Shown: positions 1 to 64,000 of the stretch, piece after piece
How the letters are laid out: every line of letters starts with the position of its first letter
How positions within the stretch are numbered: the first letter of the stretch is position 1
Origin: Peterkaempfera bronchialis
GTDB lineage: Bacteria; Actinomycetota; Actinomycetes; Streptomycetales; Streptomycetaceae
Direction: 5' to 3'
Assembly: GCF_003258605.2 (NCBI RefSeq)
Contig: NZ_CP031264.1
Location: 930,001-994,000, forward strand
DNA length: 64,000 nucleotides
Program-made: the position numbers and the translations under genes
The notes under the pieces: generated by a model
What the model was told of the DNA's origin: nothing
The model's input: only the letters and a program-made list of their open reading frames with translations
Databases searched by the model: none

Positions 1-2
1 AC

Positions 3-863
3 GCCGCACCGCTCGGGCGGCCGGACCAAGACGTCGCGGAGCGGCCGCAGGAACGCCGCCGGCCGCCGCTGACGCGCACCCACAAGATCCTCTTCGTGGT
101 GACCCTCGCGCTGTACGTGGTGGTGGTCGCCGGGGTGCTCACCAACACCTGGCTGGTCGACCTGGACTGGGACGCCATGCTGGCCAAACCGTACAAGCGC
201 TGGCCGCAGCTGCTGCCCTTCCTCAACGTCTGGATCATCGTCGGCCAGCGCGGCCCGTCGGCCATCGCCGCCTGCGTCTGGCTGGTGTGGCGCAGCTACC
301 GCACCCGCAGCACCCGCCCGCTGCTGGTGATGGCGGCGGCGCTGCTGCTGCTCAATCTGACGGTCGGCGCGGTGAAGATCGTGACGGGTCGGCTGGGCCC
401 GCACTACGCCCACTACATCGGGTCGCCCGAGCTGTTCGCCGGCGGCCAGATCTTCCCCTCCGGACACACCGCCAACTCGGTCGTGACCTGGGGCGTCATC
501 GCCTATCTCGCGGTGCGGCTGCGGCGGACCGGTTCGGTGGCCGCCGGTGTCACGGCCGCCTCCATCGGGCTCACCACCGTCTATCTGGGCACCCACTGGA
601 TCACCGATGTGGTGGCGGGCTGGACGGCCGGGCTGCTGGTGCTGCTGGTGCTGCCGCTCTGCGAACCGGCCATCGCCACCGCCGACGAGCGGATCCGGGC
701 CGCCTGGGGTCGAAGAACCGGCAGACCGCCGACTGCGCCGGGGCGTCCCGCCGCCGGCTGGTCCCCGTGGGACAAGGCGGTGCAGGACGAACTGGCGGGC
801 GTCGGCGGTGGCGCCTCCGGCGGCGGCACGCACTCCCCGGGCCGCAGCGGCGCCCGGGCGTAG
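3..863 (+). CDS. PAP2-family membrane phosphatase, 5' end outside the window
   Basis: Membrane-bound acid phosphatase of the PAP2 superfamily, which removes phosphate from lipid phosphates such as undecaprenyl diphosphate or phosphatidate at the outer membrane face. The three family signatures are present in order: KIVTGRLGP, then PSGH, then YLGTHWITDV (about residues 94, 121 and 163 counted from the GTG at 96), embedded in several hydrophobic segments. The frame is open all the way to the left edge with no stop, and the residues before the GTG (LTRTHKILFVV) read like native sequence, so the true start probably lies upstream of base 1. The C-terminus is Pro/Gly-rich. The exact lipid substrate cannot be read from sequence. 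Confidence 0.85.
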   Translation, partial: AAPLGRPDQDVAERPQERRRPPLTRTHKILFVVTLALYVVVVAGVLTNTWLVDLDWDAMLAKPYKRWPQLLPFLNVWIIVGQRGPSAIAACVWLVWRSYRTRSTRPLLVMAAALLLLNLTVGAVKIVTGRLGPHYAHYIGSPELFAGGQIFPSGHTANSVVTWGVIAYLAVRLRRTGSVAAGVTAASIGLTTVYLGTHWITDVVAGWTAGLLVLLVLPLCEPAIATADERIRAAWGRRTGRPPTAPGRPAAGWSPWDKAVQDELAGVGGGASGGGTHSPGRSGARA

Positions 864-942
864 CCCCCTCGGTACCCCCAGCCCCCTCAGACGCCCCAAG
901 GCGCCATCCCCCGGGCGCATCCCCAGGCGTTCGGCCGGATCG

Positions 943-1149
943 TCAGCCGAACCAGCAGCGCACCACGCGGCCGTCGTCAGCCGCGAAGTTGATCCGCCCC
1001 GACCGGTACTCCAGCGTCACCAGGGCATCCCTGGCGACCACCCGGACGGTGGTCCACCCCCGCTGTCTGGCGACCGCCTCCGCCTGCTCCGCCGACAGGC
1101 CGACATAGCCCTCCGGGTCCTCATGGGGCGGGGTCGACTGCTCTGACAT
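943..1149 (-). CDS. Small protease-inhibitor I78-like protein, 68 aa
   Basis: Encodes a 68-residue soluble protein with the layout of the I78 peptidase-inhibitor family: a GLSAEQAEA helix start, a central RGWTTVRVVARD strand pair, and a C-terminal DYR/EYRSGRINF-VDDGRV-type segment. The ATG at 1149 is the only sensible start; the gene ends convergently 80 bp from the PAP2 gene. No signal peptide is visible, so an intracellular role (or none as an inhibitor) is possible. Family assignment is by pattern and is moderately sure; the target protease, if any, is unknown. Confidence 0.65.
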   Translation of the reverse strand: MSEQSTPPHEDPEGYVGLSAEQAEAVARQRGWTTVRVVARDALVTLEYRSGRINFAADDGRVVRCWFG

Positions 1150-1650
1150 GGTTGCGCGCCTCACTCGTTCGGGGGTGCCGGTCAGCACCCTGCGTACCGT
1201 TCGGCCGTCACTCGGGCGGTGTCGTCCCCGCCACGTTATGCCGCTACGGCTCTCGGCGGAAGGTCTTCGCTCACCACTCCCCGATGGTCCCGGATTCATC
1301 ACGGCCGTGAATGTCCTGTGCCGTAGCCGTGCAGGACCCGGGTTCCGGCGCGGAGAATAGCCGCGATCGGCCTCCGCCGCATGAGCAGCGCCAGGGAATT
1401 CCGCGCGGCCGCACGGGGAGTAGGCCCGCCGGTGAATGCGCAGGGCCGGGGGGATTCGGCCGCTCCGGGAAATCGCCGACGCCGGTCGGCCGGGGCACGC
1501 GGGCCCGTACCGCAGCCGGTGCACCCGCCCCGGTGAATACCCGCCACCGGTGGCGGGATTTGCGGCGGGCAGTGGTGCCGCCAGGTGCGGGCTGGCACAG
1601 TGTGGCCAGCACCGGAACCAGACCATCCGCCTCCACGGGGGACCGCAGCG
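1150..1650. other. 500-bp divergent intergenic region without a gene
   Basis: Separates the minus-strand I78-like gene from the plus-strand kinase gene and should hold both promoters. I see no convincing reading frame in it. The only clear structure is the perfect palindrome at 1540-1557, listed separately. Confidence 0.5.
1540..1557. promoter_or_regulatory. Perfect 18-bp palindrome CCCGCCA-CCGG-TGGCGGG
   Basis: Perfect inverted repeat about 95 bp upstream of the kinase start. It could be an operator (dimeric regulator site) or a transcribed hairpin with a 7-bp stem and CCGG loop; no T-run follows, so a terminator is less likely. Confidence 0.4.
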
Positions 1651-2810
1651 ATGCACCAGATCGGCCAGCCCCCTGACCGCAGCGGCGGCTCGCCGGTCGG
1701 CGCCCCGGCGGCCCGAACAGCCGGAACAGCCCGGGCAGCCCGAACGGCCAGGGCGACCGCTGCGACCCGGGCGGCCGGGGCAGCCAGGGCCTGCTCCGCG
1801 ACCGACCTGGTCCTGGGCCTGGACGTGGGCGGCACCAACACCCGCGCGCTCCTCTGCGACCTCGCCGGGAACCGGTACGGCCACGCCAACAGCGGCGGCG
1901 GCAATCCGGCGGCGCACCCCGCCCACCGGGCGGCCGCGGCGCTCTCGGTGGCGCTGCGCGGGGCGCTGGCCGGGGTCGATCCGGCGGAGGTGCGGCATGG
2001 GGTGATCGGGCTCGCCGGGCGGCAGCTGCTGAGCCGGCCGCAGGTGCGGGCCGCGCTGCGGCGGGCCTGGCGGGAGGCCGGGCTGGAGTGCCCCATGACG
2101 GTGGTTCCGGACGCCGCGGTGGCCTTCGCGGCGGGCACGGCGGTGGGCAGCGGCAGCGTGCTGATCGCCGGGACGGGCGCCATCGCGGTACGGATCGACC
2201 GCTGGGAGGAGGCGGGCCGGGCCGATGGGCTGGGCTGGCTGCTCGGCGACCTGGGGTCCGGCTTCTGGATGGGCCGGGAGGCCGTCCGGCTGACGCTGGA
2301 GGCGCTGGCGGGCCGGGTGCACGCGCCGCTGCTGGCCCCGCTGGTGGTGGAGGCGCTGCTGCGGGCGGCCGGGGAACCGCCGGTCCCGGAGGCGGTCGGG
2401 GGCCCGACCGGGACGGCGCCCTGACGGCCCGGCTGGTGGCGGCCGTCTACGCGGACCAGCCGGTGGCGCTGGCCCGGCTGGCGCCGCTGGTGACCGCTGC
2501 GGCCGAGCGGGACGACCCCGCTGCGGGCGCGATCGTCGAGGCGGCGGCCGGGCATCTGCTGGCCACCCTGGCGGAGGTCCGCCGACCGGCCGAGCGGACT
2601 CCGGTGGTGCTCGCCGGTTCCTGCCTGGTGACCGACAACGCGCTGGCCCGCCGGGTGGTGCGGGCGATCGGGGCGGAGTGGCCCGGCGCGGCGATGAGCT
2701 GCGCCCTGGACGGCGCTGCCGGGGCGGCGTTGCTGGCGGCGGACTCGCTCGGGGTGGACGAGGCGACGCTGGCCTCGATGCACCGGCGGCTGCTGGCCGA
2801 GCACGGCTGA
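1651..2810 (+). pseudogene. BadF/BadG/BcrA-type sugar kinase (N-acetylglucosamine kinase-like), frameshifted
   Basis: ASKHA-fold ATPase of the BadF/BadG family, whose bacterial members phosphorylate N-acetylglucosamine-type sugars. The first part contains the phosphate-1 motif VLGLDVGGTNTRA (about residue 55), a phosphate-2/adenosine motif IAGTGAIAV and LGDLGSGFWMG; an Ala/Arg/Gly-rich leader of about 50 residues precedes it. The reading frame hits a stop at 2422-2424, but the C-terminal half (from ALTARLVAAVYADQP to the end) continues perfectly in the -1 frame. One extra G in the G5 run at 2397-2401 restores a continuous protein of about 386 residues. Either a single-base deletion in the genome or a homopolymer sequencing error. 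Start chosen at ATG 1651, with GGGGGAC upstream. Confidence 0.75.
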
Positions 2811-2981
2811 CCGGGGAACGGCTGACCGGAGTGCGGCCACCCAGGGGCTCCGCACGACCGGATCGGTGCCGAGTTCGTCCATGCGCAGCGGTCGGCGGTC
2901 GCGCTGGTCGGCGACGGCGCGATGCGGATCGGCAGGGCCAGGTCCCTACGGCAGGACGTGTGACGCCCGGTCGGCGCGGGC

Positions 2982-3572
2982 TCAGGCGCGGCGGCCGAGC
3001 AGGGCGAGCAGCCGGGTCTGCTCGTCGGCGTCGTCCGGCACCTCCACCGGCGGGGCGAAGAGGCCGCCGGCGGAGAGCTGGTCGGCGTACGGCTCCACCT
3101 CGCGCCGGGCGAACGCCACCAGCTCCGGCGCGAGCCGGGTGTCCCCGCCGGTCGCGCGGGCCAGGTCCCAGGTGTGCACGGCCGCATCCGTGGTCAGCTG
3201 GCTGCAGTACTCGACGGCCGGGGTGTCACCGGCGGAGAGGTGCACGGTGGCATCCAGCGCGCCGTGCCGGATGACGGCGTCCCGGGCGGCGGTGGCGGCC
3301 CGGCGCCAGGTGCCCACCGGGTCGTCGCCGAGCTGGTCGCCGTCGAAGCGGTCGCCGACCTCCGCGAGGGTGGCGCCCTCCATCAGCGGGGGCACCCACA
3401 ACTGCTCGACGGTCAGGTGGTTGACCAGGTCGCGGACGGTCCACCGGGTACAGGGGGTGGGGGCTTTCCACTGGTTGGCGCCGACGGCACGCACCCGGCG
3501 GCCGAAGGAGGCGAGTGCTTCGGCGTGCATCCTCAGCACTTCTTCCTGCTCGTCGGTGAGCGTGTGCGCCAT
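2982..3572 (-). CDS. DinB/TIGR03086-type metal-binding protein, 196 aa
   Basis: Four-helix-bundle protein of the DinB-like, mycothiol-dependent maleylpyruvate isomerase superfamily (TIGR03086 subgroup, common in actinomycetes). Visible marks are an N-terminal helix, TPCTRWTVRDLVNHL (the usual substrate/metal-binding helix with His near residue 52), and AAVHTWDLARATG further on, the second conserved His region. Length agrees with the family. It may use mycothiol and a divalent metal, but the actual reaction of this subgroup is not established. Convergent with the kinase gene. Confidence 0.75.
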   Translation of the reverse strand: MAHTLTDEQEEVLRMHAEALASFGRRVRAVGANQWKAPTPCTRWTVRDLVNHLTVEQLWVPPLMEGATLAEVGDRFDGDQLGDDPVGTWRRAATAARDAVIRHGALDATVHLSAGDTPAVEYCSQLTTDAAVHTWDLARATGGDTRLAPELVAFARREVEPYADQLSAGGLFAPPVEVPDDADEQTRLLALLGRRA

Positions 3573-3757
3573 CGAATCGCCTCTCCGCTGCTGGGCCGGG
3601 GCGGCCCTGCCGCGGCGGGCCGTGCCTCCCGGGGCGTCGGGGTGCCCGGTGCCGCTCTGCGCCTGCCCGGCGCCCTCAGCGGCACACTCGGGAGCGGCGA
3701 AGGCCGCACGAACGGCGCAGTACCGGACGGCGGCCCCGACCCGCCGCGCCGCGTACC

Positions 3758-4810
3758 TCAGCGGCGCCGCGCGGCGCGGGCGGCGAGCAGCCCGGCGGTG
3801 CCGGCGCCCAGCGCTCCGACCGTGCCCAGCAGACCGTGGTGGCGGGACGCCCATGCCTGGGCGCTGCGGCTGTGCGCCCGCTCGTCGAAGCGGCCGTGGG
3901 CGCCGAAGTCCGGGCCGCCGGGGCCGTCGGCGGGCTCCCAGAGGTTGACCGGACTGTCCGCCGGCTGCTCCTCGGGACTCTGCTGGGAGTCGAAGCCGGT
4001 GCGGGCCAGGTAGCGGTCCAGCAGGCCGGGGGCGACCGCATTGGCCAGCAGGGTGGCGGCGGTGGCGCCGCCCACCCAGTACTCGCGGCGGCCGGGGTAC
4101 TCCGCCGCATGCGCGACCGCACGGGCGGCGACCTCCGGCTGGTAGACCGGCGGCACCGGCTGGGCGCGGCGCGGCAGTCGGCTGAGCAGCCAGTCGAACT
4201 GCGGGGTGTTCAGGGCGGGCATCTGCACCATGGTCACCCGGACCTGGGTGCCGCTGTGCAGCAGTTCGCAGCGGAGCGCTTCGTTGAAGCCCTGGATGGC
4301 GTGCTTGGCACCGCTGTAGGCGGTCTGCAACGGGATGCCCCGGTAGGCGAGCGCGGAGCCGACCTGGACGACGGTGCCGTGGTCGCGCGGCAGCATCCGG
4401 CGCAGCGCGGCGCGGGTCGCCCAGACGTAGCCGAGGTAGCTGACCTCGGTGGTACGCCGGAACTCCTCCGGGTCGATCTCGGTGAAGGGCGCGAAGACGG
4501 TGGAGAAGGCATCGTTGACCCAGACGTCGAGCGGGCCGAACTCGGCCTCGACCCGGCCGGCGGCGTCCTCGACGGCCGTGTGGTCGGCCAGGTCGAGCGG
4601 GACCACCAGGGCCTCGCCGCCGGCGGCGTGCACCTCGTCGGCGGCGGCCCGCAGCCCGGTCTCGCCCCGGGCCAGCAGCGCGACCCGATCGCCCATGGCG
4701 CCGAAGCGGCGGGCGGTGGCGCGGCCGACGCCGCCGCTGGCACCGGTGACGACGACGGTGCGCGGGATGTGGTCGGCGCGGCGCCACCGCTTCGGCAGCT
4801 GGACAGGCAT
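3758..4810 (-). CDS. SDR-family oxidoreductase with C-terminal extension, 350 aa
   Basis: NAD(P)-dependent short-chain dehydrogenase. The cofactor motif TGASGGVGR is at residues 22-30 and the catalytic Ser152, Tyr165 and Lys169 are intact (GSALAY, then AYSGAKHA). The usual NNAG motif appears as VNDA. About 100 residues follow the SDR core, ending in a small Ala/Gly-rich, possibly membrane-associated tail (LLGTVGALGAGTAGLLAARAARRR in part). This long form is common in actinomycetes and its substrate is unknown. The ATG at 4810 is preceded by GGAGGAGCC, a strong ribosome site. Confidence 0.85.
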   Translation of the reverse strand: MPVQLPKRWRRADHIPRTVVVTGASGGVGRATARRFGAMGDRVALLARGETGLRAAADEVHAAGGEALVVPLDLADHTAVEDAAGRVEAEFGPLDVWVNDAFSTVFAPFTEIDPEEFRRTTEVSYLGYVWATRAALRRMLPRDHGTVVQVGSALAYRGIPLQTAYSGAKHAIQGFNEALRCELLHSGTQVRVTMVQMPALNTPQFDWLLSRLPRRAQPVPPVYQPEVAARAVAHAAEYPGRREYWVGGATAATLLANAVAPGLLDRYLARTGFDSQQSPEEQPADSPVNLWEPADGPGGPDFGAHGRFDERAHSRSAQAWASRHHGLLGTVGALGAGTAGLLAARAARRR

Positions 4811-5042
4811 GGCTCCTCCGGTGGCAGGCGGCCGGTGGCCGGGGCAGGACGGGGCGGGGGACGAGAGGCACCTGCCCGGACGGGGGACGGTCATGCCGTA
4901 CCGGTTTGGCCCGCCGGCGACGCGGTCAGACGCGTCCCATGAGGCTTCTCCTGGCGCTCAACGGACCGGCCCGGGCGGCCCAGGCGGCCCAGGCGGTGTC
5001 CGACCCTTCCGGCGGGTGGCGGGCGGTCCCGGGCCGGGCCGG

Positions 5043-5816
5043 TCAGGCTCTGCCGTCCATGCCGCGCAGCGAGAGCGCCGAGATGGTGTCGCCGAATCCG
5101 CCACGGGCCCGTACGCTGCGGCGCGCGGAGGTGATCACGGGCAGGTCGGCGGCGCGGCGCACGGGGCGGCCGAGCGCTTCCAGGGCGGCGACCAGGGCGT
5201 GGTCCTCCCCTACGGCGAGCGCGGCGAAGCCGCCCGCCGAGCGGTAGGCGTCGGCGCGCACCCCCAGGTTGGCTCCGTGCACATGCGGGTGCTCCGCTCT
5301 GGGGGCGGTGCGCAGGGTGGGCTTGGGGGTGGTCTCCACCGAGGGGCGGACCGGGGTGGCGTACTGCCGCTGGAACTTCTCCGCCGTGCCCGGGGGGTGC
5401 TCCGACCAGTCGAGCACCTGGACGGTGCCGAGTACCGCGTCCCAGCCCTGCTCGGCATAGGCGAGCTGACGGGCCAGCCATCCATAGGGCACCCGGGTGT
5501 CGGCGTCGGTGTGGGCCAGCCAGAGTTCGGCCGGGGCGGGGGCGCCTGCGGGGGACAGCACGGCGGCCAGCGCCCGGTCGGTGCCCCGGGCGCGGGCCGC
5601 GCCGACATTGCAGGCCCGGATGGTGGCGACCTCGGCGCCGGCGTGGCGGCCGATCGCGGCGGTGCGGTCGCGGCAGCTGTCGGCGACCACCACCAGGCGC
5701 ACCGGGAGACCGCCGACCTGCGGGTGGCGCGCGGCGCGGCGTACCGAGGCGAGGCAGCCGCCGAGCAGCCGCTCCTCGTCCCGGGCGGGGACGACGACGG
5801 CGATGGCACGGATCAT
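5043..5816 (-). CDS. Family 2 glycosyltransferase, 257 aa
   Basis: GT-A fold glycosyltransferase. It starts AIAVVVPARDEERLLGGC, the nucleotide-sugar binding strand, followed by VVVADSCRDRTA, and has the DXD-like LAHTDADTRVP segment near residue 100. No membrane segments are seen, so it is probably cytosolic. The ATG at 5816 has AGGAGG ten bases upstream. It stands alone next to the SDR gene on the same strand; donor and acceptor are not predictable. Confidence 0.8.
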   Translation of the reverse strand: MIRAIAVVVPARDEERLLGGCLASVRRAARHPQVGGLPVRLVVVADSCRDRTAAIGRHAGAEVATIRACNVGAARARGTDRALAAVLSPAGAPAPAELWLAHTDADTRVPYGWLARQLAYAEQGWDAVLGTVQVLDWSEHPPGTAEKFQRQYATPVRPSVETTPKPTLRTAPRAEHPHVHGANLGVRADAYRSAGGFAALAVGEDHALVAALEALGRPVRRAADLPVITSARRSVRARGGFGDTISALSLRGMDGRA

Positions 5817-6160
5817 GTAACGGACCTCCTGGGGAACGGCGGCGGGCCGGCTGCGCCGAGGGAGCCGAGGGAGAGGGTGGGTGTCCGAGGGCCGGTGCGG
5901 GTGCGCGGGTGGCGCGCGGCTCCGAGGGACCCTCTCCGGCCACGGTGACACGGCGGGGCCCGATGCCGCGCGGGGCGGTTCTGCCTGCGCCGCCGCCTTC
6001 ACCCGACCGGGTGTGTCGGGCCGCTCCGGCGGAACGGTCGGTTCCGGTCCGTGTCCGAAACCCGGGAGCGGGTAGGCGTACCTCCGGGTGGCCCGGTGTT
6101 CCGCGCTGCGCGGCCCCAGTCGCCCCGGCCATGGACCACGACGCTGGAGGCGACGAGACC
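5817..6160. other. Intergenic region, about 340 bp
   Basis: Divergent spacer between the glycosyltransferase and the small membrane protein gene. I find no gene, RNA or repeat here that I can support; promoters for both neighbours are expected. Confidence 0.4.
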
Positions 6161-6622
6161 ATGCGGCAGTTCATCCCCAATCGCGACCGCGGCGCGGCGG
6201 GCGGCTCCGACGCCCCGCGCACCTCTCCGCACGGCATGCCGCTCGAAGGCCAGGGCCCTCCGGGCCGCCGCAGCCATCTGCGGCCGACCGACACCCATCT
6301 GCCCGATCCGCACCTCACATACGACATCACCGGTCGGCGCCGCGACCGCACCGGTCTCACCGGGCCGGGCGGGCGCAGCCTGTCGGACATCCGGATCTTC
6401 CTGGCGAGCGTCTTCGCGCCGGTGCTGCTGGTGGGGGCGGCGATCCTGGCCTTCGCGGCGTCGCTGGCCGCCGGCGGGTCCTCCGCCCGGAGCACCCTGG
6501 TGTGGTTGGCCGTCGCCTGCTTTGTGCTCTCGGTGGGCGCCGCGCTGGATGTGGCCCAGTCGGTCTGGCGCCGTCGGCGCCGGGAGCGGCAGCGGATGAC
6601 CGAGGCTCCCCCGTACGGGTGA
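6161..6622 (+). CDS. Small membrane protein of unknown function, 153 aa
   Basis: A hydrophilic, Arg/Gly/Pro-rich N-terminal half of about 80 residues is followed by two hydrophobic segments (IFLASVFAPVLLVGAAILAFAA and TLVWLAVACFVLSVGAALDV, in shortened form) and a basic tail with WRRRRRERQR. The topology is consistent with both ends in the cytoplasm. GGAGG lies eleven bases before the ATG. I do not recognise the family with confidence; similar small two-helix proteins are frequent and uncharacterised in Streptomyces. Confidence 0.65.
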   Translation: MRQFIPNRDRGAAGGSDAPRTSPHGMPLEGQGPPGRRSHLRPTDTHLPDPHLTYDITGRRRDRTGLTGPGGRSLSDIRIFLASVFAPVLLVGAAILAFAASLAAGGSSARSTLVWLAVACFVLSVGAALDVAQSVWRRRRRERQRMTEAPPYG

Positions 6623-6718
6623 TCTGGCCGGGCCGGTGAAGCTCTTCACCCATACCGGGCCCTACCTGCCGCACCCCCGAAGCTTTCCGCTCAGATGACG
6701 GTCCTCCTCGGGCAGAGT

Positions 6719-6749
6719 CGATCGACAGTCGCACAAAAGCTGTCAATCG
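6719..6749. promoter_or_regulatory. Inverted repeat CGATCGACAG-N11-CTGTCAATCG upstream of the Roadblock gene
   Basis: Ten-base arms match at nine positions around an 11-base A-rich centre, about 110 bp before the Roadblock start. It sits in the 234-bp spacer after the membrane protein gene, so it is a plausible operator or promoter-proximal site; no regulator can be named. Confidence 0.35.
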
Positions 6750-6856
6750 GCGTGTGCCCGGTGACATGGTCCCTAGGGTCGCCACTGCTCTGCCGACCCG
6801 CCCGGGTCGGCCTTGTCCGGCCGAGCCGGCGCCCCAACCGGAGGACTCTCAGCGCG

Positions 6857-7231
6857 ATGAGCAACATGGAAGCGGCACTCAAGGAAGCGATGACCATCGA
6901 GGGCGCCATCGGTGTCGCACTGGTCGACTACAGCAGCGGCATGGCCCTCGGCACCCTGGGCAACTCCAAGGAGCTCGACCTCAATGTAGCCGCCGCCGGC
7001 AACACCGACGTCGTGCGCGCCAAGATGCGCACCATGGAGATGCTCAACCTCCACAACGAGACCATCGAGGACATCCTGATCACGCTGACCGGCCAGTACC
7101 ACCTGATCCGGCCGCTGACGCACCGCAGCAGCAAGGGGATCTTCTTCTACCTCGCACTGGACCGGCACCGGGCGAACCTGGCGATGGCCCGGCACATCAT
7201 CCGCAAGGTGGAGGAGAACCTGGAGATCTGA
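6857..7231 (+). CDS. Roadblock/LC7-domain protein, 124 aa
   Basis: Single-domain Roadblock/LC7 protein, the family that partners small Ras-like GTPases (MglB-type activators). The whole length fits the fold: an N-terminal helix, IEGAIGVALVDYSSGMALG, the central helix with ELDLNVAAAGNTDVVRAKM, and the second sheet ending in a helix AMARHIIRKVEENLEI. In Streptomyces such genes often sit in conservon operons with a histidine kinase and GTPase, but this one stands alone. The ATG at 6857 is preceded by GGAGGA. A terminator follows directly. Confidence 0.85.
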   Translation: MSNMEAALKEAMTIEGAIGVALVDYSSGMALGTLGNSKELDLNVAAAGNTDVVRAKMRTMEMLNLHNETIEDILITLTGQYHLIRPLTHRSSKGIFFYLALDRHRANLAMARHIIRKVEENLEI

Positions 7232-7244
7232 CCGGGCCGCGAGC

Positions 7245-7297
7245 CGGGCCGCCCACCGTGCCCCCTCCGAGACGGAGGGGACCCGGTGGGCGGCCCG
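7245..7297. terminator. Bidirectional terminator between Roadblock gene and hpnO
   Basis: Perfect 14-bp outer arms (CGGGCCGCCCACCG at 7245-7258 and its complement at 7284-7297), with a second hairpin nested inside (CCCTCCG/CGGAGGG), followed by TTT. It lies between two convergent genes and can serve both. Confidence 0.8.
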
Positions 7298-7312
7298 TTT
7301 CCCCGGCGGCGC

Positions 7313-8767
7313 TCACCGGTTGGCGACCGCCTGCTTCACCAGCGTCCGGCCGAAGTCCCACATCAGGCCGCTGCCCCGGTGGGCGTCGTCCATGACCTCG
7401 GTGAAGGCGTCCACAAAGCGGTCGACGTCCCGCTCGGTGATGGTCAGCGGCGGGATCAGCTTGATCACCTCCAGATGGTCCCCGGAGACCTGGGTGAGGA
7501 TGCGGTGCCGCTGCATCAGCGGCACCACCACCATCTGCGCGAAGAGGCCCTTGCGAGCCGCCTGGAGCGCGGCCCAGCCGGTGCGCAGCTTCAGCGACCT
7601 CGGCCTGCCGAACTCGATGCCGATCATCAGGCCCCGGCCACGTACGTCCGCCAGCAGCTCATACCGGTCCACCAGGGCCGCCAGCCGCCCACGGAAGAGG
7701 TCGCCGATCCGCCGGGTGTGGGCGACCACCTGCTCGTCCTCCATCACCTGGAGGGTGGCCAATCCGGCCGCCATCGCCTGCGCATTGGACCCGAAGCTGG
7801 CGGAGTGGACCAGCACCCGGTCCATCGAGGAGTAGACCGCCCGGAAGATCCAGTCCTTGCCCAGGGTCGCCCCGACCGGGACATACCCGCCGGAGAGCGC
7901 CTTGGCCGCGCAGACCAGGTCGGGCTCCACGCCCTCCTCGTGCTGGTAGGCGAAGAAGTCGCCGGTGCGGCCGATGCCGGTCTGCACCTCGTCGCAGATC
8001 AGCAGCGCCTTGTGGCGGTGCAGCAGGTCCTGGGCGGCCTTCAGCCAGCCGGGCGGGGCGGCGTGCACGCCCTTGCCCTGGATCGGCTCCACGATCAGCG
8101 CGGCCACATCGCCCCGGCGCAGCTCGCGCTCCAGCGCGGCGAGGTCGCCCAGCGGCACTGCGGTGTCCGGCAGCAGCGGGTCGAAGCCCTTGCGGAAGCC
8201 GGTCTCGCCGTTGACCGAGAGCGAGCCGGTGGTGAGGCCGTGGAAGGCGTGGTCGCAGTAGAGGACACGGCTGCGGCCGGTGGCGTACCGGGCGAACTTC
8301 AGCGCGGTCTCGACCGCCTCGGTGCCGCTGTTGCCGAAGAAGACCCGGTCCAGGTGCGGGGTGTGGGCCAGCAGCTTCTCGGCGAGCAGGCCGGGCAGCG
8401 GGGAGCAGTCGAAGCGGGTGAGGTCGGGCAGGTCGAGGTCCATCACCTGCTGCACGGCGCGGCGCACCACCGGGTGGTGGCGGCCCAGTGCGAAGATGCC
8501 GAACCCGGCGAGCATGTCGAGGTACTGGTTGCCGTCGGCGTCGTAGAAGTACGGCCCCTCGGCCCGCTCGTAGAACTTGTCGAAGCCGATGGTGTGCAGC
8601 ATCCGAGGCAGCTGCGGGTTGAGGTAGCGCTCCTGGAGCTCATAGCGCTCGGCGCCGCGCCGGGCGAGCAGCGCCGCCAGGTCGAAGCCGGTACCCGACC
8701 GGGGCTCCGGTGGGCGCGACATGCCCGGCTCCTCGGCTCGGGCGGCGGCGACGGTCTCAGAGGCCAC
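7313..8767 (-). CDS. hpnO: Hopanoid-type class III aminotransferase HpnO
   Basis: PLP-dependent class III aminotransferase, 484 aa. In hopanoid pathways HpnO converts the ribosyl-derived aldehyde to aminobacteriohopanetriol. Visible: the PLP phosphate loop NSGTEA near residue 147, the cofactor-binding Asp in [13 protein letters not shown] (about 259), and the Schiff-base lysine in [10 protein letters not shown] (Lys289). It is the last gene of the minus-strand hopanoid operon and its GTG start overlaps the dxs stop by 11 bases, so translation is probably coupled. An ATG 15 codons downstream (8722) is an alternative start. Assignment leans on operon context as much as on motifs. Confidence 0.88.
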
Positions 8768-10793
8768 GGTGCGGGTCCCCTCCTCGGGTGCGTGCGGCTT
8801 CGGCGGTGCGCGGGCGCAGGACGGGCACCCGGGCGGCGGCGGCGCCCGGAGCGGTCTCCGTCCCGTTGGGGCGGCGTCGGGCGGCCACCCGGGTGAGACC
8901 TGCGGTACGGGCGAAGGCGGCGGTCTGGGCGGCGATGCCGGGGCCGGTCAGCCCGATCTCATTGAGGATCTCGCCCCGGGCGGCATGGGCCAGGAACTGC
9001 TGCGGGATGCCGAGTTCGCGGACCGGGGTGCGGACCTCCGCGTCCCGCAGCGCCTGGGCGACGGCGGCGCCCACGCCCCCGGTGCGGCCGTTGTCCTCGA
9101 CCGTCACCACCAGCCGGTGCCCGGCGGCGAGCCGTACCAGCGCGGGGTCGACCGGCTTGACCCAGCGGGGGTCGGCCACGGTGGCGCTCAGCCCGTCGGC
9201 GGTGAGCAGCGCGGCGGCGTCCAGACAGGGCTGGGCCATGGTGCCGACGGCCACCAGCAGCACATCCGGCGGGTCGGCGGGGCTGCCTCCGGGAGGCGTG
9301 GTGCGCCGCAGCACATCGACGCCGCCGATCCGCTCGACGGCACTGATGGCCGGGCCGACATCGGCCTTGGGGAAGCGGACCACGGTGGGCGCGTCATCGA
9401 CGTCCAGCGCTTCACGGAGCTGGGCGCGCAGCTGGTCGGCGTCGCGCGGGGCGGCGAGCCGCAGCCCGGGGACGACCTGGAGGACGGACATGTCCCACAT
9501 GCCGTTGTGGCTGGCGCCGTCGGTGCCGGTGACACCGGCCCGGTCCAGCACGAAGGTGACGCCCAGCCGGTGCAGCGCCACATCCATCAGGACCTGGTCG
9601 AACGCCCGGTTGAGGAAGGTGGCGTAGACCGCGACCACCGGGTGCAGCCCGCCGGTGGCCAGACCGGCGGCGGAGACCGCGGCATGCTGCTCGGCGATGC
9701 CCACGTCGAAGATGCGGTCGGGGTACGCCTCGGCGAACCCGGCCAGGCCGACGGGCTGGAGCATGGCGGCGGTGATGGCGACCACATCGGGCCGGTCGCG
9801 GCCCACGGCGACCATCTCCCGGCCGAAGACGGAGGTCCAGGAGGTCCCGGTGGCGGGCGACAGCGGCAGGCAGGTGAAGGGGTCCATGGCGCCGACCGAG
9901 TGGAAGTGGTCGGCGTCGTCCTCCTCGGCGGGGCGGTAGCCGTGGCCCTTCTCGGTGAGGCAGTGCACGATGACGGGGCCGCCGAAGCCCCGGGCCCGCT
10001 CCAGCGCCGACTCGACGGCCGCCGTGTCATGGCCGTCGATCGGGCCGAGGTACTTCAGCCCCAGGTCCTCGAACATGCCCTGCGGGGCGAAGGAGTCCTT
10101 GAAGCCCTTCTTCGCCCCGTGCAGGGCACCCAGCATCGGCCGGCCGACCACGGGGGTGCGTTGCAGCGCCTCCCGGCCCCAGCTGAGGAAGCGCTCGTAC
10201 CCCTGGGTGGTGCGCAGCGTGGCCAGATGGTTGGCCAGGCCGCCGATGGTCTTGGCGTAGGAGCGCTCATTGTCGTTGACCACGATGACCAGCGGGCGGT
10301 CCTGGGCCTCGGCGATGTTGTTGAGCGCCTCCCAGGCCATGCCGCCGGTCAGCGCGCCGTCGCCGATCACGGCGACCACGCTGCGGTCGCGGTGGCCGAG
10401 CAGCTGGTTGGCCTTGGCGAGGCCGTCGGCGTAGCCGAGCACGGTGGAGGCGTGCGAGTTCTCGATCACATCGTGCTCGGACTCGGCCCGCGAGGGGTAG
10501 CCGGACAGCCCGCCCTTGACCCGCAGCCCGGAGAAGTCCTGACGCCCGGTCAGCAGCTTGTGGACATAGGACTGGTGGCCGGTGTCGAAGAGGATGCGGT
10601 CACGCGGCGAGTCGAAGACCCGGTGCAGCGCGACGGTGAGCTCCACCACCCCGAGGTTGGGCCCGAGGTGGCCGCCGGCCCGGGAGACGGCCCGGATGAG
10701 GAACTCCCGGATCTCGTCGGCGAGCAGGGGCAGCTGCGCGGGTGCGAGGCGCTTGAGGTCGGCGGGCTCCGAGATGCTTTCCAGCAGGGTCAC
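8757..10793 (-). CDS. dxs: 1-deoxy-D-xylulose-5-phosphate synthase
   Basis: First enzyme of the MEP isoprenoid pathway: condenses pyruvate and glyceraldehyde 3-phosphate using thiamine diphosphate. The TPP motif runs from GDGALTGGM to NDNERS, the transketolase-type substrate loop [10 protein letters not shown] is near the N-terminus, and the pyrimidine domain ([10 protein letters not shown]) and C-terminal domain are complete, for 678 aa. I chose the GTG at 10793 (MTLLESI start typical of the family, with GAGGGA before it) over a GTG four codons upstream. Being inside the hopanoid operon, this copy likely boosts precursor supply, and a second housekeeping dxs is expected elsewhere. Confidence 0.93.
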
Positions 10794-10845
10794 GATTTCC
10801 CTCACCTTCGGTTCGCTGCTGTGACGTACGGCGCTGTACGGGGAG

Positions 10846-12003
10846 TCAGCCGGCGGTGACGGTGGGCTCGCCGGACTCGACGCCGTCGGCCTCCATCTGC
10901 TCGGCGAGCTTGAGCGCCTCCTCGATCAGCGTCTCCACGATCCTCGACTCCGGCACGGTCTTGATCACCTCGCCCTTGACGAAGATCTGCCCCTTGCCGT
11001 TCCCCGACGCCACCCCGAGGTCCGCCTCACGCGCCTCCCCAGGCCCGTTCACCACGCACCCCATCACCGCCACCCGCAGCGGCACATTCATCCCCTCCAA
11101 GCCCGCGGTCACCTCTTCCGCGAGCTTGTACACATCCACCTGCGCCCGCCCGCACGACGGACACGACACAATCTCCAGACCCCGCTGCCGCAGCCCCAGC
11201 GACTCCAGGATCTGGTTCCCCACCTTGACCTCCTCCACCGGAGGCGCCGACAGCGACACCCGGATCGTGTCCCCGATCCCCTCCGCCAGCAGCGCCCCGA
11301 ACGCCACCGCCGACTTGATCGTCCCCTGGAACGCCGGACCCGCCTCCGTCACCCCCAGATGCAGCGGATAGTCACACGCCGCCGCCAACTGACGATACGC
11401 ATTCACCATCACCACCGGATCGTTGTGCTTCACCGAGATCTTGATATCCCGGAACCCGTGCTCCTCGAACAGCGAGCACTCCCACAACGCCGACTCCACC
11501 AACGCCTCCGGAGTCGCCCGCCCGTACTTCTCCATCAACCGCCGGTCCAACGACCCCGCGTTCACCCCGATCCGGATCGGCACCCCCGCCGCCGACGCCG
11601 CCCCCGCGATCTCCCGCACCTTGTCGTCGAACTGCTTGATGTTCCCCGGATTCACCCGCACCGCCGCACACCCCGCGTCAATCGCCGCAAAGACATACTT
11701 CGGCTGGAAGTGGATGTCCGCGATCACCGGGATCTGCGACTTCCGCGCAATCGCCGGCAACGCCTCCGCATCATCCTGCGACGGCACCGCCACCCGCACG
11801 ATCTGGCACCCCGACGCCGTCAGCTGCGCAATCTGCTGCAACGTCGCATTGACATCAGCCGTCACCGTCGTCGTCATCGACTGCACCGACACCGGCGCAT
11901 CACCACCCACCGGCACACCCCCCACCATGATCTGCCGCGACTTGCGGCGCACGGCGAGCGGCTTGAGCGGCATGGACGGAATACCGAGCGAGATCGCGGT
12001 CAT
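10846..12003 (-). CDS. ispG: 4-hydroxy-3-methylbut-2-enyl diphosphate synthase
   Basis: IspG (GcpE), the [4Fe-4S] reductase that makes HMBPP from MEcPP in the MEP pathway. 385 aa, normal length. Cluster ligands Cys281, Cys284 (SCPSCGR) and Cys316 with Glu323 (GCVVNGPGE) are present, and the TIM-barrel half is complete. It lies between hpnH and dxs in the hopanoid operon. Oddity: codons from about 11,020 to 11,940 end mostly in G or T (AAT, GAT, ATT, TTG, GTG), whereas both ends of the same gene and all neighbours prefer C-ending codons. See finding. Confidence 0.95.
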
Positions 12004-12119
12004 GGTTTCACCCTCACTGTGGCAGGTGCGATTCGTGGGAAGGGGTGAAGGGATGGGTCAGGGTCAGCGGGTGGGTGCGCGGCGCGGGGCTGTGGGGCCC
12101 CGCGCCGCGCAGCGGGCGC

Positions 12120-13148
12120 TCAGTGGCTCCGGTTGGCGGCGACCGTCTCCCGGGCCGCGCGGATCGACGCCTTGAGCGATCCCATGGTGGCGAGGACCGC
12201 GGTGGGCTCATAGCCGCAGTGCGCCATGCAGTTCTCGCAGCGCGGGTCCCGGCCCCGGCCGTACTTCGACCAGTCGGTCTTCTCCACCAGCTCGCGGTAG
12301 GTGGGCACATACCCGTCGGACATCAGATAGCAGGGGCGCTGCCATCCGAAGAGCGAGTAGTTGGGGATGCCCCAGGCCGTGCACTCGAAGTCGACCTTGC
12401 CCTCCAGGAAGTCCAGGAAGAGCGGGCTGTGGTTGAGCCGCCAGCGCCGCCGGTTCCCCCCGGAGAACGCCTTCTTGAAGAGCTCGCGGGTCTGCTGCAC
12501 CCCCAGGAAGTGCTCCTGGTCGGGCGCCTTCTCATAGGCGTAGCCGGGCGAGAGCATCATCTCGTCGACCTGGAGGTCGTCGTTGAGGTAGTCCAGCACC
12601 TCGACCACCGTCTGCGCGGTGTCCGTGTTGAAGAAGGTGCTGTTGGTGGTGACCCGGAAGCCCCGGGCCTTGGCCTCCTTGATGGCGGCCACCGCCTCGT
12701 CGAAGGTCCCCTCCTTGGCCACCGAGGCGTCGTGCCGCTCCCGCAGGCCGTCGATGTGGACGGTGAAGGCGAAGTACGGCGAGGGGGTGAACTTGTCCAG
12801 CTTCTTGCGCAGCAGCAGCGCATTGGTGCAGAGGAAGACGTACTTCCGCCGCTCCACCAGCTGACGGACGATCTCGTCGATCTGGGGGTGCATCAGCGGC
12901 TCGCCGCCGGCGATGGAGACCATGGGGGCGCCGGACTCCAGCACCGCGCCGACCGCCTGGGCAACCGGCATCCGCTGCTTGAGGACACCGGCGGGGTGCT
13001 GGATCTTGCCGCACCCCTCGCACTTGAGGTTGCAGGCGAACAGCGGCTCGAGTTCCACGATGAGCGGGAACTTGTCCCGGCGCTTCAGGAGTTTCTGCTG
13101 GAGGAGGTACGTGCTGATCCGCGCGGTCTGGCGCAACGGCATGGCCAT
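12120..13148 (-). CDS. hpnH: Adenosyl-hopene transferase HpnH (radical SAM)
   Basis: B12-independent radical SAM enzyme that adds the 5'-deoxyadenosyl group to diploptene, giving adenosylhopane. The radical SAM cysteines are Cys39, Cys43 and Cys46 (CNLKCEGC), the GGEP motif is SIAGGEPLMHP, and a C-terminal Cys cluster (RCENCMAHCGYEP) is present. 342 aa, start ATG 13148 with AGGAGG upstream. Immediately follows hpnG and precedes ispG in the operon. Confidence 0.94.
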   Translation of the reverse strand: MAMPLRQTARISTYLLQQKLLKRRDKFPLIVELEPLFACNLKCEGCGKIQHPAGVLKQRMPVAQAVGAVLESGAPMVSIAGGEPLMHPQIDEIVRQLVERRKYVFLCTNALLLRKKLDKFTPSPYFAFTVHIDGLRERHDASVAKEGTFDEAVAAIKEAKARGFRVTTNSTFFNTDTAQTVVEVLDYLNDDLQVDEMMLSPGYAYEKAPDQEHFLGVQQTRELFKKAFSGGNRRRWRLNHSPLFLDFLEGKVDFECTAWGIPNYSLFGWQRPCYLMSDGYVPTYRELVEKTDWSKYGRGRDPRCENCMAHCGYEPTAVLATMGSLKASIRAARETVAANRSH

Positions 13149-13150
13149 GA

Positions 13151-13927
13151 CTAGCTCGCCTCCTGAGGGAGCGTCCGGATAGGGGTTTCGGTGGGGTGAC
13201 TCGGGTCGGTCGGGTCGGTGGCACCGCTCTGGGGGGCCAGGGCGTGATGCCAGGCGGTGAAGGCGGGCACGGCGGAGCGGAGCGCACGCCAGGCGCGCAC
13301 TCCGCTCGGGACGGTGCCGGGCCGCAGCAGTTCCTGCTCCGGCGTGTCGACGACGATGCGGACGGCGGCGCCGGGCAGCCCCGGGGCTGCCCGGCGGGCG
13401 GCGTCCAGCACCGCGGCGGTCTCCATGTCGATCCCCAGGGCGCCGCCGTCGTGCAGCCGGCGGCGGGCCGCCGCGCCGCGCACCACGCGGTCGGCCGAGT
13501 GGATCCTGCCGAGATGGACGGTCAGACCTCGGGCGCGCAGCGCGTCCGCGAGCAGCCCGCACGAAGGAACCCCGATCGAGGTCTGCCCTTCGTCGCGCAC
13601 CTCAGCGGCAACGACGGCGTCGCCCGGGCGTATTCCCGGACCGGCCGCTGCGCAGAACCCGGTGGCCAGCAGCGCGCCATAACCGCTGCCGCCGCCGCTC
13701 AGCAGGGCGGTGACGGAGCGTCGGGCGCGGACCGGCCCCATGCCGGTGGCCGTCAGCAGCGCCCGTCCGGCGCCCCGGGCGGGCATGCCCGGGGCCGTCC
13801 AGTCGCCGCCGCGCAGCGCCCACCGCTCCACGCCCAGGGCGCAGACCACCAGCAGCGGGCCGCCGCCGGCGGCGGTCGGTTCGAACGGTTCCCCGGCGGG
13901 GCCGTCGAAGCGGTAGGACCGTCTCAT
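13151..13927 (-). CDS. hpnG: Adenosylhopane nucleosidase/phosphorylase HpnG
   Basis: Purine nucleoside phosphorylase-fold enzyme that removes adenine from adenosylhopane to give ribosylhopane. The 258-residue protein has the CALGVERWAL start, TGMGPVRAR and a late GIDMETAAV motif with the Met-Glu typical of the fold. The ATG at 13927 overlaps the shc stop (ATGA), indicating coupled translation. The C-terminal 25 residues are Pro/Thr-rich and not part of the fold. Confidence 0.88.
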   Translation of the reverse strand: MRRSYRFDGPAGEPFEPTAAGGGPLLVVCALGVERWALRGGDWTAPGMPARGAGRALLTATGMGPVRARRSVTALLSGGGSGYGALLATGFCAAAGPGIRPGDAVVAAEVRDEGQTSIGVPSCGLLADALRARGLTVHLGRIHSADRVVRGAAARRRLHDGGALGIDMETAAVLDAARRAAPGLPGAAVRIVVDTPEQELLRPGTVPSGVRAWRALRSAVPAFTAWHHALAPQSGATDPTDPSHPTETPIRTLPQEAS

Positions 13928-16158
13928 CGCTCGGCCCTCGTCCCGGCCGTGCCACCCGCTGCCGCCGTGCCTGTGCCCGCCGTGCCCGTCCCTGCGGTGC
14001 CCGTGCCCGCGGTGTTCGTCCCCGCGGTGCTCGTCCCCGCCACGGGGCCGCCGCTGCGGTCCGCCGCCGGGACGGGTGCCGGGCCGGGCAGCGCCCGCGC
14101 GGCATGGCCGACGGCGTCCGGGCGGGGGACGCCGTGCAGATAGCGGCCGAGCGCGGTGACCGGGAAGACCAGCCGGTAGAGGTTGTAGTTGATGGAGAAG
14201 TCCCAGGGGAACCCGGTGCCGGTGAACTGCGGCTCGTCCCAGGTGCCCTCGGGCAGCTGGGTGGCGGCCAGCCAGGCGACGCCCCGGTCCACGACCTCGC
14301 CGCTCTCCCCGGCCGACAGCAGCGCCATCAGCGCCCAGGCGGTCTGCGAGGCGGTGGAGTCGCCCCGCCCGGACCAGTTCTCCGGGTCGTCGTAGGAGCG
14401 CATGTCCTCGCCCCAGCCGCCGTCGGCGTTCTGGTGCTCCTCCAGCCAGCGCACCGCGCGCCGGATGGCCGGATGTGCGGTGGGGATGCCTGCGGCGACC
14501 AGCGCCGGGACCACCGAACCGGTGCCGTAGAGGTAGTTGGTGCCCCAGCGGCCGAACCACGAGCCGTCCGTCTCCTGCTCGCGCAGCAGCCACTCCACAC
14601 CGCGCCGGGTGCGCGGGTCGCGGGCCTTGCCGACGTCCGCCAGCATCTCCACCACATGGGCGGTGACATCGGCGGACGGCGGGTCGACCACCTCGCCGAA
14701 GTCGCAGAACGGGAGCTTGTTGGGCAGGGTGCTGGTGTTGTCGACGTCGAAGGCGCCCCAGGCGCCGTTCTTGGACTGCATGCCGAGGTTCCAGGCGACG
14801 CCCCGGTCGACCGCGCCGCGCAGCCGGTCCGGGTCCGGGTGGTCCACCCGGCGCAGCGCCAGCACCACCTCGGCGGTGTCGTCGATGTCCGGGTAGGTGT
14901 CGTTGTCGAACTCGAACGCCCAGCCGCCCGGCTCCAGTTCGGGCCGCTGCACGGCCCAGTCGCCGCGCCGGTGGATCTCCTCGCCGAGCATCCAGTCGGC
15001 GGCGCTGACCAGTGCCGGGTGGTCGGCCGGCAGACCGGCGTCCACCAGCGCGATGGTGGCCAGGCAGGTGTCCCACACCGGGGACTGGCAGGCTTCCAGC
15101 CAGCGCTTCCCGTCCTCGGTGTGCACGGTGAACCGGTCGAAGGCGGCGAGACCGGCCCGCATCACCGGATGGTCGAGGTCATAGCCCTCCAGGTGCAGGG
15201 CGATCAGCGAGTAGACGGCGGGCGGCTGGATACCGCCCCAGCAGCCGTCGGTCTCCTGCCGCTCGACGATCCAGCGGGTGGCCTGCCCCAGCGCCAGCCG
15301 TCGGACCGGCCGCACCGCCCGCCGGTGGTAGGCGTGCAGCACCCGGTCCAGCCGCTGGAACACCCCGTCCCAGCTGGTCGGCGAGGCGAACCGCTGGGTG
15401 GGGAACGGGTCGGCCGGGTCGGTGTGCAGCTCGTCAAGGGGGAACGGCGTGGGGCGGACCGGGCGGTGAGCCGAGACCACGGTGAGCGGTACGATGGTCT
15501 GCCTGGCCCAGCAGCCGAACGAGTAGATGTTCAGCGGCGCCCATTTGGGCAGGAACATCAGCTCCGGGGGAAGGTCCGGCAGCCGCTCCCAGGGCCACCA
15601 GCCGAAGAGCGCCAGCCAGATGCGGGTGAAGACCCGGCTGGCCGCGATCCCTCCGTGGTCCCGGATCCAGGCCGAGGCGCTGGCCATATGCGGCGCCTCG
15701 GGATCGTCACCGGCGAGTTTGAGGGCGACATAGGCCTCCACGGTGGTGGAGAGCTCCGACGGGCCGCCGTGGAAGGTGGCCCACGTCCCGTCGTCGCGCT
15801 GCTGGGAGCGGATCCACGCGGCGGTGGCCCGGGTCTGCTCCTCGGTCCGGATGCCGAGGAACTGCCGCAGCAGCAGATCCTCGGCGTCCATGGTCACATT
15901 GGTTTCGAGGTTCCCTTTCCACCAGCCCTGGTCGCTCTGGAGCGACAGCAGGTGGGCGGTGGCGCGCTCCAGCGCGGCGGCGGCCACGGCCCGGGTCTGC
16001 GCCGCCGGACCGCCGGGAGCGGGACCCGCCCCCGGGGGGGCGTCGAGATCCTCACCGGGCCTCTCCCCGGCATCGTGCACATCCTGCAAAGGACTCTTCA
16101 CCGCGACCGGCTCGGGATCGTACTCGGGGTCGAGCCGACCGTCCGCGGTTGTTGTCAC
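13924..16158 (-). CDS. shc: Squalene-hopene cyclase
   Basis: Class II terpene cyclase converting squalene to hopene/hopanol on the membrane (744 aa). The protonating DxDDTA motif is DIDDTA at residues 424-429; several QW repeats are visible (QGWWKG, DGTWATF, DGCWGGI, NGAWGAF, DGSWFGRW, DGGWGE). Start GTG 16158 behind GAGAGGTG; an open frame extends further upstream but overlaps the polyprenyl synthase gene out of frame. The last 40 residues are a Thr/Ala/Gly repeat tail beyond the cyclase fold (encoded by 13930-14045). Core gene of the hopanoid operon. Confidence 0.96.
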   Translation of the reverse strand: MTTTADGRLDPEYDPEPVAVKSPLQDVHDAGERPGEDLDAPPGAGPAPGGPAAQTRAVAAAALERATAHLLSLQSDQGWWKGNLETNVTMDAEDLLLRQFLGIRTEEQTRATAAWIRSQQRDDGTWATFHGGPSELSTTVEAYVALKLAGDDPEAPHMASASAWIRDHGGIAASRVFTRIWLALFGWWPWERLPDLPPELMFLPKWAPLNIYSFGCWARQTIVPLTVVSAHRPVRPTPFPLDELHTDPADPFPTQRFASPTSWDGVFQRLDRVLHAYHRRAVRPVRRLALGQATRWIVERQETDGCWGGIQPPAVYSLIALHLEGYDLDHPVMRAGLAAFDRFTVHTEDGKRWLEACQSPVWDTCLATIALVDAGLPADHPALVSAADWMLGEEIHRRGDWAVQRPELEPGGWAFEFDNDTYPDIDDTAEVVLALRRVDHPDPDRLRGAVDRGVAWNLGMQSKNGAWGAFDVDNTSTLPNKLPFCDFGEVVDPPSADVTAHVVEMLADVGKARDPRTRRGVEWLLREQETDGSWFGRWGTNYLYGTGSVVPALVAAGIPTAHPAIRRAVRWLEEHQNADGGWGEDMRSYDDPENWSGRGDSTASQTAWALMALLSAGESGEVVDRGVAWLAATQLPEGTWDEPQFTGTGFPWDFSINYNLYRLVFPVTALGRYLHGVPRPDAVGHAARALPGPAPVPAADRSGGPVAGTSTAGTNTAGTGTAGTGTAGTGTAAAGGTAGTRAER
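13930..14045. repeat. Imperfect 15-bp-type repeats encoding the TAGTG tail of Shc
   Basis: Short degenerate tandem units (variants of GTGCCCGTGCCCGCG on the plus strand) translate on the minus strand to a run of TAGTG/TAGTN residues at the Shc C-terminus. Likely slippage-grown low-complexity sequence rather than a functional domain. Confidence 0.7.
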
Positions 16159-16165
16159 CTTGGGT

Positions 16166-17536
16166 TCACCTCTCCCGTACGACGACGAATTCGGCGAGTG
16201 CGACAAAGTGCTCGCGCACCACGTCGGGCATGGGCACCTCGTCCAGAGCGGCGAGGGCGGTCTTGTGGCGGCGGCGGGCCTCGTCCTGGGTCCAGGCCCG
16301 GCCGCCGGCCTCCTCGATGAGGGCGGCGCGGGCGGCGAGCTGCTCCTCGTCCTCGTGGCCGCGGCCCTCCGGGTCGGCCAGCAGTTCGGCGAGGCGCCGC
16401 GAGGCCCGGCCGCCCTCCGCGAGGGCGGCGGAGACCGGCAGCGACTTCTTGCGCTGGCGCAGGTCGCCCCAGTGCGGTTTGCCGGTGACTTCGGTGGCGC
16501 CCCAGATGCCGAGCAGGTCGTCCACCGCCTGGAAGGCCAGACCGAGGTCGTGGCCGTAGCGCTCCAGGGCGTCGGCGGTGCGGTCGTCGGCGCCCGCGAG
16601 GACGGCCCCGATGGAGGAGGCGCAGGCGAGCAGGGCACCGGTCTTGTTGCCCTCCATCTCCAGGCACTCCTCGACGGTGACCCGGTCGCGGTGCTCGAAG
16701 GAGAGGTCCTGCGCCTGGCCGTCGATCAGCTTCCGGGTGGCGCTGGTGATCCGGCGTACCGCCCGGGCGGCGTCGGCGGCCTGGATGGCGGGTCCGCCGG
16801 CGGCAGCGGACGCCTCGGGGGCCTCCAGCAGCACCTCGGTGGCCAGCGCGAAGAGCGCGTCGCCGACCAGGATCGCCTGCGCGGGCCCGAAGACGGTCCA
16901 GGCGGTGGCGCGGTGGCGGCGGGTCTCGTCACCGTCCATCAGGTCGTCGTGGAGCAGCGAGAAGTTGTGCACCAGCTCGACGGCGGCCCCGCCGGGTGCG
17001 CCGATACCGGGATCGGCGCCGACGGCCTGGGCGGAGAGCAGCGCCAGCGCGGGCCGCACCGCCTTGCCGCCGTCACCGGCGGCGGGCCTGCCGTCGCGGT
17101 CGATCCAGCCGAAGTGGTACGCGGCGACGGTGTCCATGGGGGCGGCCAGTCGGCCGACGGCCTCGCGCAGCCGCGGGGTGCACAGGGTGCGGCCGCGCTC
17201 CAGGAGGGCCGGCACCGACACCGTCGCCTCCGTGGACTGCGTGTCGAGGCGTGTATCCACGCGCATTCCCTCTCCCTCGGGTCTGTGGTGCGCTGCAAGC
17301 GGTGGCGCCGCCCCGGGCGGCGCCGTGCCGGCGGGGCAACTCCGCCGGTCGGGCGTGTGCGGAACCGGGTCGGTGCCGGTCCAGGGTCCGGTCGGCGATT
17401 CGCCATGCGGTCCGACGTGCCGTCCGACGTACGGTCCGGCGGGGGGTCCGACCTCGGATGCGGCCTCGGGTACGGCCTTGGGTACGGCCTGGGGTGCGGC
17501 CTTGGGTGCGGCCTGGGGTGCGGCCGGTCGGTTCAC
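16166..17536 (-). CDS. Polyprenyl (farnesyl-type) diphosphate synthase
   Basis: Trans-isoprenyl diphosphate synthase, expected to supply farnesyl diphosphate for squalene. First Asp-rich motif DDLMDGD and second DDLLGIWG are intact, with KPHWGDLRQRKKSLP after it. Two starts are possible. GTG 17536 overlaps the hpnE stop (GTGA) and has a strong GGGGAGGTGG site, giving 456 aa with an N-terminal extension of four-residue Ala/Pro repeats. ATG 17266, behind GAGGGAGAGGGA, gives the usual family length of 366 aa. I list the longer form because of the coupling signal, with low certainty about the start. Chain length cannot be fixed by eye. Confidence 0.9.
   Translation of the reverse strand: MNRPAAPQAAPKAAPQAVPKAVPEAASEVGPPAGPYVGRHVGPHGESPTGPWTGTDPVPHTPDRRSCPAGTAPPGAAPPLAAHHRPEGEGMRVDTRLDTQSTEATVSVPALLERGRTLCTPRLREAVGRLAAPMDTVAAYHFGWIDRDGRPAAGDGGKAVRPALALLSAQAVGADPGIGAPGGAAVELVHNFSLLHDDLMDGDETRRHRATAWTVFGPAQAILVGDALFALATEVLLEAPEASAAAGGPAIQAADAARAVRRITSATRKLIDGQAQDLSFEHRDRVTVEECLEMEGNKTGALLACASSIGAVLAGADDRTADALERYGHDLGLAFQAVDDLLGIWGATEVTGKPHWGDLRQRKKSLPVSAALAEGGRASRRLAELLADPEGRGHEDEEQLAARAALIEEAGGRAWTQDEARRRHKTALAALDEVPMPDVVREHFVALAEFVVVRER
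17405..17524. repeat. Ten tandem 12-bp units before the polyprenyl synthase core
   Basis: Four units of the type TGCGGTCCGACG followed by six of the type CTNGGGTGCGGC, all exactly 12 bp apart. They keep frame with the downstream synthase on the minus strand and encode a period-four peptide (AAPQ, AAPK, AVPK, AVPE and variants). Confidence 0.8.
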
Positions 17537-19068
17537 CGCGGCCACCTCCCCGCGGCATAGGCCGCCGCCAGGTCGGCGGACCGGGCGCCCAGCGTGGCCA
17601 GCGCCTCGTCGGCGGCGGTGTGCCCGCTGCGGACGGCGCCCTCCATGGTCGCGGGCCACCCGGTCGCGGTCCACGCACCGGCCAGCAGCAGCCCCGGGAC
17701 CCGGGTGCGGGCACCGGGCCGCAGCCGGGCACTGCCCGGCGCGGGGTCGAAGGTCGCGGTGCGCTCACGGGTGACGAAGAAGTCCCGCAGCCGGGCGCCG
17801 CGCGCGGCCGGCAGCAGCCGCTCCAGCTCCGGCAGATAGCGGCGGCGCAGCTCGGCCACCGGCAGGTCGATCTCGTCCTGGGCGGCGGACTGGGAGACCG
17901 CGAGGTACTGGGCGTGCGGGTCCCGCTCGGCGAGCCCGGAGTGCCGGGTCCGGTCGAACACCCACTGGACGGGTGTGCCGATACCGGCAAAGAACGGCCT
18001 GCGCAGCACCCGGCGGTCGTAGATGGCATGCACGTTGAGGATGGGCGCCGTGCCGAGTCGGCGCAACCGGTCCTGGCCGTCGAGGCTGTCCGGGGGGAGC
18101 AGCTGGGCGGCGGCGTCCTGCGGTACGGCCAGCACCACGGCGTCCGCGTGCAGCAGCTCACCCCCGGCGGGCAGCCGCTCGCCCTCCACCCGGACGGCGT
18201 GCCGGTCGTGGCCCTGTGCGGTCGGGCGGTGCGTATTCGAACCTTGGGACGACACGTTCCCCGCGCCCGGAGCGTCCGCCTCCGGGCCGCCGGCGGATGA
18301 CTTCAGGGCCGCCGCCCTGGCCCGCAGCAGGACCCGGACGCCGCTGCGGTGCAGCGCGTCCAGTGCCGCGTCATGGTGGATGACGCCCAGGGGGACGTCG
18401 GCCCAGCCGATGTCGGAGGCGCCGGGCGCGGAGAGCAGCCCGGTCTTGAAGACCATGGCGGCCAGGGCCAGCGACACCTGGTCGGCGGTGGCGTTCAGGG
18501 TGGCGACGCCCACCAGGTCCCAGAGCGCCTCGACGGTGCGGCGCGACTGGCCCTGCTGCCGCAGCCAGTCGCCGAAGGAGCGCTCGTCCAGTGCCGGGTC
18601 GGCCGGGTCCAGGCCGTACAGCGCCAGGGTCGCCCGGACCACCTGGAGCCGCTCGGCGGTGCCCAGGTGCGGATAGCGCGCCAGGCTGCCCGCCAGGTGC
18701 AGCGGCACGGGCAGCGCGGTGCGGCGCAGCCGGCCGAGCCGAAGGCCCTCCATCCGGCCCGGGTCGGCGCCGGAGACGTCCAGGACGGGCACATCGAGCC
18801 GCCGCTGCACGGAGACCATCCCGCCGGCGCCGAGCCGGTCGATCAGCCCGCGGTAGGCCGTGCAGCAGCGCAGGAAGACATGCTGGCCGTTGTCGACGGT
18901 GAGGTCGCCCCGCTGGAAGGAGAAGGCCAGGCCGCCGAGGCGCGGGCGGCCCTCCACCAGCGTCACGGCGAGTCCGGCCTCGGCCAGCCGCAGGGCGGCG
19001 GTGATACCGGCCAGCCCGCCGCCGATGACGACCGCGGTGGCCCGGTCCTGCTGCGTGGCGCTGCTCAT
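17533..19068 (-). CDS. hpnE: Hydroxysqualene dehydroxylase/desaturase HpnE
   Basis: FAD-dependent amine oxidase-fold enzyme that reduces hydroxysqualene to squalene, the third step of the HpnCDE squalene route. The FAD-binding motif is VVIGGGLAGITAALRLAE near residue 13, followed by GRPRLGG; the C-terminal FAD site LLLAGAWTATGWPATMEGAV is present. 511 aa. ATG 19068 behind GGGGGGAGAGG. A roughly 30-residue acidic/Ser insertion near the middle (around SSAGGPEADAPGAG) is unlike the conserved core. Confidence 0.9.
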   Translation of the reverse strand: MSSATQQDRATAVVIGGGLAGITAALRLAEAGLAVTLVEGRPRLGGLAFSFQRGDLTVDNGQHVFLRCCTAYRGLIDRLGAGGMVSVQRRLDVPVLDVSGADPGRMEGLRLGRLRRTALPVPLHLAGSLARYPHLGTAERLQVVRATLALYGLDPADPALDERSFGDWLRQQGQSRRTVEALWDLVGVATLNATADQVSLALAAMVFKTGLLSAPGASDIGWADVPLGVIHHDAALDALHRSGVRVLLRARAAALKSSAGGPEADAPGAGNVSSQGSNTHRPTAQGHDRHAVRVEGERLPAGGELLHADAVVLAVPQDAAAQLLPPDSLDGQDRLRRLGTAPILNVHAIYDRRVLRRPFFAGIGTPVQWVFDRTRHSGLAERDPHAQYLAVSQSAAQDEIDLPVAELRRRYLPELERLLPAARGARLRDFFVTRERTATFDPAPGSARLRPGARTRVPGLLLAGAWTATGWPATMEGAVRSGHTAADEALATLGARSADLAAAYAAGRWPR

Positions 19069-19180
19069 CGCCTCTCCCCCCGGGTGCGGGCGCTGCCTTC
19101 CGGCGGCCGCACGGCTGCTGCACTGGACGCGTCCGCCCGCCCGCGTGGTCGCGCGGTGTCTGCGGGTGGCGGTGTTGCGG

Positions 19181-20083
19181 TCAAGAGCGTCCTCCGGCCA
19201 GTCCGGACAGCGCCACATAGGCCTTCTCCCAGCCGGGCAGCGACACCCTGCCGCGCAGTACCGACTCGGGCTCTGCGGCGATGCGCCGCAGCAGCCGGTG
19301 GTAGATGCCCGCCATGGCGGCGGCGCATGCGCGACTGCGGCGGTCGAGCATCGGCAGCAGCAGCAGCCCCTCCTCGAAGTACTGCTGGGCGCGGGCCGCC
19401 TGGAAGGCGATCAGCCCGGTGAAGTCGGCACCGGCGACCGGCTGCGCGGCGCCGAAGCCGGCCTCGCAGCCGAACCGCGCCAGGTCCTCGGCGGGCAGGT
19501 AGGTGCGGCCGGTGCCGGCGTCCTCCCGCAGGTCGCGCAGGATGTTGGTGAGCTGGAGGGCCAGGCCGAGGGTGTCGGCGTACTCGGCGCCCAGCTTGGG
19601 GTCGGTGCAGCCGAAGACGCCGAGTGAGAGGCGCCCGATGGAGCCGGCCACGCAGCGGCAGTAGGCGCGCAGTTCGTCGAAGGTCGCGTACTCGACGCCC
19701 CGCAGGTCCATCTCCACGCCGTCGATCAGCTCGTCGAAGGCGTCCACCGGCACGGGGAAGCGCACGGCGGCATCGGCCAGGGCGACCTTGACGGGGTCGG
19801 TGTCGTCCTCCTGCACCTCGCCGGCCCGCACCTCGTCCAGCAGCGCCCGGGTGCGGCCGAGCAGCTCCGTCTTGCGCTCCGGCGGAAGGTCGCCGTCGCC
19901 GATGTCGTCGACCCGGCGGGCGAGGGCGTAGAGCGCGGACATGGCGAGCCGCTTGGGCTCCGGAAGCAGCCGGATCCCGTAGCCGAAGTTGCGCGCCTGC
20001 ATGCCGGTGACCGCTTCGCAGTACCGGTAGGCCGCCATGACCTGCGCGGACGCCAGTGGTGATGCCGCCACCCCGGGGCTCAC
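19181..20083 (-). CDS. hpnD: Presqualene diphosphate synthase HpnD
   Basis: Squalene/phytoene synthase-fold enzyme joining two farnesyl diphosphates to presqualene diphosphate. Aspartate motifs are RRVDDIGDGD and LQLTNILRDLREDAG, with the GRTYLP segment after the second; 300 aa. Its GTG start overlaps the hpnC stop (GTGA). The stronger Asp motifs compared with its neighbour are why I call this one HpnD and the upstream paralogue HpnC. Confidence 0.92.
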   Translation of the reverse strand: MSPGVAASPLASAQVMAAYRYCEAVTGMQARNFGYGIRLLPEPKRLAMSALYALARRVDDIGDGDLPPERKTELLGRTRALLDEVRAGEVQEDDTDPVKVALADAAVRFPVPVDAFDELIDGVEMDLRGVEYATFDELRAYCRCVAGSIGRLSLGVFGCTDPKLGAEYADTLGLALQLTNILRDLREDAGTGRTYLPAEDLARFGCEAGFGAAQPVAGADFTGLIAFQAARAQQYFEEGLLLLPMLDRRSRACAAAMAGIYHRLLRRIAAEPESVLRGRVSLPGWEKAYVALSGLAGGRS

Positions 20084-21060
20084 CTTCCCTTCACATATGT
20101 AGCCGCCGCTTCCCGCAGGAGGCGGCTCTTGGCGGGCTTGGGCGGCCCGGGCAGTACGTCGTACCCGACGGCGGTGATCGCCCCCAGGGCGGCGCGCCCG
20201 CCGGCGGTGAAGCCGGCCAGCAGCAGCCTGAGCCTTCCTCGCACCGTACCCACCAGTGGTGCGCCATGATCGAGCAGGGTCCCCGCCCGCTGCACCTGAA
20301 AGGCGATCAGGTCGCGCACCCGCCCGCCTGCGGCAGGGGCGGCGAGGTCCGCTTCGGTCACACCGAACCGGTCCAGATCCTCCGCAGGCAGATAGATCCT
20401 CCCCCTCGCGCGGTCCTCCGCAACGTCCTGGAGGTGCTCGACGACCTGGAGTGCGCTACAGATCGCATCCGAGCGCTCCACCCGTTCGGGTGTGGAGACG
20501 CCCGCGATGGCCAGGACCAGGCGGCCGACCGGGTTGGCCGACAGCTCGCAGTAGCCCAGCAGGTCCTCGTAGGTGGCGTAGCGGGTGGTCTGCTGGTCCA
20601 CCCGGTTCGCCTGGATCAGGTTACGGAAGGGGTCGGCGGTGAGCCCGTGATTTTCCACCAGCGGCACCAGGGCGCGCATCAGCGGATGGCGGGGCTGCTC
20701 GACGCCGCAGGTGCCGAGCACGATGGCGAAGACCCGGTCGAGGTCGCGCTCCAGCCCGTCGAGCAGGGCCAGCCGGAAGGCGGTCTCCTCCTCGGTGGGC
20801 AGGTCGGAGCCGTCCCGCCGGCGGGTCTGCGGGAGGGGCTGGTCGACGCCGAGCACCTTGGCGACCTGGTCGGGGTGGTCCAGGTCGCCGTCGCCCGCGT
20901 CGTCCACCAGCCGGGCGAACCCGTAGACCGCCATCAGGTCGTCGCGCCAGGCTGCGGGCAGGAAGAAGGGGGCGACGGGGAAGTTCTCCCGCGCCGCCTT
21001 GCCCAGCACAGCGCCCTCGGGGGGCGCACCTGGGCTGGAAGGGCGTGCGTCCGCGCTCAC
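20080..21060 (-). CDS. hpnC: Hydroxysqualene synthase HpnC
   Basis: Second squalene/phytoene synthase paralogue; HpnC converts presqualene diphosphate to hydroxysqualene. Motifs are ARLVDDAGDGD and the HpnC-type LQVVEHLQDVAED, then GRIYLP. First gene of the hopanoid operon. I chose the GTG at 21060 (VSADARPSS) giving 326 aa; the frame is open further upstream but codon use there is poor and no better ribosome site is seen. A -10-like TAGAGT at 21246-21251 (minus strand) is a candidate promoter element about 190 bp upstream. Confidence 0.9.
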   Translation of the reverse strand: MSADARPSSPGAPPEGAVLGKAARENFPVAPFFLPAAWRDDLMAVYGFARLVDDAGDGDLDHPDQVAKVLGVDQPLPQTRRRDGSDLPTEEETAFRLALLDGLERDLDRVFAIVLGTCGVEQPRHPLMRALVPLVENHGLTADPFRNLIQANRVDQQTTRYATYEDLLGYCELSANPVGRLVLAIAGVSTPERVERSDAICSALQVVEHLQDVAEDRARGRIYLPAEDLDRFGVTEADLAAPAAGGRVRDLIAFQVQRAGTLLDHGAPLVGTVRGRLRLLLAGFTAGGRAALGAITAVGYDVLPGPPKPAKSRLLREAAATYVKGR

Positions 21061-21393
21061 CGGCGACCGCCCGGTGGGCTCCCGGCACGTCGCGGCACCG
21101 GACCGCGTGCCCCCTCGGAATGGGCCGAAGCCGCCACTGGCGTCACTCCCCCGTTCTACACCGATCTTGACGGCGTGCACACAGCGGACACGCCCTGACC
21201 CCTGGGAGAGCACATCCTCCGCTGCCTCTCCCGACCTGTGCACTCACTCTAGGCCGAGGGACCGACAGCGGCTCCCAGAGGGGTGATCCCGTGCCCAAGT
21301 CGTCACACGGCGGAGGGCCGGCGTCCCGGGTACGCCGGGATGCCGGCCCTGGGCCGTACGGAGCCGCTGTGCGGAGTGCGCCGACGCCGGGCG
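21061..21393. other. Intergenic region between hpnC and the ABC exporter
   Basis: Holds the expected promoter of the hopanoid operon (candidate TAGAGT noted under hpnC) and the 3' end of the envelope operon. No gene seen. Confidence 0.4.
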
Positions 21394-22221
21394 TCAGCGC
21401 TTGTTCTCCTTCTCGTACGCCTTGATGACCTCGTCGGTGGGCCCGTCCATCATCAGCTCACCCTTCTCCAACCAGATCACACGGTTGCAGGTGTCCCGGA
21501 TCGACTTGTTGTTGTGGCTCACCAGGAAGACCGTGCCGGCCTCCTTGCGCAGCTCACGGATGCGCTGCTCGCTGCGGCGCTGGAACTTGGCGTCGCCGGT
21601 GGCCAGCGCTTCGTCGATCATCAGCACATCGTGGCTCTTGGCCGCCGCGATGGAGAACCGCAGCCGGGCCGACATACCCGAGGAGTAGGTGCGCATCGGC
21701 AGCGAGATGAAGTCGCCCTTCTCGTTGATGCCGGAGAACTCCACGATCTCGTCGTAGCGCGTCCTGATCTCCTCCTGGGTCATGCCCATCGCCAGGCCGC
21801 CCAGGATGACGTTGCGCTCACCGGTGAGGTCGTTCATCAGGGCCGCGTTGACGCCCAGCAGCGACGGCTGGCCCTCGGTGTAGACCGAGCCGCGCTCGGC
21901 CGGCAGCAGACCGGCCACCGCCTTCAGCAGGGTGGACTTCCCGGAGCCGTTGGAGCCGATCAGGCCGATCGACTCGCCCTTGTAGGCGATGAAGGAGACG
22001 CCGCGCACGGCGTGCACCTCGCGCACCGAGGGGGAGCGCCGCTTGGAGAGGATCCGGCTCAGCGCCGAGGTGGCGCTGCCCTTGCCGCTGCCCGCGCCGT
22101 GCACCCGGTAGACGACGTGCAGGTCGTCGACGACCACGGTGGGGATGTGCTGCGCGACAAGCTTGTCCGCGTCCGTGTCGCTCGCGCCCACGGTCTGCGT
22201 ACCGGTCGATGCCTCAGCCAC
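21394..22221 (-). CDS. Polysaccharide/teichoic-acid export ABC ATPase (TagH/Wzt type)
   Basis: ATPase subunit of a polymer-exporting ABC transporter, 275 aa. Walker A is IGLIGSNGSGKSTLL, the signature is YSSGMSARLRFSIA and Walker B is HDVLMIDEALATGD, followed by the His switch FLVSHNN. An N-terminal extension of about 30 residues carries no carbohydrate-binding domain, as in TagH-type short forms. The GTG start overlaps the permease gene by 8 bases. Last gene of the envelope operon. Confidence 0.9.
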   Translation of the reverse strand: MAEASTGTQTVGASDTDADKLVAQHIPTVVVDDLHVVYRVHGAGSGKGSATSALSRILSKRRSPSVREVHAVRGVSFIAYKGESIGLIGSNGSGKSTLLKAVAGLLPAERGSVYTEGQPSLLGVNAALMNDLTGERNVILGGLAMGMTQEEIRTRYDEIVEFSGINEKGDFISLPMRTYSSGMSARLRFSIAAAKSHDVLMIDEALATGDAKFQRRSEQRIRELRKEAGTVFLVSHNNKSIRDTCNRVIWLEKGELMMDGPTDEVIKAYEKENKR

Positions 22222-23116
22222 GGCCGTACTCCTCCTCAGCCTTCCAGAAGTACAGGAACCCGCCGATGCCCGCGAGCAGCGCCCAGCCGACCGCCCAGGC
22301 CCAGACATGCGGGGGCAGGACGTCGCTCTTGACGGAGTCCAGCAGGGCGAAGCGCATCAGGTCGATGTAGACCGCGATCGGGTTGACGTCGAGCAGGGTC
22401 TTGGCCCACTCGGGGACGTCGATGTTCTGGACGTTGAACATCACGCCGGAGGCGTACATCCAGGTGCGCATGACGAACGGCATCAGCTGCGCGGTGTCGG
22501 TGACCTTGGCGCCGACCCTGGCCAGCACCATCGCCAGGCCCGCGTTGAAGACGAACTGGAGCACCAGGATCGGCAGCACCAGCGCCCAGGACACCATCGG
22601 CAGGTTGGCGAAGAGCACGATGCCCAGCAGCACGATCATCGAGAAGAGCAGCTGCTGCAACTGGATGATGGTGAAGGAGATCGGCAGGCAGGCCCGGGGG
22701 AAGTGCAGCGCGCGCACCAGTCCGAGGTTGTCCGCGATCGAGCGGGTGCCCGCCATCACCGCGTTCTGGGTGAAGGTGAAGATGAAGACGCCGATGCACA
22801 GGAACTGGACGAAGTGCGGGGTGTTCCTGCCGGTCTTCAGCAGGATGCCGAAGATCAGGTAGTAGACCGCGCAGTTCAGCAGCGGGGTCATCACCTGCCA
22901 CAGCTGGCCCAGCTTCGCCTTGGTGTACATCGCGGTCAGCCGCGCCGTGGCGTACGCCACGATGAAGTGCCTCCGCGACCAGAGCTGCCGCACATACGCC
23001 GGCAGGCTGGGACGGGCGCCGCTCACCGACAGGCCGTACTTGGCGGCGAGCTGCGCCGGGCTCAGGCCCTGGTCCGGGCCTCCCGCCACCGCTGCGGGGC
23101 GGATGTGCTCACTCAC
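22214..23116 (-). CDS. Polysaccharide export ABC permease (TagG/Wzm type)
   Basis: ABC-2 type membrane subunit, 300 aa, with six hydrophobic segments and the family's amphipathic entry region (RRHFIVAYATARLTAMY). The motif LGQLWQVMTPLLNCAVYYLIFG (shortened) is typical for O-antigen/teichoic-acid exporters. Forms the channel with the downstream ATPase. Start GTG 23116. Substrate probably is the polymer or lipid made by the neighbouring glycosyl- and CDP-alcohol transferases (inference from context). Confidence 0.9.
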   Translation of the reverse strand: MSEHIRPAAVAGGPDQGLSPAQLAAKYGLSVSGARPSLPAYVRQLWSRRHFIVAYATARLTAMYTKAKLGQLWQVMTPLLNCAVYYLIFGILLKTGRNTPHFVQFLCIGVFIFTFTQNAVMAGTRSIADNLGLVRALHFPRACLPISFTIIQLQQLLFSMIVLLGIVLFANLPMVSWALVLPILVLQFVFNAGLAMVLARVGAKVTDTAQLMPFVMRTWMYASGVMFNVQNIDVPEWAKTLLDVNPIAVYIDLMRFALLDSVKSDVLPPHVWAWAVGWALLAGIGGFLYFWKAEEEYGRG

Positions 23117-23258
23117 TGTTGACACTTTCGTCCTATGCGAGATCGGCAGGTCCGGCTTCCGCTTCGGTTCAACGGGCGCTCCCCTGCAATCGTGCCGTTG
23201 CTGCTGCAACGGGGATCTTCGCGGGCCTGGGTCCGCAGGTCAAATGAGGATCGGATGA

Positions 23259-24182
23259 TCAGATCACCGGTGGGCGACCAAGCCTGGTCAGCCGCCACAC
23301 CGTACGCCACCGCATGGGTCTGCGCGGGCCGCAGGGTGTCCTCCATCCTTCTCGGAATCCTCCCATCCAGGCCCGCAGTGCGGCGCGGGAGGGGCGACGT
23401 GCCAGGGTGAGCAGCACCCAGGTGCCCAGGTACGCGGGAACCAGCAGAACGGGCAGGTTCCGGCGGGCCAGCCACACCCGGTTGCGGGCCACCATCCGGT
23501 GGTATACCGCATGGCGGCTGGGCAGCGTAGCCGGATGGTGCAGGACGATATCCGCCCGGTACTCGATGGACCAGCCGGCGTCCAGCGCCCGCCAGGCCAG
23601 GTCGGTCTCCTCATGGGCGTAGAAGAACTCCCCCGGCAGCTGCCCCGCCTGCGGGAAGACCGCGCTGCGCACCGCCGAGGCGCCGCCCAGGAAGGTGGTG
23701 ACCCGGGAGGAGCGCAGCGGGTCGGAGGCGCGCAGCCGGGGTACGTGGCGGCGCTGGGTGGTGCCGGTCTCCGGGTCGGCGATCCGGAAGGAGACGATGC
23801 CGAGGCCGGGGTCGGCGGTGAAGGCCGCGCGGAGCTTCTCGGCGGTGTCGTCGCCGGGGAGCAGTCCGTCGTCGTCCAGGAAGAGCACCGCGTCGACGCC
23901 GGAGCCGTCCGGGCCGAACGCCTCGATGCCGACATTGCGGCCGGCCGGGATGCCCAGGTTCTCGTCCAGTTCGACGGACCGGACGCCCTGCGGCAGCGGC
24001 GGCAGCGGGGCGCCGTTGCCGACCACCACCACCTCCACCGCCGGGCCGCGCTGCCCGGCCACCGACTCCAGCAGGGCGGTCAGCTCGGCCGGCCGGTTGC
24101 CCATGGTGAGGACCACGGCGCCCAGCCGGAAGGAGTCGGCGTCCGCTCCGGTACCGGCCCCGGCCGGCTGGGCCGCGGTCAC
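23259..24182 (-). CDS. Family 2 glycosyltransferase, 307 aa
   Basis: GT2 enzyme, Wzx/rhamnosyl-type fold. The nucleotide-binding strand is LGAVVLTMGNRPAELTALL, DDD motif is VLFLDDDGLLPGDD, and the acceptor region has the ED/ET motif YAHEETDLAWRALDAGW. The C-terminus has one or two hydrophobic stretches (LLVPAYLGTWVLLTLA) that may tether it to the membrane. The GTG start overlaps the stop of the CDP-alcohol transferase gene (GTGA). Acts in the same envelope operon; sugar unknown. Confidence 0.87.
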   Translation of the reverse strand: MTAAQPAGAGTGADADSFRLGAVVLTMGNRPAELTALLESVAGQRGPAVEVVVVGNGAPLPPLPQGVRSVELDENLGIPAGRNVGIEAFGPDGSGVDAVLFLDDDGLLPGDDTAEKLRAAFTADPGLGIVSFRIADPETGTTQRRHVPRLRASDPLRSSRVTTFLGGASAVRSAVFPQAGQLPGEFFYAHEETDLAWRALDAGWSIEYRADIVLHHPATLPSRHAVYHRMVARNRVWLARRNLPVLLVPAYLGTWVLLTLARRPSRAALRAWMGGFREGWRTPCGPRRPMRWRTVWRLTRLGRPPVI

Positions 24183-24994
24183 CGCAGCCTGCTGGAGAGG
24201 ACGATGGAGGCCAGGTGCAGCAGGGTCTGGACCAGCGCGATGGCGGCGAGCACCCCGACCGCGATCCGGGTGAGCAGCAGGTCGCCGTGGACGGCGTCGG
24301 CGATCCCGGCGGCCAGTACCACCAGCGATGCCTCCACACCGCCCACCAGCCGGTGGAACTTCAGCGCGGCGGCCGCCTTGCGGGCCTTGGCGACCCCGGA
24401 CGACCGGGGCACCGAGGCGGTGTCCTGGACGGCCGGCAGGCCGCTGCGGATGCGGGCGACGTCCACCAGGTCGGTCTCGGCCTTGATCAGGATGGCGCCG
24501 AGGGCGGCCACCGTACCGATGAAGGCCCACTCCCAGTGCGCAGTGGCGCCGTCCCGGTGGAAGAGGTCGGCGGCCCGCAGGCCGGCGCCGGTGAGCAGCG
24601 CGGCCTCGGCCAGGTAGTGGCCGACCCGGTCCAGGTAGACGCCGGTGACCGAGGTCTGCCGGCGCCAGCGGGCGACCTCGCCGTCCACGCAGTCCAGCAG
24701 CAGGTAGAGCTGGATCAGCAGGGCGCCGAGGACGGCCCCGGCGATCCCGGGGACGAGCAGCGCCGCACCGGCGACGATGCCGGTGAGCATCATCAGATAG
24801 GTGAGGCTGTTCGGGGTGACCCGGGTGTTCACCATCAGTCGGGTGATCCGCAGGGAGATGGACCGCATATAGATGCGGCCCGCCCAGTGCTCACCGCTGC
24901 GGCGGTCGAGCAGGCCCTCGGGGTGGACGGCTGCGCGCAGCTCCTCGATCGAGGGGCGCGCGGCGGTCAGCTCAGCTGTTGACGGCTTGGACAT
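24179..24994 (-). CDS. CDP-alcohol phosphatidyltransferase-family membrane protein
   Basis: Integral membrane transferase of the CDP-alcohol phosphotransferase family, 271 aa with about six transmembrane segments. The signature reads DCVDGEVAR-x8-GVYLDRVGH, which keeps the first three aspartates, the DG and the AR, but has His in place of the fourth Asp (usually the catalytic base). It overlaps the AraM-like gene by 23 bases. Whether the His supports catalysis or marks a subfamily is unknown. Compare the DUF5941 protein in the same operon, where all four aspartates are present. Confidence 0.85.
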   Translation of the reverse strand: MSKPSTAELTAARPSIEELRAAVHPEGLLDRRSGEHWAGRIYMRSISLRITRLMVNTRVTPNSLTYLMMLTGIVAGAALLVPGIAGAVLGALLIQLYLLLDCVDGEVARWRRQTSVTGVYLDRVGHYLAEAALLTGAGLRAADLFHRDGATAHWEWAFIGTVAALGAILIKAETDLVDVARIRSGLPAVQDTASVPRSSGVAKARKAAAALKFHRLVGGVEASLVVLAAGIADAVHGDLLLTRIAVGVLAAIALVQTLLHLASIVLSSRLR

Positions 24995-26033
24995 AGTCGG
25001 AGTACGCGTCCCGGATGGCAGAAGGGGAGAGGTCAAGGTGCTCAAGGATGGTGAAGCGGCCCGGCCGGGTCTGCGGGGCGTAGTGGACCGCCTCGGTGAA
25101 CTCCTCGTCGGAGAAGCCGATCTCCTTGGCGGTCACCGGCAGCCCGTGGCGGGCCAGGCTGCGGGCGATCAGCCTGGCGGACTCCTGATCGCCGCGCAGG
25201 AAGGTCGCGAAGGCCGCGCCCAGGCCCACCTGCTCGCCGTGCTGGGCCGAGCGCCTGGGGTAGAGCAGGTCCAGCGCATGCGAGATCTCGTGGCAGGCGC
25301 CGGAGGACGGGCGGGTGGAGCCGGCGACGTTCATGGCGATGCCGGAGAGCACCAGCGCCTCGGCAAGGGCGGTGAGCAGGGCGTCGTCCGCCAGGGTGCC
25401 GGGGTGGCGCAGCAGCGTCTCGCCCGCGCTGCGGGCCATGGCGACCGCCAGGCCGTCCACCGGTTCGCCGGTGACGCGCTGGGAGAGCTCCCAGTCGGCA
25501 CAGGCGGAGATGTTGGAGATCGCATCGCCGATGCCGGAGGCCACAAAGCGCTTGGGGGCGCTGCGGACGACATCGAGGTCGACGATGATGCCGATCGGGT
25601 TCGGTACGCCGTAGGAGCCGCGCCCCGCGTCGTTGTCGAGGGTCGACACCGGGGAGCAGATGCCGTCGTGGGCCAGGTTGGTGGCCACCGCCACCATGGG
25701 CAGCCCGACCCGGGCCGCAGCGTACTTGGCGGCGTCGATGATCTTGCCGCCGCCCAGTCCGACCACCGCGTCGTAGTGTCCGGCCCGCATGGCCTCCGCG
25801 AGCAGCACGGCGGAGTCCAGGCTGCCGTCGGCGACGGAGTACCAGTCGGCGCCGGGCAGTTGCGGCTCCAGCCGCTCACGCAGCGCGGTGCCCGACCCGC
25901 CGCTGACCGCTACCGCCATCCGGCCCGAGGTGGACAGCCGCTGGTCGGCCAGGACGGCCGCCAGGTCGTCCAGCGCGCCCGCGCGGATGTCGACGACGAC
26001 CGGCGACGGGATCAGACGGGTCAGTACCGGCAC
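24972..26033 (-). CDS. AraM-like iron-containing alcohol dehydrogenase (glycerol-1-phosphate dehydrogenase type)
   Basis: Dehydroquinate synthase/Fe-ADH fold oxidoreductase, 353 aa. Visible: the nucleotide site VVGLGGGKIIDAAKYAA, the TNLAHDGICSPVSTL segment and a metal-ligand pair in ISHALD and AQHGEQVG, as in sn-glycerol-1-phosphate dehydrogenase and AraM. Such an enzyme would make a polyol phosphate for the CDP-alcohol transferases beside it, which fits an envelope glycerolipid or teichoic-acid-like polymer. Start GTG 26033 overlaps the nucleotidyltransferase gene by 13 bases. Confidence 0.87.
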   Translation of the reverse strand: MPVLTRLIPSPVVVDIRAGALDDLAAVLADQRLSTSGRMAVAVSGGSGTALRERLEPQLPGADWYSVADGSLDSAVLLAEAMRAGHYDAVVGLGGGKIIDAAKYAAARVGLPMVAVATNLAHDGICSPVSTLDNDAGRGSYGVPNPIGIIVDLDVVRSAPKRFVASGIGDAISNISACADWELSQRVTGEPVDGLAVAMARSAGETLLRHPGTLADDALLTALAEALVLSGIAMNVAGSTRPSSGACHEISHALDLLYPRRSAQHGEQVGLGAAFATFLRGDQESARLIARSLARHGLPVTAKEIGFSDEEFTEAVHYAPQTRPGRFTILEHLDLSPSAIRDAYSDYVQAVNS

Positions 26034-26776
26034 GCGATCTCCCGGGCCTTGGCGAGGTCGTCGTGGTTGTCGATCTCCACCCAGGAGACCTCGCCGATGG
26101 GCTGGACGTCGATCCGCAGGCCGCGGTCGACCATCTCCTGGTAGCCGTCCTCGTAGTAGAGCTGCGGGTCGCGCTCGAAGGTGGCCTGGAGCGCGGAGGC
26201 GAGGTGCCCGGCGGCGGAGGGGTTGATCACGGTGATGCCGATGTACTCGCCGGTGGCCTGGGCCGGCTCCATCAGCTTGGTGATCCGCTGGACGCCCTTC
26301 TCGGCGTCGGCGATCACCTTCATCTCCTCGTCGGCGAGGTGCTTCACCGTGTCCAGGGCGAGCAGGATGCCGGGCCGGCTGCCCTCGGCGGCGAGCCGCT
26401 GGTCGGCCTCCAGCATGGTCTTCTCGACCGAGACCGGGTGCACGGTGTCGCCGTTGGCGAGCAGCAGGCCCTCGGCGAAGAGGTCGCGGGCGCACCACAG
26501 GGAGTAGGCGTTGTTCCACTCCTCGGCCTTGTCGTTGTCGACCAGGGTGAGGGTGACGCCGTACTTCTTCTCCAGTGCGGCCTTGCGGTCGTATACGGCC
26601 TCCTTGCGGTAGCCGACGACGACGGCGACGTCCCGCAGACCCACCTCGGCGAAGTTGCCGAGGGTGAGGTCCAGGACGGTCGTCTCGCCGTCCACCGGCA
26701 CCAGGGCCTTGGGCAGGGTGTCGGTGTACGGCCGCAGGCGGCGGCCGGCTCCTGCGGCCAGAACGAGGCCGATCAT
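26021..26776 (-). CDS. Nucleotidyltransferase (NTP_transferase family), 251 aa
   Basis: Sugar/polyol-phosphate nucleotidylyltransferase that should activate a phosphate ester with CTP or another NTP. The signature LAAGAGRRLRPYTDTLPKAL is at the N-terminus, the metal-binding LLANGDTVHP and terminal WVEIDNHDDLAKA follow. It probably feeds CDP-activated alcohols to the CDP-alcohol transferases in the operon (inference). Overlaps the DUF5941 gene by 4 bases. Confidence 0.9.
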   Translation of the reverse strand: MIGLVLAAGAGRRLRPYTDTLPKALVPVDGETTVLDLTLGNFAEVGLRDVAVVVGYRKEAVYDRKAALEKKYGVTLTLVDNDKAEEWNNAYSLWCARDLFAEGLLLANGDTVHPVSVEKTMLEADQRLAAEGSRPGILLALDTVKHLADEEMKVIADAEKGVQRITKLMEPAQATGEYIGITVINPSAAGHLASALQATFERDPQLYYEDGYQEMVDRGLRIDVQPIGEVSWVEIDNHDDLAKAREIACRY

Positions 26777-28826
26777 GCGGTGTCTCCTGTTTCGTCGTGG
26801 ACTGCCGGAGCCTCGTCGCCGAAGACCCAGAAGCGGATGCTCTCGGCCAGGACGACCAGCGCCAGGGCGGCGGCCAGGGCCGCCAGGGTGAGGTGCAGCG
26901 CGTGGGCTCCGGGGAGCCGGTCGCCGACGGGCCCGTGCGGGCTGCCGCCGTACGCCAGCGCGGCGGCCGTGGTGAGCAGCAGGACCCGGCCCTCGTGGCC
27001 GCCTGCCGCCCGGACCAGCCACCTCGGGGGCGCCCCGGTGCCGCCGCGGATGCGGTACACCGTGTCGTAGTGATGGTAGGCGACCGCCGCGACCAGCCCG
27101 AAGGCTGCGGGCAGCGCGGGGCCGGACAGCTGGGCGGCCAGGCCGAGGACGGCGAGGTACTCGGCGGCCCGGAAGACGGGGGGACCAGCCAGTCGAGGGG
27201 GCCGCGCAGCGGGCGGGCGACCGCCAGCGAGGAGGTGACCAGGTATCCGGCGGCTGCGGCGACGGCCCACCAGGTTCCGGCGCCGCCCAGCAGCACCCCG
27301 GCGAGCAGCAGGGCCGCGCCGGCGGCGGCGATCACCGGGGTGGCATAGGCGGGCAGCGGGCGGGCGACCGGCCGCAGCAGGCGGGCGCCGAGCTCGGCGA
27401 GCGGGCCGGAGTCGGCGAGTTCGGCGAGGGCGTCGGCGGCCCGGTCGGTGCGGACCCGCAGCCGGGTGATGGAGCGCAGCACCCGCCCGGCGGTGGTGTA
27501 GCAGGCGGCGAAGGCGCAGCCGATCAGCAGCACGGTGAAGGTGACGCGCGGCGTGGTGACGGCGGTGAGCAGCGCGATCAGCGCCCAGCGCTCGCCGATG
27601 GGCAGCACCACGATGCGGCGTGCCCACACCGTCCAGCCCACCCGGTCCAGCCGGTTGGAGAGCTGCGCGGTGGGGCTGGAGTTGCCGGCCGCGTCATGGT
27701 TGGCCTCGGTGAAGGCGAAGTCGACCACATGGCGGCAGGTCTGAAGGACCATCGCGCCCAGCGCCAGCGCCCACACGTCGTCGCCGCCGACGGCGGCGCC
27801 CACGGCGAGGCCCGCGTAGTAGGCGTACTCCTTGACCCGGTCGAAGGTGGCGTCCAGCCAGGCGCCCAGGGTGGAGTACCGCAGCGCGTAGCGGGCCAAC
27901 TGGCCGTCGGTGCAGTCCAGGACGAAGGAGGCGACCAGCAGCAGACCGGCCGCCGCAAAGCCGGGGCGGGTGCCGGTGGCGGCGCAGGCGGCGGCGATCA
28001 GGGCGACCAGCAGCGAACCGGTGGTGACCTGGTTGGGGGTCAGACCGCGTCGGGCGCACCAGCGGGCGATGTAGCGGGAGTAGGGGCTGACGCAGAAGGT
28101 GGTGAAGAAGCCGTCGCGCGCCTTCACCGCGCGCTTCAGCCGCACCGCCTCGTCGTCGACCGCGGCGACGGCCTGCGCGGCGTGGTGCCGGTCCAGGTCG
28201 TCGGCGGGGACGGCGGCGACCAGCTCGCCCAGTTCCGGGCGGTGCACCTCGGTGCCGCCCGCCTGGAGGGCGGCGGCGAGGGCGTCGGGCAGGACGGCGC
28301 CGGCGGTGCGGGCGGCCCGGTCGGCGGCGAGGCTGTCCACGGTGAGGGTGCGGCCCGGGTCGGCGGCGGTGGCGCCGCTGCTCGCGCTGTTGCTCGCGCT
28401 GGTGGCGGCCGCGCCGGGGTCGCTGCCCGGGTCGGCGCCGAGCGGCAGCGTACGGGTGGCGTCCTCAGCGCCGGCGGCGGCCGCGGCCAGCCGCTTGGCG
28501 GCGGCGGCGAGGGCGGCGCGGGCCTGCGGTCCGTCGGCGGTGAGCGCGCCGGGCACGGCGGCGGCCGGGAACCGGGGGTCGGTGAGGCCCAGCCGCAGGG
28601 CGTGGCGATGGCCGACGAAGCGGCGGTCCACCACGGCGACCCGCTCGCCGGCGGGTGCCTGGGCCAGCAGTCGGGCCAGCTCGGCGGGTCCGGTGGCGTC
28701 CAGGACGCGGCGGTAGCCGAGCGCGGCGAGGTCTGCGGGCAGCGCCCGCCGGGCCCCGCTCGGGTCACCGCCGCCGGGCGTGGCCGTGCCGCCCGGGTCA
28801 GGGCCGGTGAGGATGGCGGTCGACAG
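26773..28826 (-). pseudogene. DUF5941/CDP-alcohol phosphatidyltransferase protein, frameshifted
   Basis: First gene of the envelope operon. N-terminal about 220 residues are a soluble DUF5941-like region; then a CDP-alcohol transferase domain with the full signature DCTDGQLAR-x8-GAWLDATFD, and many membrane segments. Around residue 550 the frame breaks: after GPLDWLVPP the correct sequence (VFRAAEYLAVLGLAAQLSG) continues one frame over. One extra C in the six-base run at 27178-27183 (G on the plus strand) restores a protein of about 684 aa ending HDETGDTA. The start is unusual: no ATG/GTG/TTG follows the upstream stop before conserved sequence, and a CTG at 28826 has AGGGAG nine bases upstream. 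Possibly functional if the frameshift is a sequencing error. Confidence 0.78.
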
Positions 28827-29357
28827 CGGAATTCACTCCCTGGAAGGTGCGGGGCAGCGGCCTGCCCGGAAGTCGCAGGCAGGGCGGGGGCCGGTGCACG
28901 GCCCCGGTGAAGGGTGCGTCGGCAGAGGCTATCGGATGACGTCCGGGGAAACTGCGGGGGAGCCCTCCCGGTCCGAACGGTGCCGACCCACCCGGCGTCG
29001 ATCATCTTCGCCGACCCGGGGCCTGCGGACAAACCACGGCCCCGCCCCACGGCGGCCGGTGCCCACCGGCTGCGGACCCGGGGCCGGGACGGCGGCGCGC
29101 GGCCGACGGTGCGCAGCCGCCCGGCCGATGGTGCGGGCCCGCCCAGCCGATGGTGCGGGCCCGTACCGACCGGCGCGATTGCGTGCGTCGGGCGGATCAG
29201 CCCTGCCCCGTACGGCAGACTGGGGCACCGGCGTCACATCCGTACCCCGCCCCTGGCCGGGCGGCGGACGGGACGCCCAACCGACCGCCGGACCGGGCTG
29301 GTGGGCCCGGGCAGACGGCCCGGGCGGCTGCCCGGTCCCCGCGCCGAAAGGGGCCAC
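28827..29357. other. Divergent intergenic region, 530 bp
   Basis: Lies between the envelope operon and idi and should contain both promoters. Contains an 18-bp direct repeat GCCGATGGTGCGGGCCCG at 29124-29141 and 29146-29163 (period 22). I see no gene. Confidence 0.5.
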
Positions 29358-29960
29358 ATGCCGACCAGCGGAACGACGAGCCCAGCGACCGTCAACGGCG
29401 CTCCGGGCGACGCCCTCCCGGCGCCGGAGATCCTGCTTGAGCTCGTCGACGACGAGGGACGCACCATCGGGACCGCGGAGAAGCTCTCCGCCCACCAGGA
29501 GCCCGGCCGGCTGCACCGGGCGTTCTCGGTCTTCCTGTTCGACCCGGAGGGGCGGCTGCTGCTCCAGCGCCGGGCCCTCGGCAAGTACCACTCCCCCGGT
29601 GTCTGGTCCAACACCTGCTGCGGCCACCCGTACCCCGACGAGCAGCCGTTTGTGGCGGCCGCGCGCCGCACCTCCGAGGAGCTCGGAGCGGCCCCGGCGC
29701 TGCTGCGGGAGGCCGGGACGGTGCGCTACGACCTGCCGGACGCCGCCTCCGGGCTGATCGAGCGGGAGTGGAACCACCTCTTCGTGGGGCTGGTCAACGC
29801 CCCGCTGCGGCCGGACCCGGAGGAGGTGGCGGACGCCGTCTTCGTCACCCCGCAGGAGCTGGCGGCGCTCCGCGCCGAGCGGCCGTTCTCGGTCTGGTTC
29901 GAGACCGTGTTCCAGGCGGCGCTGCCGGCGATCCGGGAGGCCACCGGCGTCGCGTGGTAG
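29358..29960 (+). CDS. idi: Isopentenyl-diphosphate delta-isomerase, type I
   Basis: Nudix-fold isomerase interconverting IPP and DMAPP, 200 aa. Family marks are the active-site Cys in NTCCGHPYPDE, the Nudix-like AARRTSEELG, and EREWNHLFVG with the catalytic Glu. ATG 29358 follows GAAAGGGG. Supports the MEP-pathway genes dxs and ispG in the hopanoid operon nearby; this idi-hopanoid proximity is familiar from streptomycetes. Confidence 0.94.
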   Translation: MPTSGTTSPATVNGAPGDALPAPEILLELVDDEGRTIGTAEKLSAHQEPGRLHRAFSVFLFDPEGRLLLQRRALGKYHSPGVWSNTCCGHPYPDEQPFVAAARRTSEELGAAPALLREAGTVRYDLPDAASGLIEREWNHLFVGLVNAPLRPDPEEVADAVFVTPQELAALRAERPFSVWFETVFQAALPAIREATGVAW

Positions 29961-29996
29961 CCCCGTCGGCCGCCCCGGGCCGGGCCTCCCGGGCCC

Positions 29997-30042
29997 GGGG
30001 CTCGCGGGCTCCCGGGCTCGGGGCTCGCGGGCTTCCGGGCTT
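29997..30042. repeat. Two 23-bp tandem units GGGGCTCGCGGGCT(C/T)CCGGGCT(C/T)
   Basis: Direct tandem duplication between the convergent idi and ATPase genes, preceded by CCCGGGCC-type palindromes. May act as a GC-rich termination zone; no T-run. Confidence 0.6.
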
Positions 30043-30049
30043 GGGGCGG

Positions 30050-30556
30050 CTAGCGCGGGGGGACGGCGTACGCGGCGGGGCGGGGGGCCGGGAGCGGCAG
30101 CGACGCCCAGACCGCCTTGCCGCCGCTGACCGTACGGTGGACGTCGCAGGCGCCGCCGACCTCCTGGGTGATCGCCTTCACCAGCAGCAGGCCGCGACCG
30201 CCGGTGCGCCCGTGGTCGTTCTGCAGCGCCGTGGGCCGGTACGGGTGGCTGTCCTCGACGGAGACCCGCACCCAGCCCCCGCCGATCACCACCTCCACCA
30301 CGATCTGCGGGGAGAGCACGGCGGCGTGCTGCACGGCGTTGGTGACCAGCTCGGAGACGATCAGCAGCAGCCCCTGGAGCAGGTCCTCGTACGGCGGCTG
30401 CCCGGCCAGGCCCTGGGCCGCGAGCAGGTCGCGCACCGCGTGCCGTGCCTGCGGCACCGAGGACTCCCGGGAGGGGGCGGCCAACCGCCAGACCCCTTCG
30501 ACCGGGCCCGCCCCAGCGCCCCGGGGGGCAGCGGGTACGCCCCCGCCGATCTGCAT
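30050..30556 (-). CDS. HATPase_c anti-sigma/regulatory ATP-binding protein, 168 aa
   Basis: GHKL-fold ATP-binding protein of the SpoIIAB/RsbW-like group, which bind sigma factors or anti-sigma antagonists in streptomycetes. N box is SELVTNAVQHA, G1 VSVEDSHP and G2 GGRGLLLVKAI. It has no kinase phospho-acceptor domain. Start ATG 30556. Not part of an obvious operon; partner unknown. Confidence 0.82.
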   Translation of the reverse strand: MQIGGGVPAAPRGAGAGPVEGVWRLAAPSRESSVPQARHAVRDLLAAQGLAGQPPYEDLLQGLLLIVSELVTNAVQHAAVLSPQIVVEVVIGGGWVRVSVEDSHPYRPTALQNDHGRTGGRGLLLVKAITQEVGGACDVHRTVSGGKAVWASLPLPAPRPAAYAVPPR

Positions 30557-30760
30557 CACGTCAAGCCGCCCTTCGTGCCGCGGATGGCGCACCCGGAGCC
30601 GGCGGCCTTGTTTTCCGAGGCTAGAGGGCGGGCCGGAGCGGCGGGCGGGCGATCGGAACTCCATGCATCGTGGCTGCTTGCGACCGGGATCCATCGGTAT
30701 GGAGCTCTATGGGTTCGATTTCCGATCAGGCACCATAAGGATCCGGTCATACCGGTGCGG

Positions 30761-31570
30761 TCACATGCCCATCGGCGGCGGAGAGGGGCGGTCGGACCGC
30801 TGCCCGGGCTGCGCCCCGGCGGTGCCGCCCGCCCGGACCTCGGCCTCCCGGGCCCGGGCGCCCTTGATCCGCGCATTGCGGGCGTCGTCCCGCCCGGCGA
30901 GGTACGAGTCGGCCTCGCCCCTGCGGCGCTCCTCGTCCACCATGCCGATCACCCGCCGGCCGCCGAGGCCGGTACTGATCAGGCTGAGCCCGTCGAAGAG
31001 CAGCGCCAGCGAGAAGAACAGCCCCAGCGTGTACAGCGAACTGCTCGGCCACTGGGCCAGCACCAGCGCACCCAGCAGCAGATCCAGCACCCCCAGGAAG
31101 ACCGTCCAGCCCAGCTGGGGCCCGCGCACCGCCAGGCCGCCGACCACCCGGAAGGTACCCGCGCTCAGGAAGAGCAGGGCTGCGAAGAGCGTGAGGCCCA
31201 GCGCCGCTGTCTTCGGATGGAGCACCATCACCAGGCCGGCCGCCAGGTTGACCGCCGCCACGGCGGCGCCCAGCCAGAAGAAGTTGTCCCTGCGCGAGTG
31301 CACCGCGTGCACCAGGCCCACCGTGCCGCCGGTCAGCAGCAGGCAACCGAAGAGCAGCACGCTGGTCAGCGTGGCGATCCCGGTGTAGAGCAGCCCCATG
31401 ATCCCGGCCAGCACCAGCACGGCCCCGAGGAAGACCAGCACCCCGAAGCTCCGGTGCAACCGCGCCTCCGGGGCCACCCGGTCCTTGTCCCGCCTTCTCC
31501 TCACAGCGACCTCCACGGCCTGATGGGCGACCTGTCCGAACTGGTGCACCCATACCCGGAAAGAGATCAT
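30761..31570 (-). CDS. DUF308/HdeD-like membrane protein, 269 aa
   Basis: Paired hydrophobic hairpins of the HdeD/DUF308 type: LVFLGAVLVLAGIMGL, SVLLFGCLLLTGGTVGLVHA, FFWLGAAVAAVNLAAGL, LTLFAALLFLSAG, VFLGVLDLLLGALVL and LGLFFSLALLFDGLSLI mark six membrane segments. N- and C-termini are charged. Role unknown (acid-stress proteins in enterobacteria share the fold). The gene ends 205 bp upstream of the ATPase start, same strand. Confidence 0.82.
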   Translation of the reverse strand: MISFRVWVHQFGQVAHQAVEVAVRRRRDKDRVAPEARLHRSFGVLVFLGAVLVLAGIMGLLYTGIATLTSVLLFGCLLLTGGTVGLVHAVHSRRDNFFWLGAAVAAVNLAAGLVMVLHPKTAALGLTLFAALLFLSAGTFRVVGGLAVRGPQLGWTVFLGVLDLLLGALVLAQWPSSSLYTLGLFFSLALLFDGLSLISTGLGGRRVIGMVDEERRRGEADSYLAGRDDARNARIKGARAREAEVRAGGTAGAQPGQRSDRPSPPPMGM

Positions 31571-31686
31571 CCATCCCGTTTCGCCCGGACCCCGGCCCTG
31601 GATACGCAGGTGAGGAGCACCGCCCGGGCCTGGTACTCTTTCCATGTCGCCACGGGGAACAGAACGGAAACCGCGGCACACACCCT

Positions 31687-31774
31687 GTCCGGGTGGCGGA
31701 ATGGCAGACGCGCTAGCTTGAGGTGCTAGTGCCCTTTATCGGGCGTGGGGGTTCAAGTCCCCCCTCGGACACCA
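31687..31774 (+). tRNA. tRNA-Leu (anticodon GAG), CCA encoded
   Basis: 88-nt type II tRNA with a long variable arm. Acceptor GTCCGGG pairs with CTCGGAC; D-loop TGGCAGA; anticodon stem CTAGC/GCTAG encloses loop TTGAGGT, giving anticodon GAG (CUC/CUU codons). The T arm GGGGGTTCAAGTCCCCC is standard and 3' ACCA is encoded. Confidence 0.95.
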
Positions 31775-31809
31775 ACCATTACCCCGCGAGGGAATGCTGA
31801 AGTGAGTAG

Positions 31810-31839
31810 CTGCGCGTCGAGGTGTTCCTCGACGCGCAG
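31810..31839 (+). terminator. Perfect 13-bp stem, TGTT loop, after tRNA-Leu
   Basis: CTGCGCGTCGAGG-TGTT-CCTCGACGCGCAG followed by TTGT, 36 bases after the tRNA. Strong rho-independent-like terminator; it also marks where decayed sequence begins. Confidence 0.75.
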
Positions 31840-31966
31840 TTGTCGCTTGCCAGGGTGGCTGGTCCCCTGGATACCGACTTCGCGGTAGACGGCAGCCGGA
31901 TGGCGCCGTCCGTGGCGGGACGGCACGGAGACGCGCCCGGGCTTTGGTCCTCTACGCCTTCACCTC

Positions 31967-32315
31967 GCATCCAGGCAGCGACGGCCGCAGGATCTCCGCC
32001 TGCGTCGAGGGCAGCCTGGTAGCCGACGAGCCTGGTGTCGCACTCCCGGAGTCCCTGCCGGGCCCGCTCCACCTCGGCCCCATTGTCCGTGTCGTCGGCC
32101 ATCGCCTCGATGGTGGCCTCCAGCCGATGAGAGGCGAAGCTGCGGGTCGGCCAGAAGTCGAGCGGAGGGATCACCTCGGCTTCACGGAGGAAGACGTTGC
32201 GGGGACGCTGGATCCGGTTGGCGAGTGCGTACTGCTCCGGGAAGCGGCAGCGGTAATACGGCCCGCCGTGGCTCAGCCGGCCCTGCATCGTGCGTGAGCA
32301 GAGGCCGCAGACCAT
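31967..32315 (-). pseudogene. Serine recombinase remnant (C-terminal zinc-ribbon part)
   Basis: Starts abruptly inside the recombinase zinc beta-ribbon: CGLCSRTMQGR, then PYYRCRFPEQYALANRIQRPRNVFLREAEV, which in shortened form is a signature of large serine integrases and IS607/phage-type recombinases of actinomycetes. The catalytic Ser domain is absent and the C-terminus dissolves after about 115 residues. Remnant of an integrated element beside the tRNA gene. Confidence 0.7.
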
Positions 32316-32339
32316 CGCTCAGTCCAGATCAGCGGGGGA

Positions 32340-33470
32340 CTTCACTTCGGGGAGAAGTCCCTACCTTGCCGAGCACGAGCCAGTCCCTCAGCGGCGTTGG
32401 CCTCGCCGATGTGGTCGCCGAAGGGTTGGAACAGGTCGAATGCTTGACGGTGGGCCTGCGCCGCCTACCGCTGGCGACGAGGGCGGCGCGCTCTGCTTCC
32501 ATCCATGCCAAGGCCTGGGTGCGCGAGACCAGGCGCAAAGAGGTCGGCAACGAGGCGGACGCGGGGGAAGGATGGCCGCCCGTGTCGTTGATGAGGGCGT
32601 CGGCGGCCTCGGCAGTGTGCTGGTAGTAGTCCAACAGCCGGTCCAGCGCGGCCGTGTTGTCGGCGTCGAGATCCTGCTCAGCCAAGGTGCGTGCGTAGTG
32701 GCGCAGGAGGTCGTGGGTCTGGAAACGGCCCCGGACGCGCTCCTCCAGCAGGTGCTCGCCATACAACTGCTCCAGGAGGCGGCCCGCCAGGCCCACAGGC
32801 AGATCCATCAAGGCCGCAGCGGCGTAGACGTCGATTTCGGTGCCAGGATGCAGTCCCAGACGACGGAAAAGGCACGCCTGGTGCTCAGTCAGGTCCCGGT
32901 AGGACATGGCGAACGCGGCTGCCACGGCATCCCCGGTACCCGCTGGGTCGGCCAAGCGGAGGGCGAAGTCCTCTGCCAGATCCTCGATCGACCAAGCCGG
33001 GCGATGGGCCAGGCGGGCCGGCCAGCAGGGCGATGGCCAGAGGCAGGCCCCCACAGGCCCGGGTGATCCAGGCGACCGCCTCCTCCGCATGTTCAGCCTC
33101 GGTGCGCCCGGACAGGAGCAGGAACAACGTGTCAGCGTCCCGGGGCGGGAGCGGGGCCAGGGCCAGCGGCTGTGGGGTGTTGCTGAGTTCCTCCAGACGT
33201 CGGCGGCTGGTGACCAGGACCAGGCAGCCCGGCTCCCCTGGCAGCAGCGGTTCCACTTGGGTGTGGTCGGCCGCGTCGTCCAACACCATCAGCACGCGTT
33301 TGCCGACCAGGTTCGGGGTGAAGCCGACCACCTTGAGTAGCCCGCCCAGGACATCGCCTGGGTCGGCGGCCCGTGCGCCAGGAGTGTGGGCCTGCAGGGC
33401 GAGATGCGATCTTCTTCCGGTCCCGGCAGCCCGGATCGAACGCCGACAAGCCGTCGCCAGGCTTATCAAC
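32340..33470 (-). pseudogene. AfsR/SARP-type NB-ARC-TPR regulator remnant with several frameshifts
   Basis: Pieces of an NB-ARC regulator lie in three frames. The first (33.47-33.02 kb) has kinase-2 and RNBS-B motifs, KRVLMVLDDAADH and LVLVTSRRRLEEL, and CGGLPLAIALLAG. One extra base near 33,015 shifts the winged-helix part (RLAHRPAWSIEDLAEDFALRLADP, HDLLRHYARTLAEQ) into a second frame. TPR-like sequence (AQAHRQAFDLFQPFGDHIGEANAAEGLARA) lies in a third frame near 32.35-32.44 kb. The P-loop and any DNA-binding domain are missing. Clearly dead. Confidence 0.75.
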
Positions 33471-33595
33471 GAGTATCACCGCACAAGCCGACCATCCGGC
33501 AAACCCGCAGCTCGTACCTGGTGAAGCCGTTTGGTGCGCTACGGGGCGAGGCGGGCACACCCTCCGGCGCCCAAGCCGCGGTCAGGTGCCCGCAG

Positions 33596-33706
33596 TCACA
33601 GCGGACCGTGTGCCCGAGCCCGGAGCTGCTCGTTCTCCGCCTCCAGCCGCGCGACCTGCTCAGCCAGCGCCGCGTTCAGCTCACGCAGCAGCCCCACCAG
33701 CGGCAC
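33596..33706 (-). CDS. Possible 36-aa coiled-coil peptide or transposase fragment
   Basis: GTG start with AGGAGG six bases upstream opens a short frame with a heptad-like pattern (LLRELNAALAEQVARLEAE, then NEQLRARA). It may be an isolated N-terminal piece of a transposase leader or of a small coiled-coil protein, lying in the decayed region. Low confidence that it is a functional gene. Confidence 0.3.
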   Translation of the reverse strand: MPLVGLLRELNAALAEQVARLEAENEQLRARAHGPL

Positions 33707-33832
33707 CCGCCCCTCCTGAATGCTCGTGGTGTCGCCAGTCCGTCCCGAAGAAAAGGGCCGCGAGCATCGGCAGACCGTACCGGCCCGCCCTGAAGTCACG
33801 CCGGCTCGGGTCGATGGGTGGCCACTGCACGG

Positions 33833-34135
33833 TCAGACCTCCGTAGACGGCTTCTGCGGGATATGCCAGCGGTCACCGATCGCCCGTAGCCGGTCGTACT
33901 GCTCTTTTCCGATCGGCACGGAGTAGGCATTCGCGGCCCGCAGGAACATGCGGAATCCGAGGTCGGCGTCAGCCTGATGTACAACCTGCCGCAGCGCCGG
34001 AACGATCCCCGGCACCGCCACGGCACGTTCCAATGCGGATGCGGCCCGGTCGATCTCCGCCGTCACGGTCTCGCGGAGCTCCTCCTCGGCGACCACCGGC
34101 CGCACCTCATCCAGAAGTTTCACAGGTACTCGCAC
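33833..34135 (-). CDS. Hypothetical protein, about 100 aa, in decayed region
   Basis: Frame with native-looking composition (VKLLDEVRPVVAEEELRET, ALRQVVHQADADLGFRMFL, EQYDRLRAIGDRWHIP). GTG starts at 34135 and 34123 are both possible; no clear ribosome site. No domain recognised. Could be a surviving small gene of the former mobile element. Confidence 0.4.
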   Translation of the reverse strand: MRVPVKLLDEVRPVVAEEELRETVTAEIDRAASALERAVAVPGIVPALRQVVHQADADLGFRMFLRAANAYSVPIGKEQYDRLRAIGDRWHIPQKPSTEV

Positions 34136-34753
34136 TCGCCGAGGCGGCCGCGGAGGACGACGATGTTCAGCTTGGCAAGGACGCACGTCTACTGCTGAAC
34201 TCTCCGCTTACGGACACGGTGATTCAGGCCGTCTGGTTGGCAGCTGCACGACGACGCTTCGACCCGGTGGAAGAGGGTGCGGACATGCGTCTGTGGTTGC
34301 GCGGCATCTTGGAAATTTGCCCGTCTCGGACGTGTACCTCACATGTGGGCGTCACCCTTGAGATCCCAGATCAGCTGGACCGCCTACGCCGAACCCGACC
34401 GCCTCCTGGCACGGCACCCGGAGGACTACCGGCTGGGCCAGACCTGGTGTCACCGGTGAAGGGCGTACTGCGCGGCTACCGGGACCTGGACGGCCGCCGG
34501 CGGTCTCGCTCGAACGGCACGCCCACGAGGTGGACAAGGTACTCCTGCGCGACCTTGGCACGCTGCGTCGGCTGAACGGACTGAACCGAATTCGGCAATG
34601 CGCACGCGACGCGCGGCGGCGAAGACGCCCCGGTTCTCGCAGTTTGAGATTCTGGCAGTTGGGCTCGACCGGGCGTCACGTCCCATGATTGGGTGGTCCG
34701 GGTCACATCTCTCATTCGCGCAATTCCTGACTATTGGATTGTTGGGATCACTC
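34136..34753. other. Decayed sequence before the biosynthetic cluster
   Basis: Contains scraps of coding-like sequence on the plus strand (for example VSLERHAHEVDKVLLRDLG near 34.5 kb) with no intact gene, then a more AT-rich stretch (34.69-34.75 kb) that likely holds the promoter of the SDR gene. Confidence 0.45.
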
Positions 34754-35527
34754 ATGGACCTGGGACTTTCGGGGCGCACAGCGCTCGTGTGCTCGTCCAC
34801 CGGCGGGCTGGGGGAGGCAATCGCCCGGGCGCTGGCCACGGAGGGGGCCAGGACCGTGGTCTGCGGACGGCGCGGGGAACGCGCCGGGCAGATCGCCGCC
34901 CAGCTGCCCACTGCCGTGGGTGTCGAGGTGGACCTGCTGGCCGAGGACGGGCCGGCCCGGTTGCTGGAAGCGACGGTCGCGGCCTTCGGTCCCCCTGACG
35001 TGCTCGTTCTCAACGGGCCCGGGCCCAAGCCAGGTCCGGCGAGCAGCCTTGATCTGGCCGAGGTGGATGCCGCGCTGGACGCCACGCTGCGCCAGCAGTT
35101 GCGCCTGGTCGCGCTGGCACTGCCGGCCATGCGGGAACGGGGCTGGGGCCGCATCCTCGCGGTCGGGTCCAGCGGGGTCGCCGCTCCGATCCCCAACCTG
35201 GCGCTCTCCAACCTGGGCCGCGCGGCGCTGGCCGGCTACCTCAAGACCCTGGCCGCCGAGGTCGCCGCGGACGGGGTGACGGTGAACCTCCTGCTGCCCG
35301 GACGGATCGAGACCGAGCGCACCGCGGCGGTCGATGCCGCCAACGCCGAGCGCACCGGCCGCAGCCTCACCGAGGTACGGGATGCCTCGATCAAGGACAT
35401 TCCCGCAGGTCGCTACGGTCGACCTGCGGAGTTCGCCGCAGTCGCCTCCTTCCTGTGCAGCACGCACGCCTCCTATGTGACCGGCACCGCGATGCGCTGT
35501 GACGGCGGCTATCTCCGCAGCCTGTGA
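34754..35527 (+). CDS. SDR-family protein lacking the usual YxxxK, 257 aa
   Basis: Rossmann-fold protein of the FabG-like SDR family: cofactor region CSSTGGLGEAIARALA and the terminal YVTGTAMRCDGGY are standard. At the active site, where YxxxK is expected, it reads LALSNLGRAALAG after VGSSGVAAP, so Ser remains but Tyr and Lys are replaced (LSN..R subgroup). The reaction is therefore uncertain. First intact gene after the decayed region; could belong to the cluster or to the adjacent AraC regulator. Confidence 0.75.
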   Translation: MDLGLSGRTALVCSSTGGLGEAIARALATEGARTVVCGRRGERAGQIAAQLPTAVGVEVDLLAEDGPARLLEATVAAFGPPDVLVLNGPGPKPGPASSLDLAEVDAALDATLRQQLRLVALALPAMRERGWGRILAVGSSGVAAPIPNLALSNLGRAALAGYLKTLAAEVAADGVTVNLLLPGRIETERTAAVDAANAERTGRSLTEVRDASIKDIPAGRYGRPAEFAAVASFLCSTHASYVTGTAMRCDGGYLRSL

Positions 35528-35593
35528 CGCGGACGCCCGGGGCGCGGACTTCCCGGGCGCTCCCGCCGATCACTCAGCGTAAATCTCTGCTAC

Positions 35594-35605
35594 GCGGAAT
35601 TCCGC
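35594..35605. promoter_or_regulatory. Perfect palindrome GCGGAATTCCGC before the AraC-family gene
   Basis: Twelve-base perfect palindrome 20 bp upstream of the regulator's ATG, next to a -10-like TAAGAT at about 35613. Candidate autoregulatory operator. Confidence 0.4.
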
Positions 35606-35624
35606 ATTCCTGATAAGATCAATC

Positions 35625-36533
35625 ATGCCCACGACTAGTGATCTGGAGGTCGCCGCCTGGCGGCCGCCCGTATGTGGCATCAGAGAAGTTTTCCATGCGC
35701 ACATAACGAACCATGTCTACCCCATGCACACGCATGACTCATGGACGCTCCTCATTGTCGACGACGGCATTGTCCGTTTCGACGTGGAACGCCATGAGTA
35801 CGGCGCTCTGAATCACCTCGTCACGATCCTTCCGCCGCAGGTCGCGCACAACGGGGATTCGGTCTCCCCGGACGGATTCCGGAAACGGGTGCTCTATCTG
35901 GACCCCGCCCTGCTGGGCAGTGAACTCATCGGGGCCGCCGCGGACCAGCCGGTCATCTCGGACCCCGTGCTGCGGCAGCGAATCCACCTACTGCACACCG
36001 CCCTGGACGGAAGTGGCGAGCCGCTGGAGGCCGAGAGCAGGCTGGACTTCATCGTCGAACGCCTGCACGGACACCTTGCGGGAACGCTGCGGAACCCACG
36101 GCCGACGGCCGCCCCGGGAGTCGCCCGGCGTCTTCGCGACCTGCTCGACGCGCGGCTGGTGGAAGGCATCACGCTGGCGGAGGCCTCGGAGTTGTTCCAG
36201 ACCCACCCCACGCATCTGGTCCGCGCCTTCACCAAGGAGTTCGGCGTGGCCCCTCATCAGTACCTGACGGGCCGAAGGGTGGACAAGGCACGTGAACTGC
36301 TCCTGGAGGGCATGACGCCGGGCCTCGTCGCGGCGGCCACCGGCTTCTACGACCAGTCGCACTTCACCCGCCACTTCAAGAACACCCTCGGTACCAGCCC
36401 GGGCCGCTACGCCCGGTCCGCCACCGGCTCGACCTCGGCACCGGGCATCTCCCGCAGGCGGCTGAGCGGAGACAGCAGCACTCCGCAGAGCACGAAGACC
36501 GCCGATCCGACCGTCGAGACCCACAGGGTCTGA
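35625..36533 (+). CDS. AraC-family transcriptional regulator, 302 aa
   Basis: N-terminal cupin-type sensor (HAHITNHVYPMHTHDSW, with typical His-rich strand) and C-terminal double HTH: GITLAEASELFQTHPTHLVRAFTKEFG and ATGFYDQSHFTRHFKNTLGTSPGRY in shortened form. It is the only intact regulator within the cluster and may control it. Its last 42 codons overlap the end of the MFS gene on the other strand by 127 bases; the native AraC fold ends before that, at about GRYARS. Confidence 0.88.
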   Translation: MPTTSDLEVAAWRPPVCGIREVFHAHITNHVYPMHTHDSWTLLIVDDGIVRFDVERHEYGALNHLVTILPPQVAHNGDSVSPDGFRKRVLYLDPALLGSELIGAAADQPVISDPVLRQRIHLLHTALDGSGEPLEAESRLDFIVERLHGHLAGTLRNPRPTAAPGVARRLRDLLDARLVEGITLAEASELFQTHPTHLVRAFTKEFGVAPHQYLTGRRVDKARELLLEGMTPGLVAAATGFYDQSHFTRHFKNTLGTSPGRYARSATGSTSAPGISRRRLSGDSSTPQSTKTADPTVETHRV

Positions 36534-37711
36534 TGCGCTCCGGTCTGCTGGGCGAGCAACCCCGCCAGCAGGCCGCCGAGCGCGCCCAGCCCGAACATCA
36601 CGGCGCGCACCGCCGCGTTCATCCGCCCCAGGAAGGCGGGCGGGGTGACGTTCTGCCGCACGCTGATGATCAGGATGTTGACGGTCGTCAGCCCCAGCGC
36701 CCCGAGGAACCAGGCGATCGTGAACAGCACCTCCACCAGGACGTCCGCGCCTGCGGCGGCCGGCAGGAGCAGCATCGGAATGAACGCCGCGGCCAGCGCG
36801 CAGGCGTAGAGGCGGCCCAGGGAGAGCCGCTGGGTCAGCCGGCGGCAGAGGATGCCGCCGACGATCCCGCCGCAGGCGCCGACCGAGAAGATCAGGCCCA
36901 GTACCGAGGTCGGCACATGCCGGTCGCGGACCGCATACAGGATGAACATCGGCTGCGTCGCCGAGAGGAAGAAGTTCGCCAGGCCGCCGACCGCCGCGAT
37001 CCACCGCACCAGGCGGTTGCCCGCGACGAACTTCAGTCCCTCGACCAGATCCGTGCGGATTCGCCGCTCGGCCACGGCCGGAGGCTGGGGCTCCCTGGTG
37101 CGGATCAGCAGCAGCGAGACCACCGAGCCCAGGTACGTCCCGGCGTTCGCGGCCATCGCGATCGGCGCCGACAGCAGGTTCACCAGCGATCCCGCCAGGC
37201 CCGGCCCGGCCGCGTCGGCGGTCGCGGATGTGGTCGCCAACTTGGAGTTGGCTTCGACCAGGTAGTCCGGGTCGCGGATCAACGTGGGGACGTATGACAT
37301 CCAGCTGATGTCGAAGAGCACCGCGCCGACACCCACCCCGAAGGTGATCAGCATCAGCCGCGGCATGTCCAGTTGATCGAGCCAGGACAGCAGCGGGATC
37401 AGCCCGATCAGGGCCAGACGCAGGGTGTTCGCGCCGATCATCGCCGTGCGCCGGCGGTGGCGGTCCACCCAGACTCCGAAGATCGGCCCGAAGAAGAGGT
37501 AGGGGACCATCTGCAGGAACCGCAGCAGGCCGACCTCGTCGGGCTGCGCGTCCAGCGTGATCACCGCGGTCAGCGGCAGTGCCAGCACGGTGATCTGGGT
37601 GCCGAACAGCGAAAGGGTCTCCCCGGACCAGAAGGTGAGGAATTCCCGGTTGCGCCACAGGCTCGGCCTGGCCGCGGCCCGCTCCGGGGCCGCGGTTTCG
37701 TGTGTGGTCAT
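36407..37711 (-). CDS. MFS exporter, 434 aa
   Basis: Major facilitator superfamily transporter with 12 predicted membrane segments, of the enterobactin-exporter-like (MFS_3) group: WRNREFLTFWSGETLSLFGTQI at the start (shortened) and the loop VDRHRRRTAMI after segment 2. Follows the NRPS and thioesterase genes on the same strand (11 bp after the thioesterase stop; AAGGAG before the ATG), so it probably exports the cluster product or gives self-resistance. Confidence 0.9.
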   Translation of the reverse strand: MTTHETAAPERAAARPSLWRNREFLTFWSGETLSLFGTQITVLALPLTAVITLDAQPDEVGLLRFLQMVPYLFFGPIFGVWVDRHRRRTAMIGANTLRLALIGLIPLLSWLDQLDMPRLMLITFGVGVGAVLFDISWMSYVPTLIRDPDYLVEANSKLATTSATADAAGPGLAGSLVNLLSAPIAMAANAGTYLGSVVSLLLIRTREPQPPAVAERRIRTDLVEGLKFVAGNRLVRWIAAVGGLANFFLSATQPMFILYAVRDRHVPTSVLGLIFSVGACGGIVGGILCRRLTQRLSLGRLYACALAAAFIPMLLLPAAAGADVLVEVLFTIAWFLGALGLTTVNILIISVRQNVTPPAFLGRMNAAVRAVMFGLGALGGLLAGLLAQQTGAHQTLWVSTVGSAVFVLCGVLLSPLSRLREMPGAEVEPVADRA

Positions 37712-37722
37712 GCTGGTACTCC

Positions 37723-38541
37723 TTACGGTCGCGCGGCGGACACCTCGTGCAGCGCGTCCCGGACCGCTGCGCCCAGAGCCTCCAGGCCGGCTCCGCGCCA
37801 CATCGAGAAGTGGTCGCCGGGCACGGTGACGGTGCGCACGTCCTGCGCCGCATCGGTCCACCGCAGCGGACCGCGCGGCGACTCCTCGGCCTCGACCACC
37901 AGCACCGGTCCGGGGTAGCCGGGCTCGGGCCGGTACCCGTGCAGGGCCTCGACGTTCCGCCGGAAGACCTCGAACAGGCGGTCCAGGGTCTCGGCGTCCA
38001 GGTCTTCGGAGATCAGGCCCGCCCGATGGAGCAGACGCCAGGCGTCCCCGGTCGGCGCGGCCGACGGCCACTCCCGCAGCGCGTCGGCCACGTGCTGCTC
38101 GCTCTGTCCGTTCCCGGCCTCGGCCAGCAGGTTGACGGCGAACCTGGCCAGGACCACCTCCCTCGGCGGGACCGGTTCGGCATGGTGCAGCAGGGCGTCG
38201 ACCAGCACCACGAGCGCCACCCGACATCCCCGGGCCCGCAGCCGGTGGGCCATGGTGTAGGCGACCGCGCCGCCCATCGACCAGCCGAGCAGGCACAACT
38301 CCCGTCCCGCACAGTCCTCTTCCACCGCGCGGACGTAGTCCTCAGCGAGCTCGCACAGATCGGTGGGCGGCAGGCCGTCGCCGTCATATCCGGGCACCTC
38401 GATGCCGACGACCGGCCGACCGCCGAGGAGGCCGACCAGCGGCAGGTAGGTGTAGGCGGAGCCGGAGGCGGAGTGCACGCAGTACAGCGGCGGCAGCCCG
38501 GCGTCGTCCCCGCCGAACGGCAGGAGGCGGTCAGCCGACAC
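37723..38541 (-). CDS. Stand-alone NRPS-type thioesterase, 272 aa
   Basis: Alpha/beta hydrolase of the NRPS/PKS type I thioesterase family. The nucleophile elbow is LLGWSMGGAVAY, the catalytic His sits in VPGDHFSMWRG, and LPPLYCVHSASGSAYTYLPL is the typical TE entry. Start GTG 38541 overlaps the NRPS stop by 11 bases, so it reads like a TE domain split off from the C-A-T protein and translated with it. It should release the peptidyl or aminoacyl intermediate by hydrolysis or cyclisation. Confidence 0.9.
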   Translation of the reverse strand: MSADRLLPFGGDDAGLPPLYCVHSASGSAYTYLPLVGLLGGRPVVGIEVPGYDGDGLPPTDLCELAEDYVRAVEEDCAGRELCLLGWSMGGAVAYTMAHRLRARGCRVALVVLVDALLHHAEPVPPREVVLARFAVNLLAEAGNGQSEQHVADALREWPSAAPTGDAWRLLHRAGLISEDLDAETLDRLFEVFRRNVEALHGYRPEPGYPGPVLVVEAEESPRGPLRWTDAAQDVRTVTVPGDHFSMWRGAGLEALGAAVRDALHEVSAARP

Positions 38542-41500
38542 GGCCGGGCCCCGCCTTGGCACCCGCCGCCTTCGCCGCCACCAGCCGGTCGACCTCCGCC
38601 GAGATCGAACGTGTGGTGGCGTCGGCAAACATCGCCCGCAGCCGGATCTTCACCCCGAACTCCTTGCCGATACGGCTGACGACCCGCATCGCCTGCAGCG
38701 AATTGCCGCCGGCCGCGAAGAACGCCACCGCCGCGCTCACCCGCTCGACCTCCAGCACCTCGGCGTAGATCCGCGCGACCGCCTGCTCCGTCGGCCCCTG
38801 CGGGGCGACGTAGTCCTCCTCGGGGTCGGCCTCGACCGGGTCCGGCAGGGCCTTGCGGTCCACCTTCCGTGCCGTGGTGAGCGGCAGACTGTCCAGCACC
38901 ACCCACGCGGTCGGGATCATGTACTCGGGCAGCCGCTCGGCCAGGTGGGCGCGCAGTTCGGCCGCGTCCGGAACGCGGTCGCCGGCCGGCGACGCGTAGC
39001 CGACCAGGCGCTTCTCACCGCGCCGGTCCTGCCGCAGCGCCACCGCGCCGACACCCACGTCCGGGTGCGACATCAGCGCGGACTCGATCTCCTCCAGCTC
39101 GATGCGCAGGCCCCGCAGCTTCACCTGGCCGTCGCCGCGACCGAGGAACTCCAGCTGGTAGTCGCGGTTCCAGCGGACGAGGTCGCCGCTTCGGTAGACC
39201 CGGCCGCCGGGGTGGAACGGGTCCTCGGTGAACGCCGCGGCGGTCAGGTCCGGCCGGTTGAGGTAGCCGCGGGCGAGGCCCTCCGCACCGCCGATGAGCA
39301 GTTCCCCGGCGATACCGCGGGGGACGAGCCGGTCGGCCTTGTCGACCACGTACATGCGGCGGTCGGTGAACGGGGCGCCGATCGGCGGCGCGCTGCGGGC
39401 CGGCTCGTGGGGGCACTCGTAGGAGGTGCAGCCGACCGCGGCTTCGGTGGGCCCGTAGCAGTTGATCAGCCGACGCCCCGGCAGGTTCCACTTGGCGACC
39501 ATCTCGGCCGGAACCGCCTCGCCGCCCGCCATGATCTTCCGCAGCTTGGGGTAGGGTCCGCCCTCGACCAGTGCGAGCATCGCCGGCGACATGCAGATGT
39601 AGGTGACCTCCCGCGCCCGCATGAGCGCCGCGAGCGCGTCGGGCGAGGTGCCGGCCTCCTTGTCGACCAGGACCAGGGCCGCCCCGGCGGTGAGGCCGGC
39701 GAAGATCTCGCCCTGCGACATGTCGAAGGCCAGCGCGGCCAGCTGGAGCATCCGGTCATCCGGCTGGAGGTCGAACACACGCCGGTAGGAGGCGATGAAC
39801 GACTGGAGCGCCCGGTGTTCGAGGAGAACTCCCTTGGGCTGGCCGGTCGAGCCGGAGGTGTAGATGACATAGGCGAGCGAGTCGCGGCCGGCCTCCTCGG
39901 CCCAGCCCTCGGACTCGGCTCCCGCCTTGGCGATGGCCCCCCGCTCCTGGTCGACCTCGACGATCGACCAGTCCGCCGACTCGGGTATGCGCTCGCGCAC
40001 CCGGCGCTGGGTCAGCACGATCGGCGCCGCGGTGTCCTTGAGGATGTACTCGAGTCGGCCCACCGGGTGCGAGGGGTCCAGGACTGCGTACGCCGCCCCG
40101 GACTTCAGCACGCCGAGCAGCGCGACGAGCGCGTCCAGGTCGCGCTCCATCGCCACCCCGACGACCTGCCCGTGCCGCACCCCCCGGTCGCGCAGGAAGG
40201 CGGCGAGCTCGAACGCCCGGCGCTCCAGCTGCTGGTAGGTCAGGCTCTCGCCCTCGTACATCGCGGCGATGCGGTCCGGCTGCTCCAGCGCGCGCCGGGC
40301 GATTGCGGCGTGCACCGGCTCGTCCGCGTGGGAGAGCATCTCGCCGATCCCGGCGGCGAAGAGCTCCTGGGCCTCCGTGTCGTCGAGCAGCGTCAGCTGC
40401 GACACCCGCTGGGCGGGGTCCGCGCAGGCCGCCCTCAGCACCTGTGCCAGATGCCGGACGAGTGCCTCGATCCGCCAGCCGTCGAAGAGGTCCGCAGCGT
40501 ATTCGACACCCACCTGGAGCCGGTCGGCCGACTCCACGAAGGTCAGCGCCAGGTCGAAGCGTGCACCGAGCGACGGGAGGTCGACCGCTTCCGTGGTCAG
40601 CCCCGGGAGGTCCATCGTCGTGCCGGAGGTCTGCTCGGTCAGGAACTGGGCGCAGACGCCGAACAACGGGTTGCGGCCGGGATCGCGGTGCGGCCGAAGC
40701 CGGTCGACGACCCGTTCGAAGGGCACGTCCTGGTTGTCGTAGGCGTCGAGCAGGACGTCGGAGAGCCGGGACAGCAGTTCGTCGAAGGCGGGATCGTCCT
40801 GGAGGCCGGCCCGGAGTACCACCATGTTGGTGAAGTACCCGACCACCTCTTCGAGATCCGGATCGGTCCGACCGAGCGCAGCGGTGCCGAGCGAGACGTC
40901 CTGCTGGCCGGTGTACCGGCCCAGGACCACGGTCAGCGCGGCGGTCAGGACCATGAACAGCGACGCGCCTTCGGCCTCGGCGAGCGCGCGCGCCGCCACC
41001 AGCAGGTCCGGCGGCAGCTCGCTCCGCGTGGTGCCGGCGGCGAAGCTCGGTTCGGCCGGGCGCGGCCGGTCGGCCGGCAGCTCCAGCGGCGTGACGCCAT
41101 CCAGCTGCTCCTGCCAGTAGCCGAGTTGCTCTTCCAGGCCGCCGTTGTCGAGAGCGGCGCGCTGCTCGGCGGCGAAGTCCGCGAAGCGGACCGGCGGCGG
41201 GGCGTCCGCCGCCCGGTCACCTGCCCCGCCGGCCGGTCCGTCGCCCCGGAGCGCCGCGGCGTAGCCGTCCTGGAGCTGCCTGAGCAGCAGGCTGGTCGAC
41301 CAGCCGTCGGTGACGAGGTGGTGGAAGACGAGCGACAGCACATGCTCGTCCGCCGAGAGACGGAACAGCCTGAACCGGTACAGCGGGCCGCGCACCAGGT
41401 CGAAGGACTGGCGGACGTGCTCCTGGAGCTCCTTCGCGAGCTGGGCCTCGCGGGCTTCGGGGGTTGCGTCGGTCAGGTGGCCGACCGGCAGGTCCACCGC

Positions 41501-41734
41501 CGACGGCGGGGTGAACACCATCCCCGGCGTCCCGTCCACCGTGGACACCGTTCCACGCAGCGACTCGTGCCGCCGCACGAGCTCGGTCAGTGCCGCGGCG
41601 AGCGCCGTGCCGTCCAGCGGCCCGCGAATCCGGTGGGCGACCGCGACGTTGTACGTCGCGAGCCCGGGAGTCAACTGCTCCAGGAACCAGAGCTGCTCCT
41701 GCCCGACCGACAGCGGCACCTGTTCCGACGCCAT
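38531..41734 (-). CDS. Nonribosomal peptide synthetase, C-A-T, 1067 aa
   Basis: Single NRPS module. Condensation domain (about 1-430) keeps HHLVTDGWS; adenylation domain (about 470-960) has YTSGSTGQPKGV, NCYGPTEAAVG, YRSGDLVRW and the terminal catalytic Lys in ARKVDRKALP; the carrier domain has FFAAGGNSLQAMR with the phosphopantetheine Ser. Pocket residues read by eye as D-M-G-C-M-G-C-V-G-K do not match a code I can assign. The ATG at 41734 begins MASEQVPLS. Beginning with a C domain, the module needs an upstream donor, plausibly the stand-alone A-T protein at 48.1 kb. Heads the minus-strand operon NRPS, TE, MFS. Confidence 0.93.
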   Translation of the reverse strand: MASEQVPLSVGQEQLWFLEQLTPGLATYNVAVAHRIRGPLDGTALAAALTELVRRHESLRGTVSTVDGTPGMVFTPPSAVDLPVGHLTDATPEAREAQLAKELQEHVRQSFDLVRGPLYRFRLFRLSADEHVLSLVFHHLVTDGWSTSLLLRQLQDGYAAALRGDGPAGGAGDRAADAPPPVRFADFAAEQRAALDNGGLEEQLGYWQEQLDGVTPLELPADRPRPAEPSFAAGTTRSELPPDLLVAARALAEAEGASLFMVLTAALTVVLGRYTGQQDVSLGTAALGRTDPDLEEVVGYFTNMVVLRAGLQDDPAFDELLSRLSDVLLDAYDNQDVPFERVVDRLRPHRDPGRNPLFGVCAQFLTEQTSGTTMDLPGLTTEAVDLPSLGARFDLALTFVESADRLQVGVEYAADLFDGWRIEALVRHLAQVLRAACADPAQRVSQLTLLDDTEAQELFAAGIGEMLSHADEPVHAAIARRALEQPDRIAAMYEGESLTYQQLERRAFELAAFLRDRGVRHGQVVGVAMERDLDALVALLGVLKSGAAYAVLDPSHPVGRLEYILKDTAAPIVLTQRRVRERIPESADWSIVEVDQERGAIAKAGAESEGWAEEAGRDSLAYVIYTSGSTGQPKGVLLEHRALQSFIASYRRVFDLQPDDRMLQLAALAFDMSQGEIFAGLTAGAALVLVDKEAGTSPDALAALMRAREVTYICMSPAMLALVEGGPYPKLRKIMAGGEAVPAEMVAKWNLPGRRLINCYGPTEAAVGCTSYECPHEPARSAPPIGAPFTDRRMYVVDKADRLVPRGIAGELLIGGAEGLARGYLNRPDLTAAAFTEDPFHPGGRVYRSGDLVRWNRDYQLEFLGRGDGQVKLRGLRIELEEIESALMSHPDVGVGAVALRQDRRGEKRLVGYASPAGDRVPDAAELRAHLAERLPEYMIPTAWVVLDSLPLTTARKVDRKALPDPVEADPEEDYVAPQGPTEQAVARIYAEVLEVERVSAAVAFFAAGGNSLQAMRVVSRIGKEFGVKIRLRAMFADATTRSISAEVDRLVAAKAAGAKAGPGRVG

Positions 41735-41944
41735 CGAACCCTGATCAACGACCACTGCGCCCGCTCCAAACCGGTGAGAACCCGACACCCCTGTCAGCCT
41801 TCCGGATCCACCGTGCCGCCTCCCGGCAGCCACGTCTTGTACGTTCTTGACATGCAGAGCGGTCCGGTGCGGATTTCTCCGACGGGGCGTCAAACGGCCT
41901 AGCATGCCTGCGTAATCTTGCGGACACCGGGAACGGAGCGAACG
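41735..41944. promoter_or_regulatory. Divergent promoter region between NRPS and LeuRS-like gene
   Basis: 210 bp separating divergent starts. A TTGACA at 41847-41852 followed 18 bases later by GGATTT is a candidate promoter towards the LeuRS-like gene. Bidirectional control of both arms from here is likely. No T-box or tRNA-binding specifier structure could be recognised. Confidence 0.45.
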
Positions 41945-43459
41945 TTGACGACCAAGGTCCTGACGATCGGCGCACCAGTCGACGACCTGCACGAGCGGCG
42001 GCTGAAAGCGGTCGCCGCAGCCAGCGCCAGGCTCGGTGTGCTGACCGGAGCCCCGGCGCCGGGGACGTCCACCACCGCGATCGAACTGCTGCGTACGCTG
42101 GCATCCGCCGGCCGGATCGCGGTGAGCGCGGAGGACGACGCGGCCGGGCCGTGGACGCTGTCCTACGTGCCTTCGGCGGCCGCGCTGGCCGCGGTGGCCG
42201 GGGGCAGTGCGCCCTCCTGGGGGGCGCGGGTGGACGCCAAGCAGCAGAAGGCGCTGCGCCGGAGCCGGGGGGCGGTGATCCGGCTGCCCTTCGCCGATCC
42301 CGCGACCGGCGAGGCGAGCGGCGACTCCCTGAGCACCTTCACCACCGACTGGTCGCCCTTCACCGCCGCCTGCGCGGTCGTGGTGCACCCCGACCACGTG
42401 GCGCTGGCCGCCACCGAGGTGCGGCAGCGCCCGTACTTCAGCGGACGCTTCGTGCGCCACCCGCTCCACGGCGACCTGCTGCCCGTCTGGGTCGCCGACT
42501 GGGCCAAGCCCGAGTTCGGCACCGGCGCCGTGATCGTCAACCCGGCGCACTCGGTCGCCGACCTGGAGTTCGCGCGCGCCATCGGGCTGCCGATCCGCTT
42601 CGGCCTCGGCGAGCAGGAGCCCGGCGCCGACCCGGAGACCTGGCTGACGCCGCCGGTCATCAAGACGGGAGTCGCGGTGCGGGCCGGTCGGCGGCACGAC
42701 GGCCGGCCCCACGAGGAGGCGATGCAGGCGTACCTTGAGGACCTGCTGGCGTCCGGGTACGGCGAGTGGGCCGAGTCCGTGTCGCTGGGCCGGGCACCGC
42801 TCGCGGTGCTGAGCGCCGACCCGGCCGGCGAGGTGCGCTGGGCGCCCGCGCTACGGGCCCGCAGCCTCACCGAGGGGGTGGACGGGGCCGCGGCCGTGTC
42901 CGTGTCGATCGACCCCGCGCCGCTGCTCGCCTCGGCCGCCGAATACACGGTGGGGCGGGCGACCCTGGTCGCCTCGTCGGAGGCGGTCACGGCCGATCTG
43001 CTGTGGCTGCGCCTGCTGATGCTGGACATCGCGGTCGAGCACCCGCCGGTCGCGGTGGTGCCGGTGGCCCGGGTCGGCTCAGCCCAGAGCGTCGAGTCGC
43101 AGTGGCTGGACGGTGCGCTGCTGGTGGCGGGTCGGACGGATGAGACCGTGTCGGTCAAGGCCCAGCTCAGCGAGCAGATCGGGCGTATCGCGGGTGATCA
43201 CGCGGCGGCGGCCGCCGCCGCCGGAGAGCCGGAGCCCGCAGCGTCCAAGACCGCTGCGAAGATCTGTGAGGCGCTCTCCGCCGCCGACTTCCCGACCGCC
43301 TTCGGCACGGCCACCGCCGTCGCGAAGACGGTGCGGCGCGGGGGCGCGCTCGGGGCGTCGGAGCGCACCGCGTTCCTCGCCGCCCTGCATGTGCTCTTCG
43401 GGCTCCCGCTGCCCGAAGGCTTCTCCGCAGCCACGCTGGACGGCTCGTTCCGGAAGTGA
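41945..43459 (+). CDS. Leucyl-tRNA synthetase editing-domain-like protein without catalytic motifs, 504 aa
   Basis: Resembles the class I LeuRS CP1 editing domain and the sequence after it. Residues 129-140 (SLSTFTTDWSPFT) align with the threonine-rich TTRPDT editing motif, and 180-215 (PVWVADWAKPEFGTGAVI, then NPAHSVADLEFARAIGLPI) with LeuRS PVWIADYV-GTGAVM-VPAHDxRDxEFA. The Asp used to bind the amino acid amine (E. coli D345 position) is kept at 206, while the first Asp is Ser and the specificity Thr is changed. HIGH and KMSKS are absent, so no aminoacylation is expected. TTG 41945 follows GGAACGGAG. Likely a trans-editing, self-protection or tRNA-handling protein for the cluster; this role is inference. 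Confidence 0.8.
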   Translation: MTTKVLTIGAPVDDLHERRLKAVAAASARLGVLTGAPAPGTSTTAIELLRTLASAGRIAVSAEDDAAGPWTLSYVPSAAALAAVAGGSAPSWGARVDAKQQKALRRSRGAVIRLPFADPATGEASGDSLSTFTTDWSPFTAACAVVVHPDHVALAATEVRQRPYFSGRFVRHPLHGDLLPVWVADWAKPEFGTGAVIVNPAHSVADLEFARAIGLPIRFGLGEQEPGADPETWLTPPVIKTGVAVRAGRRHDGRPHEEAMQAYLEDLLASGYGEWAESVSLGRAPLAVLSADPAGEVRWAPALRARSLTEGVDGAAAVSVSIDPAPLLASAAEYTVGRATLVASSEAVTADLLWLRLLMLDIAVEHPPVAVVPVARVGSAQSVESQWLDGALLVAGRTDETVSVKAQLSEQIGRIAGDHAAAAAAAGEPEPAASKTAAKICEALSAADFPTAFGTATAVAKTVRRGGALGASERTAFLAALHVLFGLPLPEGFSAATLDGSFRK

Positions 43460-43462
43460 GTA

Positions 43463-43503
43463 CGGGCGGGGTCGGGCAGGGCGACGGAATCTCGCCCCGC
43501 CCG
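43463..43503. terminator. Hairpin between LeuRS-like and PP-loop genes
   Basis: Nine-base arms CGGGCGGGG and CCCCGCCCG separated by 23 bases, between two convergent genes. Likely terminates one or both, though no T-run follows. Confidence 0.5.
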
Positions 43504-43566
43504 CTCCCGCGGTGCCGGCCACCCTGGGCTGCGGCGGGCAGGTTCGGCGGGTGGGCGCCGCGCCTG

Positions 43567-45039
43567 CTACCGGCCGGAGACCCGGTCCATAACCTCCTCG
43601 CCCGCCGGGTTGCGCTTCGCGCTGATCCGCTTCTGGTGCGGGTCGGTGATCATGACCTGCGGAAGGACTCCTGTCTGCGCGGACATGTCCGCGAACGGCG
43701 ACCACAGCGGGCCGTCGTGCAGAGCCTGCAGATCGGTCGTGCTCAGTCCGCTGATCCGCTCCAGACGGGCGGCGAGCGCGCGGTCCACGGAGCCGGCCAG
43801 GAGCGCTCGGATCCGGTCCTCGGCCTCCAGCAGCTCGGGATGCTCCCCGGCAAGGAACTCGTGCAGGTTGGCCGCTCGTCCCGCGAAGGGGGAGTACACC
43901 ATGCAGATCAGCTGCGTGGTGTCGAGCCCGAAGGCATCCTCGCCGTACCGGGTCGCCGCCTCACGCATGGACTCGACACCGGCCTCGGTGGCGTAGCGCT
44001 GCCGCATCTCCTCGACCAGGTGCTCCGGGAAGTGCTTGCGGCGCATCAGTTCCAGGGCGAAGTCGACATACTGGCCGATGCCCTCCTGGTAGGAGCGCTT
44101 GTACACCCGCTCGGTCCGCAGCCCGCGCAGGTGGGCCATGAGCGCGGGGTTCACGCAGTCGGACTCGGTGAAGTTGAACGCGATCTCGTCGAAGACGAAG
44201 CCGAGGAAGCCCGTCAGGAGACTCCAGTGCGCCCCCGAGGCGTAGCTCGTGTAGTCGTAGATGGAGTAGAACTGGAGCGCGGTGGAGATGTCCGAGGCCA
44301 CCCCACGCGCTTCGATCCGCTCCGCGTTCTCCGAGCCGTGGATCTCCTGGAAGTACGCCCTCGCCAGCCCGTTGAGCGTCTCCAGCGTGCCCTGGAAGCC
44401 CTTCTTGCTGTCGGCAGGCTTCAGACCGGCACTCCGCGCCAGCTGCCGAATCCACAGGGCGTAGTCGCGCTGCTCCTGGGGAGAGTCCCCGGTGATGATC
44501 AGGTCCACGCCCTCGCCGTGGCCGGCGGCCACACCGAAGGAGTCCGCCACGTTCAGGTTGCACGCGTTGCAGAACGTGGCCCGGCCGTCGCCGTAGGTGC
44601 GGTGCCCGGACATCAGCATGTCGACCCGGTTGAAGTCGATCAGCCGGTGGGGCATGCTCCGGTCCCGGGCGAAGGGGCGGACCTGGCCGCCCTCGATCAG
44701 CAGCAGCTCGGCATCCGGATCGCCGTAGAGCCCCAGCGCCTGGTACGTGCGGTCGATGTTCTGCATCACCTGGTACGGCATGCCGCCGTGCCGCATGGTC
44801 GCCACCCGCAACCGGAAGGTCTCGCCGTGCCGTTCGGCGAGGGCCAGGTGGACTGCGCGCACAAAGGCCAGCGCATAGGAGCTGTCCTTGCCGCCGCCAT
44901 AGGCGACCATCACCGTGTTCCGCCCGAGCTCGCCCGGTCGCGGCAGCGCCTTGAGCAGCGTCGTCGCGCACTCCTCGACCGCCGGCACATCCCGCTCCGG
45001 GAGCGCCTTCCGCAAGTCGTCAAGAATAGCCGTGCTCAT
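43567..45039 (-). CDS. PP-loop ATP pyrophosphatase-family protein with CxxC, 490 aa
   Basis: Adenine nucleotide alpha-hydrolase fold. PP-loop is VAYGGGKDSSY (residues 45-55), and CNAC at 157-160 with LIITGDSPQEQRDY resembles the catalytic-cysteine region of PP-loop tRNA thiolases and N-type ATP pyrophosphatases. The C-terminal 250 residues have no domain I recognise. Such enzymes adenylate a carbonyl or base so that sulfide or ammonia can be added. No sulfur-carrier gene is seen nearby, so amidation is as likely as thiolation. ATG 45039 follows GGAGGGATGTC. It faces the LeuRS-like gene. Confidence 0.8.
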   Translation of the reverse strand: MSTAILDDLRKALPERDVPAVEECATTLLKALPRPGELGRNTVMVAYGGGKDSSYALAFVRAVHLALAERHGETFRLRVATMRHGGMPYQVMQNIDRTYQALGLYGDPDAELLLIEGGQVRPFARDRSMPHRLIDFNRVDMLMSGHRTYGDGRATFCNACNLNVADSFGVAAGHGEGVDLIITGDSPQEQRDYALWIRQLARSAGLKPADSKKGFQGTLETLNGLARAYFQEIHGSENAERIEARGVASDISTALQFYSIYDYTSYASGAHWSLLTGFLGFVFDEIAFNFTESDCVNPALMAHLRGLRTERVYKRSYQEGIGQYVDFALELMRRKHFPEHLVEEMRQRYATEAGVESMREAATRYGEDAFGLDTTQLICMVYSPFAGRAANLHEFLAGEHPELLEAEDRIRALLAGSVDRALAARLERISGLSTTDLQALHDGPLWSPFADMSAQTGVLPQVMITDPHQKRISAKRNPAGEEVMDRVSGR

Positions 45040-45381
45040 GACATCCCTCCTGGCTGCTTGACCCTGCAGGACGCAGCCGACTCCGGTCGTCGAGGCCCCG
45101 GTCGTCGGGGCCCGGTGTCGTGAACGAATGCGCCGACCACCAGTCAATCGCCCAGAGGTCACGCAGAAGGAGAAGCCCGCCCCGGCGAACCGTGCGCGGG
45201 TGTGCGTCTCAAATAATGGACAGCGCAGCCCGTTCGGCTCCTGGGGTCCCGGGCAGCGGAATCCAGCCTCGACTGGATGCGCCGACAGGCGCTGAGCGAC
45301 TCATCCAGGGTCGGCGCCAGCTCTCGCCCAGAAAGCCAAACACAGGTATTCGCCCCCTGTCCAGCGAAGTCAATCAGTTCG

Positions 45382-45414
45382 CCTACCGACCGGCCGGCAC
45401 CGGTCGGCAGTAGG
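45382..45414. repeat. Hairpin CCTA-CCGACCGG-loop-CCGGTCGG-TAGG
   Basis: Eight-base perfect arms around CCGGCA with a further four-base outer pairing (CCTA/TAGG, three-base bulge). Confidence 0.55.
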
Positions 45415-45427
45415 GTTCCAGCGCCGA

Positions 45428-45445
45428 TCGACCAACGCTGGTCGA
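45428..45445. repeat. Inverted repeat TCGACCA-ACGC-TGGTCGA
   Basis: Perfect seven-base arms, 14 bp after the previous hairpin. Could be an operator or part of a structured leader of neither gene. Confidence 0.5.
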
Positions 45446-45802
45446 CCGCCGCCGGCCACACCCGGGCCGGGCGCGTCCGCACTGCACCGTCTCGCCATGT
45501 GAGACGGCTCGGCCGTGGCGACTGTTGTCCGGTTCCCACCTCTCCAGCCCTCGGCGCGCGATCTCGACACCCGTCCACAGCCTCCGCTGACCTGCGGCAA
45601 CCTGCCGCCGCGCGCGAACCACCGAGCCTGCGGCGGCGACACTATGCCACCCAAACCAGTCGAGCCGACTCGGGCCTAAGGGGACATGTCAGGTTGCCGG
45701 TGCGCGGCAAGGCGTTGATCCCCCTTGGATTGTGAGGCATAGTCAGCGGCCAGGCGAGGAGCGCCGGCAGGCCAGGGGGGAACTGGACCATTCTCCTCGG
45801 GG

Positions 45803-45844
45803 TTGCCGGGGCAATCCGCCGAATTGGCGTACATTGCGTCGCAA
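45803..45844. promoter_or_regulatory. Pair of short inverted repeats TTGCC-GG-GGCAA and TTGCGTCGCAA
   Basis: Two small palindromes 20 bp apart, about 320-360 bp upstream of the aldolase start. Similar TTGCS...SGCAA ends suggest paired binding sites for one regulator, possibly the AraC-family protein; unproven. Confidence 0.3.
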
Positions 45845-46164
45845 CGAACCCCACAGAGGTTCAGCGTGACAGCCCTACCCCGGATTTTATCAGAAATGAA
45901 AACCCGGACACGGGCAGATGGCGCCCAGGTGAAGACTTGCTCACCATGAGGCCGGAACGATCGCACCCACGGCACGGGACTGCCTGTGGCGGCGCGGCGG
46001 AGGCCGTTTCTCCACCCCGACAGAAGTCGGGGTTTCCACGGTCGGACTCCCTCATGGCGCTCCATCACTCCTGTACTGCCGACATCTGACCGGGCCCACC
46101 GGGAATCTGTCGCGCAGTCCGACGGGACACTCATCTGCAAACCACTGAGCTTCGGAGGACGGAT

Positions 46165-47193
46165 TTGTCTACTGCACCCGCCCCGCTGTTCGAGCCGCTG
46201 ACGAGCGAGATTCTTGACGCCACCCTGCGTGATGGTTCCTATGCCGTCGACTTCCAACTCGACCAGAAGTTCGTCATCGAACTCCTAGGCCGACTGAACG
46301 AGACACCGATCGAGAAGGTGGAGATCGGCCACGGCCTCGGTTTCGAGGCCGAGCGTTCCGGTATCAGAGCCTGCAACATCGACCTGTCCCGGTGGTGCGA
46401 GATCGCACGTTCGGAACTGTCGGAGACCTCCTGGGGGATGTTCGCGCAGCCCGGTTTCAGCCGGCTCGGCACACTGGAGGAACTCTGCAGCCAGGGCATG
46501 TCGTTCGTCCGCATCGGTATGGAAGCCGATCGGGTTCCCGAGCACCTCGACTACATCGAGCGCGCCACCGAGATCTGCGGGCAGGTCTACCTCAACCTCA
46601 TGAAGACGAGCGCCACACCTGCCCAGCAGCTGCCCGAGCTGCTGAGCGGAGTCACCCCGGCCGTTGCCGGGCTGTACGTCGTGGACTCCTACGGCTCGAT
46701 GCTGCCCAGCGACGTGCACCGTTATGTGGAGGTCGCCAAGGAGTGCTTCCCGGTCGTCGGGTTCCACGGCCACGACAACCTCGGCATGGCGAACGCCAAC
46801 AGCATCGCCGCGCTTGAGGCGGGCGCCACCATCGTCGACGGAACGCTCGACGGCATCGGCCGGGGCGCCGGCAACGCGGAGACCGAGTCGCTGGCCGGCA
46901 TCCTCAGCCTCATCGGCAACGACAAGTACGACTACAAGCGACTGGCCCGGCTCGCGGAGTTCTGCCGGACCAACCTGGAACTGCTGCCGGAGAACCGGAA
47001 CATGCAGGTCCTCGGTGGAGTGATCGGAATTCACTCCGGATACTTCCCGCTCATCGAGGAACTCTGCGCCGAGCTCACCGTCGACCCGGCCCCCCTGATG
47101 GAGACCGCCGTCGACCTGGCCTCGCAGAGCGTCGGCAAGAGCCACATCCACGCTGCGGCGCAGCGGATCTCCCAGGGCCTCGCGGCGGTCTAG
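46165..47193 (+). CDS. DRE-TIM metallolyase (4-hydroxy-2-oxoacid aldolase/HMGL-like), 342 aa
   Basis: TIM-barrel carbon-carbon lyase or synthase. Metal-binding DATLRDG is at residues 18-24 and GFHGHDNLG with metal His201 and His203 near 200, followed by GATIVDGTLDGIGRGAGNAETE as in 4-hydroxy-2-oxovalerate aldolases. The residue after RDG that is His in DmpG/BphI (general base) is Tyr here (RDGSYAV), so the exact reaction is open: pyruvate aldolase, or acyl-CoA-type synthase. TTG 46165 has GGAGGA upstream. Opens the plus-strand operon and probably builds an unusual 2-oxo acid. Confidence 0.85.
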   Translation: MSTAPAPLFEPLTSEILDATLRDGSYAVDFQLDQKFVIELLGRLNETPIEKVEIGHGLGFEAERSGIRACNIDLSRWCEIARSELSETSWGMFAQPGFSRLGTLEELCSQGMSFVRIGMEADRVPEHLDYIERATEICGQVYLNLMKTSATPAQQLPELLSGVTPAVAGLYVVDSYGSMLPSDVHRYVEVAKECFPVVGFHGHDNLGMANANSIAALEAGATIVDGTLDGIGRGAGNAETESLAGILSLIGNDKYDYKRLARLAEFCRTNLELLPENRNMQVLGGVIGIHSGYFPLIEELCAELTVDPAPLMETAVDLASQSVGKSHIHAAAQRISQGLAAV

Positions 47194-47227
47194 CGAGCCC
47201 TTCGATCAGTCTTAGGAGGAGGAAAAC

Positions 47228-48064
47228 GTGAGAATCGCACGATTCGATGCCGGCAGCGGATACCAGATCCACGCGGGTCAGGACGGCAGTTGGGCGCCGC
47301 TCTCGGCATTCGAAGGGTACAAGGCTCCCACCCGGATCGCGGATCTGCTGGACGATGCCCGGAGAAGCGAACTCGCCGCGCTGCTCGCCTCCCGGTCGGT
47401 CGAGCGGCTGACCGATGTTCGGCTCGACGGGGCTGCGACCATAGCCGACGGCGGCGACATCTGGGGCGCCGGCCTGAACTACCGGGGCCATTCGGAGGAT
47501 CTGAACACCCAGCAGCCGGCCTCCGGCCCCGGATCGTACCTGAGGCCCAGCAGCTGCCTGATCGGCAACGGGCAGCAGATCAACCTGCCGTCCCAGAGCA
47601 AGAGGGTGACCGCGGAGGCCGAACTCGGTCTCGTCATCGGCTCGGAATGCAAGAACGTGTCGCGCGCGGACTGGCGCTCGGTCGTCGTGGGTGTCACCGC
47701 CGTGCTCGACATGACCGCAGAGGACGTGATCCGCGAGAATCCGCGGTACATCCCGTGGGCCAAGGGGTTCGACACGTTCTGCAGCATCGGGCCGCAGCTG
47801 GTGACGCTGGACGAGTTCGACGATGCGGCTCTCCAGGGGATTCGGGTGTCGACCGTCCGCAACGGTGAGGTCATCTCCTCCGCCCTGGTGTCCGCCATGA
47901 AGTACGACCTGGGTTATCTGGTCGAGTACTTCACGGCCGGGCGGACCCTGGTACCCGGAACCGTGATCTGCACGGGAACCCCGGGAGCCGCTGTGATCAG
48001 CCCCGGGGACTCGATCAAGGCCGTCGTCGAGGGTGTGGGAACGCTCGTCCACACCGTGGGGTAG
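47228..48064 (+). CDS. Fumarylacetoacetate hydrolase-family enzyme, 278 aa
   Basis: FAH superfamily (hydratases, hydrolases, decarboxylases of 2-oxo acids). The core is AEAELGLVIG with the metal Glu, DMTAEDVIRENPRYIPWAKGFDTFCSIGP and TGTPGAAVISPGDSI. An N-terminal arm of 75 residues precedes. Together with the aldolase it resembles the last two steps of meta-cleavage pathways (hydratase plus aldolase), possibly run in the synthetic direction to make an unsaturated 2-oxo acid. AGGAGGAGG sits eight bases before the GTG. Confidence 0.88.
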   Translation: MRIARFDAGSGYQIHAGQDGSWAPLSAFEGYKAPTRIADLLDDARRSELAALLASRSVERLTDVRLDGAATIADGGDIWGAGLNYRGHSEDLNTQQPASGPGSYLRPSSCLIGNGQQINLPSQSKRVTAEAELGLVIGSECKNVSRADWRSVVVGVTAVLDMTAEDVIRENPRYIPWAKGFDTFCSIGPQLVTLDEFDDAALQGIRVSTVRNGEVISSALVSAMKYDLGYLVEYFTAGRTLVPGTVICTGTPGAAVISPGDSIKAVVEGVGTLVHTVG

Positions 48065-48097
48065 TTCGAATGACCACCGCTGAGAAAGGTTCAGCAC

Positions 48098-49816
48098 TTG
48101 ACTGTGCAGCAGATATCAGTAGTGGACGCGATCCAGCGCGCCGTTCAGGACCATCCCCACTGCACCGCCATCGAGACCTCCGACGGCTCCATCACCTATC
48201 GGGAGTTCGGCGAGTACACCCGCGATTTCACCTCGCGACTCGAATCGCTCACCGCTCCGGGTGAGTTCATCGGAATCGAGGCCATCCGCACCTCGGGTTC
48301 GATCGTCGCCATGGTCGGCGCGCTGGCCGCCAGACGGCCGTTCGTGTTCATCGACCCGCGCGACAGCGAGTCGTCGAACAGGAGCAAGGTGTCCTCGCTC
48401 GGTATCAACGTGGTCGCGAGCAGCCGCGACGCGCCGCACGCGCCACGGCTCGCCGCGCCGCCGGCCGAGTGGCGGGACGGCGCGGGAGACCGGCCCCTGG
48501 CGGATCTGGCCGAATACCAGGGAACGCTCGGCTACGCGATCCACACCTCGGGTTCGACCGGAGAGCCCAAGTGCGTCCTGGTGCGCGCGGAACCGCTGGT
48601 GCCCATGGTCCGGGACCATGTGCGACGTCTGGAGCTGGACCCGCAGTGCCGCACGCTGCAGTTCGCCCGCCTGACCTTCGACGGGTGCATAACCGAGATT
48701 CTGTGGACCCTGACCTCGGGCGCCTGCCTGGTGATCCTGGGCGAGGAGCACCTCAGCCCGGGAACGGTGCTCCAGCGGACGTTGGAGGACTTCCGCATCA
48801 CCCATCTGAAGACGACGCCGTTCGCGCTGACGTCCACTCAGCCGAGCGATGCGATGACCCTGAAGCATGTGATCAACGGTGGCGGCGCCTGCCGGCAGGC
48901 CGTGCTCCGGAAGTGGTCGTCGGCAGCGGCCTTCCACAACGCCTACGGGCTGACCGAGACCACCGTCTGCAACTTCCTCAGCGACCCGCTGGACCCGGAC
49001 GACTGCCGGGAGTCCATCCCGCTCGGCGACGTGGTGGGCGACTGCGGGTTCGATGTCGTCCCGTTGCCGACGGCCACGGCGGACGGTGCCGCCGGATCGC
49101 CGGTGACCCGTGGTGAACTCGTCATCACCGGCAACAGCGTCGCGGTGGGCTACCTGACCGCGCAGGGCGTGCAGCGCTTCATCGACGACAACGCGGACCG
49201 GGTCTACCGGACCGGCGACATCGTCGACCACCACGACGGGCAGGTCTTCTTCGTCGAGCGGCTGGATCGGCAGCTCAAGGTCCGCGGCTACCGCCTGGAC
49301 CCGGGTGAGGTCGAGAGCGCGGCCTGCCGCCTCGACGGGGTCGTGGAGGCGGTCGTCTCCGCCGAGTCGCACGAGAACGGTGACGACTCCGCCGTCGATG
49401 CCCTGGTGTGCTACTACCTGGGCACCGCCACCTCCCGGGAGGTGCGCGCCCACCTGGAGGCGGTCCTCGACTCCTACAAGGTCCCTTCGGTGATCCAGCA
49501 GATCGAGGCGATCCCCTACACGCGGAACGGCAAGGTCGACCGCGAGGCGCTCCGGGCGAGCCGCCGCACCGCTCCGGCTGCGGCCCGGGCCGCCACACCG
49601 GAGGAGCAGATCCTCGAACTGGTACGTCAGCTCACCGGAGTGGACGACGCCGGCCTCGACGACAACTTCTTCGACGTCGGCGGCGATTCGGCCTCCACGG
49701 TGATCCTGGTCAACAAGCTGAAGGAACTCGGCTGGATGGCTGTCGGCGTCCGGGACGTCCTCCGGGCGGAGAATCTGAAGGTTCTCGTCGACGAACTACG
49801 TGATCGGAGTGCTTGA
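48098..49816 (+). CDS. Stand-alone NRPS A-T didomain, 572 aa
   Basis: Adenylation domain plus carrier domain. Visible: HTSGSTGEPKCVLV (A3), FDGCITEILW (A4), NAYGLTETTVCN (A5), YRTGDIVD, RLDRQLKVRGYRLDPGEVE and NGKVDREAL with the catalytic Lys, then FFDVGGDSASTV in the carrier. Pocket residues read by eye D-G-T-K-I-G-A-V-C-K share T-K-I-G with Asn/Asp-activating codes, suggesting an Asn, Asp or related substrate (tentative). TTG 48098 chosen; GTG 48104 possible. Would load the donor for the C-A-T module across the cluster. Confidence 0.92.
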   Translation: MTVQQISVVDAIQRAVQDHPHCTAIETSDGSITYREFGEYTRDFTSRLESLTAPGEFIGIEAIRTSGSIVAMVGALAARRPFVFIDPRDSESSNRSKVSSLGINVVASSRDAPHAPRLAAPPAEWRDGAGDRPLADLAEYQGTLGYAIHTSGSTGEPKCVLVRAEPLVPMVRDHVRRLELDPQCRTLQFARLTFDGCITEILWTLTSGACLVILGEEHLSPGTVLQRTLEDFRITHLKTTPFALTSTQPSDAMTLKHVINGGGACRQAVLRKWSSAAAFHNAYGLTETTVCNFLSDPLDPDDCRESIPLGDVVGDCGFDVVPLPTATADGAAGSPVTRGELVITGNSVAVGYLTAQGVQRFIDDNADRVYRTGDIVDHHDGQVFFVERLDRQLKVRGYRLDPGEVESAACRLDGVVEAVVSAESHENGDDSAVDALVCYYLGTATSREVRAHLEAVLDSYKVPSVIQQIEAIPYTRNGKVDREALRASRRTAPAAARAATPEEQILELVRQLTGVDDAGLDDNFFDVGGDSASTVILVNKLKELGWMAVGVRDVLRAENLKVLVDELRDRSA

Positions 49817-49821
49817 TCGCG

Positions 49822-51594
49822 ATGTGTGGCGTATGCGGGACCTATTCTCCGAACGGTCAGGTGGATCGCAGCATCGCGGCTGCCATGCACAACCGGCTGG
49901 TCCATCGCGGACCTGACGAGACCTACTCACTGAACACCGAAACAGTCTCCGTAAAGCTCGGCCGCCTCGGCATGACGGGCCTGGTCGACGGCTGGCAGCC
50001 CGCCGAGGACCGCAGCGGCCGGTACGTGGCCATGACGAACGGCGAGGTGTACAACGCCAAGGCCCTCCGCGAGAAGGTGGGTTCCGACCGGCAGCGGAAC
50101 GCCGTCGATGTGGCTGTCATCCCGGAGCTGGTGTCCCGGTACGGAATCCAGGGACTGGGCCTGGTCGACGGGCAGTTCGCGACCGTCGTCTTCGACCGTG
50201 CCGAGAACTCGCTGATCCTGGCCAGGGACCGGTTCGGCATCTGCCCGCTGTACTACACGGTGGCCGGCTCCGACATTCACTTCTGCTCGGAGCTCAAACC
50301 GCTGGTGCAGTGCGTCGACCAGCCCTGGAAGGTGGACATCGGCGCTGTCGACCAGTACTTCTCGCTGGGGAACATCGTCGCGCCACGGACCCTGGTGAAG
50401 GGCGTGCACGCCGTTCCCCCCGGCTGCGCCGTCCGGTTCGGTCCGGACCGGCAGGAGACCGTACGCTACTGGCGCTACGGCCAGTTCGTTCCCGCCCCGG
50501 AACCGGTCTCCGAGGAGGCGCTCAGGGAGGGTCTGCAGTCCTCCGTCCGGGACCGCCTGCATGCCGATGTGGAGATCGGCGCCTATCTGAGCGGGGGATT
50601 CGACTCCACTGCGATCCTGATGGAATCGGCCGCGCTGCTCGACCGGCCGGTCCGGACCTTCTCCGTCGTGTTCGACGATCCGTCGCTGGACGAGGGGCGC
50701 TTCCAGCGGGAGGTGGCGGAGCAGGTCGGCAGCAAGCACGAGCAGATCCTGTGCCGGCCCACCGACATCGCGTCGCGGTTCGAGGAGATGGTCCGGCACT
50801 GCTGCTATCCGCAACGCGAGACCTACAATGTGGCCGCCATGATGCTCGCGGACACGGTGCGGTCCTTCGGCGTCAAGGGGGTCGTCTCCGGCGAGGGAGC
50901 GGACGAGCTGTTCTTCGGCTACGACTCCTATGCCTTCGACAGCGCGACCCGATCCACCCGGAGCTCCTGCGCGGAGAACGAGCAGGCCTGGGGCCGGGCG
51001 GACTTCAGCTGGGAGGTCGACTGGCGAAAGGTGAGCCGGCGGCGGGAGCACCTTGCCTCGGCGGCACATGAGGCGCTGGTGGGCGAGGAGTTCTGGCGCA
51101 CCAGGCTGATTCCGTTCTCCGAGGACGAGGTCAAGCTGCTCTCATCGATGCAGCTGCGCTCGATCTCCGATGTGTACGTCCAGCTGGCGGGCCATCTTCT
51201 GGGCGACCACGGCGACGCGATGGTCATGAAGAGCTCGATCGAGGGCCGCTACCCGTTCCTCGGGAACTCGGTGGTCTCCCTCGCTCTGCAGACCGGCGAC
51301 AGTGCGAAGGTGGTCGACTTCGAGGGCAAGGCGTGCCTCAAGTCGGCCTACCAGGGAGTCGTCCCGGAATCCGTTCTGCGGCGTGGCAAGCACGGGTTTA
51401 CCGCGTACGACCTGCGGTCGGTCGTCGATGAGCGGACATGGGAGGGCTGGCGGGGCCTGGTCGAGGCCAGTGGGGTCTTCGCCCCCGGCTGCCTCGACAC
51501 GGCGCCTGGTCAGGGTGGTGCGGACAAGTGGGACTTCAGGCTCAGCCTGATCAGCATCGCCATGGTCATGGATGAGCTGGCACTCGGGCTCTGA
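49822..51594 (+). CDS. Asparagine synthetase (glutamine-hydrolysing)-like amidotransferase, 590 aa
   Basis: AsnB family. The N-terminal Ntn glutaminase begins MCGVCG, with Cys2 as nucleophile after Met removal, which fixes the ATG at 49822 over a TTG three codons earlier; HRGPDE and TNGEVYN are standard. The synthetase domain has PP-loop YLSGGFDST and SGEGADELFFGYD. Expected to turn a carboxylate into an amide using glutamine and ATP, or to form an intramolecular amide as in carbapenam/beta-lactam synthetases. Starts 5 bp after the A-T stop, so it is in the same operon. Confidence 0.92.
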   Translation: MCGVCGTYSPNGQVDRSIAAAMHNRLVHRGPDETYSLNTETVSVKLGRLGMTGLVDGWQPAEDRSGRYVAMTNGEVYNAKALREKVGSDRQRNAVDVAVIPELVSRYGIQGLGLVDGQFATVVFDRAENSLILARDRFGICPLYYTVAGSDIHFCSELKPLVQCVDQPWKVDIGAVDQYFSLGNIVAPRTLVKGVHAVPPGCAVRFGPDRQETVRYWRYGQFVPAPEPVSEEALREGLQSSVRDRLHADVEIGAYLSGGFDSTAILMESAALLDRPVRTFSVVFDDPSLDEGRFQREVAEQVGSKHEQILCRPTDIASRFEEMVRHCCYPQRETYNVAAMMLADTVRSFGVKGVVSGEGADELFFGYDSYAFDSATRSTRSSCAENEQAWGRADFSWEVDWRKVSRRREHLASAAHEALVGEEFWRTRLIPFSEDEVKLLSSMQLRSISDVYVQLAGHLLGDHGDAMVMKSSIEGRYPFLGNSVVSLALQTGDSAKVVDFEGKACLKSAYQGVVPESVLRRGKHGFTAYDLRSVVDERTWEGWRGLVEASGVFAPGCLDTAPGQGGADKWDFRLSLISIAMVMDELALGL

Positions 51595-51642
51595 ACCCTG
51601 AGCCATGCCGTCACGATTCGCTGAAGACAGGAGGAGGAACCG

Positions 51643-52338
51643 GTGAGTCCCGACAGTCCGAGCATCGTCGTCTTTCCGGGTGCCGGATCCTTCGGCACCG
51701 AACTCCGCGGACTGCTGGCAGAGTTGGGGCCGTCAGCCTGGCTCGCACGGTATCCGGGACGATTCGGCAGGGATTTCGGCCAGGGCGCGGGAACCTTCCA
51801 GGAGGTCGTGCGGTCCTGCGTCGCCCAGGTAGAGCGCCGCCGGCCGTCCCGGGCCGTCCTCGTCGGGCACAGCTTCGGCGCGTACGCGGCCCATGCCACG
51901 GCGAGGGAACTGGAGGAGCTGGGGACGGTGGTCTCCGCGCTGGTGGTGGTCGGCGCCACCGCACCGGCTCTGCTGACGGTGCCGGAGCCGCCCACTCTGC
52001 GACGGTCGGACACCGTCGCCTACCTCGAAGGCATCGATCCCGACCTCCTACCGGACGAGGCCGACGAGTGGCGGGAGATCGTCATCGACACCACGATGCA
52101 GGACCTCCGACTGCTCAGGGAGTTCACCACATCGCAGGTCCGAGAGGTGCGCTGTCCGATCCTCGCGGTGCGCGGTGCGGCGGATCCGCTGGCGTCCACC
52201 AGCGGAATCGGCGCGTGGGCCGACGCCACTTCCGGCGGATGCACTCGCGAGGAGTTCCCGGGCGGTCACTCGGATCTGCTGCGCACGCCCGAATTCGCCT
52301 CGTGGCTGCGCGAGGCATGCCTGCACTCGTACGCGTGA
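51643..52338 (+). CDS. Type II thioesterase, 231 aa
   Basis: Alpha/beta hydrolase of the editing TEII family that frees mis-primed carrier proteins. FPGAGSFGTELRGL at the N-terminus, nucleophile elbow VLVGHSFGAYAAH, and the His motif FPGGHSDLL near the end. AGGAGGAGG precedes the GTG. Normal length for the family. Confidence 0.9.
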   Translation: MSPDSPSIVVFPGAGSFGTELRGLLAELGPSAWLARYPGRFGRDFGQGAGTFQEVVRSCVAQVERRRPSRAVLVGHSFGAYAAHATARELEELGTVVSALVVVGATAPALLTVPEPPTLRRSDTVAYLEGIDPDLLPDEADEWREIVIDTTMQDLRLLREFTTSQVREVRCPILAVRGAADPLASTSGIGAWADATSGGCTREEFPGGHSDLLRTPEFASWLREACLHSYA

Positions 52339-52376
52339 CCCTGCACGCCGAATCAGAAAGAGGGGGCAACCGGACC

Positions 52377-52541
52377 GTGTCCGTGGCCACACCCGACGCA
52401 CTGGTGGCATACGCCTTCCCCCGGCCCCGCGCCGGGCGGCCGCTCGGCCACCCGGGCCGCGCCGTCGGCCTCACCCGGTGCAGCGGCGCCCTCGGCACAT
52501 CCCGGGCCGGGGATCCGATCGCCGCCCGAGCAGCGGGCTGA
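52377..52541 (+). CDS. Possible small protein, 54 aa
   Basis: GTG frame with a GAGGGGG site about twelve bases upstream, filling the gap between TEII and the FAD gene and ending 3 bp before it. Sequence is Arg/Gly/Ala/Pro-rich with one Cys (GLTRCSGALG) and shows no domain. It may be real, or simply a leader that couples translation; low confidence. Confidence 0.3.
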   Translation: MSVATPDALVAYAFPRPRAGRPLGHPGRAVGLTRCSGALGTSRAGDPIAARAAG

Positions 52542-52544
52542 TCC

Positions 52545-54029
52545 ATGGGCAAGCACGCCATCATCGTCGGCGGCGGAGCCAGCGGGGTGACCCTGTTCAC
52601 CCTGCTGGCAACCACCCCCGGAATCAGCTCCATCACGGTGGTCGACCCCAATCCGATCGGGCTGGGAACGGCCTTCGGCACCACCGATCCGCTGCTGCTC
52701 TGCAACACCTCCGTCGACGTCACCTCGATCAAGCCCACCGGCGAGTCCGATCTGCTGAGGTATCTCGCCGCGCGCGGCTGGCCGGTACACCGTGACCACT
52801 TCGTCCCCCGCTACCTCGTCGGCCAGTACTGCCGCGAGCGGTATCTGACATACCGCCGGACCGCCGAGCAGGCGGGAACCCGGGTCCGGCACCACCGCGC
52901 GCGAGGCACCGCCGTCCGCCCTCACGACGACGGCGGCTACACCGTCGTGCTCGACGACGGAGCGCAGCTCGTCGGCACCGATGTCTTCCTCTGCCTCGGC
53001 CTCGACCAGCCGGTCGTCCCCGAACTGGTACGCGCGCACGTCGGCCATCCGGACCTCACCACCGTGCCGTACCCCGTGGGGCGGCTGCGTCGGCTGCCGG
53101 CCGCCGCGCGGATCCTGGTGCTCGGCAGCAAGCTCACGGCGATCGACGCGGCGCTCGTCCTGGGACAGCGGGGGCGGCGTGTGGTTCTCACCTCGCCCTC
53201 CGGACAGCTGCCTGCGGTCCGGAGCCGACTCAGCCGGCCCGCCAGCCCGGTACTCGACCCGGGCTCCTGGCGACGGCTCGCACCGGAGTCCCCGGACTTC
53301 GACCGCGAGGCGGCCCGCCTGGTGGTCTCCGCGGTGGCCCGGGCCGGATCGGGAGCCGCGCTGCGTGCCCAGACGAGCGCAGCGGCCGCGCCGGCCGACC
53401 GGCTGGCCGAGGAGCTGCGCCTCGCGGAGTCCGGCCAGGTTCCCTGGCAGGACGCGATTGCCGAGATCATCGACGCGATCAACGACAGCACGGCGTCCTG
53501 GCCTGCGGACACGCGCAGGGCAGTGCTCGGACGGTACCGGCACCTGATCTCGCGCTACATCTCATCCATTCCGGTCCGGAACGCCCGGCTGCTGCTCGAA
53601 CAGCTCACCGGGGGAACGCTGGCGATCGTCCCGCGGCTGCCGGAGGGCATCACCCCGGCCAAGGCCGGTACCGGGTGGCTGGTCCGGTGGGCGGACGACC
53701 GTACCGAGCACATCGACCACATCGTCTGCGCGGCCGGCTACCACAAGCCGACTCTGCGGCAGCTCCCTGATCGCACCCTGCTGCTCCACTCCGATCCGGC
53801 CCTCGCTTCGGCCGGCGCCGAGCCGGAGGTCTCGGCCGGCCTCAGGGTGTGCGATCCGCGGTCCGGTGCACCCGAGCGGGTCTGGGTGCTCGGTGCCACC
53901 TCGCACCCTCGGGCCGCCATCGTCAACTACCTGAACACCGCGGCTCGTCAGGCGACCGGCATCGCCACCGACCTGCTCTGGGCCGCGCACGACGTGCCCG
54001 CCCCCACCGTCAGCGGAAGGCTCGCATGA
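52545..54029 (+). CDS. FAD/NAD(P)-binding oxidoreductase, 494 aa
   Basis: Two-dinucleotide flavoprotein (NAD_binding_9-like). FAD motif AIIVGGGASGVTLFTLL near residue 5; VDPNPIGLGTAFG follows; a second Rossmann motif ARILVLGSKLTAIDAALVL (around 190) with RGRRV should bind NAD(P)H; late DHIVCAAGYHKP resembles the ATG-type motif of flavin monooxygenases. Probably oxidises or reduces a cluster intermediate. The ATG at 52545 is the start; its stop overlaps the next gene. Confidence 0.85.
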   Translation: MGKHAIIVGGGASGVTLFTLLATTPGISSITVVDPNPIGLGTAFGTTDPLLLCNTSVDVTSIKPTGESDLLRYLAARGWPVHRDHFVPRYLVGQYCRERYLTYRRTAEQAGTRVRHHRARGTAVRPHDDGGYTVVLDDGAQLVGTDVFLCLGLDQPVVPELVRAHVGHPDLTTVPYPVGRLRRLPAAARILVLGSKLTAIDAALVLGQRGRRVVLTSPSGQLPAVRSRLSRPASPVLDPGSWRRLAPESPDFDREAARLVVSAVARAGSGAALRAQTSAAAAPADRLAEELRLAESGQVPWQDAIAEIIDAINDSTASWPADTRRAVLGRYRHLISRYISSIPVRNARLLLEQLTGGTLAIVPRLPEGITPAKAGTGWLVRWADDRTEHIDHIVCAAGYHKPTLRQLPDRTLLLHSDPALASAGAEPEVSAGLRVCDPRSGAPERVWVLGATSHPRAAIVNYLNTAARQATGIATDLLWAAHDVPAPTVSGRLA

Positions 54030-55258
54030 TGTTCGTCCTCGTCAATCCCGTCTCCACCGGCAAGGCGCTGGCCACGGCATTCCGGGAGGAGGGCGCGGAG
54101 TGCCTGCACCTGTACGACGCGTCGCTGCGGCACGCGTACGACGCGGACAGCTCCCCGCACACCATGGTGCACGAGGACCTCGCCAAGACCCTCGGGGTGC
54201 TGAAGGGCCTGCGCCCGACCGCCGTCATCGCCGCGAGCGAGTACGGCGTCCTGCTCGCCGACGCGCTTGCCGCGAAGCTTGGGCTGCCGCACCACCGGCC
54301 CGAGCAGGCCGCGGCCCGCCGCGACAAGGAGCTGATGGTCCGGGCCCTGGAGCAGGCCGGTGTGCCCGCCGCGCGCACCGGCTCGGTACGCGACGAAGCC
54401 GAGCTGATCGAACTGCTCGCCCGGTGGGGCGGCCATCCCGTGATGGTCAAGCCGCGCGACAGCGCCGGAAGTGACGGCTGCACCATCTCCCCGGACCGGG
54501 AGACGGCCCTGGCGGCCTTCCGGGCGATCGTCGACCGGCGGAACCTGATGGGCGAGGTCAACCATGACGTCCTCGTCCAGGAGTTCCTGACCGGCACCCA
54601 GTACATCGTGAACACCGTGAGCATCGGTGGCCGCCACCTGGTGAGCGAGGTGTACGCGGAGCGCATCGACCACATCGACGGCGCCCCGGTGCTGCGCCAC
54701 ATCATCTCCCGCCCGCAGCTCGACGCGGCGGAGGCGGAGCTGGTCGCCTATGTGCTGAAGTGCCTTGACGCACTGGGCATCCAGGAGGGGGCCGCGCATA
54801 CGGAGGTCATGCTCACCCCTGCCGGACCGCGCCTGGTCGAGGTCAACTCCCGTGTCATGGGCCCCTCGCTGGCGCCTGACCCGTACCATGCGGCCTTCGG
54901 GTACAGCCACCAGCATCTCGTCGTGGAGCGCTTCCTCCGCCCCGAGGAGTTCGCGCTCCGTCTCGAACTGCCCTACACGGCGGCCCGGACGGTCGCCAAG
55001 GTCTTCCTCCGCTCCGACCGTCCGGGGGTGCTGCTGGCCGTGGACGGCGCGCGCATCCTGCGCCGCCTGCCCGGCTTCCACAGCATCGACCGGCTGCCCG
55101 CGATCGGGCAGCCCATCCTCGACCGGTACCTCACCACCGGAGCCAGCGGCATCGCCTACCTGGTCCACGAGGACAAGCACCTACTGCTGAACTCGCTCGG
55201 CGTCATCCATGACCTCGAGGACAGCGGAGCCCTCTACCGCCTCGCCGAACAGAGCTGA
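54026..55258 (+). CDS. ATP-grasp ligase, 410 aa (L-amino acid ligase-like)
   Basis: ATP-grasp fold enzyme that activates a carboxylate as acyl phosphate and joins it to an amine. Lid-region VMVKPRDSAGSDGC and Mg-binding EVNSRVMGPS are clear, and the N-terminal Rossmann-like half with AASEYGVLLADALAAKLGLPH is typical of BacD/DdaF-type dipeptide ligases. ATG 54026 (or 54029) overlaps the FAD gene stop. Likely forms an amide bond in the product. Confidence 0.88.
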   Translation: MMFVLVNPVSTGKALATAFREEGAECLHLYDASLRHAYDADSSPHTMVHEDLAKTLGVLKGLRPTAVIAASEYGVLLADALAAKLGLPHHRPEQAAARRDKELMVRALEQAGVPAARTGSVRDEAELIELLARWGGHPVMVKPRDSAGSDGCTISPDRETALAAFRAIVDRRNLMGEVNHDVLVQEFLTGTQYIVNTVSIGGRHLVSEVYAERIDHIDGAPVLRHIISRPQLDAAEAELVAYVLKCLDALGIQEGAAHTEVMLTPAGPRLVEVNSRVMGPSLAPDPYHAAFGYSHQHLVVERFLRPEEFALRLELPYTAARTVAKVFLRSDRPGVLLAVDGARILRRLPGFHSIDRLPAIGQPILDRYLTTGASGIAYLVHEDKHLLLNSLGVIHDLEDSGALYRLAEQS

Positions 55259-55264
55259 TCCTCG

Positions 55265-56272
55265 TTGCCGATCGCACTCATCGCCCTCTCCGTCCTGCTC
55301 CAGGCCGGGACCGAGGGCTTCCTCTCCGGCCGACTCGACCCGGCCGGCAGCCTGCTCTTCTCCTGTCTGGCGTTCCTCACCACCGCGGTGGTGTTCGCGC
55401 TGACCTCCGTACTGCGCGGCATCCACCGGGGAGCGCTCGGGAACCGTGAGGTCAGACGGCTGCTGTACCAGATGAACCTGGCGAGCGCGCTGACCTTCCT
55501 GGGCTACTTCCTGGCGCTGGCCTGGGTGCCCGCCGCACTGGCCGCGAGCCTCATGGCCGGCGTCGGCCCGCTCGCCGTCGCCGTCCTCGGCATGGGCCGG
55601 GGGTCCGGCGGCCCGGGACGCGCAGGTTGGCTGCGGGCGGGCGCGCTGCTGGCGGTGTCGCTGGCGGTCGCCGCCTGCACCCGCTCCGGCGGGCCGTCGG
55701 CGAGCGCGCCCGCGGTCCTCGGGGGCGGTGTGCTGGCCGTGCTCTCCGGCGTCGGTGCGGCCCATCTGGCCACCATTTCACGGAGGTTGGGCGCCCTCGA
55801 AGTGGACCCGATCGTGGTGACGGCCCACCGTTTCCACCTCACCTATCTGCTGGCCGGCGTGCTACTGGTGGCCCATGGAGGTCCGACGGGCCACGGGCTG
55901 TCGCTCGGGACAGCCGCGACGGCGGCGGTGGCGGGGGTGGTCGTCCCGCTGTATCTGCTTCAGATCGGCGCGCAGCGCTGCCCCCCGGCGATCACCATGG
56001 TGCTGCTCACCACCCTTCCCGGGCTGACGTACCTGGCGCAGGTGCTGTTCGGTGACCGGTTCAGGGCGCTGAGCGCGGTGCTGATCGCGGCGCTGGTGGC
56101 ACTCGCCGCGCTGTTCACCCGGATCGAGGCGCGGCCCCGGCGATCCCCCGCCGCAACCACTGCCGCAACCACTCCCGCAACCACTCCCGCAACCACGACA
56201 GAAGGAGACCGCGATGCCGACCGTGCTGGTGATCGGGGGCGCGGCGCCGAGGGAGTCCGGCTTCGTCCGTGA
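55265..56272 (+). CDS. EamA/DMT-family transporter, 335 aa
   Basis: Drug/metabolite transporter with about ten hydrophobic segments in two EamA halves (YFLALAWVPAALAASLMAGVG and PLYLLQIGAQRCPPAITMVLL mark the repeat ends). Candidate exporter of the product or importer of a precursor. TTG 55265 is six bases after the previous stop. The tail after LFTRIEARP is a Thr/Ala/Pro repeat encoded by 12-bp units and overlaps the next gene by 59 bases, so the last 40 residues are probably dispensable. Confidence 0.85.
   Translation: MPIALIALSVLLQAGTEGFLSGRLDPAGSLLFSCLAFLTTAVVFALTSVLRGIHRGALGNREVRRLLYQMNLASALTFLGYFLALAWVPAALAASLMAGVGPLAVAVLGMGRGSGGPGRAGWLRAGALLAVSLAVAACTRSGGPSASAPAVLGGGVLAVLSGVGAAHLATISRRLGALEVDPIVVTAHRFHLTYLLAGVLLVAHGGPTGHGLSLGTAATAAVAGVVVPLYLLQIGAQRCPPAITMVLLTTLPGLTYLAQVLFGDRFRALSAVLIAALVALAALFTRIEARPRRSPAATTAATTPATTPATTTEGDRDADRAGDRGRGAEGVRLRP
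56151..56198. repeat. Four tandem 12-bp units CCGCAACCACTC
   Basis: Units at 56151, 56163, 56175 and 56187 with one or two changes; they encode the ATTP-type tail of the EamA protein and end just before the ribosome site of the next gene. Confidence 0.85.
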
Positions 56273-57443
56273 CATCTGCGACCGGGCGATGGACCAGTTC
56301 CGGAAGCGTGGTGTCCGCGTGGTCCTCACCGACACCCGGGAGAACCTGGCGGCCGCTCCGGAGCTCACCGCGCTCGCCGACGAGGTCCATGAGCTGGACT
56401 TCGCCGATGTGTCGGCCTGCCAGGACTGGGCCGTCGCCTACGCCCGGCACTCCCCGGTGCAGGCGGTCGTCGGCTACCGCGAGTACGCGGCCGTCAGTGT
56501 GGCTTCGGTCGCCGCGCTTCTCGGGGTGCCGGGCAACCCGCCCGAGGCGGTGCGACTGGTCAGGACGAAGGACGAGTGCCGTGAGCACCTGCGCCGCCAC
56601 GGTTTCCGGCAGCCGGAGTTGACGGTCTGCGCGTCCGAGGAGGAGGCGGCGGACTTCCTGCGGAACCACGGCCCGGAGGTCGTGGTCAAGCCCCGCCGGG
56701 GCTCCAGCAGCGAGGGAGTGAGCAGGGTCTCGGACTCGGCCGCGGTGGCCTCCGCCTTCCGGGCCGCACAGGACGCCGACGGGCTGGCACTGGTGGAGGA
56801 GTTTGTGCACGGCCGCGAGTTCAGTGTGGAGGGCCTGTTCACGCAGGGTAGTCCCCATGTCCTCGCCGTCACCCACAAGGTGCTCGCCCCCGGCGGGTTC
56901 GTGGAGATGGGCCATACGATGCCCGCCGCGCTCGCCGCCGACGAGGAGGCCGCGGTCGTCTCCACCGTGACGCGGGCGCTCCGGGTGATCGGCCTCCGGC
57001 GGGGTCATTTCCACGTCGAGTGCTGGGTCACCGAGTCGGGTGTCGTGCTGGGCGAGGTCCATGCCCGCCAGGGCGGGGACTGGATCCACGCGATGCTGGA
57101 GTGGTGCCACCCGGATCTCGAGCTCTACGGCCAGTGGCTGGACGACCTCCTGGGGGTGCCGTCTGCCGGTGCACCGGCCCGCGCCACGCGGGGCGCGGCC
57201 GTGCGCTTCCTGGCCCCGCCGACCGGCGTCGTCACATCGGTCGGCGGCTGGTCCGAGGTGGCCGGCGATCCCTCGGTGCTGGCCGCATCGTGCACGCTGA
57301 CCGTCGGCAGCCGCATCCATCCCGTCACCTGCAACCTCGACCGGCATGGTGCGATCGTCGTGGGCGCGGAGGATGCCGGGCTCGCGGAGGCCAAGGCCGA
57401 TCTGCTGCGGAGCTCGCTGCGCGTCGAGGTGCGCCGGCCATGA
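56214..57443 (+). CDS. Second ATP-grasp ligase, 409 aa
   Basis: ATP-grasp enzyme, a different subgroup from the one 1 kb upstream. ATP lid VVVKPRRGSSSEGVSRV and late Mg site GEVHARQGGDWIHAML (the usual N of E-x-N is His, as in carnosine-synthase-like ligases). N-terminal domain APRESGFVRDICDRAMDQF. GAAGGAG is well placed before ATG 56214. Probably adds another amino acid or amine to the product; order relative to the first ligase is unknown. Confidence 0.88.
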   Translation: MPTVLVIGGAAPRESGFVRDICDRAMDQFRKRGVRVVLTDTRENLAAAPELTALADEVHELDFADVSACQDWAVAYARHSPVQAVVGYREYAAVSVASVAALLGVPGNPPEAVRLVRTKDECREHLRRHGFRQPELTVCASEEEAADFLRNHGPEVVVKPRRGSSSEGVSRVSDSAAVASAFRAAQDADGLALVEEFVHGREFSVEGLFTQGSPHVLAVTHKVLAPGGFVEMGHTMPAALAADEEAAVVSTVTRALRVIGLRRGHFHVECWVTESGVVLGEVHARQGGDWIHAMLEWCHPDLELYGQWLDDLLGVPSAGAPARATRGAAVRFLAPPTGVVTSVGGWSEVAGDPSVLAASCTLTVGSRIHPVTCNLDRHGAIVVGAEDAGLAEAKADLLRSSLRVEVRRP

Positions 57444-57458
57444 GTCCACACCGGCCGC

Positions 57459-57488
57459 TTGCCCGACTGTTCCGCGGATTCCTAGGCT
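57459..57488 (+). promoter_or_regulatory. Probable promoter TTGCCC-N18-TAGGCT, leaderless
   Basis: -10 TAGGCT at 57483-57488 is seven bases before the nitrilase ATG, the spacing of leaderless streptomycete transcripts; no ribosome site is visible before this ATG. Confidence 0.5.
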
Positions 57489-57495
57489 CGGTGTC

Positions 57496-58461
57496 ATGAC
57501 TTCCCTGTTCCCTCACGCCGCCACGGCCCCGGGTCCCCGCCGCACGGTGACCGCTGCCGTGGTGCAGGCGGCCGCCCCACTGTTCGACACGCAGGCCGCG
57601 CTGGCCCGCGCCGAGGAACTGATCCGCGAGGCCGTCCTGAGCCACCGGGCCGAGGTCGTGGTGCTGCCCGAGGCGTTCCTCGGCGGCTATCCCAAGGGCC
57701 TGGACTTCGGCGTCACCGTCGGCAGCCGCACCCCGGACGGCCGCGAACTGTTCCGCCGCTACCACGCCGCCGCCATCTCCGTCCCCGGCCCGGAGGTCGA
57801 CATCCTGGCCGCCGTTACCCGGGAACTGGGCTGCCACACGGTCGTCGGCGCGGTGGAGCGGCGCGGCGGCACCCTGTACTGCGTCGCGCTCTTCTTCGGC
57901 CCCGACGGCTACCTGGGGCTGCACCGCAAGCTGATGCCGACCGCGGCGGAACGCTACCTGTGGGGCCAGGGCGACGGCTCCACCCTCCCGGTCGTCGACA
58001 CCGGTAGCGCCCGGCTGGGGGCCGCCATCTGCTGGGAGAACTACATGCCGCTGTTCCGTACGGCGATGTACGCCAAAGGCGTCGACCTGTGGTGCGCACC
58101 GACCGTGGACGACCGCGACGCCTGGCAGGCGACCATGCGGCACATCGCACTGGAGGGGCGCTGCTTCGTCCTCAGCGCGAGCCAGTACCTGCGCCGCGAC
58201 GCCGTCCCCTCCGACCTCCATCCGGTCCAGGGCGAAGAGCCCGACACCGTCCTGATCGGCGGCGGCTCGGTCATCGTCTCCCCGCTCGGCGAGGTCCTGG
58301 CCGGCCCGCTGCGCGGCGGCGAGGGCATCCTGGCCGCCGAACTCGACCTCGACGATCTGGCGCGCGCCCGCTTCGACTTCGACCCTACCGGCCACTACGC
58401 GCGCCCGGACGTCTTCACCCTCCACGTCGACGAGTCGGCCCGCACCGCCGTAACCGGCTGA
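57496..58461 (+). CDS. Nitrilase-family carbon-nitrogen hydrolase, 321 aa
   Basis: Nitrilase superfamily, true nitrilase branch by length. The catalytic triad is visible: Glu in LPEAFLGGYPKG, Lys in LHRKLMPT and Cys in AICWENYMP. Converts a nitrile to acid plus ammonia, or acts as an amidase-like transferase. May tailor the product, detoxify a nitrile intermediate or release ammonia. 52 bp after the ATP-grasp stop, probably with its own leaderless promoter. Confidence 0.92.
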   Translation: MTSLFPHAATAPGPRRTVTAAVVQAAAPLFDTQAALARAEELIREAVLSHRAEVVVLPEAFLGGYPKGLDFGVTVGSRTPDGRELFRRYHAAAISVPGPEVDILAAVTRELGCHTVVGAVERRGGTLYCVALFFGPDGYLGLHRKLMPTAAERYLWGQGDGSTLPVVDTGSARLGAAICWENYMPLFRTAMYAKGVDLWCAPTVDDRDAWQATMRHIALEGRCFVLSASQYLRRDAVPSDLHPVQGEEPDTVLIGGGSVIVSPLGEVLAGPLRGGEGILAAELDLDDLARARFDFDPTGHYARPDVFTLHVDESARTAVTG

Positions 58462-58492
58462 CCAACGCACGAGGACCGCTGGACCTCCGAGT

Positions 58493-58600
58493 CCCGCACG
58501 ACCCGACTACCCACTCGCCGTCGACCTCGGTGTGCCAGCGCCCGATCGCCCCGGTGGAGGTCTCGCTGTAGACGACCACCGCGCCCGCGAGCACGGCCTC
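58493..58600 (-). pseudogene. Short coding remnant, unknown protein
   Basis: On the minus strand, native-looking sequence AREAVLAGAVVVYSETSTG continues into IGRWHTEVDGEWV without start or proper end. Probably the surviving C-terminus of a lost gene at the right edge of the cluster. Confidence 0.4.
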
Positions 58601-58610
58601 ACGTGCTTAT

Positions 58611-58626
58611 TTGCGTATTGATGCAA
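58611..58626. promoter_or_regulatory. ArsR-type operator TTGCGT-N4-ATGCAA upstream of the ABC transporter
   Basis: Inverted repeat TATTTGCGTATTGATGCAA; its 6+6 core is identical, apart from the four central bases, to the repeat over the ArsR gene start at 62622-62637. Probable repressor site for the transporter operon. Confidence 0.7.
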
Positions 58627-58954
58627 CAAGGGGCACACTCTTGGCGTCGGGTTCCGTGCGTGCCGAGCGCGCGTCGGGGCGCAGCCACATCACGTACAGG
58701 AGGCGGCCATGGGTGCAGACCCTCCCAGTCCGCGCTGCCTCCAGGGCATTCGCTGACTCAGTCGGGGCCGTGCGGCCTCTGCTCCACCCGCGCCGGGCAC
58801 GGCCTCAGTCTCGATGAGGCTGCGGTCCCGGGCGTGCCTCTGATGCTTACCCGTCTATCCCCCTGATGCCTGGGTGCGTTCTGTCCTGCCGCCGGTGCGC
58901 CGGTCGTGGCCGGGCATTCCGTCGTGCCCGGAGCCAGGGCCGGAGGTTTCCGTG
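58627..58954 (+). other. Long leader of the ABC operon with mini-ORF and hairpin
   Basis: The operator lies 330 bp before the first gene. In between, AGGAGG leads to a 15-codon frame (58709-58756, MGADPPSPRCLQGIR), and GGCCGTGC/GCACGGCC arms (58766-58773, 58797-58804) can form a stem. Possible attenuation or leader-peptide control; no known riboswitch recognised. Confidence 0.4.
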
Positions 58955-60718
58955 ATGTCGGTCCGTACGGACAGCAAGCCTGCGCAGGCCACAGCCACGC
59001 CGGTGGCCGCGAGGCTGGCCGGGCGCTGGTCCCGGGTTTCCTGGGTGGACGCGGCGGTGGCCGCCGCCGTGCTGGTGATCTTGTATGTGGTGCTGCGTGC
59101 GGGACACGGCACGACCGTGGCCTTCAACACACACCACAACCTGCGCGTGGACACCGATCCGGCCCGGCTCCCCTATGACGCGGCCCGTTCGCTGCTGCGC
59201 ATGTTCGCCGCGCTCGCACTGTCGATCGTCTTCACCTTCGCCTACGCCTATGCCGCGGCCAAGAGCAGGCGGTTGGAGCGGATCCTCATCCCGGCGCTGG
59301 ACATCCTGCAGTCGGTACCGGTGCTGGGCTTCCTGACCGTGGCCGTGACCGGGTTCATCGCCCTGTTCCCCGGTTCGCTGCTGGGCCTGGAGTGCGCCTC
59401 GGTCTTCGCGATCTTCACCTCGCAGGCGTGGAACATGACGTTCGGCTTCTACTACTCGCTGACCTCCCTCCCCCGTGAACTCGACGAGCTGTCCCGCTCG
59501 TTCGGCTTCACCCGGTGGATGCGGTTCTGGAAGGTGGAGGCGCCGGCCGGGGTGATCGCCCTGGTCTGGAACGGCATGATGAGCTTCGGCGGCGGCTGGT
59601 TCTTCCTCGTCGCCTCCGAGGCGATCAGCGTCAACAACCAGCAGTACGCGCTGCCGGGGATCGGCTCCTACGCCGGCGCCGCGATCGCCGACGGAGACCT
59701 GGGCAAGGTCGGCTGGGCGATCCTGGCCATGGCCGTCATGGTCATCGGCGTGAACATCCTGTTCTGGCGCCCGCTGACCGCCTGGGCGGAGAAGTTCAAG
59801 AACGAGCAGTCCGAGGCGAGCGAGGTCCAGCACTCCGTCGTCCTGGACCTGCTGCGCCGGTCCCACTGGCCGCGGCTGCTCGGGCGGCCGCTGCGCCCGG
59901 TCGGGCGGTGGCTGGGGGTGGCGGGCCGGGTCTTCGGCCGCGACGACCGGGCGCTGTCCGTCGACCGCACCCGGCAGCGCACCGGCGACCTCGTCTTCGC
60001 CGTCATCGCGGGCGGGCTGATCCTGTGGGGCCTGGTCGACCTCGCCCTCTACCTCCATGACCGGACCGGGCTGGGGGTGTTCGGGCAGCCGCTCCTGCTG
60101 GGCCTGGCCACGCTCGCCCGCGTGGTGGTGCTGGTCGCGCTGGCCACCGTGGTCTGGGTGCCGATCGGCGTCAAAATCGGCTTCTCCCCGCGGCTGACCC
60201 GGATCGCGCAGCCGCTGGTGCAGCTCCTGGCGTCCTTCCCCGCCAACTTCCTCTTCCCGCTCGCGGTGTGGTTCTTCCTGAAGACCGGGCTGTCCATCAA
60301 CATCGGCGGCACCCTGCTGATGGCGCTGGGCGCCCAGTGGTACATCCTGTTCAACGCCATCGCCGGTGCCATGGCCATCCCCTCCGACCTGCGCGAGGCC
60401 ATGGACGACCTGGGCGTCACCGGCTGGCAGCGCTGGCGGCGGCTGATCATCCCCGGCATCTTCCCGTACTACGTCACCGGCGGGATCACCGCCTCCGGCG
60501 GCGCCTGGAACGCCTCGATCGTCTCCGAGGTCGTCACCTTCGGCGGTACCGCACTGACCGCCACGGGCCTGGGCGCCTACATCGCCGAAGCCACCGAACA
60601 CGGCGACTACCCCCACCTGCTCGCCGGCGTCGCGGTCATGAGCCTGTATGTCGTCGGCCTCAACCGGCTGCTGTGGCGCCGCCTGTACCGGCTGGCCGAG
60701 GCCCGCTACTCCCTCTGA
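58955..60718 (+). CDS. Fused NitT/TauT-type ABC permease, 587 aa
   Basis: Two binding-protein-dependent permease domains in one chain. Each carries an EAA-like cytoplasmic loop: ELDELSRSFGFTRWMRFWKVEAPAG (first, shortened) and REAMDDLGVTGWQRWRRLIIPG (second). About twelve membrane segments. ATG 58955 with GGAGG eight bases upstream. Works with the next gene as the ATPase; no substrate-binding protein is encoded here. Substrate unknown (nitrate, sulfonate, bicarbonate or metal-related in this superfamily). Confidence 0.9.
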   Translation: MSVRTDSKPAQATATPVAARLAGRWSRVSWVDAAVAAAVLVILYVVLRAGHGTTVAFNTHHNLRVDTDPARLPYDAARSLLRMFAALALSIVFTFAYAYAAAKSRRLERILIPALDILQSVPVLGFLTVAVTGFIALFPGSLLGLECASVFAIFTSQAWNMTFGFYYSLTSLPRELDELSRSFGFTRWMRFWKVEAPAGVIALVWNGMMSFGGGWFFLVASEAISVNNQQYALPGIGSYAGAAIADGDLGKVGWAILAMAVMVIGVNILFWRPLTAWAEKFKNEQSEASEVQHSVVLDLLRRSHWPRLLGRPLRPVGRWLGVAGRVFGRDDRALSVDRTRQRTGDLVFAVIAGGLILWGLVDLALYLHDRTGLGVFGQPLLLGLATLARVVVLVALATVVWVPIGVKIGFSPRLTRIAQPLVQLLASFPANFLFPLAVWFFLKTGLSINIGGTLLMALGAQWYILFNAIAGAMAIPSDLREAMDDLGVTGWQRWRRLIIPGIFPYYVTGGITASGGAWNASIVSEVVTFGGTALTATGLGAYIAEATEHGDYPHLLAGVAVMSLYVVGLNRLLWRRLYRLAEARYSL

Positions 60719-60751
60719 ACCTCCGCTTCCACCGAGTATCTGGAGCACATC

Positions 60752-62179
60752 ATGGTGCTGAACACCCTGCGCCACCTGCGCGCCGAGCGCCGGGCCCGGG
60801 CCGGCATCGCCTACCTCACCGCCGACAAGGCCCGCCGCCCCGCCGACGGCGAGCTGCTGCTGGAGACCGTGGGCCTGACCAAGTCCTACGCCGGCGCCGA
60901 CGGCGAACTGCCCGTCCTGTCCGGCATCGACCTCCAGGTCCGGGCCGGCGAGATCGTCGCCCTGCTCGGCAGGTCCGGCTCGGGCAAGTCCACCCTGCTG
61001 CGCTGCCTGGCCGGCCTCGTCCCGGCCAGCTCCGGCACCGTCACCTACAAGGGCACGCCGCTGACCGGAGCCAACCCCGGCACCGCCATGGTCTTCCAGA
61101 CCTTCGCCCTGCTGCCCTGGCTGACCGTGCAGCAGAACGTGGAACTGGGCCTGGAGGCCAAAGGCGTGCCCGCCGTCGAGCGCGCCGACGCCGCCCGCCA
61201 GGCCATCGACCTGATCGGCCTGGACGGCTTCGAGTCCGCCTACCCCAAGGAGCTGTCCGGCGGCATGCGCCAGCGCGTCGGCTTCGCCCGCGCCCTGGTC
61301 GTCGAGCCTGATGTGCTGATGATGGACGAGCCGTTCTCCGCCCTCGACGTCCTCACCGCCGAGAACCTGCGCGGCGAGCTGATGGAGCTGTGGGAGTCCG
61401 GGCAGTTCCCCACCCGCGCTATCGTCCTGGTCACCCACAACATCGAAGAGGCCGTCCTGATGGCCGACCGGATCGTCGTCCTCGGTGCCCGCCCCTACGG
61501 CACCATCCGCGAGGTCTTCGACGTCGGCCTGAACCGTCCCCGCGACCGCAACGCGCCCGCCTTCGAGGAACTCATCGACCGCGTCTACCGCACGATGACC
61601 GGTCGGCAGAAGGAGACCCGCACCCCGGGCCGCCACGAGCCGGCCGCCCTGGACAGGCGCAGCCCCGCCAACACCCCGCTGCCCCCGGCAAGCGTCGATG
61701 GACTGTCGGGCCTGGCCGAGATGGTCCTCAACCGGGCTGGCCGCTGCGACCTGGCCGACCTCGCCGACGAGCTCGGCCTGGAGATCGACGACCTCATGCC
61801 CCAGGTCGACGCCCTCGACCTGCTCGGCTTCACCACCCTCAGCGGCGACGACCTGGTGCTGACCGGCACCGGCACCGCGTTCGCCGGCGCCGACGTCCAG
61901 GAATCGAAGAAGATCTTCGCCAATGCGGTCCGCAACGCCCCCCTGGTCACCCTGATCACCAAGAGCCTGTGCCAGAACCCCGCCGGCACCCTGCGCGCCG
62001 GCTTCCTCCGCGACCTGCTGGCCCACCACTTCACCGTCGAGCAGGTCACCCGCCAACTGGAGACCGCCACCGACTGGGGCCGCTACGCCGAGCTCTACTC
62101 CTACGACGCCGAACCCCAGGAATACCGCCTCAACGAGAGCGACGACACACGCCACCCCGCCGCCAGAGGGCAGCACTGA
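60752..62179 (+). CDS. ABC ATPase with C-terminal AAA-associated domain, 475 aa
   Basis: ATPase partner of the upstream permease. Walker A ALLGRSGSGKSTLL, Q-loop VFQTFALLPW, signature LSGGMRQRVGFARAL, Walker B VLMMDEPFSALD, His switch VLVTHNIEEA. The C-terminal 160 residues (from GLAEMVLNRAGRCDLADLA) form the AAA-associated domain found on some NitT/TauT ATPases. TGGAGC before the ATG. Convergent with the ArsR gene. Confidence 0.92.
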   Translation: MVLNTLRHLRAERRARAGIAYLTADKARRPADGELLLETVGLTKSYAGADGELPVLSGIDLQVRAGEIVALLGRSGSGKSTLLRCLAGLVPASSGTVTYKGTPLTGANPGTAMVFQTFALLPWLTVQQNVELGLEAKGVPAVERADAARQAIDLIGLDGFESAYPKELSGGMRQRVGFARALVVEPDVLMMDEPFSALDVLTAENLRGELMELWESGQFPTRAIVLVTHNIEEAVLMADRIVVLGARPYGTIREVFDVGLNRPRDRNAPAFEELIDRVYRTMTGRQKETRTPGRHEPAALDRRSPANTPLPPASVDGLSGLAEMVLNRAGRCDLADLADELGLEIDDLMPQVDALDLLGFTTLSGDDLVLTGTGTAFAGADVQESKKIFANAVRNAPLVTLITKSLCQNPAGTLRAGFLRDLLAHHFTVEQVTRQLETATDWGRYAELYSYDAEPQEYRLNESDDTRHPAARGQH

Positions 62180-62219
62180 ACCCGCGCCGGGCACACCGCT
62201 GCCACCGCCCCGGGACCTG

Positions 62220-62633
62220 TCACCGCCCCGGGACCACCCGCGCCACCGTGGGCCGCCCTGCCGCAGCACCCCGCTCCAGCACGGCGGCCACCTCGCCGCC
62301 GTGCCCCCCGCCATCCCCCGCATCCGGGGCCGCACCCTCGTTCGCCGCCAGCACCGCGCCCACCAACAGTGCCCGCACCTGCGGGCCGGCAGCCCGGTAG
62401 AAGATCCGCGTGCCTTCCCGCCGCGAGACCACGAGACCAGCCGCACGCAGCTTCGCCAAGTGCTGGGAGACCGCCGCCACATGCGCGCCGATCAGCTCCG
62501 CCAGGCCGCTGACCGGCAACTCCCGCTCGCTCAGCGCCCACAGCAGCCGATACCGCGACGGGTCGGCCACCGCCTTGAGCACCGCCACGGACCGCTCGGC
62601 CTGCTCCTCATCCCACGCTACTTGCGTCTCCAT
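62220..62633 (-). CDS. ArsR/SmtB-family repressor, 137 aa
   Basis: Winged-helix repressor: AVADPSRYRLLWAL, recognition helix GAHVAAVSQHLAKLRAAGLV, and wing SRREGTRIFYRAAG. The classic metal sites are not seen: the alpha-3 ELCVCDL motif is ELPVSGL, and alpha-5 lacks the D/H pattern (PQVRALLVGAVLAANE), so the signal may not be a metal. It starts within its own probable operator. Likely controls itself and the ABC transporter. Confidence 0.88.
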   Translation of the reverse strand: METQVAWDEEQAERSVAVLKAVADPSRYRLLWALSERELPVSGLAELIGAHVAAVSQHLAKLRAAGLVVSRREGTRIFYRAAGPQVRALLVGAVLAANEGAAPDAGDGGGHGGEVAAVLERGAAAGRPTVARVVPGR

Positions 62634-62637
62634 GCAA
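62622..62637. promoter_or_regulatory. ArsR-type operator TTGCGT-N4-ATGCAA over the ArsR start codon
   Basis: Repeat with nearly perfect 9-bp arms (TACTTGCGT / ATGCAAATA) covering the ATG at 62631-62633. Implies autorepression, probably of a leaderless or very short-leader transcript. Confidence 0.7.
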
Positions 62638-62712
62638 ATATGTTAACCGTTCGCATGCTCGATACCGCAGCGCCGTCTGCGTGGGTCAGGGCGCGGCCCT
62701 GACGCTGCCGGA

Positions 62713-63471
62713 CTAGGTGAGGGGCCCGCCCGCCATCAGGCCACCGTCGACCACGAGGATGTGCCCGGTGACATAGCTTGCCTCGTCCGAAGCCAGGAAC
62801 CGGACGGCCTCGGCGATCTCCTCCGGGGTGCCCGCCCGGTGCATGGGCAGCACCGAGTCGACCGCGTCACGCGCCGTGTCGTCGCCGGTGAACCGCTCGT
62901 ACATGGCGGTCCGGGTGTAGCCGGGCGCGACCGCGTTGACCCGGATACCGTGGTCGGCGCCTTCGAGCGCGGCCGCCTTGGTGATGCCGACGACGGCATG
63001 CTTGCTCCCGACGTACAGGGTCGCCCCGGGGTAACCCATCAGGCCGAAGGTGGAGCTGACATTGACGATGCTGCCGCCGCCCTGCTCCCTCATGACCCGG
63101 AACTCGTGCTTCAGGCAGAGCAGCGTCCCCTTGACATTGGTGTCGAAGGTGGCCTGGTAGCCCTCGTCGGTCACCTCGGTGACAGGGCCCGGTGTCCCCT
63201 CGGTGCCGGCGTTGTTGAAGGCGACGTCGATCCGCCCGAACCGTGCGACCGCGCGGTCGACGAGGTCCTGCACCTCGGTGTCGAAGCGGACGTCGGCCCG
63301 TACGAACTCGGTCGGGGCGCCGAGGTCGGAGAGCTCCCTGGCAAGCTGCTCACCCACGTCCTCGTGGCGGCCGGAGACCACGAGGTTCGCGCCGTGCCGG
63401 GCGTACGCCAAGGCGGTGGCGCGGCCGATGCCGGTGAGCGCGCCCGTGATGAGGACGACGGGATCGGTCAC
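62713..63471 (-). CDS. SDR-family oxidoreductase, 252 aa
   Basis: Classical short-chain dehydrogenase/reductase. Cofactor motif LITGALTGIGRATALAY, NNAG at FNNAGTEG, catalytic Ser in NVSSTFGLMG, Tyr-Lys in LYVGSKHAV, and the late YVTGHILVVDGG. GTG 63471 chosen. No clear partner; its divergent neighbour encodes a secreted protein. Substrate unknown. Confidence 0.9.
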   Translation of the reverse strand: MTDPVVLITGALTGIGRATALAYARHGANLVVSGRHEDVGEQLARELSDLGAPTEFVRADVRFDTEVQDLVDRAVARFGRIDVAFNNAGTEGTPGPVTEVTDEGYQATFDTNVKGTLLCLKHEFRVMREQGGGSIVNVSSTFGLMGYPGATLYVGSKHAVVGITKAAALEGADHGIRVNAVAPGYTRTAMYERFTGDDTARDAVDSVLPMHRAGTPEEIAEAVRFLASDEASYVTGHILVVDGGLMAGGPLT

Positions 63472-63887
63472 GTCAAGGGTCCTTCCCGCAAGCACACGGA
63501 TGAATGACCGGGCGAGCAGTTCGGAGCACGCACGATCCTCTGGCAGGCGCGTATCGCTCGGCACCTGCAAGGAAGGTGTCCCAGCCGGACGGCAGCCGCA
63601 CCGGACCCGACCGCCGCGTCCATCGAACGGCGGCACGTGACAGCCCGTCCGGCCCACCCGCATGCGCTCACGCCCACCGGCGGCCGGTGGGGGCGGCCGT
63701 GCTCTCCCGCCCCCTTGTACGGGTGAGGGAACCCTGCTTTTCTTTGCATGTACATGCGTCAAGGCTGCGGCTACTCGGGAGGCCACGGCGAGACGAAGCG
63801 TCGCCACGGGCGATGCGCTCTCGTTCCGTCCGCACATCCCTTGTCCTCGTGCCGGCTCGGGTCGGCACCACAGCCGAAGGAATCGAC
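63472..63887. other. Divergent intergenic region with a palindrome
   Basis: About 415 bp without a supported gene; contains the palindrome at 63744-63759 and presumably the promoters of both neighbours. Confidence 0.4.
63744..63759. promoter_or_regulatory. Palindrome TTGCAT-GTAC-ATGCGT, similar to the ArsR operators
   Basis: Contains perfect 12-bp palindrome GCATGTACATGC; flanks and spacing resemble the two TTGCRT-N4-ATGCAA sites. Possible third site of the same regulator or a TetR-type operator. Confidence 0.4.
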
Positions 63888-64000
63888 ATGACGCCACGAA
63901 GGGTGGTGTCGTTGCTGGCGTTGCTGGCGACGCTCCTCTTCTGCACGGCTCTCCCGGCCACCGCCGCTCAGGGCGGTCCGCCCCCGCGTCCCCCGGTCTC
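63888..64000 (+). CDS. Secreted protein, 3' end outside the window
   Basis: Only 37 codons are present. They form a signal peptide: TPRRV basic start, hydrophobic VSLLALLATLLFCTALP, and the cleavage motif ATAAQ, followed by a Pro-rich mature start. Function unknown. Confidence 0.6.
   Translation, partial: MTPRRVVSLLALLATLLFCTALPATAAQGGPPPRPPV

Follow-up and report, generated by a model that had tools for sequence, protein, structure and literature searches.

The reading frame at positions 41945 to 43459 of the window, a stretch of 64,000 nucleotides of the Peterkaempfera bronchialis genome, encodes a pseudo-leucyl-tRNA synthetase (pseudo-LeuRS) in which the editing domain is retained. The frame is open from a TTG codon at 41945 to the stop codon at 43457-43459 and comprises 504 codons; its TTG aligns with the ATG or GTG starts of the orthologues (MTSKV...). 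The name LED is used here for this protein and its relatives. LED clusters are divided into class I, which includes the window, Sphaerimonospora and Micromonospora, and class II, which includes four genomes of the host's own family (G1085, G993, G795 and G1339). The features of the window's candidate cluster are:

34598..35527, forward strand: SDR oxidoreductase, conserved with LED in both cluster classes
35625..36533, forward strand: AraC-family regulator, conserved with LED
36407..37801, reverse strand: MFS exporter, conserved with LED in class I (start approximate)
37723..38628, reverse strand: thioesterase on the NRPS side, conserved with LED
38531..41719, reverse strand: NRPS (C-A-T), divergent from LED and located beside it in Sphaerimonospora and most Micromonospora clusters (start codon approximate)
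41945..43459, forward strand: LED, a pseudo-LeuRS of 504 aa that retains the editing domain (coordinates from the TTG start up to and including the stop codon)
43567..45162, reverse strand: PP-loop-type ATPase with GGGKDS motif, conserved in most LED clusters (start about 45120)
46165..47193, forward strand: HMGL-type (4-hydroxy-2-oxovalerate aldolase-like) enzyme
47228..48064, forward strand: FAA-hydrolase-family enzyme
48098..49816, forward strand: adenylation domain and carrier (A-T)
49813..51594, forward strand: AsnB-type amidotransferase
51643..52338, forward strand: type II thioesterase
52545..54029, forward strand: FAD/NAD(P)-binding oxidoreductase, also in class II clusters
53849..55258, forward strand: ATP-grasp ligase (dapdiamide-synthase-like), also in class II clusters (start approximate)
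55265..56272, forward strand: EamA-family exporter
56214..57443, forward strand: second ATP-grasp ligase (L-amino-acid-ligase-like)
57346..58461, forward strand: nitrilase-family carbon-nitrogen hydrolase (Nit6803-like), right end of the candidate cluster

The PP-loop protein (GGGKDS, CNACN) matched no family in Pfam, NCBIfam or PDB. A homologue with 44% identity is carried by the Methylobacter plasmid NZ_CP091425.1 (L069), without LED, and adjoins an AsnA-like gene and genes for a B12-binding protein, an aminotransferase and an EamA exporter. The joint presence of the PP-loop protein, AsnB and the nitrilase-family enzyme in the window prompts the question whether amide or nitrile chemistry is involved. 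Beta-lactone chemistry of the cystargolide type was considered for the HMGL-type enzyme and rejected, since the enzyme is nearer to 4-hydroxy-2-oxovalerate aldolase than to isopropylmalate synthase.

LED as a degenerate leucyl-tRNA synthetase

The LeuRS editing domain is the only Pfam family above threshold in LED (PF13603, E 3.5e-13; its 49.9 bits exceed the curated cut-off of 25), and LeuRS CP1 chains come on top of a phmmer search of the PDB, the best being the E. coli LeuRS editing domain 2ajg (E 2.7e-12). These matches, far beyond chance level, substantiate the likeness to the LeuRS CP1 domain that the initial annotation had proposed by eye. PF13603 is also the sole family common to all ten LED members scanned (best E 9.6e-19). 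Against the NCBIfam LeuRS model TIGR00396, LED reaches 37.2 bits, below the curated cut-off of 548.4, as is expected of a LeuRS relative that is no LeuRS; the overall domain order is that of a LeuRS, and the HIGH and KMSKS motifs are missing. The host genome (7.09 Mb, one contig) also encodes an ordinary LeuRS, a megabase from LED, with the HIGH motif and the editing site intact. A phage or plasmid origin of LED was discarded, the matches there being ordinary LeuRS genes, and so was a defence system, for which PADLOC gave no hit.

The domains of LED are arranged as follows:

41945..42328, forward strand: N-terminal Rossmann-half remnant and pre-CP1 segment (residues 1-128), with W..RV..KQ.K..RR..GA, compare LeuRS WPERV..MQRNWIGRSEGA
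41990..42001, forward strand: HIGH-motif site, where residues 16-19 read HERR instead of HMGH; unconserved in distant members
42329..42784, forward strand: CP1 editing domain (residues 129-280), with a core (129-222) that is the best-conserved part of LED
42785..43144, forward strand: C-terminal Rossmann-half remnant (residues 281-400), without KMSKS
43145..43456, forward strand: anticodon-binding-type helical bundle (residues 401-504); the LeuRS C-terminal tRNA-binding domain is missing

Alignment with 29 LeuRSs showed that LED retains the N-terminal strand of the HIGH site, the W..RV..Q......R..GA segment, CP1, the segment corresponding to 'ADTLRL' of LeuRS and the anticodon-binding bundle, and that it has lost the zinc insert, the leucine-specific domain, the KMSKS segment and the C-terminal domain. 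Where LeuRS has HMGH, the close relatives read LHERR, and in the distant members the site is unrecognisable. The loss of both synthetic motifs, already recorded in the initial annotation, thus holds in the alignment of LED and its relatives with the 29 LeuRSs. LED is thereby a synthetase editing-domain homologue without an active aminoacylation site, as trans-editing factors are.

The homology extends beyond CP1. In a profile comparison with hhalign, the LED profile (ten aligned members) matched the LeuRS profile from LED 68-502 to LeuRS 189-745 (E 5e-24). The AlphaFold model built from LED rows only was poor (pLDDT 53), too poor for interpretation on its own, and even so LeuRSs headed its PDB matches (E 1.2e-7). 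With LeuRS rows added, on which the model leans, pLDDT rose to 79 and pTM to 0.76. This second model superposes on residues 35-791 of E. coli LeuRS over 461 residues (Z 21.1) with an rmsd of 10.5 A, which is attributed to domain shifts, and its residues 107-277 match solved LeuRS editing domains at 1.9-2.6 A (Z about 20). The structure comparison proposed in the initial annotation thus found the CP1 fold. The description of LED as a stand-alone CP1 protein stood only in part: CP1 is present, but a bare CP1 domain is ruled out, since homology and predicted fold span the whole LeuRS. By profile alignment and model, LED is a degenerate whole LeuRS, made up of what is left of the two Rossmann halves together with CP1 and an anticodon-type helical bundle. 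In a tree of CP1 sequences, LED forms a very long branch beside divergent sequences, and for this reason no LeuRS donor is claimed.

The editing pocket and its conservation

The motifs of the pocket lie in two segments of CP1:

42341..42358, forward strand: TTDWSP (residues 133-138), in place of the LeuRS threonine-rich specificity motif TTRPDT
42518..42562, forward strand: GTGAVIVNPAHSVAD (residues 192-206), with the GTGA loop, N199 in place of V338, the conserved His202 and the invariant amine-anchoring Asp206 (E. coli D345)

In E. coli numbering, T247 and T248 are kept in the first segment, while R249, P250, D251 and T252 are changed to D, W, S and P, respectively. The motif TTRPDT is invariant among the 29 LeuRSs, save for one P-to-A change. 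The family alignment took in ten LED members; TTDWSP is found in nine of them and VTDWTG in the other, and the eleventh member (G1339) also has TDW. Thus T133 (T247) is kept in 9 of 10 members and T134 (T248) is invariant. The LeuRSs (n = 29) and the aligned LEDs share T248, the GTGA loop and D345 without exception, D206 being present in 10 of 10 members. Every LED member has Asp at the position of R249, which does not vary among the LeuRSs; V338 is Asn family-wide; and R344 is Ala, Ser or Pro, mostly Ala. The two features that the initial annotation read from a single sequence, the kept amine-binding Asp and the altered threonine-rich motif, are therefore properties of the family. Judged as a CP1 post-transfer editing domain, LED has the PF13603 homology and the essential Asp, and TTRPDT is replaced. 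In LeuRS, D345 is critical for the deacylation of Nva-tRNA-Leu (PMC4932531) and T252R abolishes editing (PMC3834818). Since the hydrolytic residues are kept and those for selectivity are changed, the hydrolytic core is retained and substrate selection altered; judging from these residues, the pocket is re-cut, not lost.

Selection on LED is uneven. The dN/dS ratio is 0.10-0.18 for CP1 versus 0.23-0.66 for the N- and C-terminal parts, and between classes I and II the identity is 56-60% in the CP1 core and 24-37% elsewhere. By these sequence measures CP1 is the most constrained region, where purifying selection is strongest. This pattern bears on two other explanations. LED may have no catalytic role and serve either as a decoy, binding the product or a tRNA-Leu, or as a partner of the host LeuRS or its regulator; the altered specificity motif and the degenerate synthetase body speak for it, and pseudo-synthetases with regulatory roles are known in general. 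However, the hydrolytic residues and the Asp are (nearly) invariant and CP1 is far more constrained than the remainder, so that we regard this explanation as decidedly improbable. A functionless LeuRS duplicate in decay would agree with the loss of several LeuRS domains, but 11 genomes from at least three families carry intact frames (34-83% identity), dN/dS is well under 1 and the cluster context is constant. A decaying pseudogene is ruled out by this conservation and by dN/dS, and such a functionless duplicate is scarcely credible.

Distribution and gene neighbourhoods

Full-length relatives of LED were found in Sphaerimonospora mesophila (83% identity) and Micromonospora okii TP-A0468 (75%), and others in four more Micromonospora genomes (66-73%). 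The class II members, in the host's own family, are distant (about 35%). LED is rare: it was present in 2 of 395 genomes across the class, 5 of 351 in a second family, 4 of 395 in the host's family and 2 of 393 in one genus. All 11 members are located in biosynthetic clusters, which extends to the whole family the cluster location initially annotated for the window.

In class I, LED is accompanied by the C-A-T NRPS, the thioesterase, the MFS exporter and the AraC regulator and, where the sequence reaches, also by the HMGL-type aldolase, FAA hydrolase, A-T, AsnB, thioesterase, PP-loop protein and SDR. Throughout this class the NRPS and LED are divergently oriented, M. okii excepted, where the NRPS is on the opposite side of the same cluster. 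In G761 (L052/L053) a transposase gene interrupts the NRPS beside LED, and LED is intact. Class II clusters are without NRPS; the block from the aldolase to AsnB occurs in G1085 and G993, and the G1339 cluster presents only PP-loop, SDR, exporter and ATP-grasp genes. An EamA amino-acid exporter is found with LED in four of the four class II clusters. The aldolase is absent from the genomes of G761 and G1339; the clusters of these two strains are damaged, and LED is intact in both. Since LED is common to clusters with NRPS, with ATP-grasp ligases and with neither seen, its shared role is probably protective and not one of assembly.

The gene order SDR-ACP-LED, with a FAS-type ACP directly upstream of LED, is kept in G1085, G993 and G1339 (L056, L057 and L064). 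Because these class II genes follow an ACP gene, the main rival to a role on tRNA is a carrier-bound substrate, LED being then an aminoacyl-thioester hydrolase or transferase that acts on aminoacyl groups of ACP or PCP. Adenylation and carrier domains are indeed present in the intact clusters. The change of R249 to Asp and the missing C-terminal tRNA-binding domain also speak in its favour, since they weaken the case for tRNA binding and may leave room for another substrate. Together with the acidity of LED (pI 5.2-6.2), which LeuRS nevertheless shares, they make tight recognition of tRNA-Leu by LED doubtful. On the other hand, an ACP gene of this kind is missing next to LED in class I clusters, the clusters already own dedicated thioesterases, and a LeuRS ancestor is a poor starting point for a thioesterase, given the kept residues of tRNA hydrolysis. 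On balance, a carrier-bound substrate is unlikely.

The cluster of G795 gives an indication of the chemistry involved. LED is flanked there by an EamA amino-acid exporter and a SARP-like regulator, and by a BesC-like Haem_oxygenas_2 protein, after which comes a close relative of the lysine halogenase BesD (match nearly full length, E 1.9e-119). The cluster further includes a CytC3-like chlorinating enzyme (E 6.5e-71); a carrier, an A domain, an alpha/beta hydrolase and a valine-pyruvate-type aminotransferase (AvtA); and LeuA, LeuC and a LeuD-LeuB fusion. BesD and BesC turn lysine into 4-chloroallylglycine and the CytC set makes dichloroaminobutyrate, both products being leucine-like in shape. 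The G795 cluster is apparently, from its gene content, a candidate source of chlorinated leucine-like amino acids, its predicted products resembling 4-chloroallylglycine or dichloroaminobutyrate, and its leucine pathway would make sense if a leucine mimic had to be either out-competed or built. The leucine-like pathway amino acid suggested in the initial annotation thus gains weight from the amino-acid halogenases and the complete LeuA/LeuC/LeuDB set of G795; the window's own cluster presented neither a leucine-pathway nor a halogenase signature. An ArgG-related protein is also carried by the G795 cluster (L059/L060).

Proposed role and comparison with known systems

We favour, with moderate confidence, the explanation that LED is a former LeuRS turned into a trans-editing deacylase of CP1 type, which would guard the producer against its own leucine mimic; its pocket would be re-cut for a different side chain. 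The cluster would make an amino acid resembling leucine, the host's ordinary LeuRS would charge part of it onto tRNA-Leu, and LED would hydrolyse the mischarged tRNA-Leu, sparing the producer mistranslation. The substrate would thus be a leucine-like aminoacyl-tRNA-Leu, and both its hydrolysis and the protective role are deduced from residues and gene context. Isolated E. coli CP1 is reported as inactive, in a finding cited in PMC3532385, which counts against a deacylase.

With the CP1 domain of LeuRS (PF13603; PDB 2ajg, 8pos and 4k47), LED shares the fold, the GTGA loop, the TT pair, His202 and the amine-anchoring Asp. It differs in being outside an active synthetase and in the changes of TTRPDT to TTDWSP, of V338 to N and of R344 mostly to A. 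AgnB2, the second LeuRS of agrocin 84 (PDB 5ah5), offers another likeness: it is a LeuRS relative in a cluster and is linked to self-resistance, as proposed for LED. However, AgnB2, a complete and active synthetase, takes over from the inhibited one, and LED cannot replace LeuRS.

Free-standing trans-editing factors include AlaXp and ProXp, as well as FthB and CtdA. To our knowledge, the known ones stem from editing domains of ThrRS, AlaRS, PheRS or ProRS type or from D-aminoacyl-tRNA deacylases. The fluorothreonyl-tRNA deacylase FthB of Streptomyces cattleya is, like LED, an editing-domain homologue encoded in a cluster; it clears from tRNA an amino acid that the cluster makes (PMC7408626, PMC11295145). 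FthB is related to ProXp-ST1 (INS-type) and acts on Thr analogues, whereas LED, a putative deacylase, is of CP1 type with a synthetase body. LED is best explained, by this analogy, as a putative class I counterpart of FthB. The canavanyl-tRNA(Arg) deacylase CtdA is likewise a stand-alone editor against a toxic amino-acid mimic (PMC10018355), but it has a PheRS B3/4-type fold and occurs in users of canavanine, outside any producer's cluster. Of the five families or superfamilies of trans-editing domains counted in a 2024 review, none is of the CP1 type (PMC11295145), and no LeuRS-like or CP1-type editing protein in a cluster was found in the open-licence literature. Self-resistance by trans-editing, initially annotated as little described, hence has precedents in FthB and CtdA (PMC11295145, PMC7408626, PMC10018355), although these use other editing folds.

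Synthetase relatives have also been recruited into natural-product clusters for biosynthesis: SbzA and AcmF, which can transfer amino acids, are synthetase-like cluster proteins (PMC12945691). LED could then be an aminoacyl-tRNA-dependent transferase that delivers tRNA-borne Leu, or an analogue, to the product in the manner of the IleRS-like SbzA with Ile-tRNA, and its strict confinement to clusters agrees with this. SbzA, however, keeps both synthetic motifs (HYGH and AMSKA) and is modelled, in a review, as working in the synthetic site (PMC12945691), while LED has neither motif. The loss of both motifs and the selection that preserves CP1, the most constrained region, make an SbzA-like transferase less likely; LED is moreover common to clusters with quite different assembly enzymes. 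We consider such a transferase quite unlikely.

Returning to the trans-editing deacylase, a wider proposal, for and against which we see the balance as even, is that LEDs are a further trans-editing family, the first of CP1 fold: retired LeuRSs across actinomycete clusters that would clear self-made leucine mimics, including chlorinated ones, off tRNA-Leu, and would hence serve as a beacon for mining genomes for leucine-antimetabolite antibiotics. If confirmed, LED would fill the CP1-type gap of trans-editing for the Leu/Ile/Val group, show how a synthetase retires into a pure proofreader and provide a means of finding leucine-antimetabolite clusters; with its re-cut pocket it would be a deacylase useful for controlling the incorporation of leucine analogues.

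The left edge of the window's cluster presents a tRNA-Leu(GAG) gene (31687-31774), followed by a remnant with a serine-recombinase zinc-ribbon match (to 32315). No duplicated end of this tRNA gene was found inside the 64-kb window. A functional tie of LED to it was considered and rejected, since no tRNA-Leu lies near any other LED locus. For this reason, and because an identical second copy is located at 6474395 of the host genome, the tRNA-Leu(GAG) gene is read as an integration site.

Follow-up and report, generated by a model that had tools for sequence, protein, structure and literature searches.

Aldolases of the 4-hydroxy-2-oxovalerate (HOA) type have so far been studied as degradation enzymes and as biocatalysts. 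In BphI, the acceptor chain is directed at Leu89 and the stereochemistry at C4 is governed by Tyr290 (PMC3962088). Biosynthetic use of such aldolases already has precedents: going by the title cited in PMC3146816, an enzyme of this kind, SanM, is run in synthesis for nikkomycin, and in ketomemicin clusters an aldolase is teamed with dehydratase, dehydrogenase and ATP-grasp ligase enzymes (PMC11943689). Here, we studied an aldolase gene (ALD) and a gene for an FAH-fold enzyme (FAH) within a 64,000-nt stretch of DNA (hereafter, the window) that spans positions 930001-994000 of a 7.09-Mb single-contig genome. A first-pass annotation had read this pair as the hydratase/aldolase end of a meta-cleavage pathway put to biosynthetic use.

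Both ORFs were confirmed at the coordinates and on the strand listed in Table 1. They have a strong codon-position GC bias (third-position GC of 0.87 for ALD and 0.86 for FAH) and score far above the relevant Pfam cutoffs (ALD, 94.9 bits to HMGL-like, cutoff 29; FAH, 159.4 bits to FAA_hydrolase, cutoff 23.9); ALD starts with TTG at 46165, with GGAGGA a few bases 5'. Separated by 34 bp, and with 33 bp between the FAH stop and the A-PCP start, the two genes head a tight co-directional run on the plus strand, and so open an operon as had been annotated; the biosynthetic locus itself reaches upstream of ALD to ~34.6 kb. The presence of a thioesterase and two ATP-grasp ligases in the operon, with an NRPS and exporters nearby, indicates biosynthesis, not catabolism. 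With the A-PCP and amidotransferase genes, this context makes a biosynthetic role of the locus well supported, in agreement with what had been claimed for the pair. The accompanying statement that ring-cleavage genes are missing holds for PF00903 (extradiol-dioxygenase-type), the one family searched for, which has no gene within the window; nor does the window contain an acetaldehyde dehydrogenase gene (TIGR03215). Elsewhere in the same genome, 243 kb from the pair, an FAH-fold hydratase-like gene, an acetaldehyde dehydrogenase and an HOA aldolase lie together (G000:C1:1219400-1221900; 1.219-1.222 Mb). The aldolase of this trio scores 339 bits to TIGR03217 (cutoff 286) and belongs to a His21/Phe291 group, and the dehydrogenase beside this true HOA aldolase, at 1.22 Mb, is the sole copy found in the genome. 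Thus, the trio already covers the catabolic function.

Table 1. Genes of the biosynthetic locus, in window coordinates
Feature	Coordinates	Strand	Details
ALD, class II (metal) aldolase, HOA/DmpG lineage, Tyr/Lys/His subfamily	46165..47193	+	R22, D23, Y26, F93, Q95, N144, K147, H201, H203, H290
FAH, FAH-fold enzyme, HpaG/FAHD1-type	47228..48064	+	metal ligands E130, E132, D161; lid His88; Asp91; no variation in 15 relatives
Stand-alone adenylation domain and carrier protein (A-PCP)	48098..49816	+	10-letter code DGTKIGAVCK; D235 present, amino-acid type
Asparagine-synthase-type Gln amidotransferase	49813..51594	+	MCG N-terminal Cys and SGGFDS; TIGR01536 315 bits, cutoff 267
Type II thioesterase	51643..52338	+	Pfam
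FAD/NAD(P)-binding protein (NAD_binding_9)	52545..54029	+	Pfam
ATP-grasp ligase 1, dapdiamide-synthase-like (DdaF-like)	53849..55258	+	true start probably 3' of overlap
EamA-type exporter	55265..56272	+	Pfam
ATP-grasp L-amino-acid ligase 2 (LAL_C2)	56214..57443	+	Pfam
Carbon-nitrogen hydrolase	57346..58461	+	
PP-loop ATP-pyrophosphatase-like protein	43567..45039	-	YGGGKDS, CNAC; listed ORF to 45162, conserved start near 45039
Free-standing leucyl-tRNA synthetase (LeuRS) CP1 editing-domain protein	41918..43459	+	
NRPS module C-A-PCP	38531..41740	-	listed ORF to 42712; C domain from residue 330
MFS exporter	36407..38296	-	orthologue in L021
AraC-type regulator	35625..36533	+	76% to L021
SDR reductase, SxxxR replacing YxxxK	34598..35527	+	orthologues adjoin ALD/FAH also in loci without A-PCP

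A genome-collection scan returned 40 loci. The order ALD-FAH-A-PCP-amidotransferase, usually with the thioesterase next, recurs across phyla in ~20 further genomes, actinomycete ones as well as Desulfoluna butyratoxydans (L034) and Pseudoalteromonas (L037), and ALD and FAH adjoin on the same strand, with matched-end gaps of 37 to 345 bp, in 22 of the locus records with an A-PCP gene, two of which are one and the same place. Within the window's own family, a close aldolase occurs in 5 of 298 genomes. The PP-loop, LeuRS-editing-like, NRPS, MFS, AraC and SDR genes are also together in Sphaerimonospora mesophila (L021), at ~76-89% identity. One set of loci carries the PP-loop protein and, in most cases, the SDR; a second adds a further adenylation protein and a P450 (L024-L030 and G234, and partly L035), L024-L030 and G234 also having a permease; and a third (G057, G200, L038 and L039) has ALD and FAH, and the SDR in three of the four, without the A-PCP/amidotransferase block. 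Because the third set does without this block, ALD, FAH and often the SDR look like an older unit. We did not find a cluster with this gene set, or this aldolase subfamily, described in the literature, which, given limited coverage, is weak evidence of novelty. Separately, the cluster L013 (G057) was seen to combine ALD and FAH with an ATP-grasp ligase, two each of aminotransferases and Fe(II) oxygenases, a PF04199 cyclase and a QueC homologue.

ALD belongs to the HOA/DmpG lineage of metal-dependent aldolases. Its profile scored 206-221 bits with HOA aldolases in the PDB and at most 92 bits with LeuA/homocitrate synthases; its predicted model (pLDDT 87.6) matched 4lrt and 1nvm at Z 33 over 322-328 residues, C-terminal domain included, and synthases at 27 or less; and in a tree the 22 operon aldolases formed a single clade (100/100), separate from both the HOA clade and the CoA synthases. 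Grouping with acyl-CoA-dependent synthases, raised at first as a counter-indication, was not seen by profile, fold or tree, and the original call of an aldolase, of HOA and not LeuA/HMGL lineage, stands. The same three lines set ALD apart from the acyl-CoA-dependent synthases (LeuA, homocitrate, citramalate) and from HMG-CoA lyase. With 130 bits to TIGR03217 (4-hydroxy-2-oxovalerate aldolase), ALD does not reach the curated cutoff of 286, and by this NCBI equivalog measure would not be classed as an HOA aldolase.

The active site of this subfamily was compared in DmpG numbering by aligning 34 members (22 from operons and 12 other) with 21 HOA or near-HOA comparators. Some of these sequences are related to each other, and the counts should not be read as independent events. 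All 34 members have Tyr21, His291, Lys142 and Asn139 (Tyr26, His290, Lys147 and Asn144 of ALD), where DmpG has His21, Tyr291, Met142 and Phe139. The 13 HOA comparators have His21, Tyr291, Met or Leu at 142, and Phe139, and the 8 near-HOA comparators have His21, Phe291, Met142, and Val or Leu at 139. The first-pass annotation had pointed to Tyr where DmpG and BphI use His; this Tyr proved invariant in the subfamily. It is accompanied by the converse change, Tyr to His, and by a Lys at 142 that the comparators lack; two catalytic residues seem to have traded positions. Arg17, His200, His202 and Asn204 are kept in 34 of 34, with Asp, or in a few cases Glu, at position 18; the metal/pyruvate site of DmpG (Arg17, Asp18, His200 and His202) is present in ALD as R22, D23, H201 and H203. 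The position of BphI Leu89 is taken by Gln in all 22 operon aldolases (Gln95 in ALD) and in no other sequence aligned, which led us to propose a polar acceptor; the 12 other members have Ile or Met there. Lys147 falls directly C-terminal to strand 140-146 of the predicted model, and the C-terminal ends of TIM-barrel strands form the catalytic face. We considered whether this residue might correspond to the carbamylated Lys of pyruvate carboxylase and discarded the idea, since by count the two fall on different strands. Relatives with the same Tyr/Lys/His marks (L040, L041, L045 and L053), one of them from a Micrarchaeota genome bin, adjoin genes for AMP-ligases, NeuB, a PF04199 cyclase or Antibiotic_NAT.

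In the SDR, SxxxR replaces the canonical YxxxK in 12 of 12 orthologous proteins, which are 74-84% identical in nine operon records and 41-65% identical in three loci where the SDR adjoins ALD/FAH and A-PCP is absent; this motif may indicate reduction of C=C rather than C=O, and the solved relatives that share it (1o5i and 5vps) are annotated merely as reductases. The A-PCP code, DGTK[IVL]GA[VI]CK, is identical in 22 of 22 loci save for I/V/L and V/I exchanges; with such uniformity, the substrate is probably one and the same in all of them, and D235 suggests that it is an amino acid. T239 and K278 of the code are reminiscent of published Asp/Asn codes. The amidotransferase has SGGFDS in all aligned rows; the window protein has the N-terminal Cys motif, as do those rows in which a simple motif search caught it.

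Building on both established enzyme lineages, the recurrent ALD-FAH-A/PCP-amidotransferase order and the invariant active-site changes, we tentatively propose, at a little short of an even chance, that ALD and FAH begin the pathway of a conserved biosynthetic sub-operon, which proceeds by aldol extension, water loss by FAH, SDR reduction where present, loading, amidation, peptide formation and export. ALD would deprotonate pyruvate (or a closely related 2-oxo acid) bound to the metal, and the addition of this donor to an aldehyde of polar or anionic character would give a 4-hydroxy-2-oxo acid, with Tyr26/His290 standing in for the His21/Tyr291 pair of DmpG and with Lys147 and Gln95 binding the polar end of the acceptor. 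Pyruvate plus an aldehyde is a plausible pair of substrates. FAH would then carry out a metal-assisted enolisation of the 2-oxo acid, most likely with water loss to a 2-oxo-3-enoate, which the SDR, where present, would reduce. Transamination by a host enzyme would yield an acidic amino acid to be loaded on the A-PCP, amidated there by the Asn-synthase-type enzyme and released, and the ATP-grasp ligases and/or the NRPS would join it into a short peptide for export. Counting against this pathway, the operon has no aminotransferase, and within the locus DNA examined an SDR orthologue is missing from roughly half of the related loci (L024-L031, L033, L035 and others). Judged from sequence, the pair, often with the SDR, most likely builds an amino-acid precursor from a polar aldehyde and pyruvate.

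FAH has no dehydratase among its nearest characterised kin, a set of hydrolases, isomerases and decarboxylases, and this counts against the water-loss step. Its best matches in NCBIfam and the PDB are HpaG, maleylpyruvate hydrolase, diketo-deoxyrhamnonate hydrolase and FAHD1, and no MhpD/HpaH-type hydratase chain was recognised among its 26 PDB matches. FAH is thus assigned by similarity to the HpaG/FAHD1/maleylpyruvate-hydrolase group and not to the meta-cleavage hydratase type. With the DmpF-type dehydrogenase missing as well, and a genuine trio elsewhere in the genome, the meta-cleavage reading is not supported; the analogy holds solely for the ancestry of ALD. In 15 relatives the metal ligands (EXE...D) and lid His88 are invariant, and Asp91 is found in 15 of 15 where 4pfz and 1gtt have Glu (H+3), the Glu of the catalytic dyad, which in FAHD1 is His30-Glu33 (PMC8398924). 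FAH may be a plain acylpyruvase, the other counter-indication raised at first, although the whole clade has Asp in place of the FAHD1 catalytic Glu. An unlikely, if serious, contender keeps the synthetic aldolase and makes FAH a tautomerase or decarboxylase (as are HpaG, FAHD1 and YcgM), which would shorten the aldol product or isomerise it without forming a 2-oxo-3-enoate. The best profile matches, including HpaG as an isomerase/decarboxylase, and the conserved metal site and lid His agree with this; however, the replacement of the dyad Glu by Asp in every relative suggests that the reaction may have shifted, and a real dehydratase, 2-keto-3-deoxy-D-arabinonate dehydratase (69 bits), is among the FAH-fold matches. 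For the proposed pathway, we infer dehydration by FAH.

A further alternative concerns the aldolase. Relatives outside such operons (L040-L046 and L053) lie, where examined, in sugar or acyl-transfer loci, and the subfamily may therefore perform something besides the classic pyruvate aldol reaction. Were its reaction another enolate chemistry (with another donor or a ketone acceptor, or decarboxylative or retro-aldol), pyruvate plus aldehyde would be wrong; we consider this rather improbable. Catalytic residues are altered in every member, ALD at 130 bits is well under the HOA equivalog cutoff of 286, and members occur in sugar and nonulosonate loci beside AMP-ligases, NeuB, a PF04199 cyclase and acetyltransferase-like genes, but Arg17, Asp/Glu18, His200, His202 and Asn204, the pyruvate- and metal-binding region of DmpG, are kept in all.

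A more specific version of the proposed aldol pathway draws in a gene upstream of the operon. The free-standing CP1 editing-domain protein matches LeuRS in the PDB at 2.8e-12, retains the residue aligned with the editing Asp, and is conserved beside the operon in L019, L021, L023, L034 (Desulfoluna), L036, L018 and L010; possibly, it serves in trans-editing self-protection. In this version, the aldolase with its exchanged Tyr/His and new Lys, followed by dehydration and reduction, would supply a novel amino acid with an extended and amidated chain that mimics leucine or norvaline, and the editing-domain protein would protect the producer by clearing tRNA charged with this mimic; we hold the combination to be quite improbable. 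The PP-loop protein, which carries a CNAC motif, has relatives at 58-62% identity in Pseudoalteromonas and Desulfoluna; it matched no Pfam family and, by sequence, no solved structure, and its model (pLDDT 70.6) gave weak fold matches to PP-loop enzymes (E 3.6e-3 and worse). Finally, named FAH homologues are mostly catabolic and HOA aldolases usually run in the cleaving direction, but with acetaldehyde dehydrogenase absent nearby and ALD and FAH leading a biosynthetic operon in ~20 species, it is very doubtful that the pair degrades a precursor or shunt product, feeding pyruvate or an aldehyde into the pathway.

The conserved ALD-FAH-A/PCP-amidotransferase block points to an uncharacterised amino-acid-type metabolite in ~20 species. 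The aldolase subfamily would be a source of aldolases for polar acceptors and, as a widespread sister group found in bacteria and one archaeal genome bin whose catalytic pair is reciprocally changed, would offer a natural test of base/acid placement in the fold.

Among known systems, DmpG/BphI (TIGR03217) share with ALD the full-length fold, the metal ligands, Arg17 and the C-terminal domain, whereas ALD differs in Tyr21, His291, Lys142, Asn139 and Gln at BphI Leu89, has no dehydrogenase partner and lies far under the equivalog cutoff. The HpaG/FAHD1/maleylpyruvate hydrolase group provides the best sequence matches to FAH and shares its metal site and lid His; in contrast, FAH and its relatives all have Asp for the catalytic Glu, and the FAH operon is biosynthetic. 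Dapdiamide-type ATP-grasp dipeptide clusters resemble the operon in the DdaF-like ligase and include an A-PCP protein too; we know of no aldolase/FAH pair in them. SanM, by description likewise an aldolase of such kind that helps to build a peptide antibiotic precursor, works together with SanN, and a block of FAH, A-PCP and amidotransferase genes does not figure in that description. The ketomemicin cluster (ktmA-F), unlike the operon, has a PLP C-acyltransferase and an amidinotransferase, and by description resembles it in that its aldolase works in synthesis jointly with dehydratase, dehydrogenase and ATP-grasp ligase partners.
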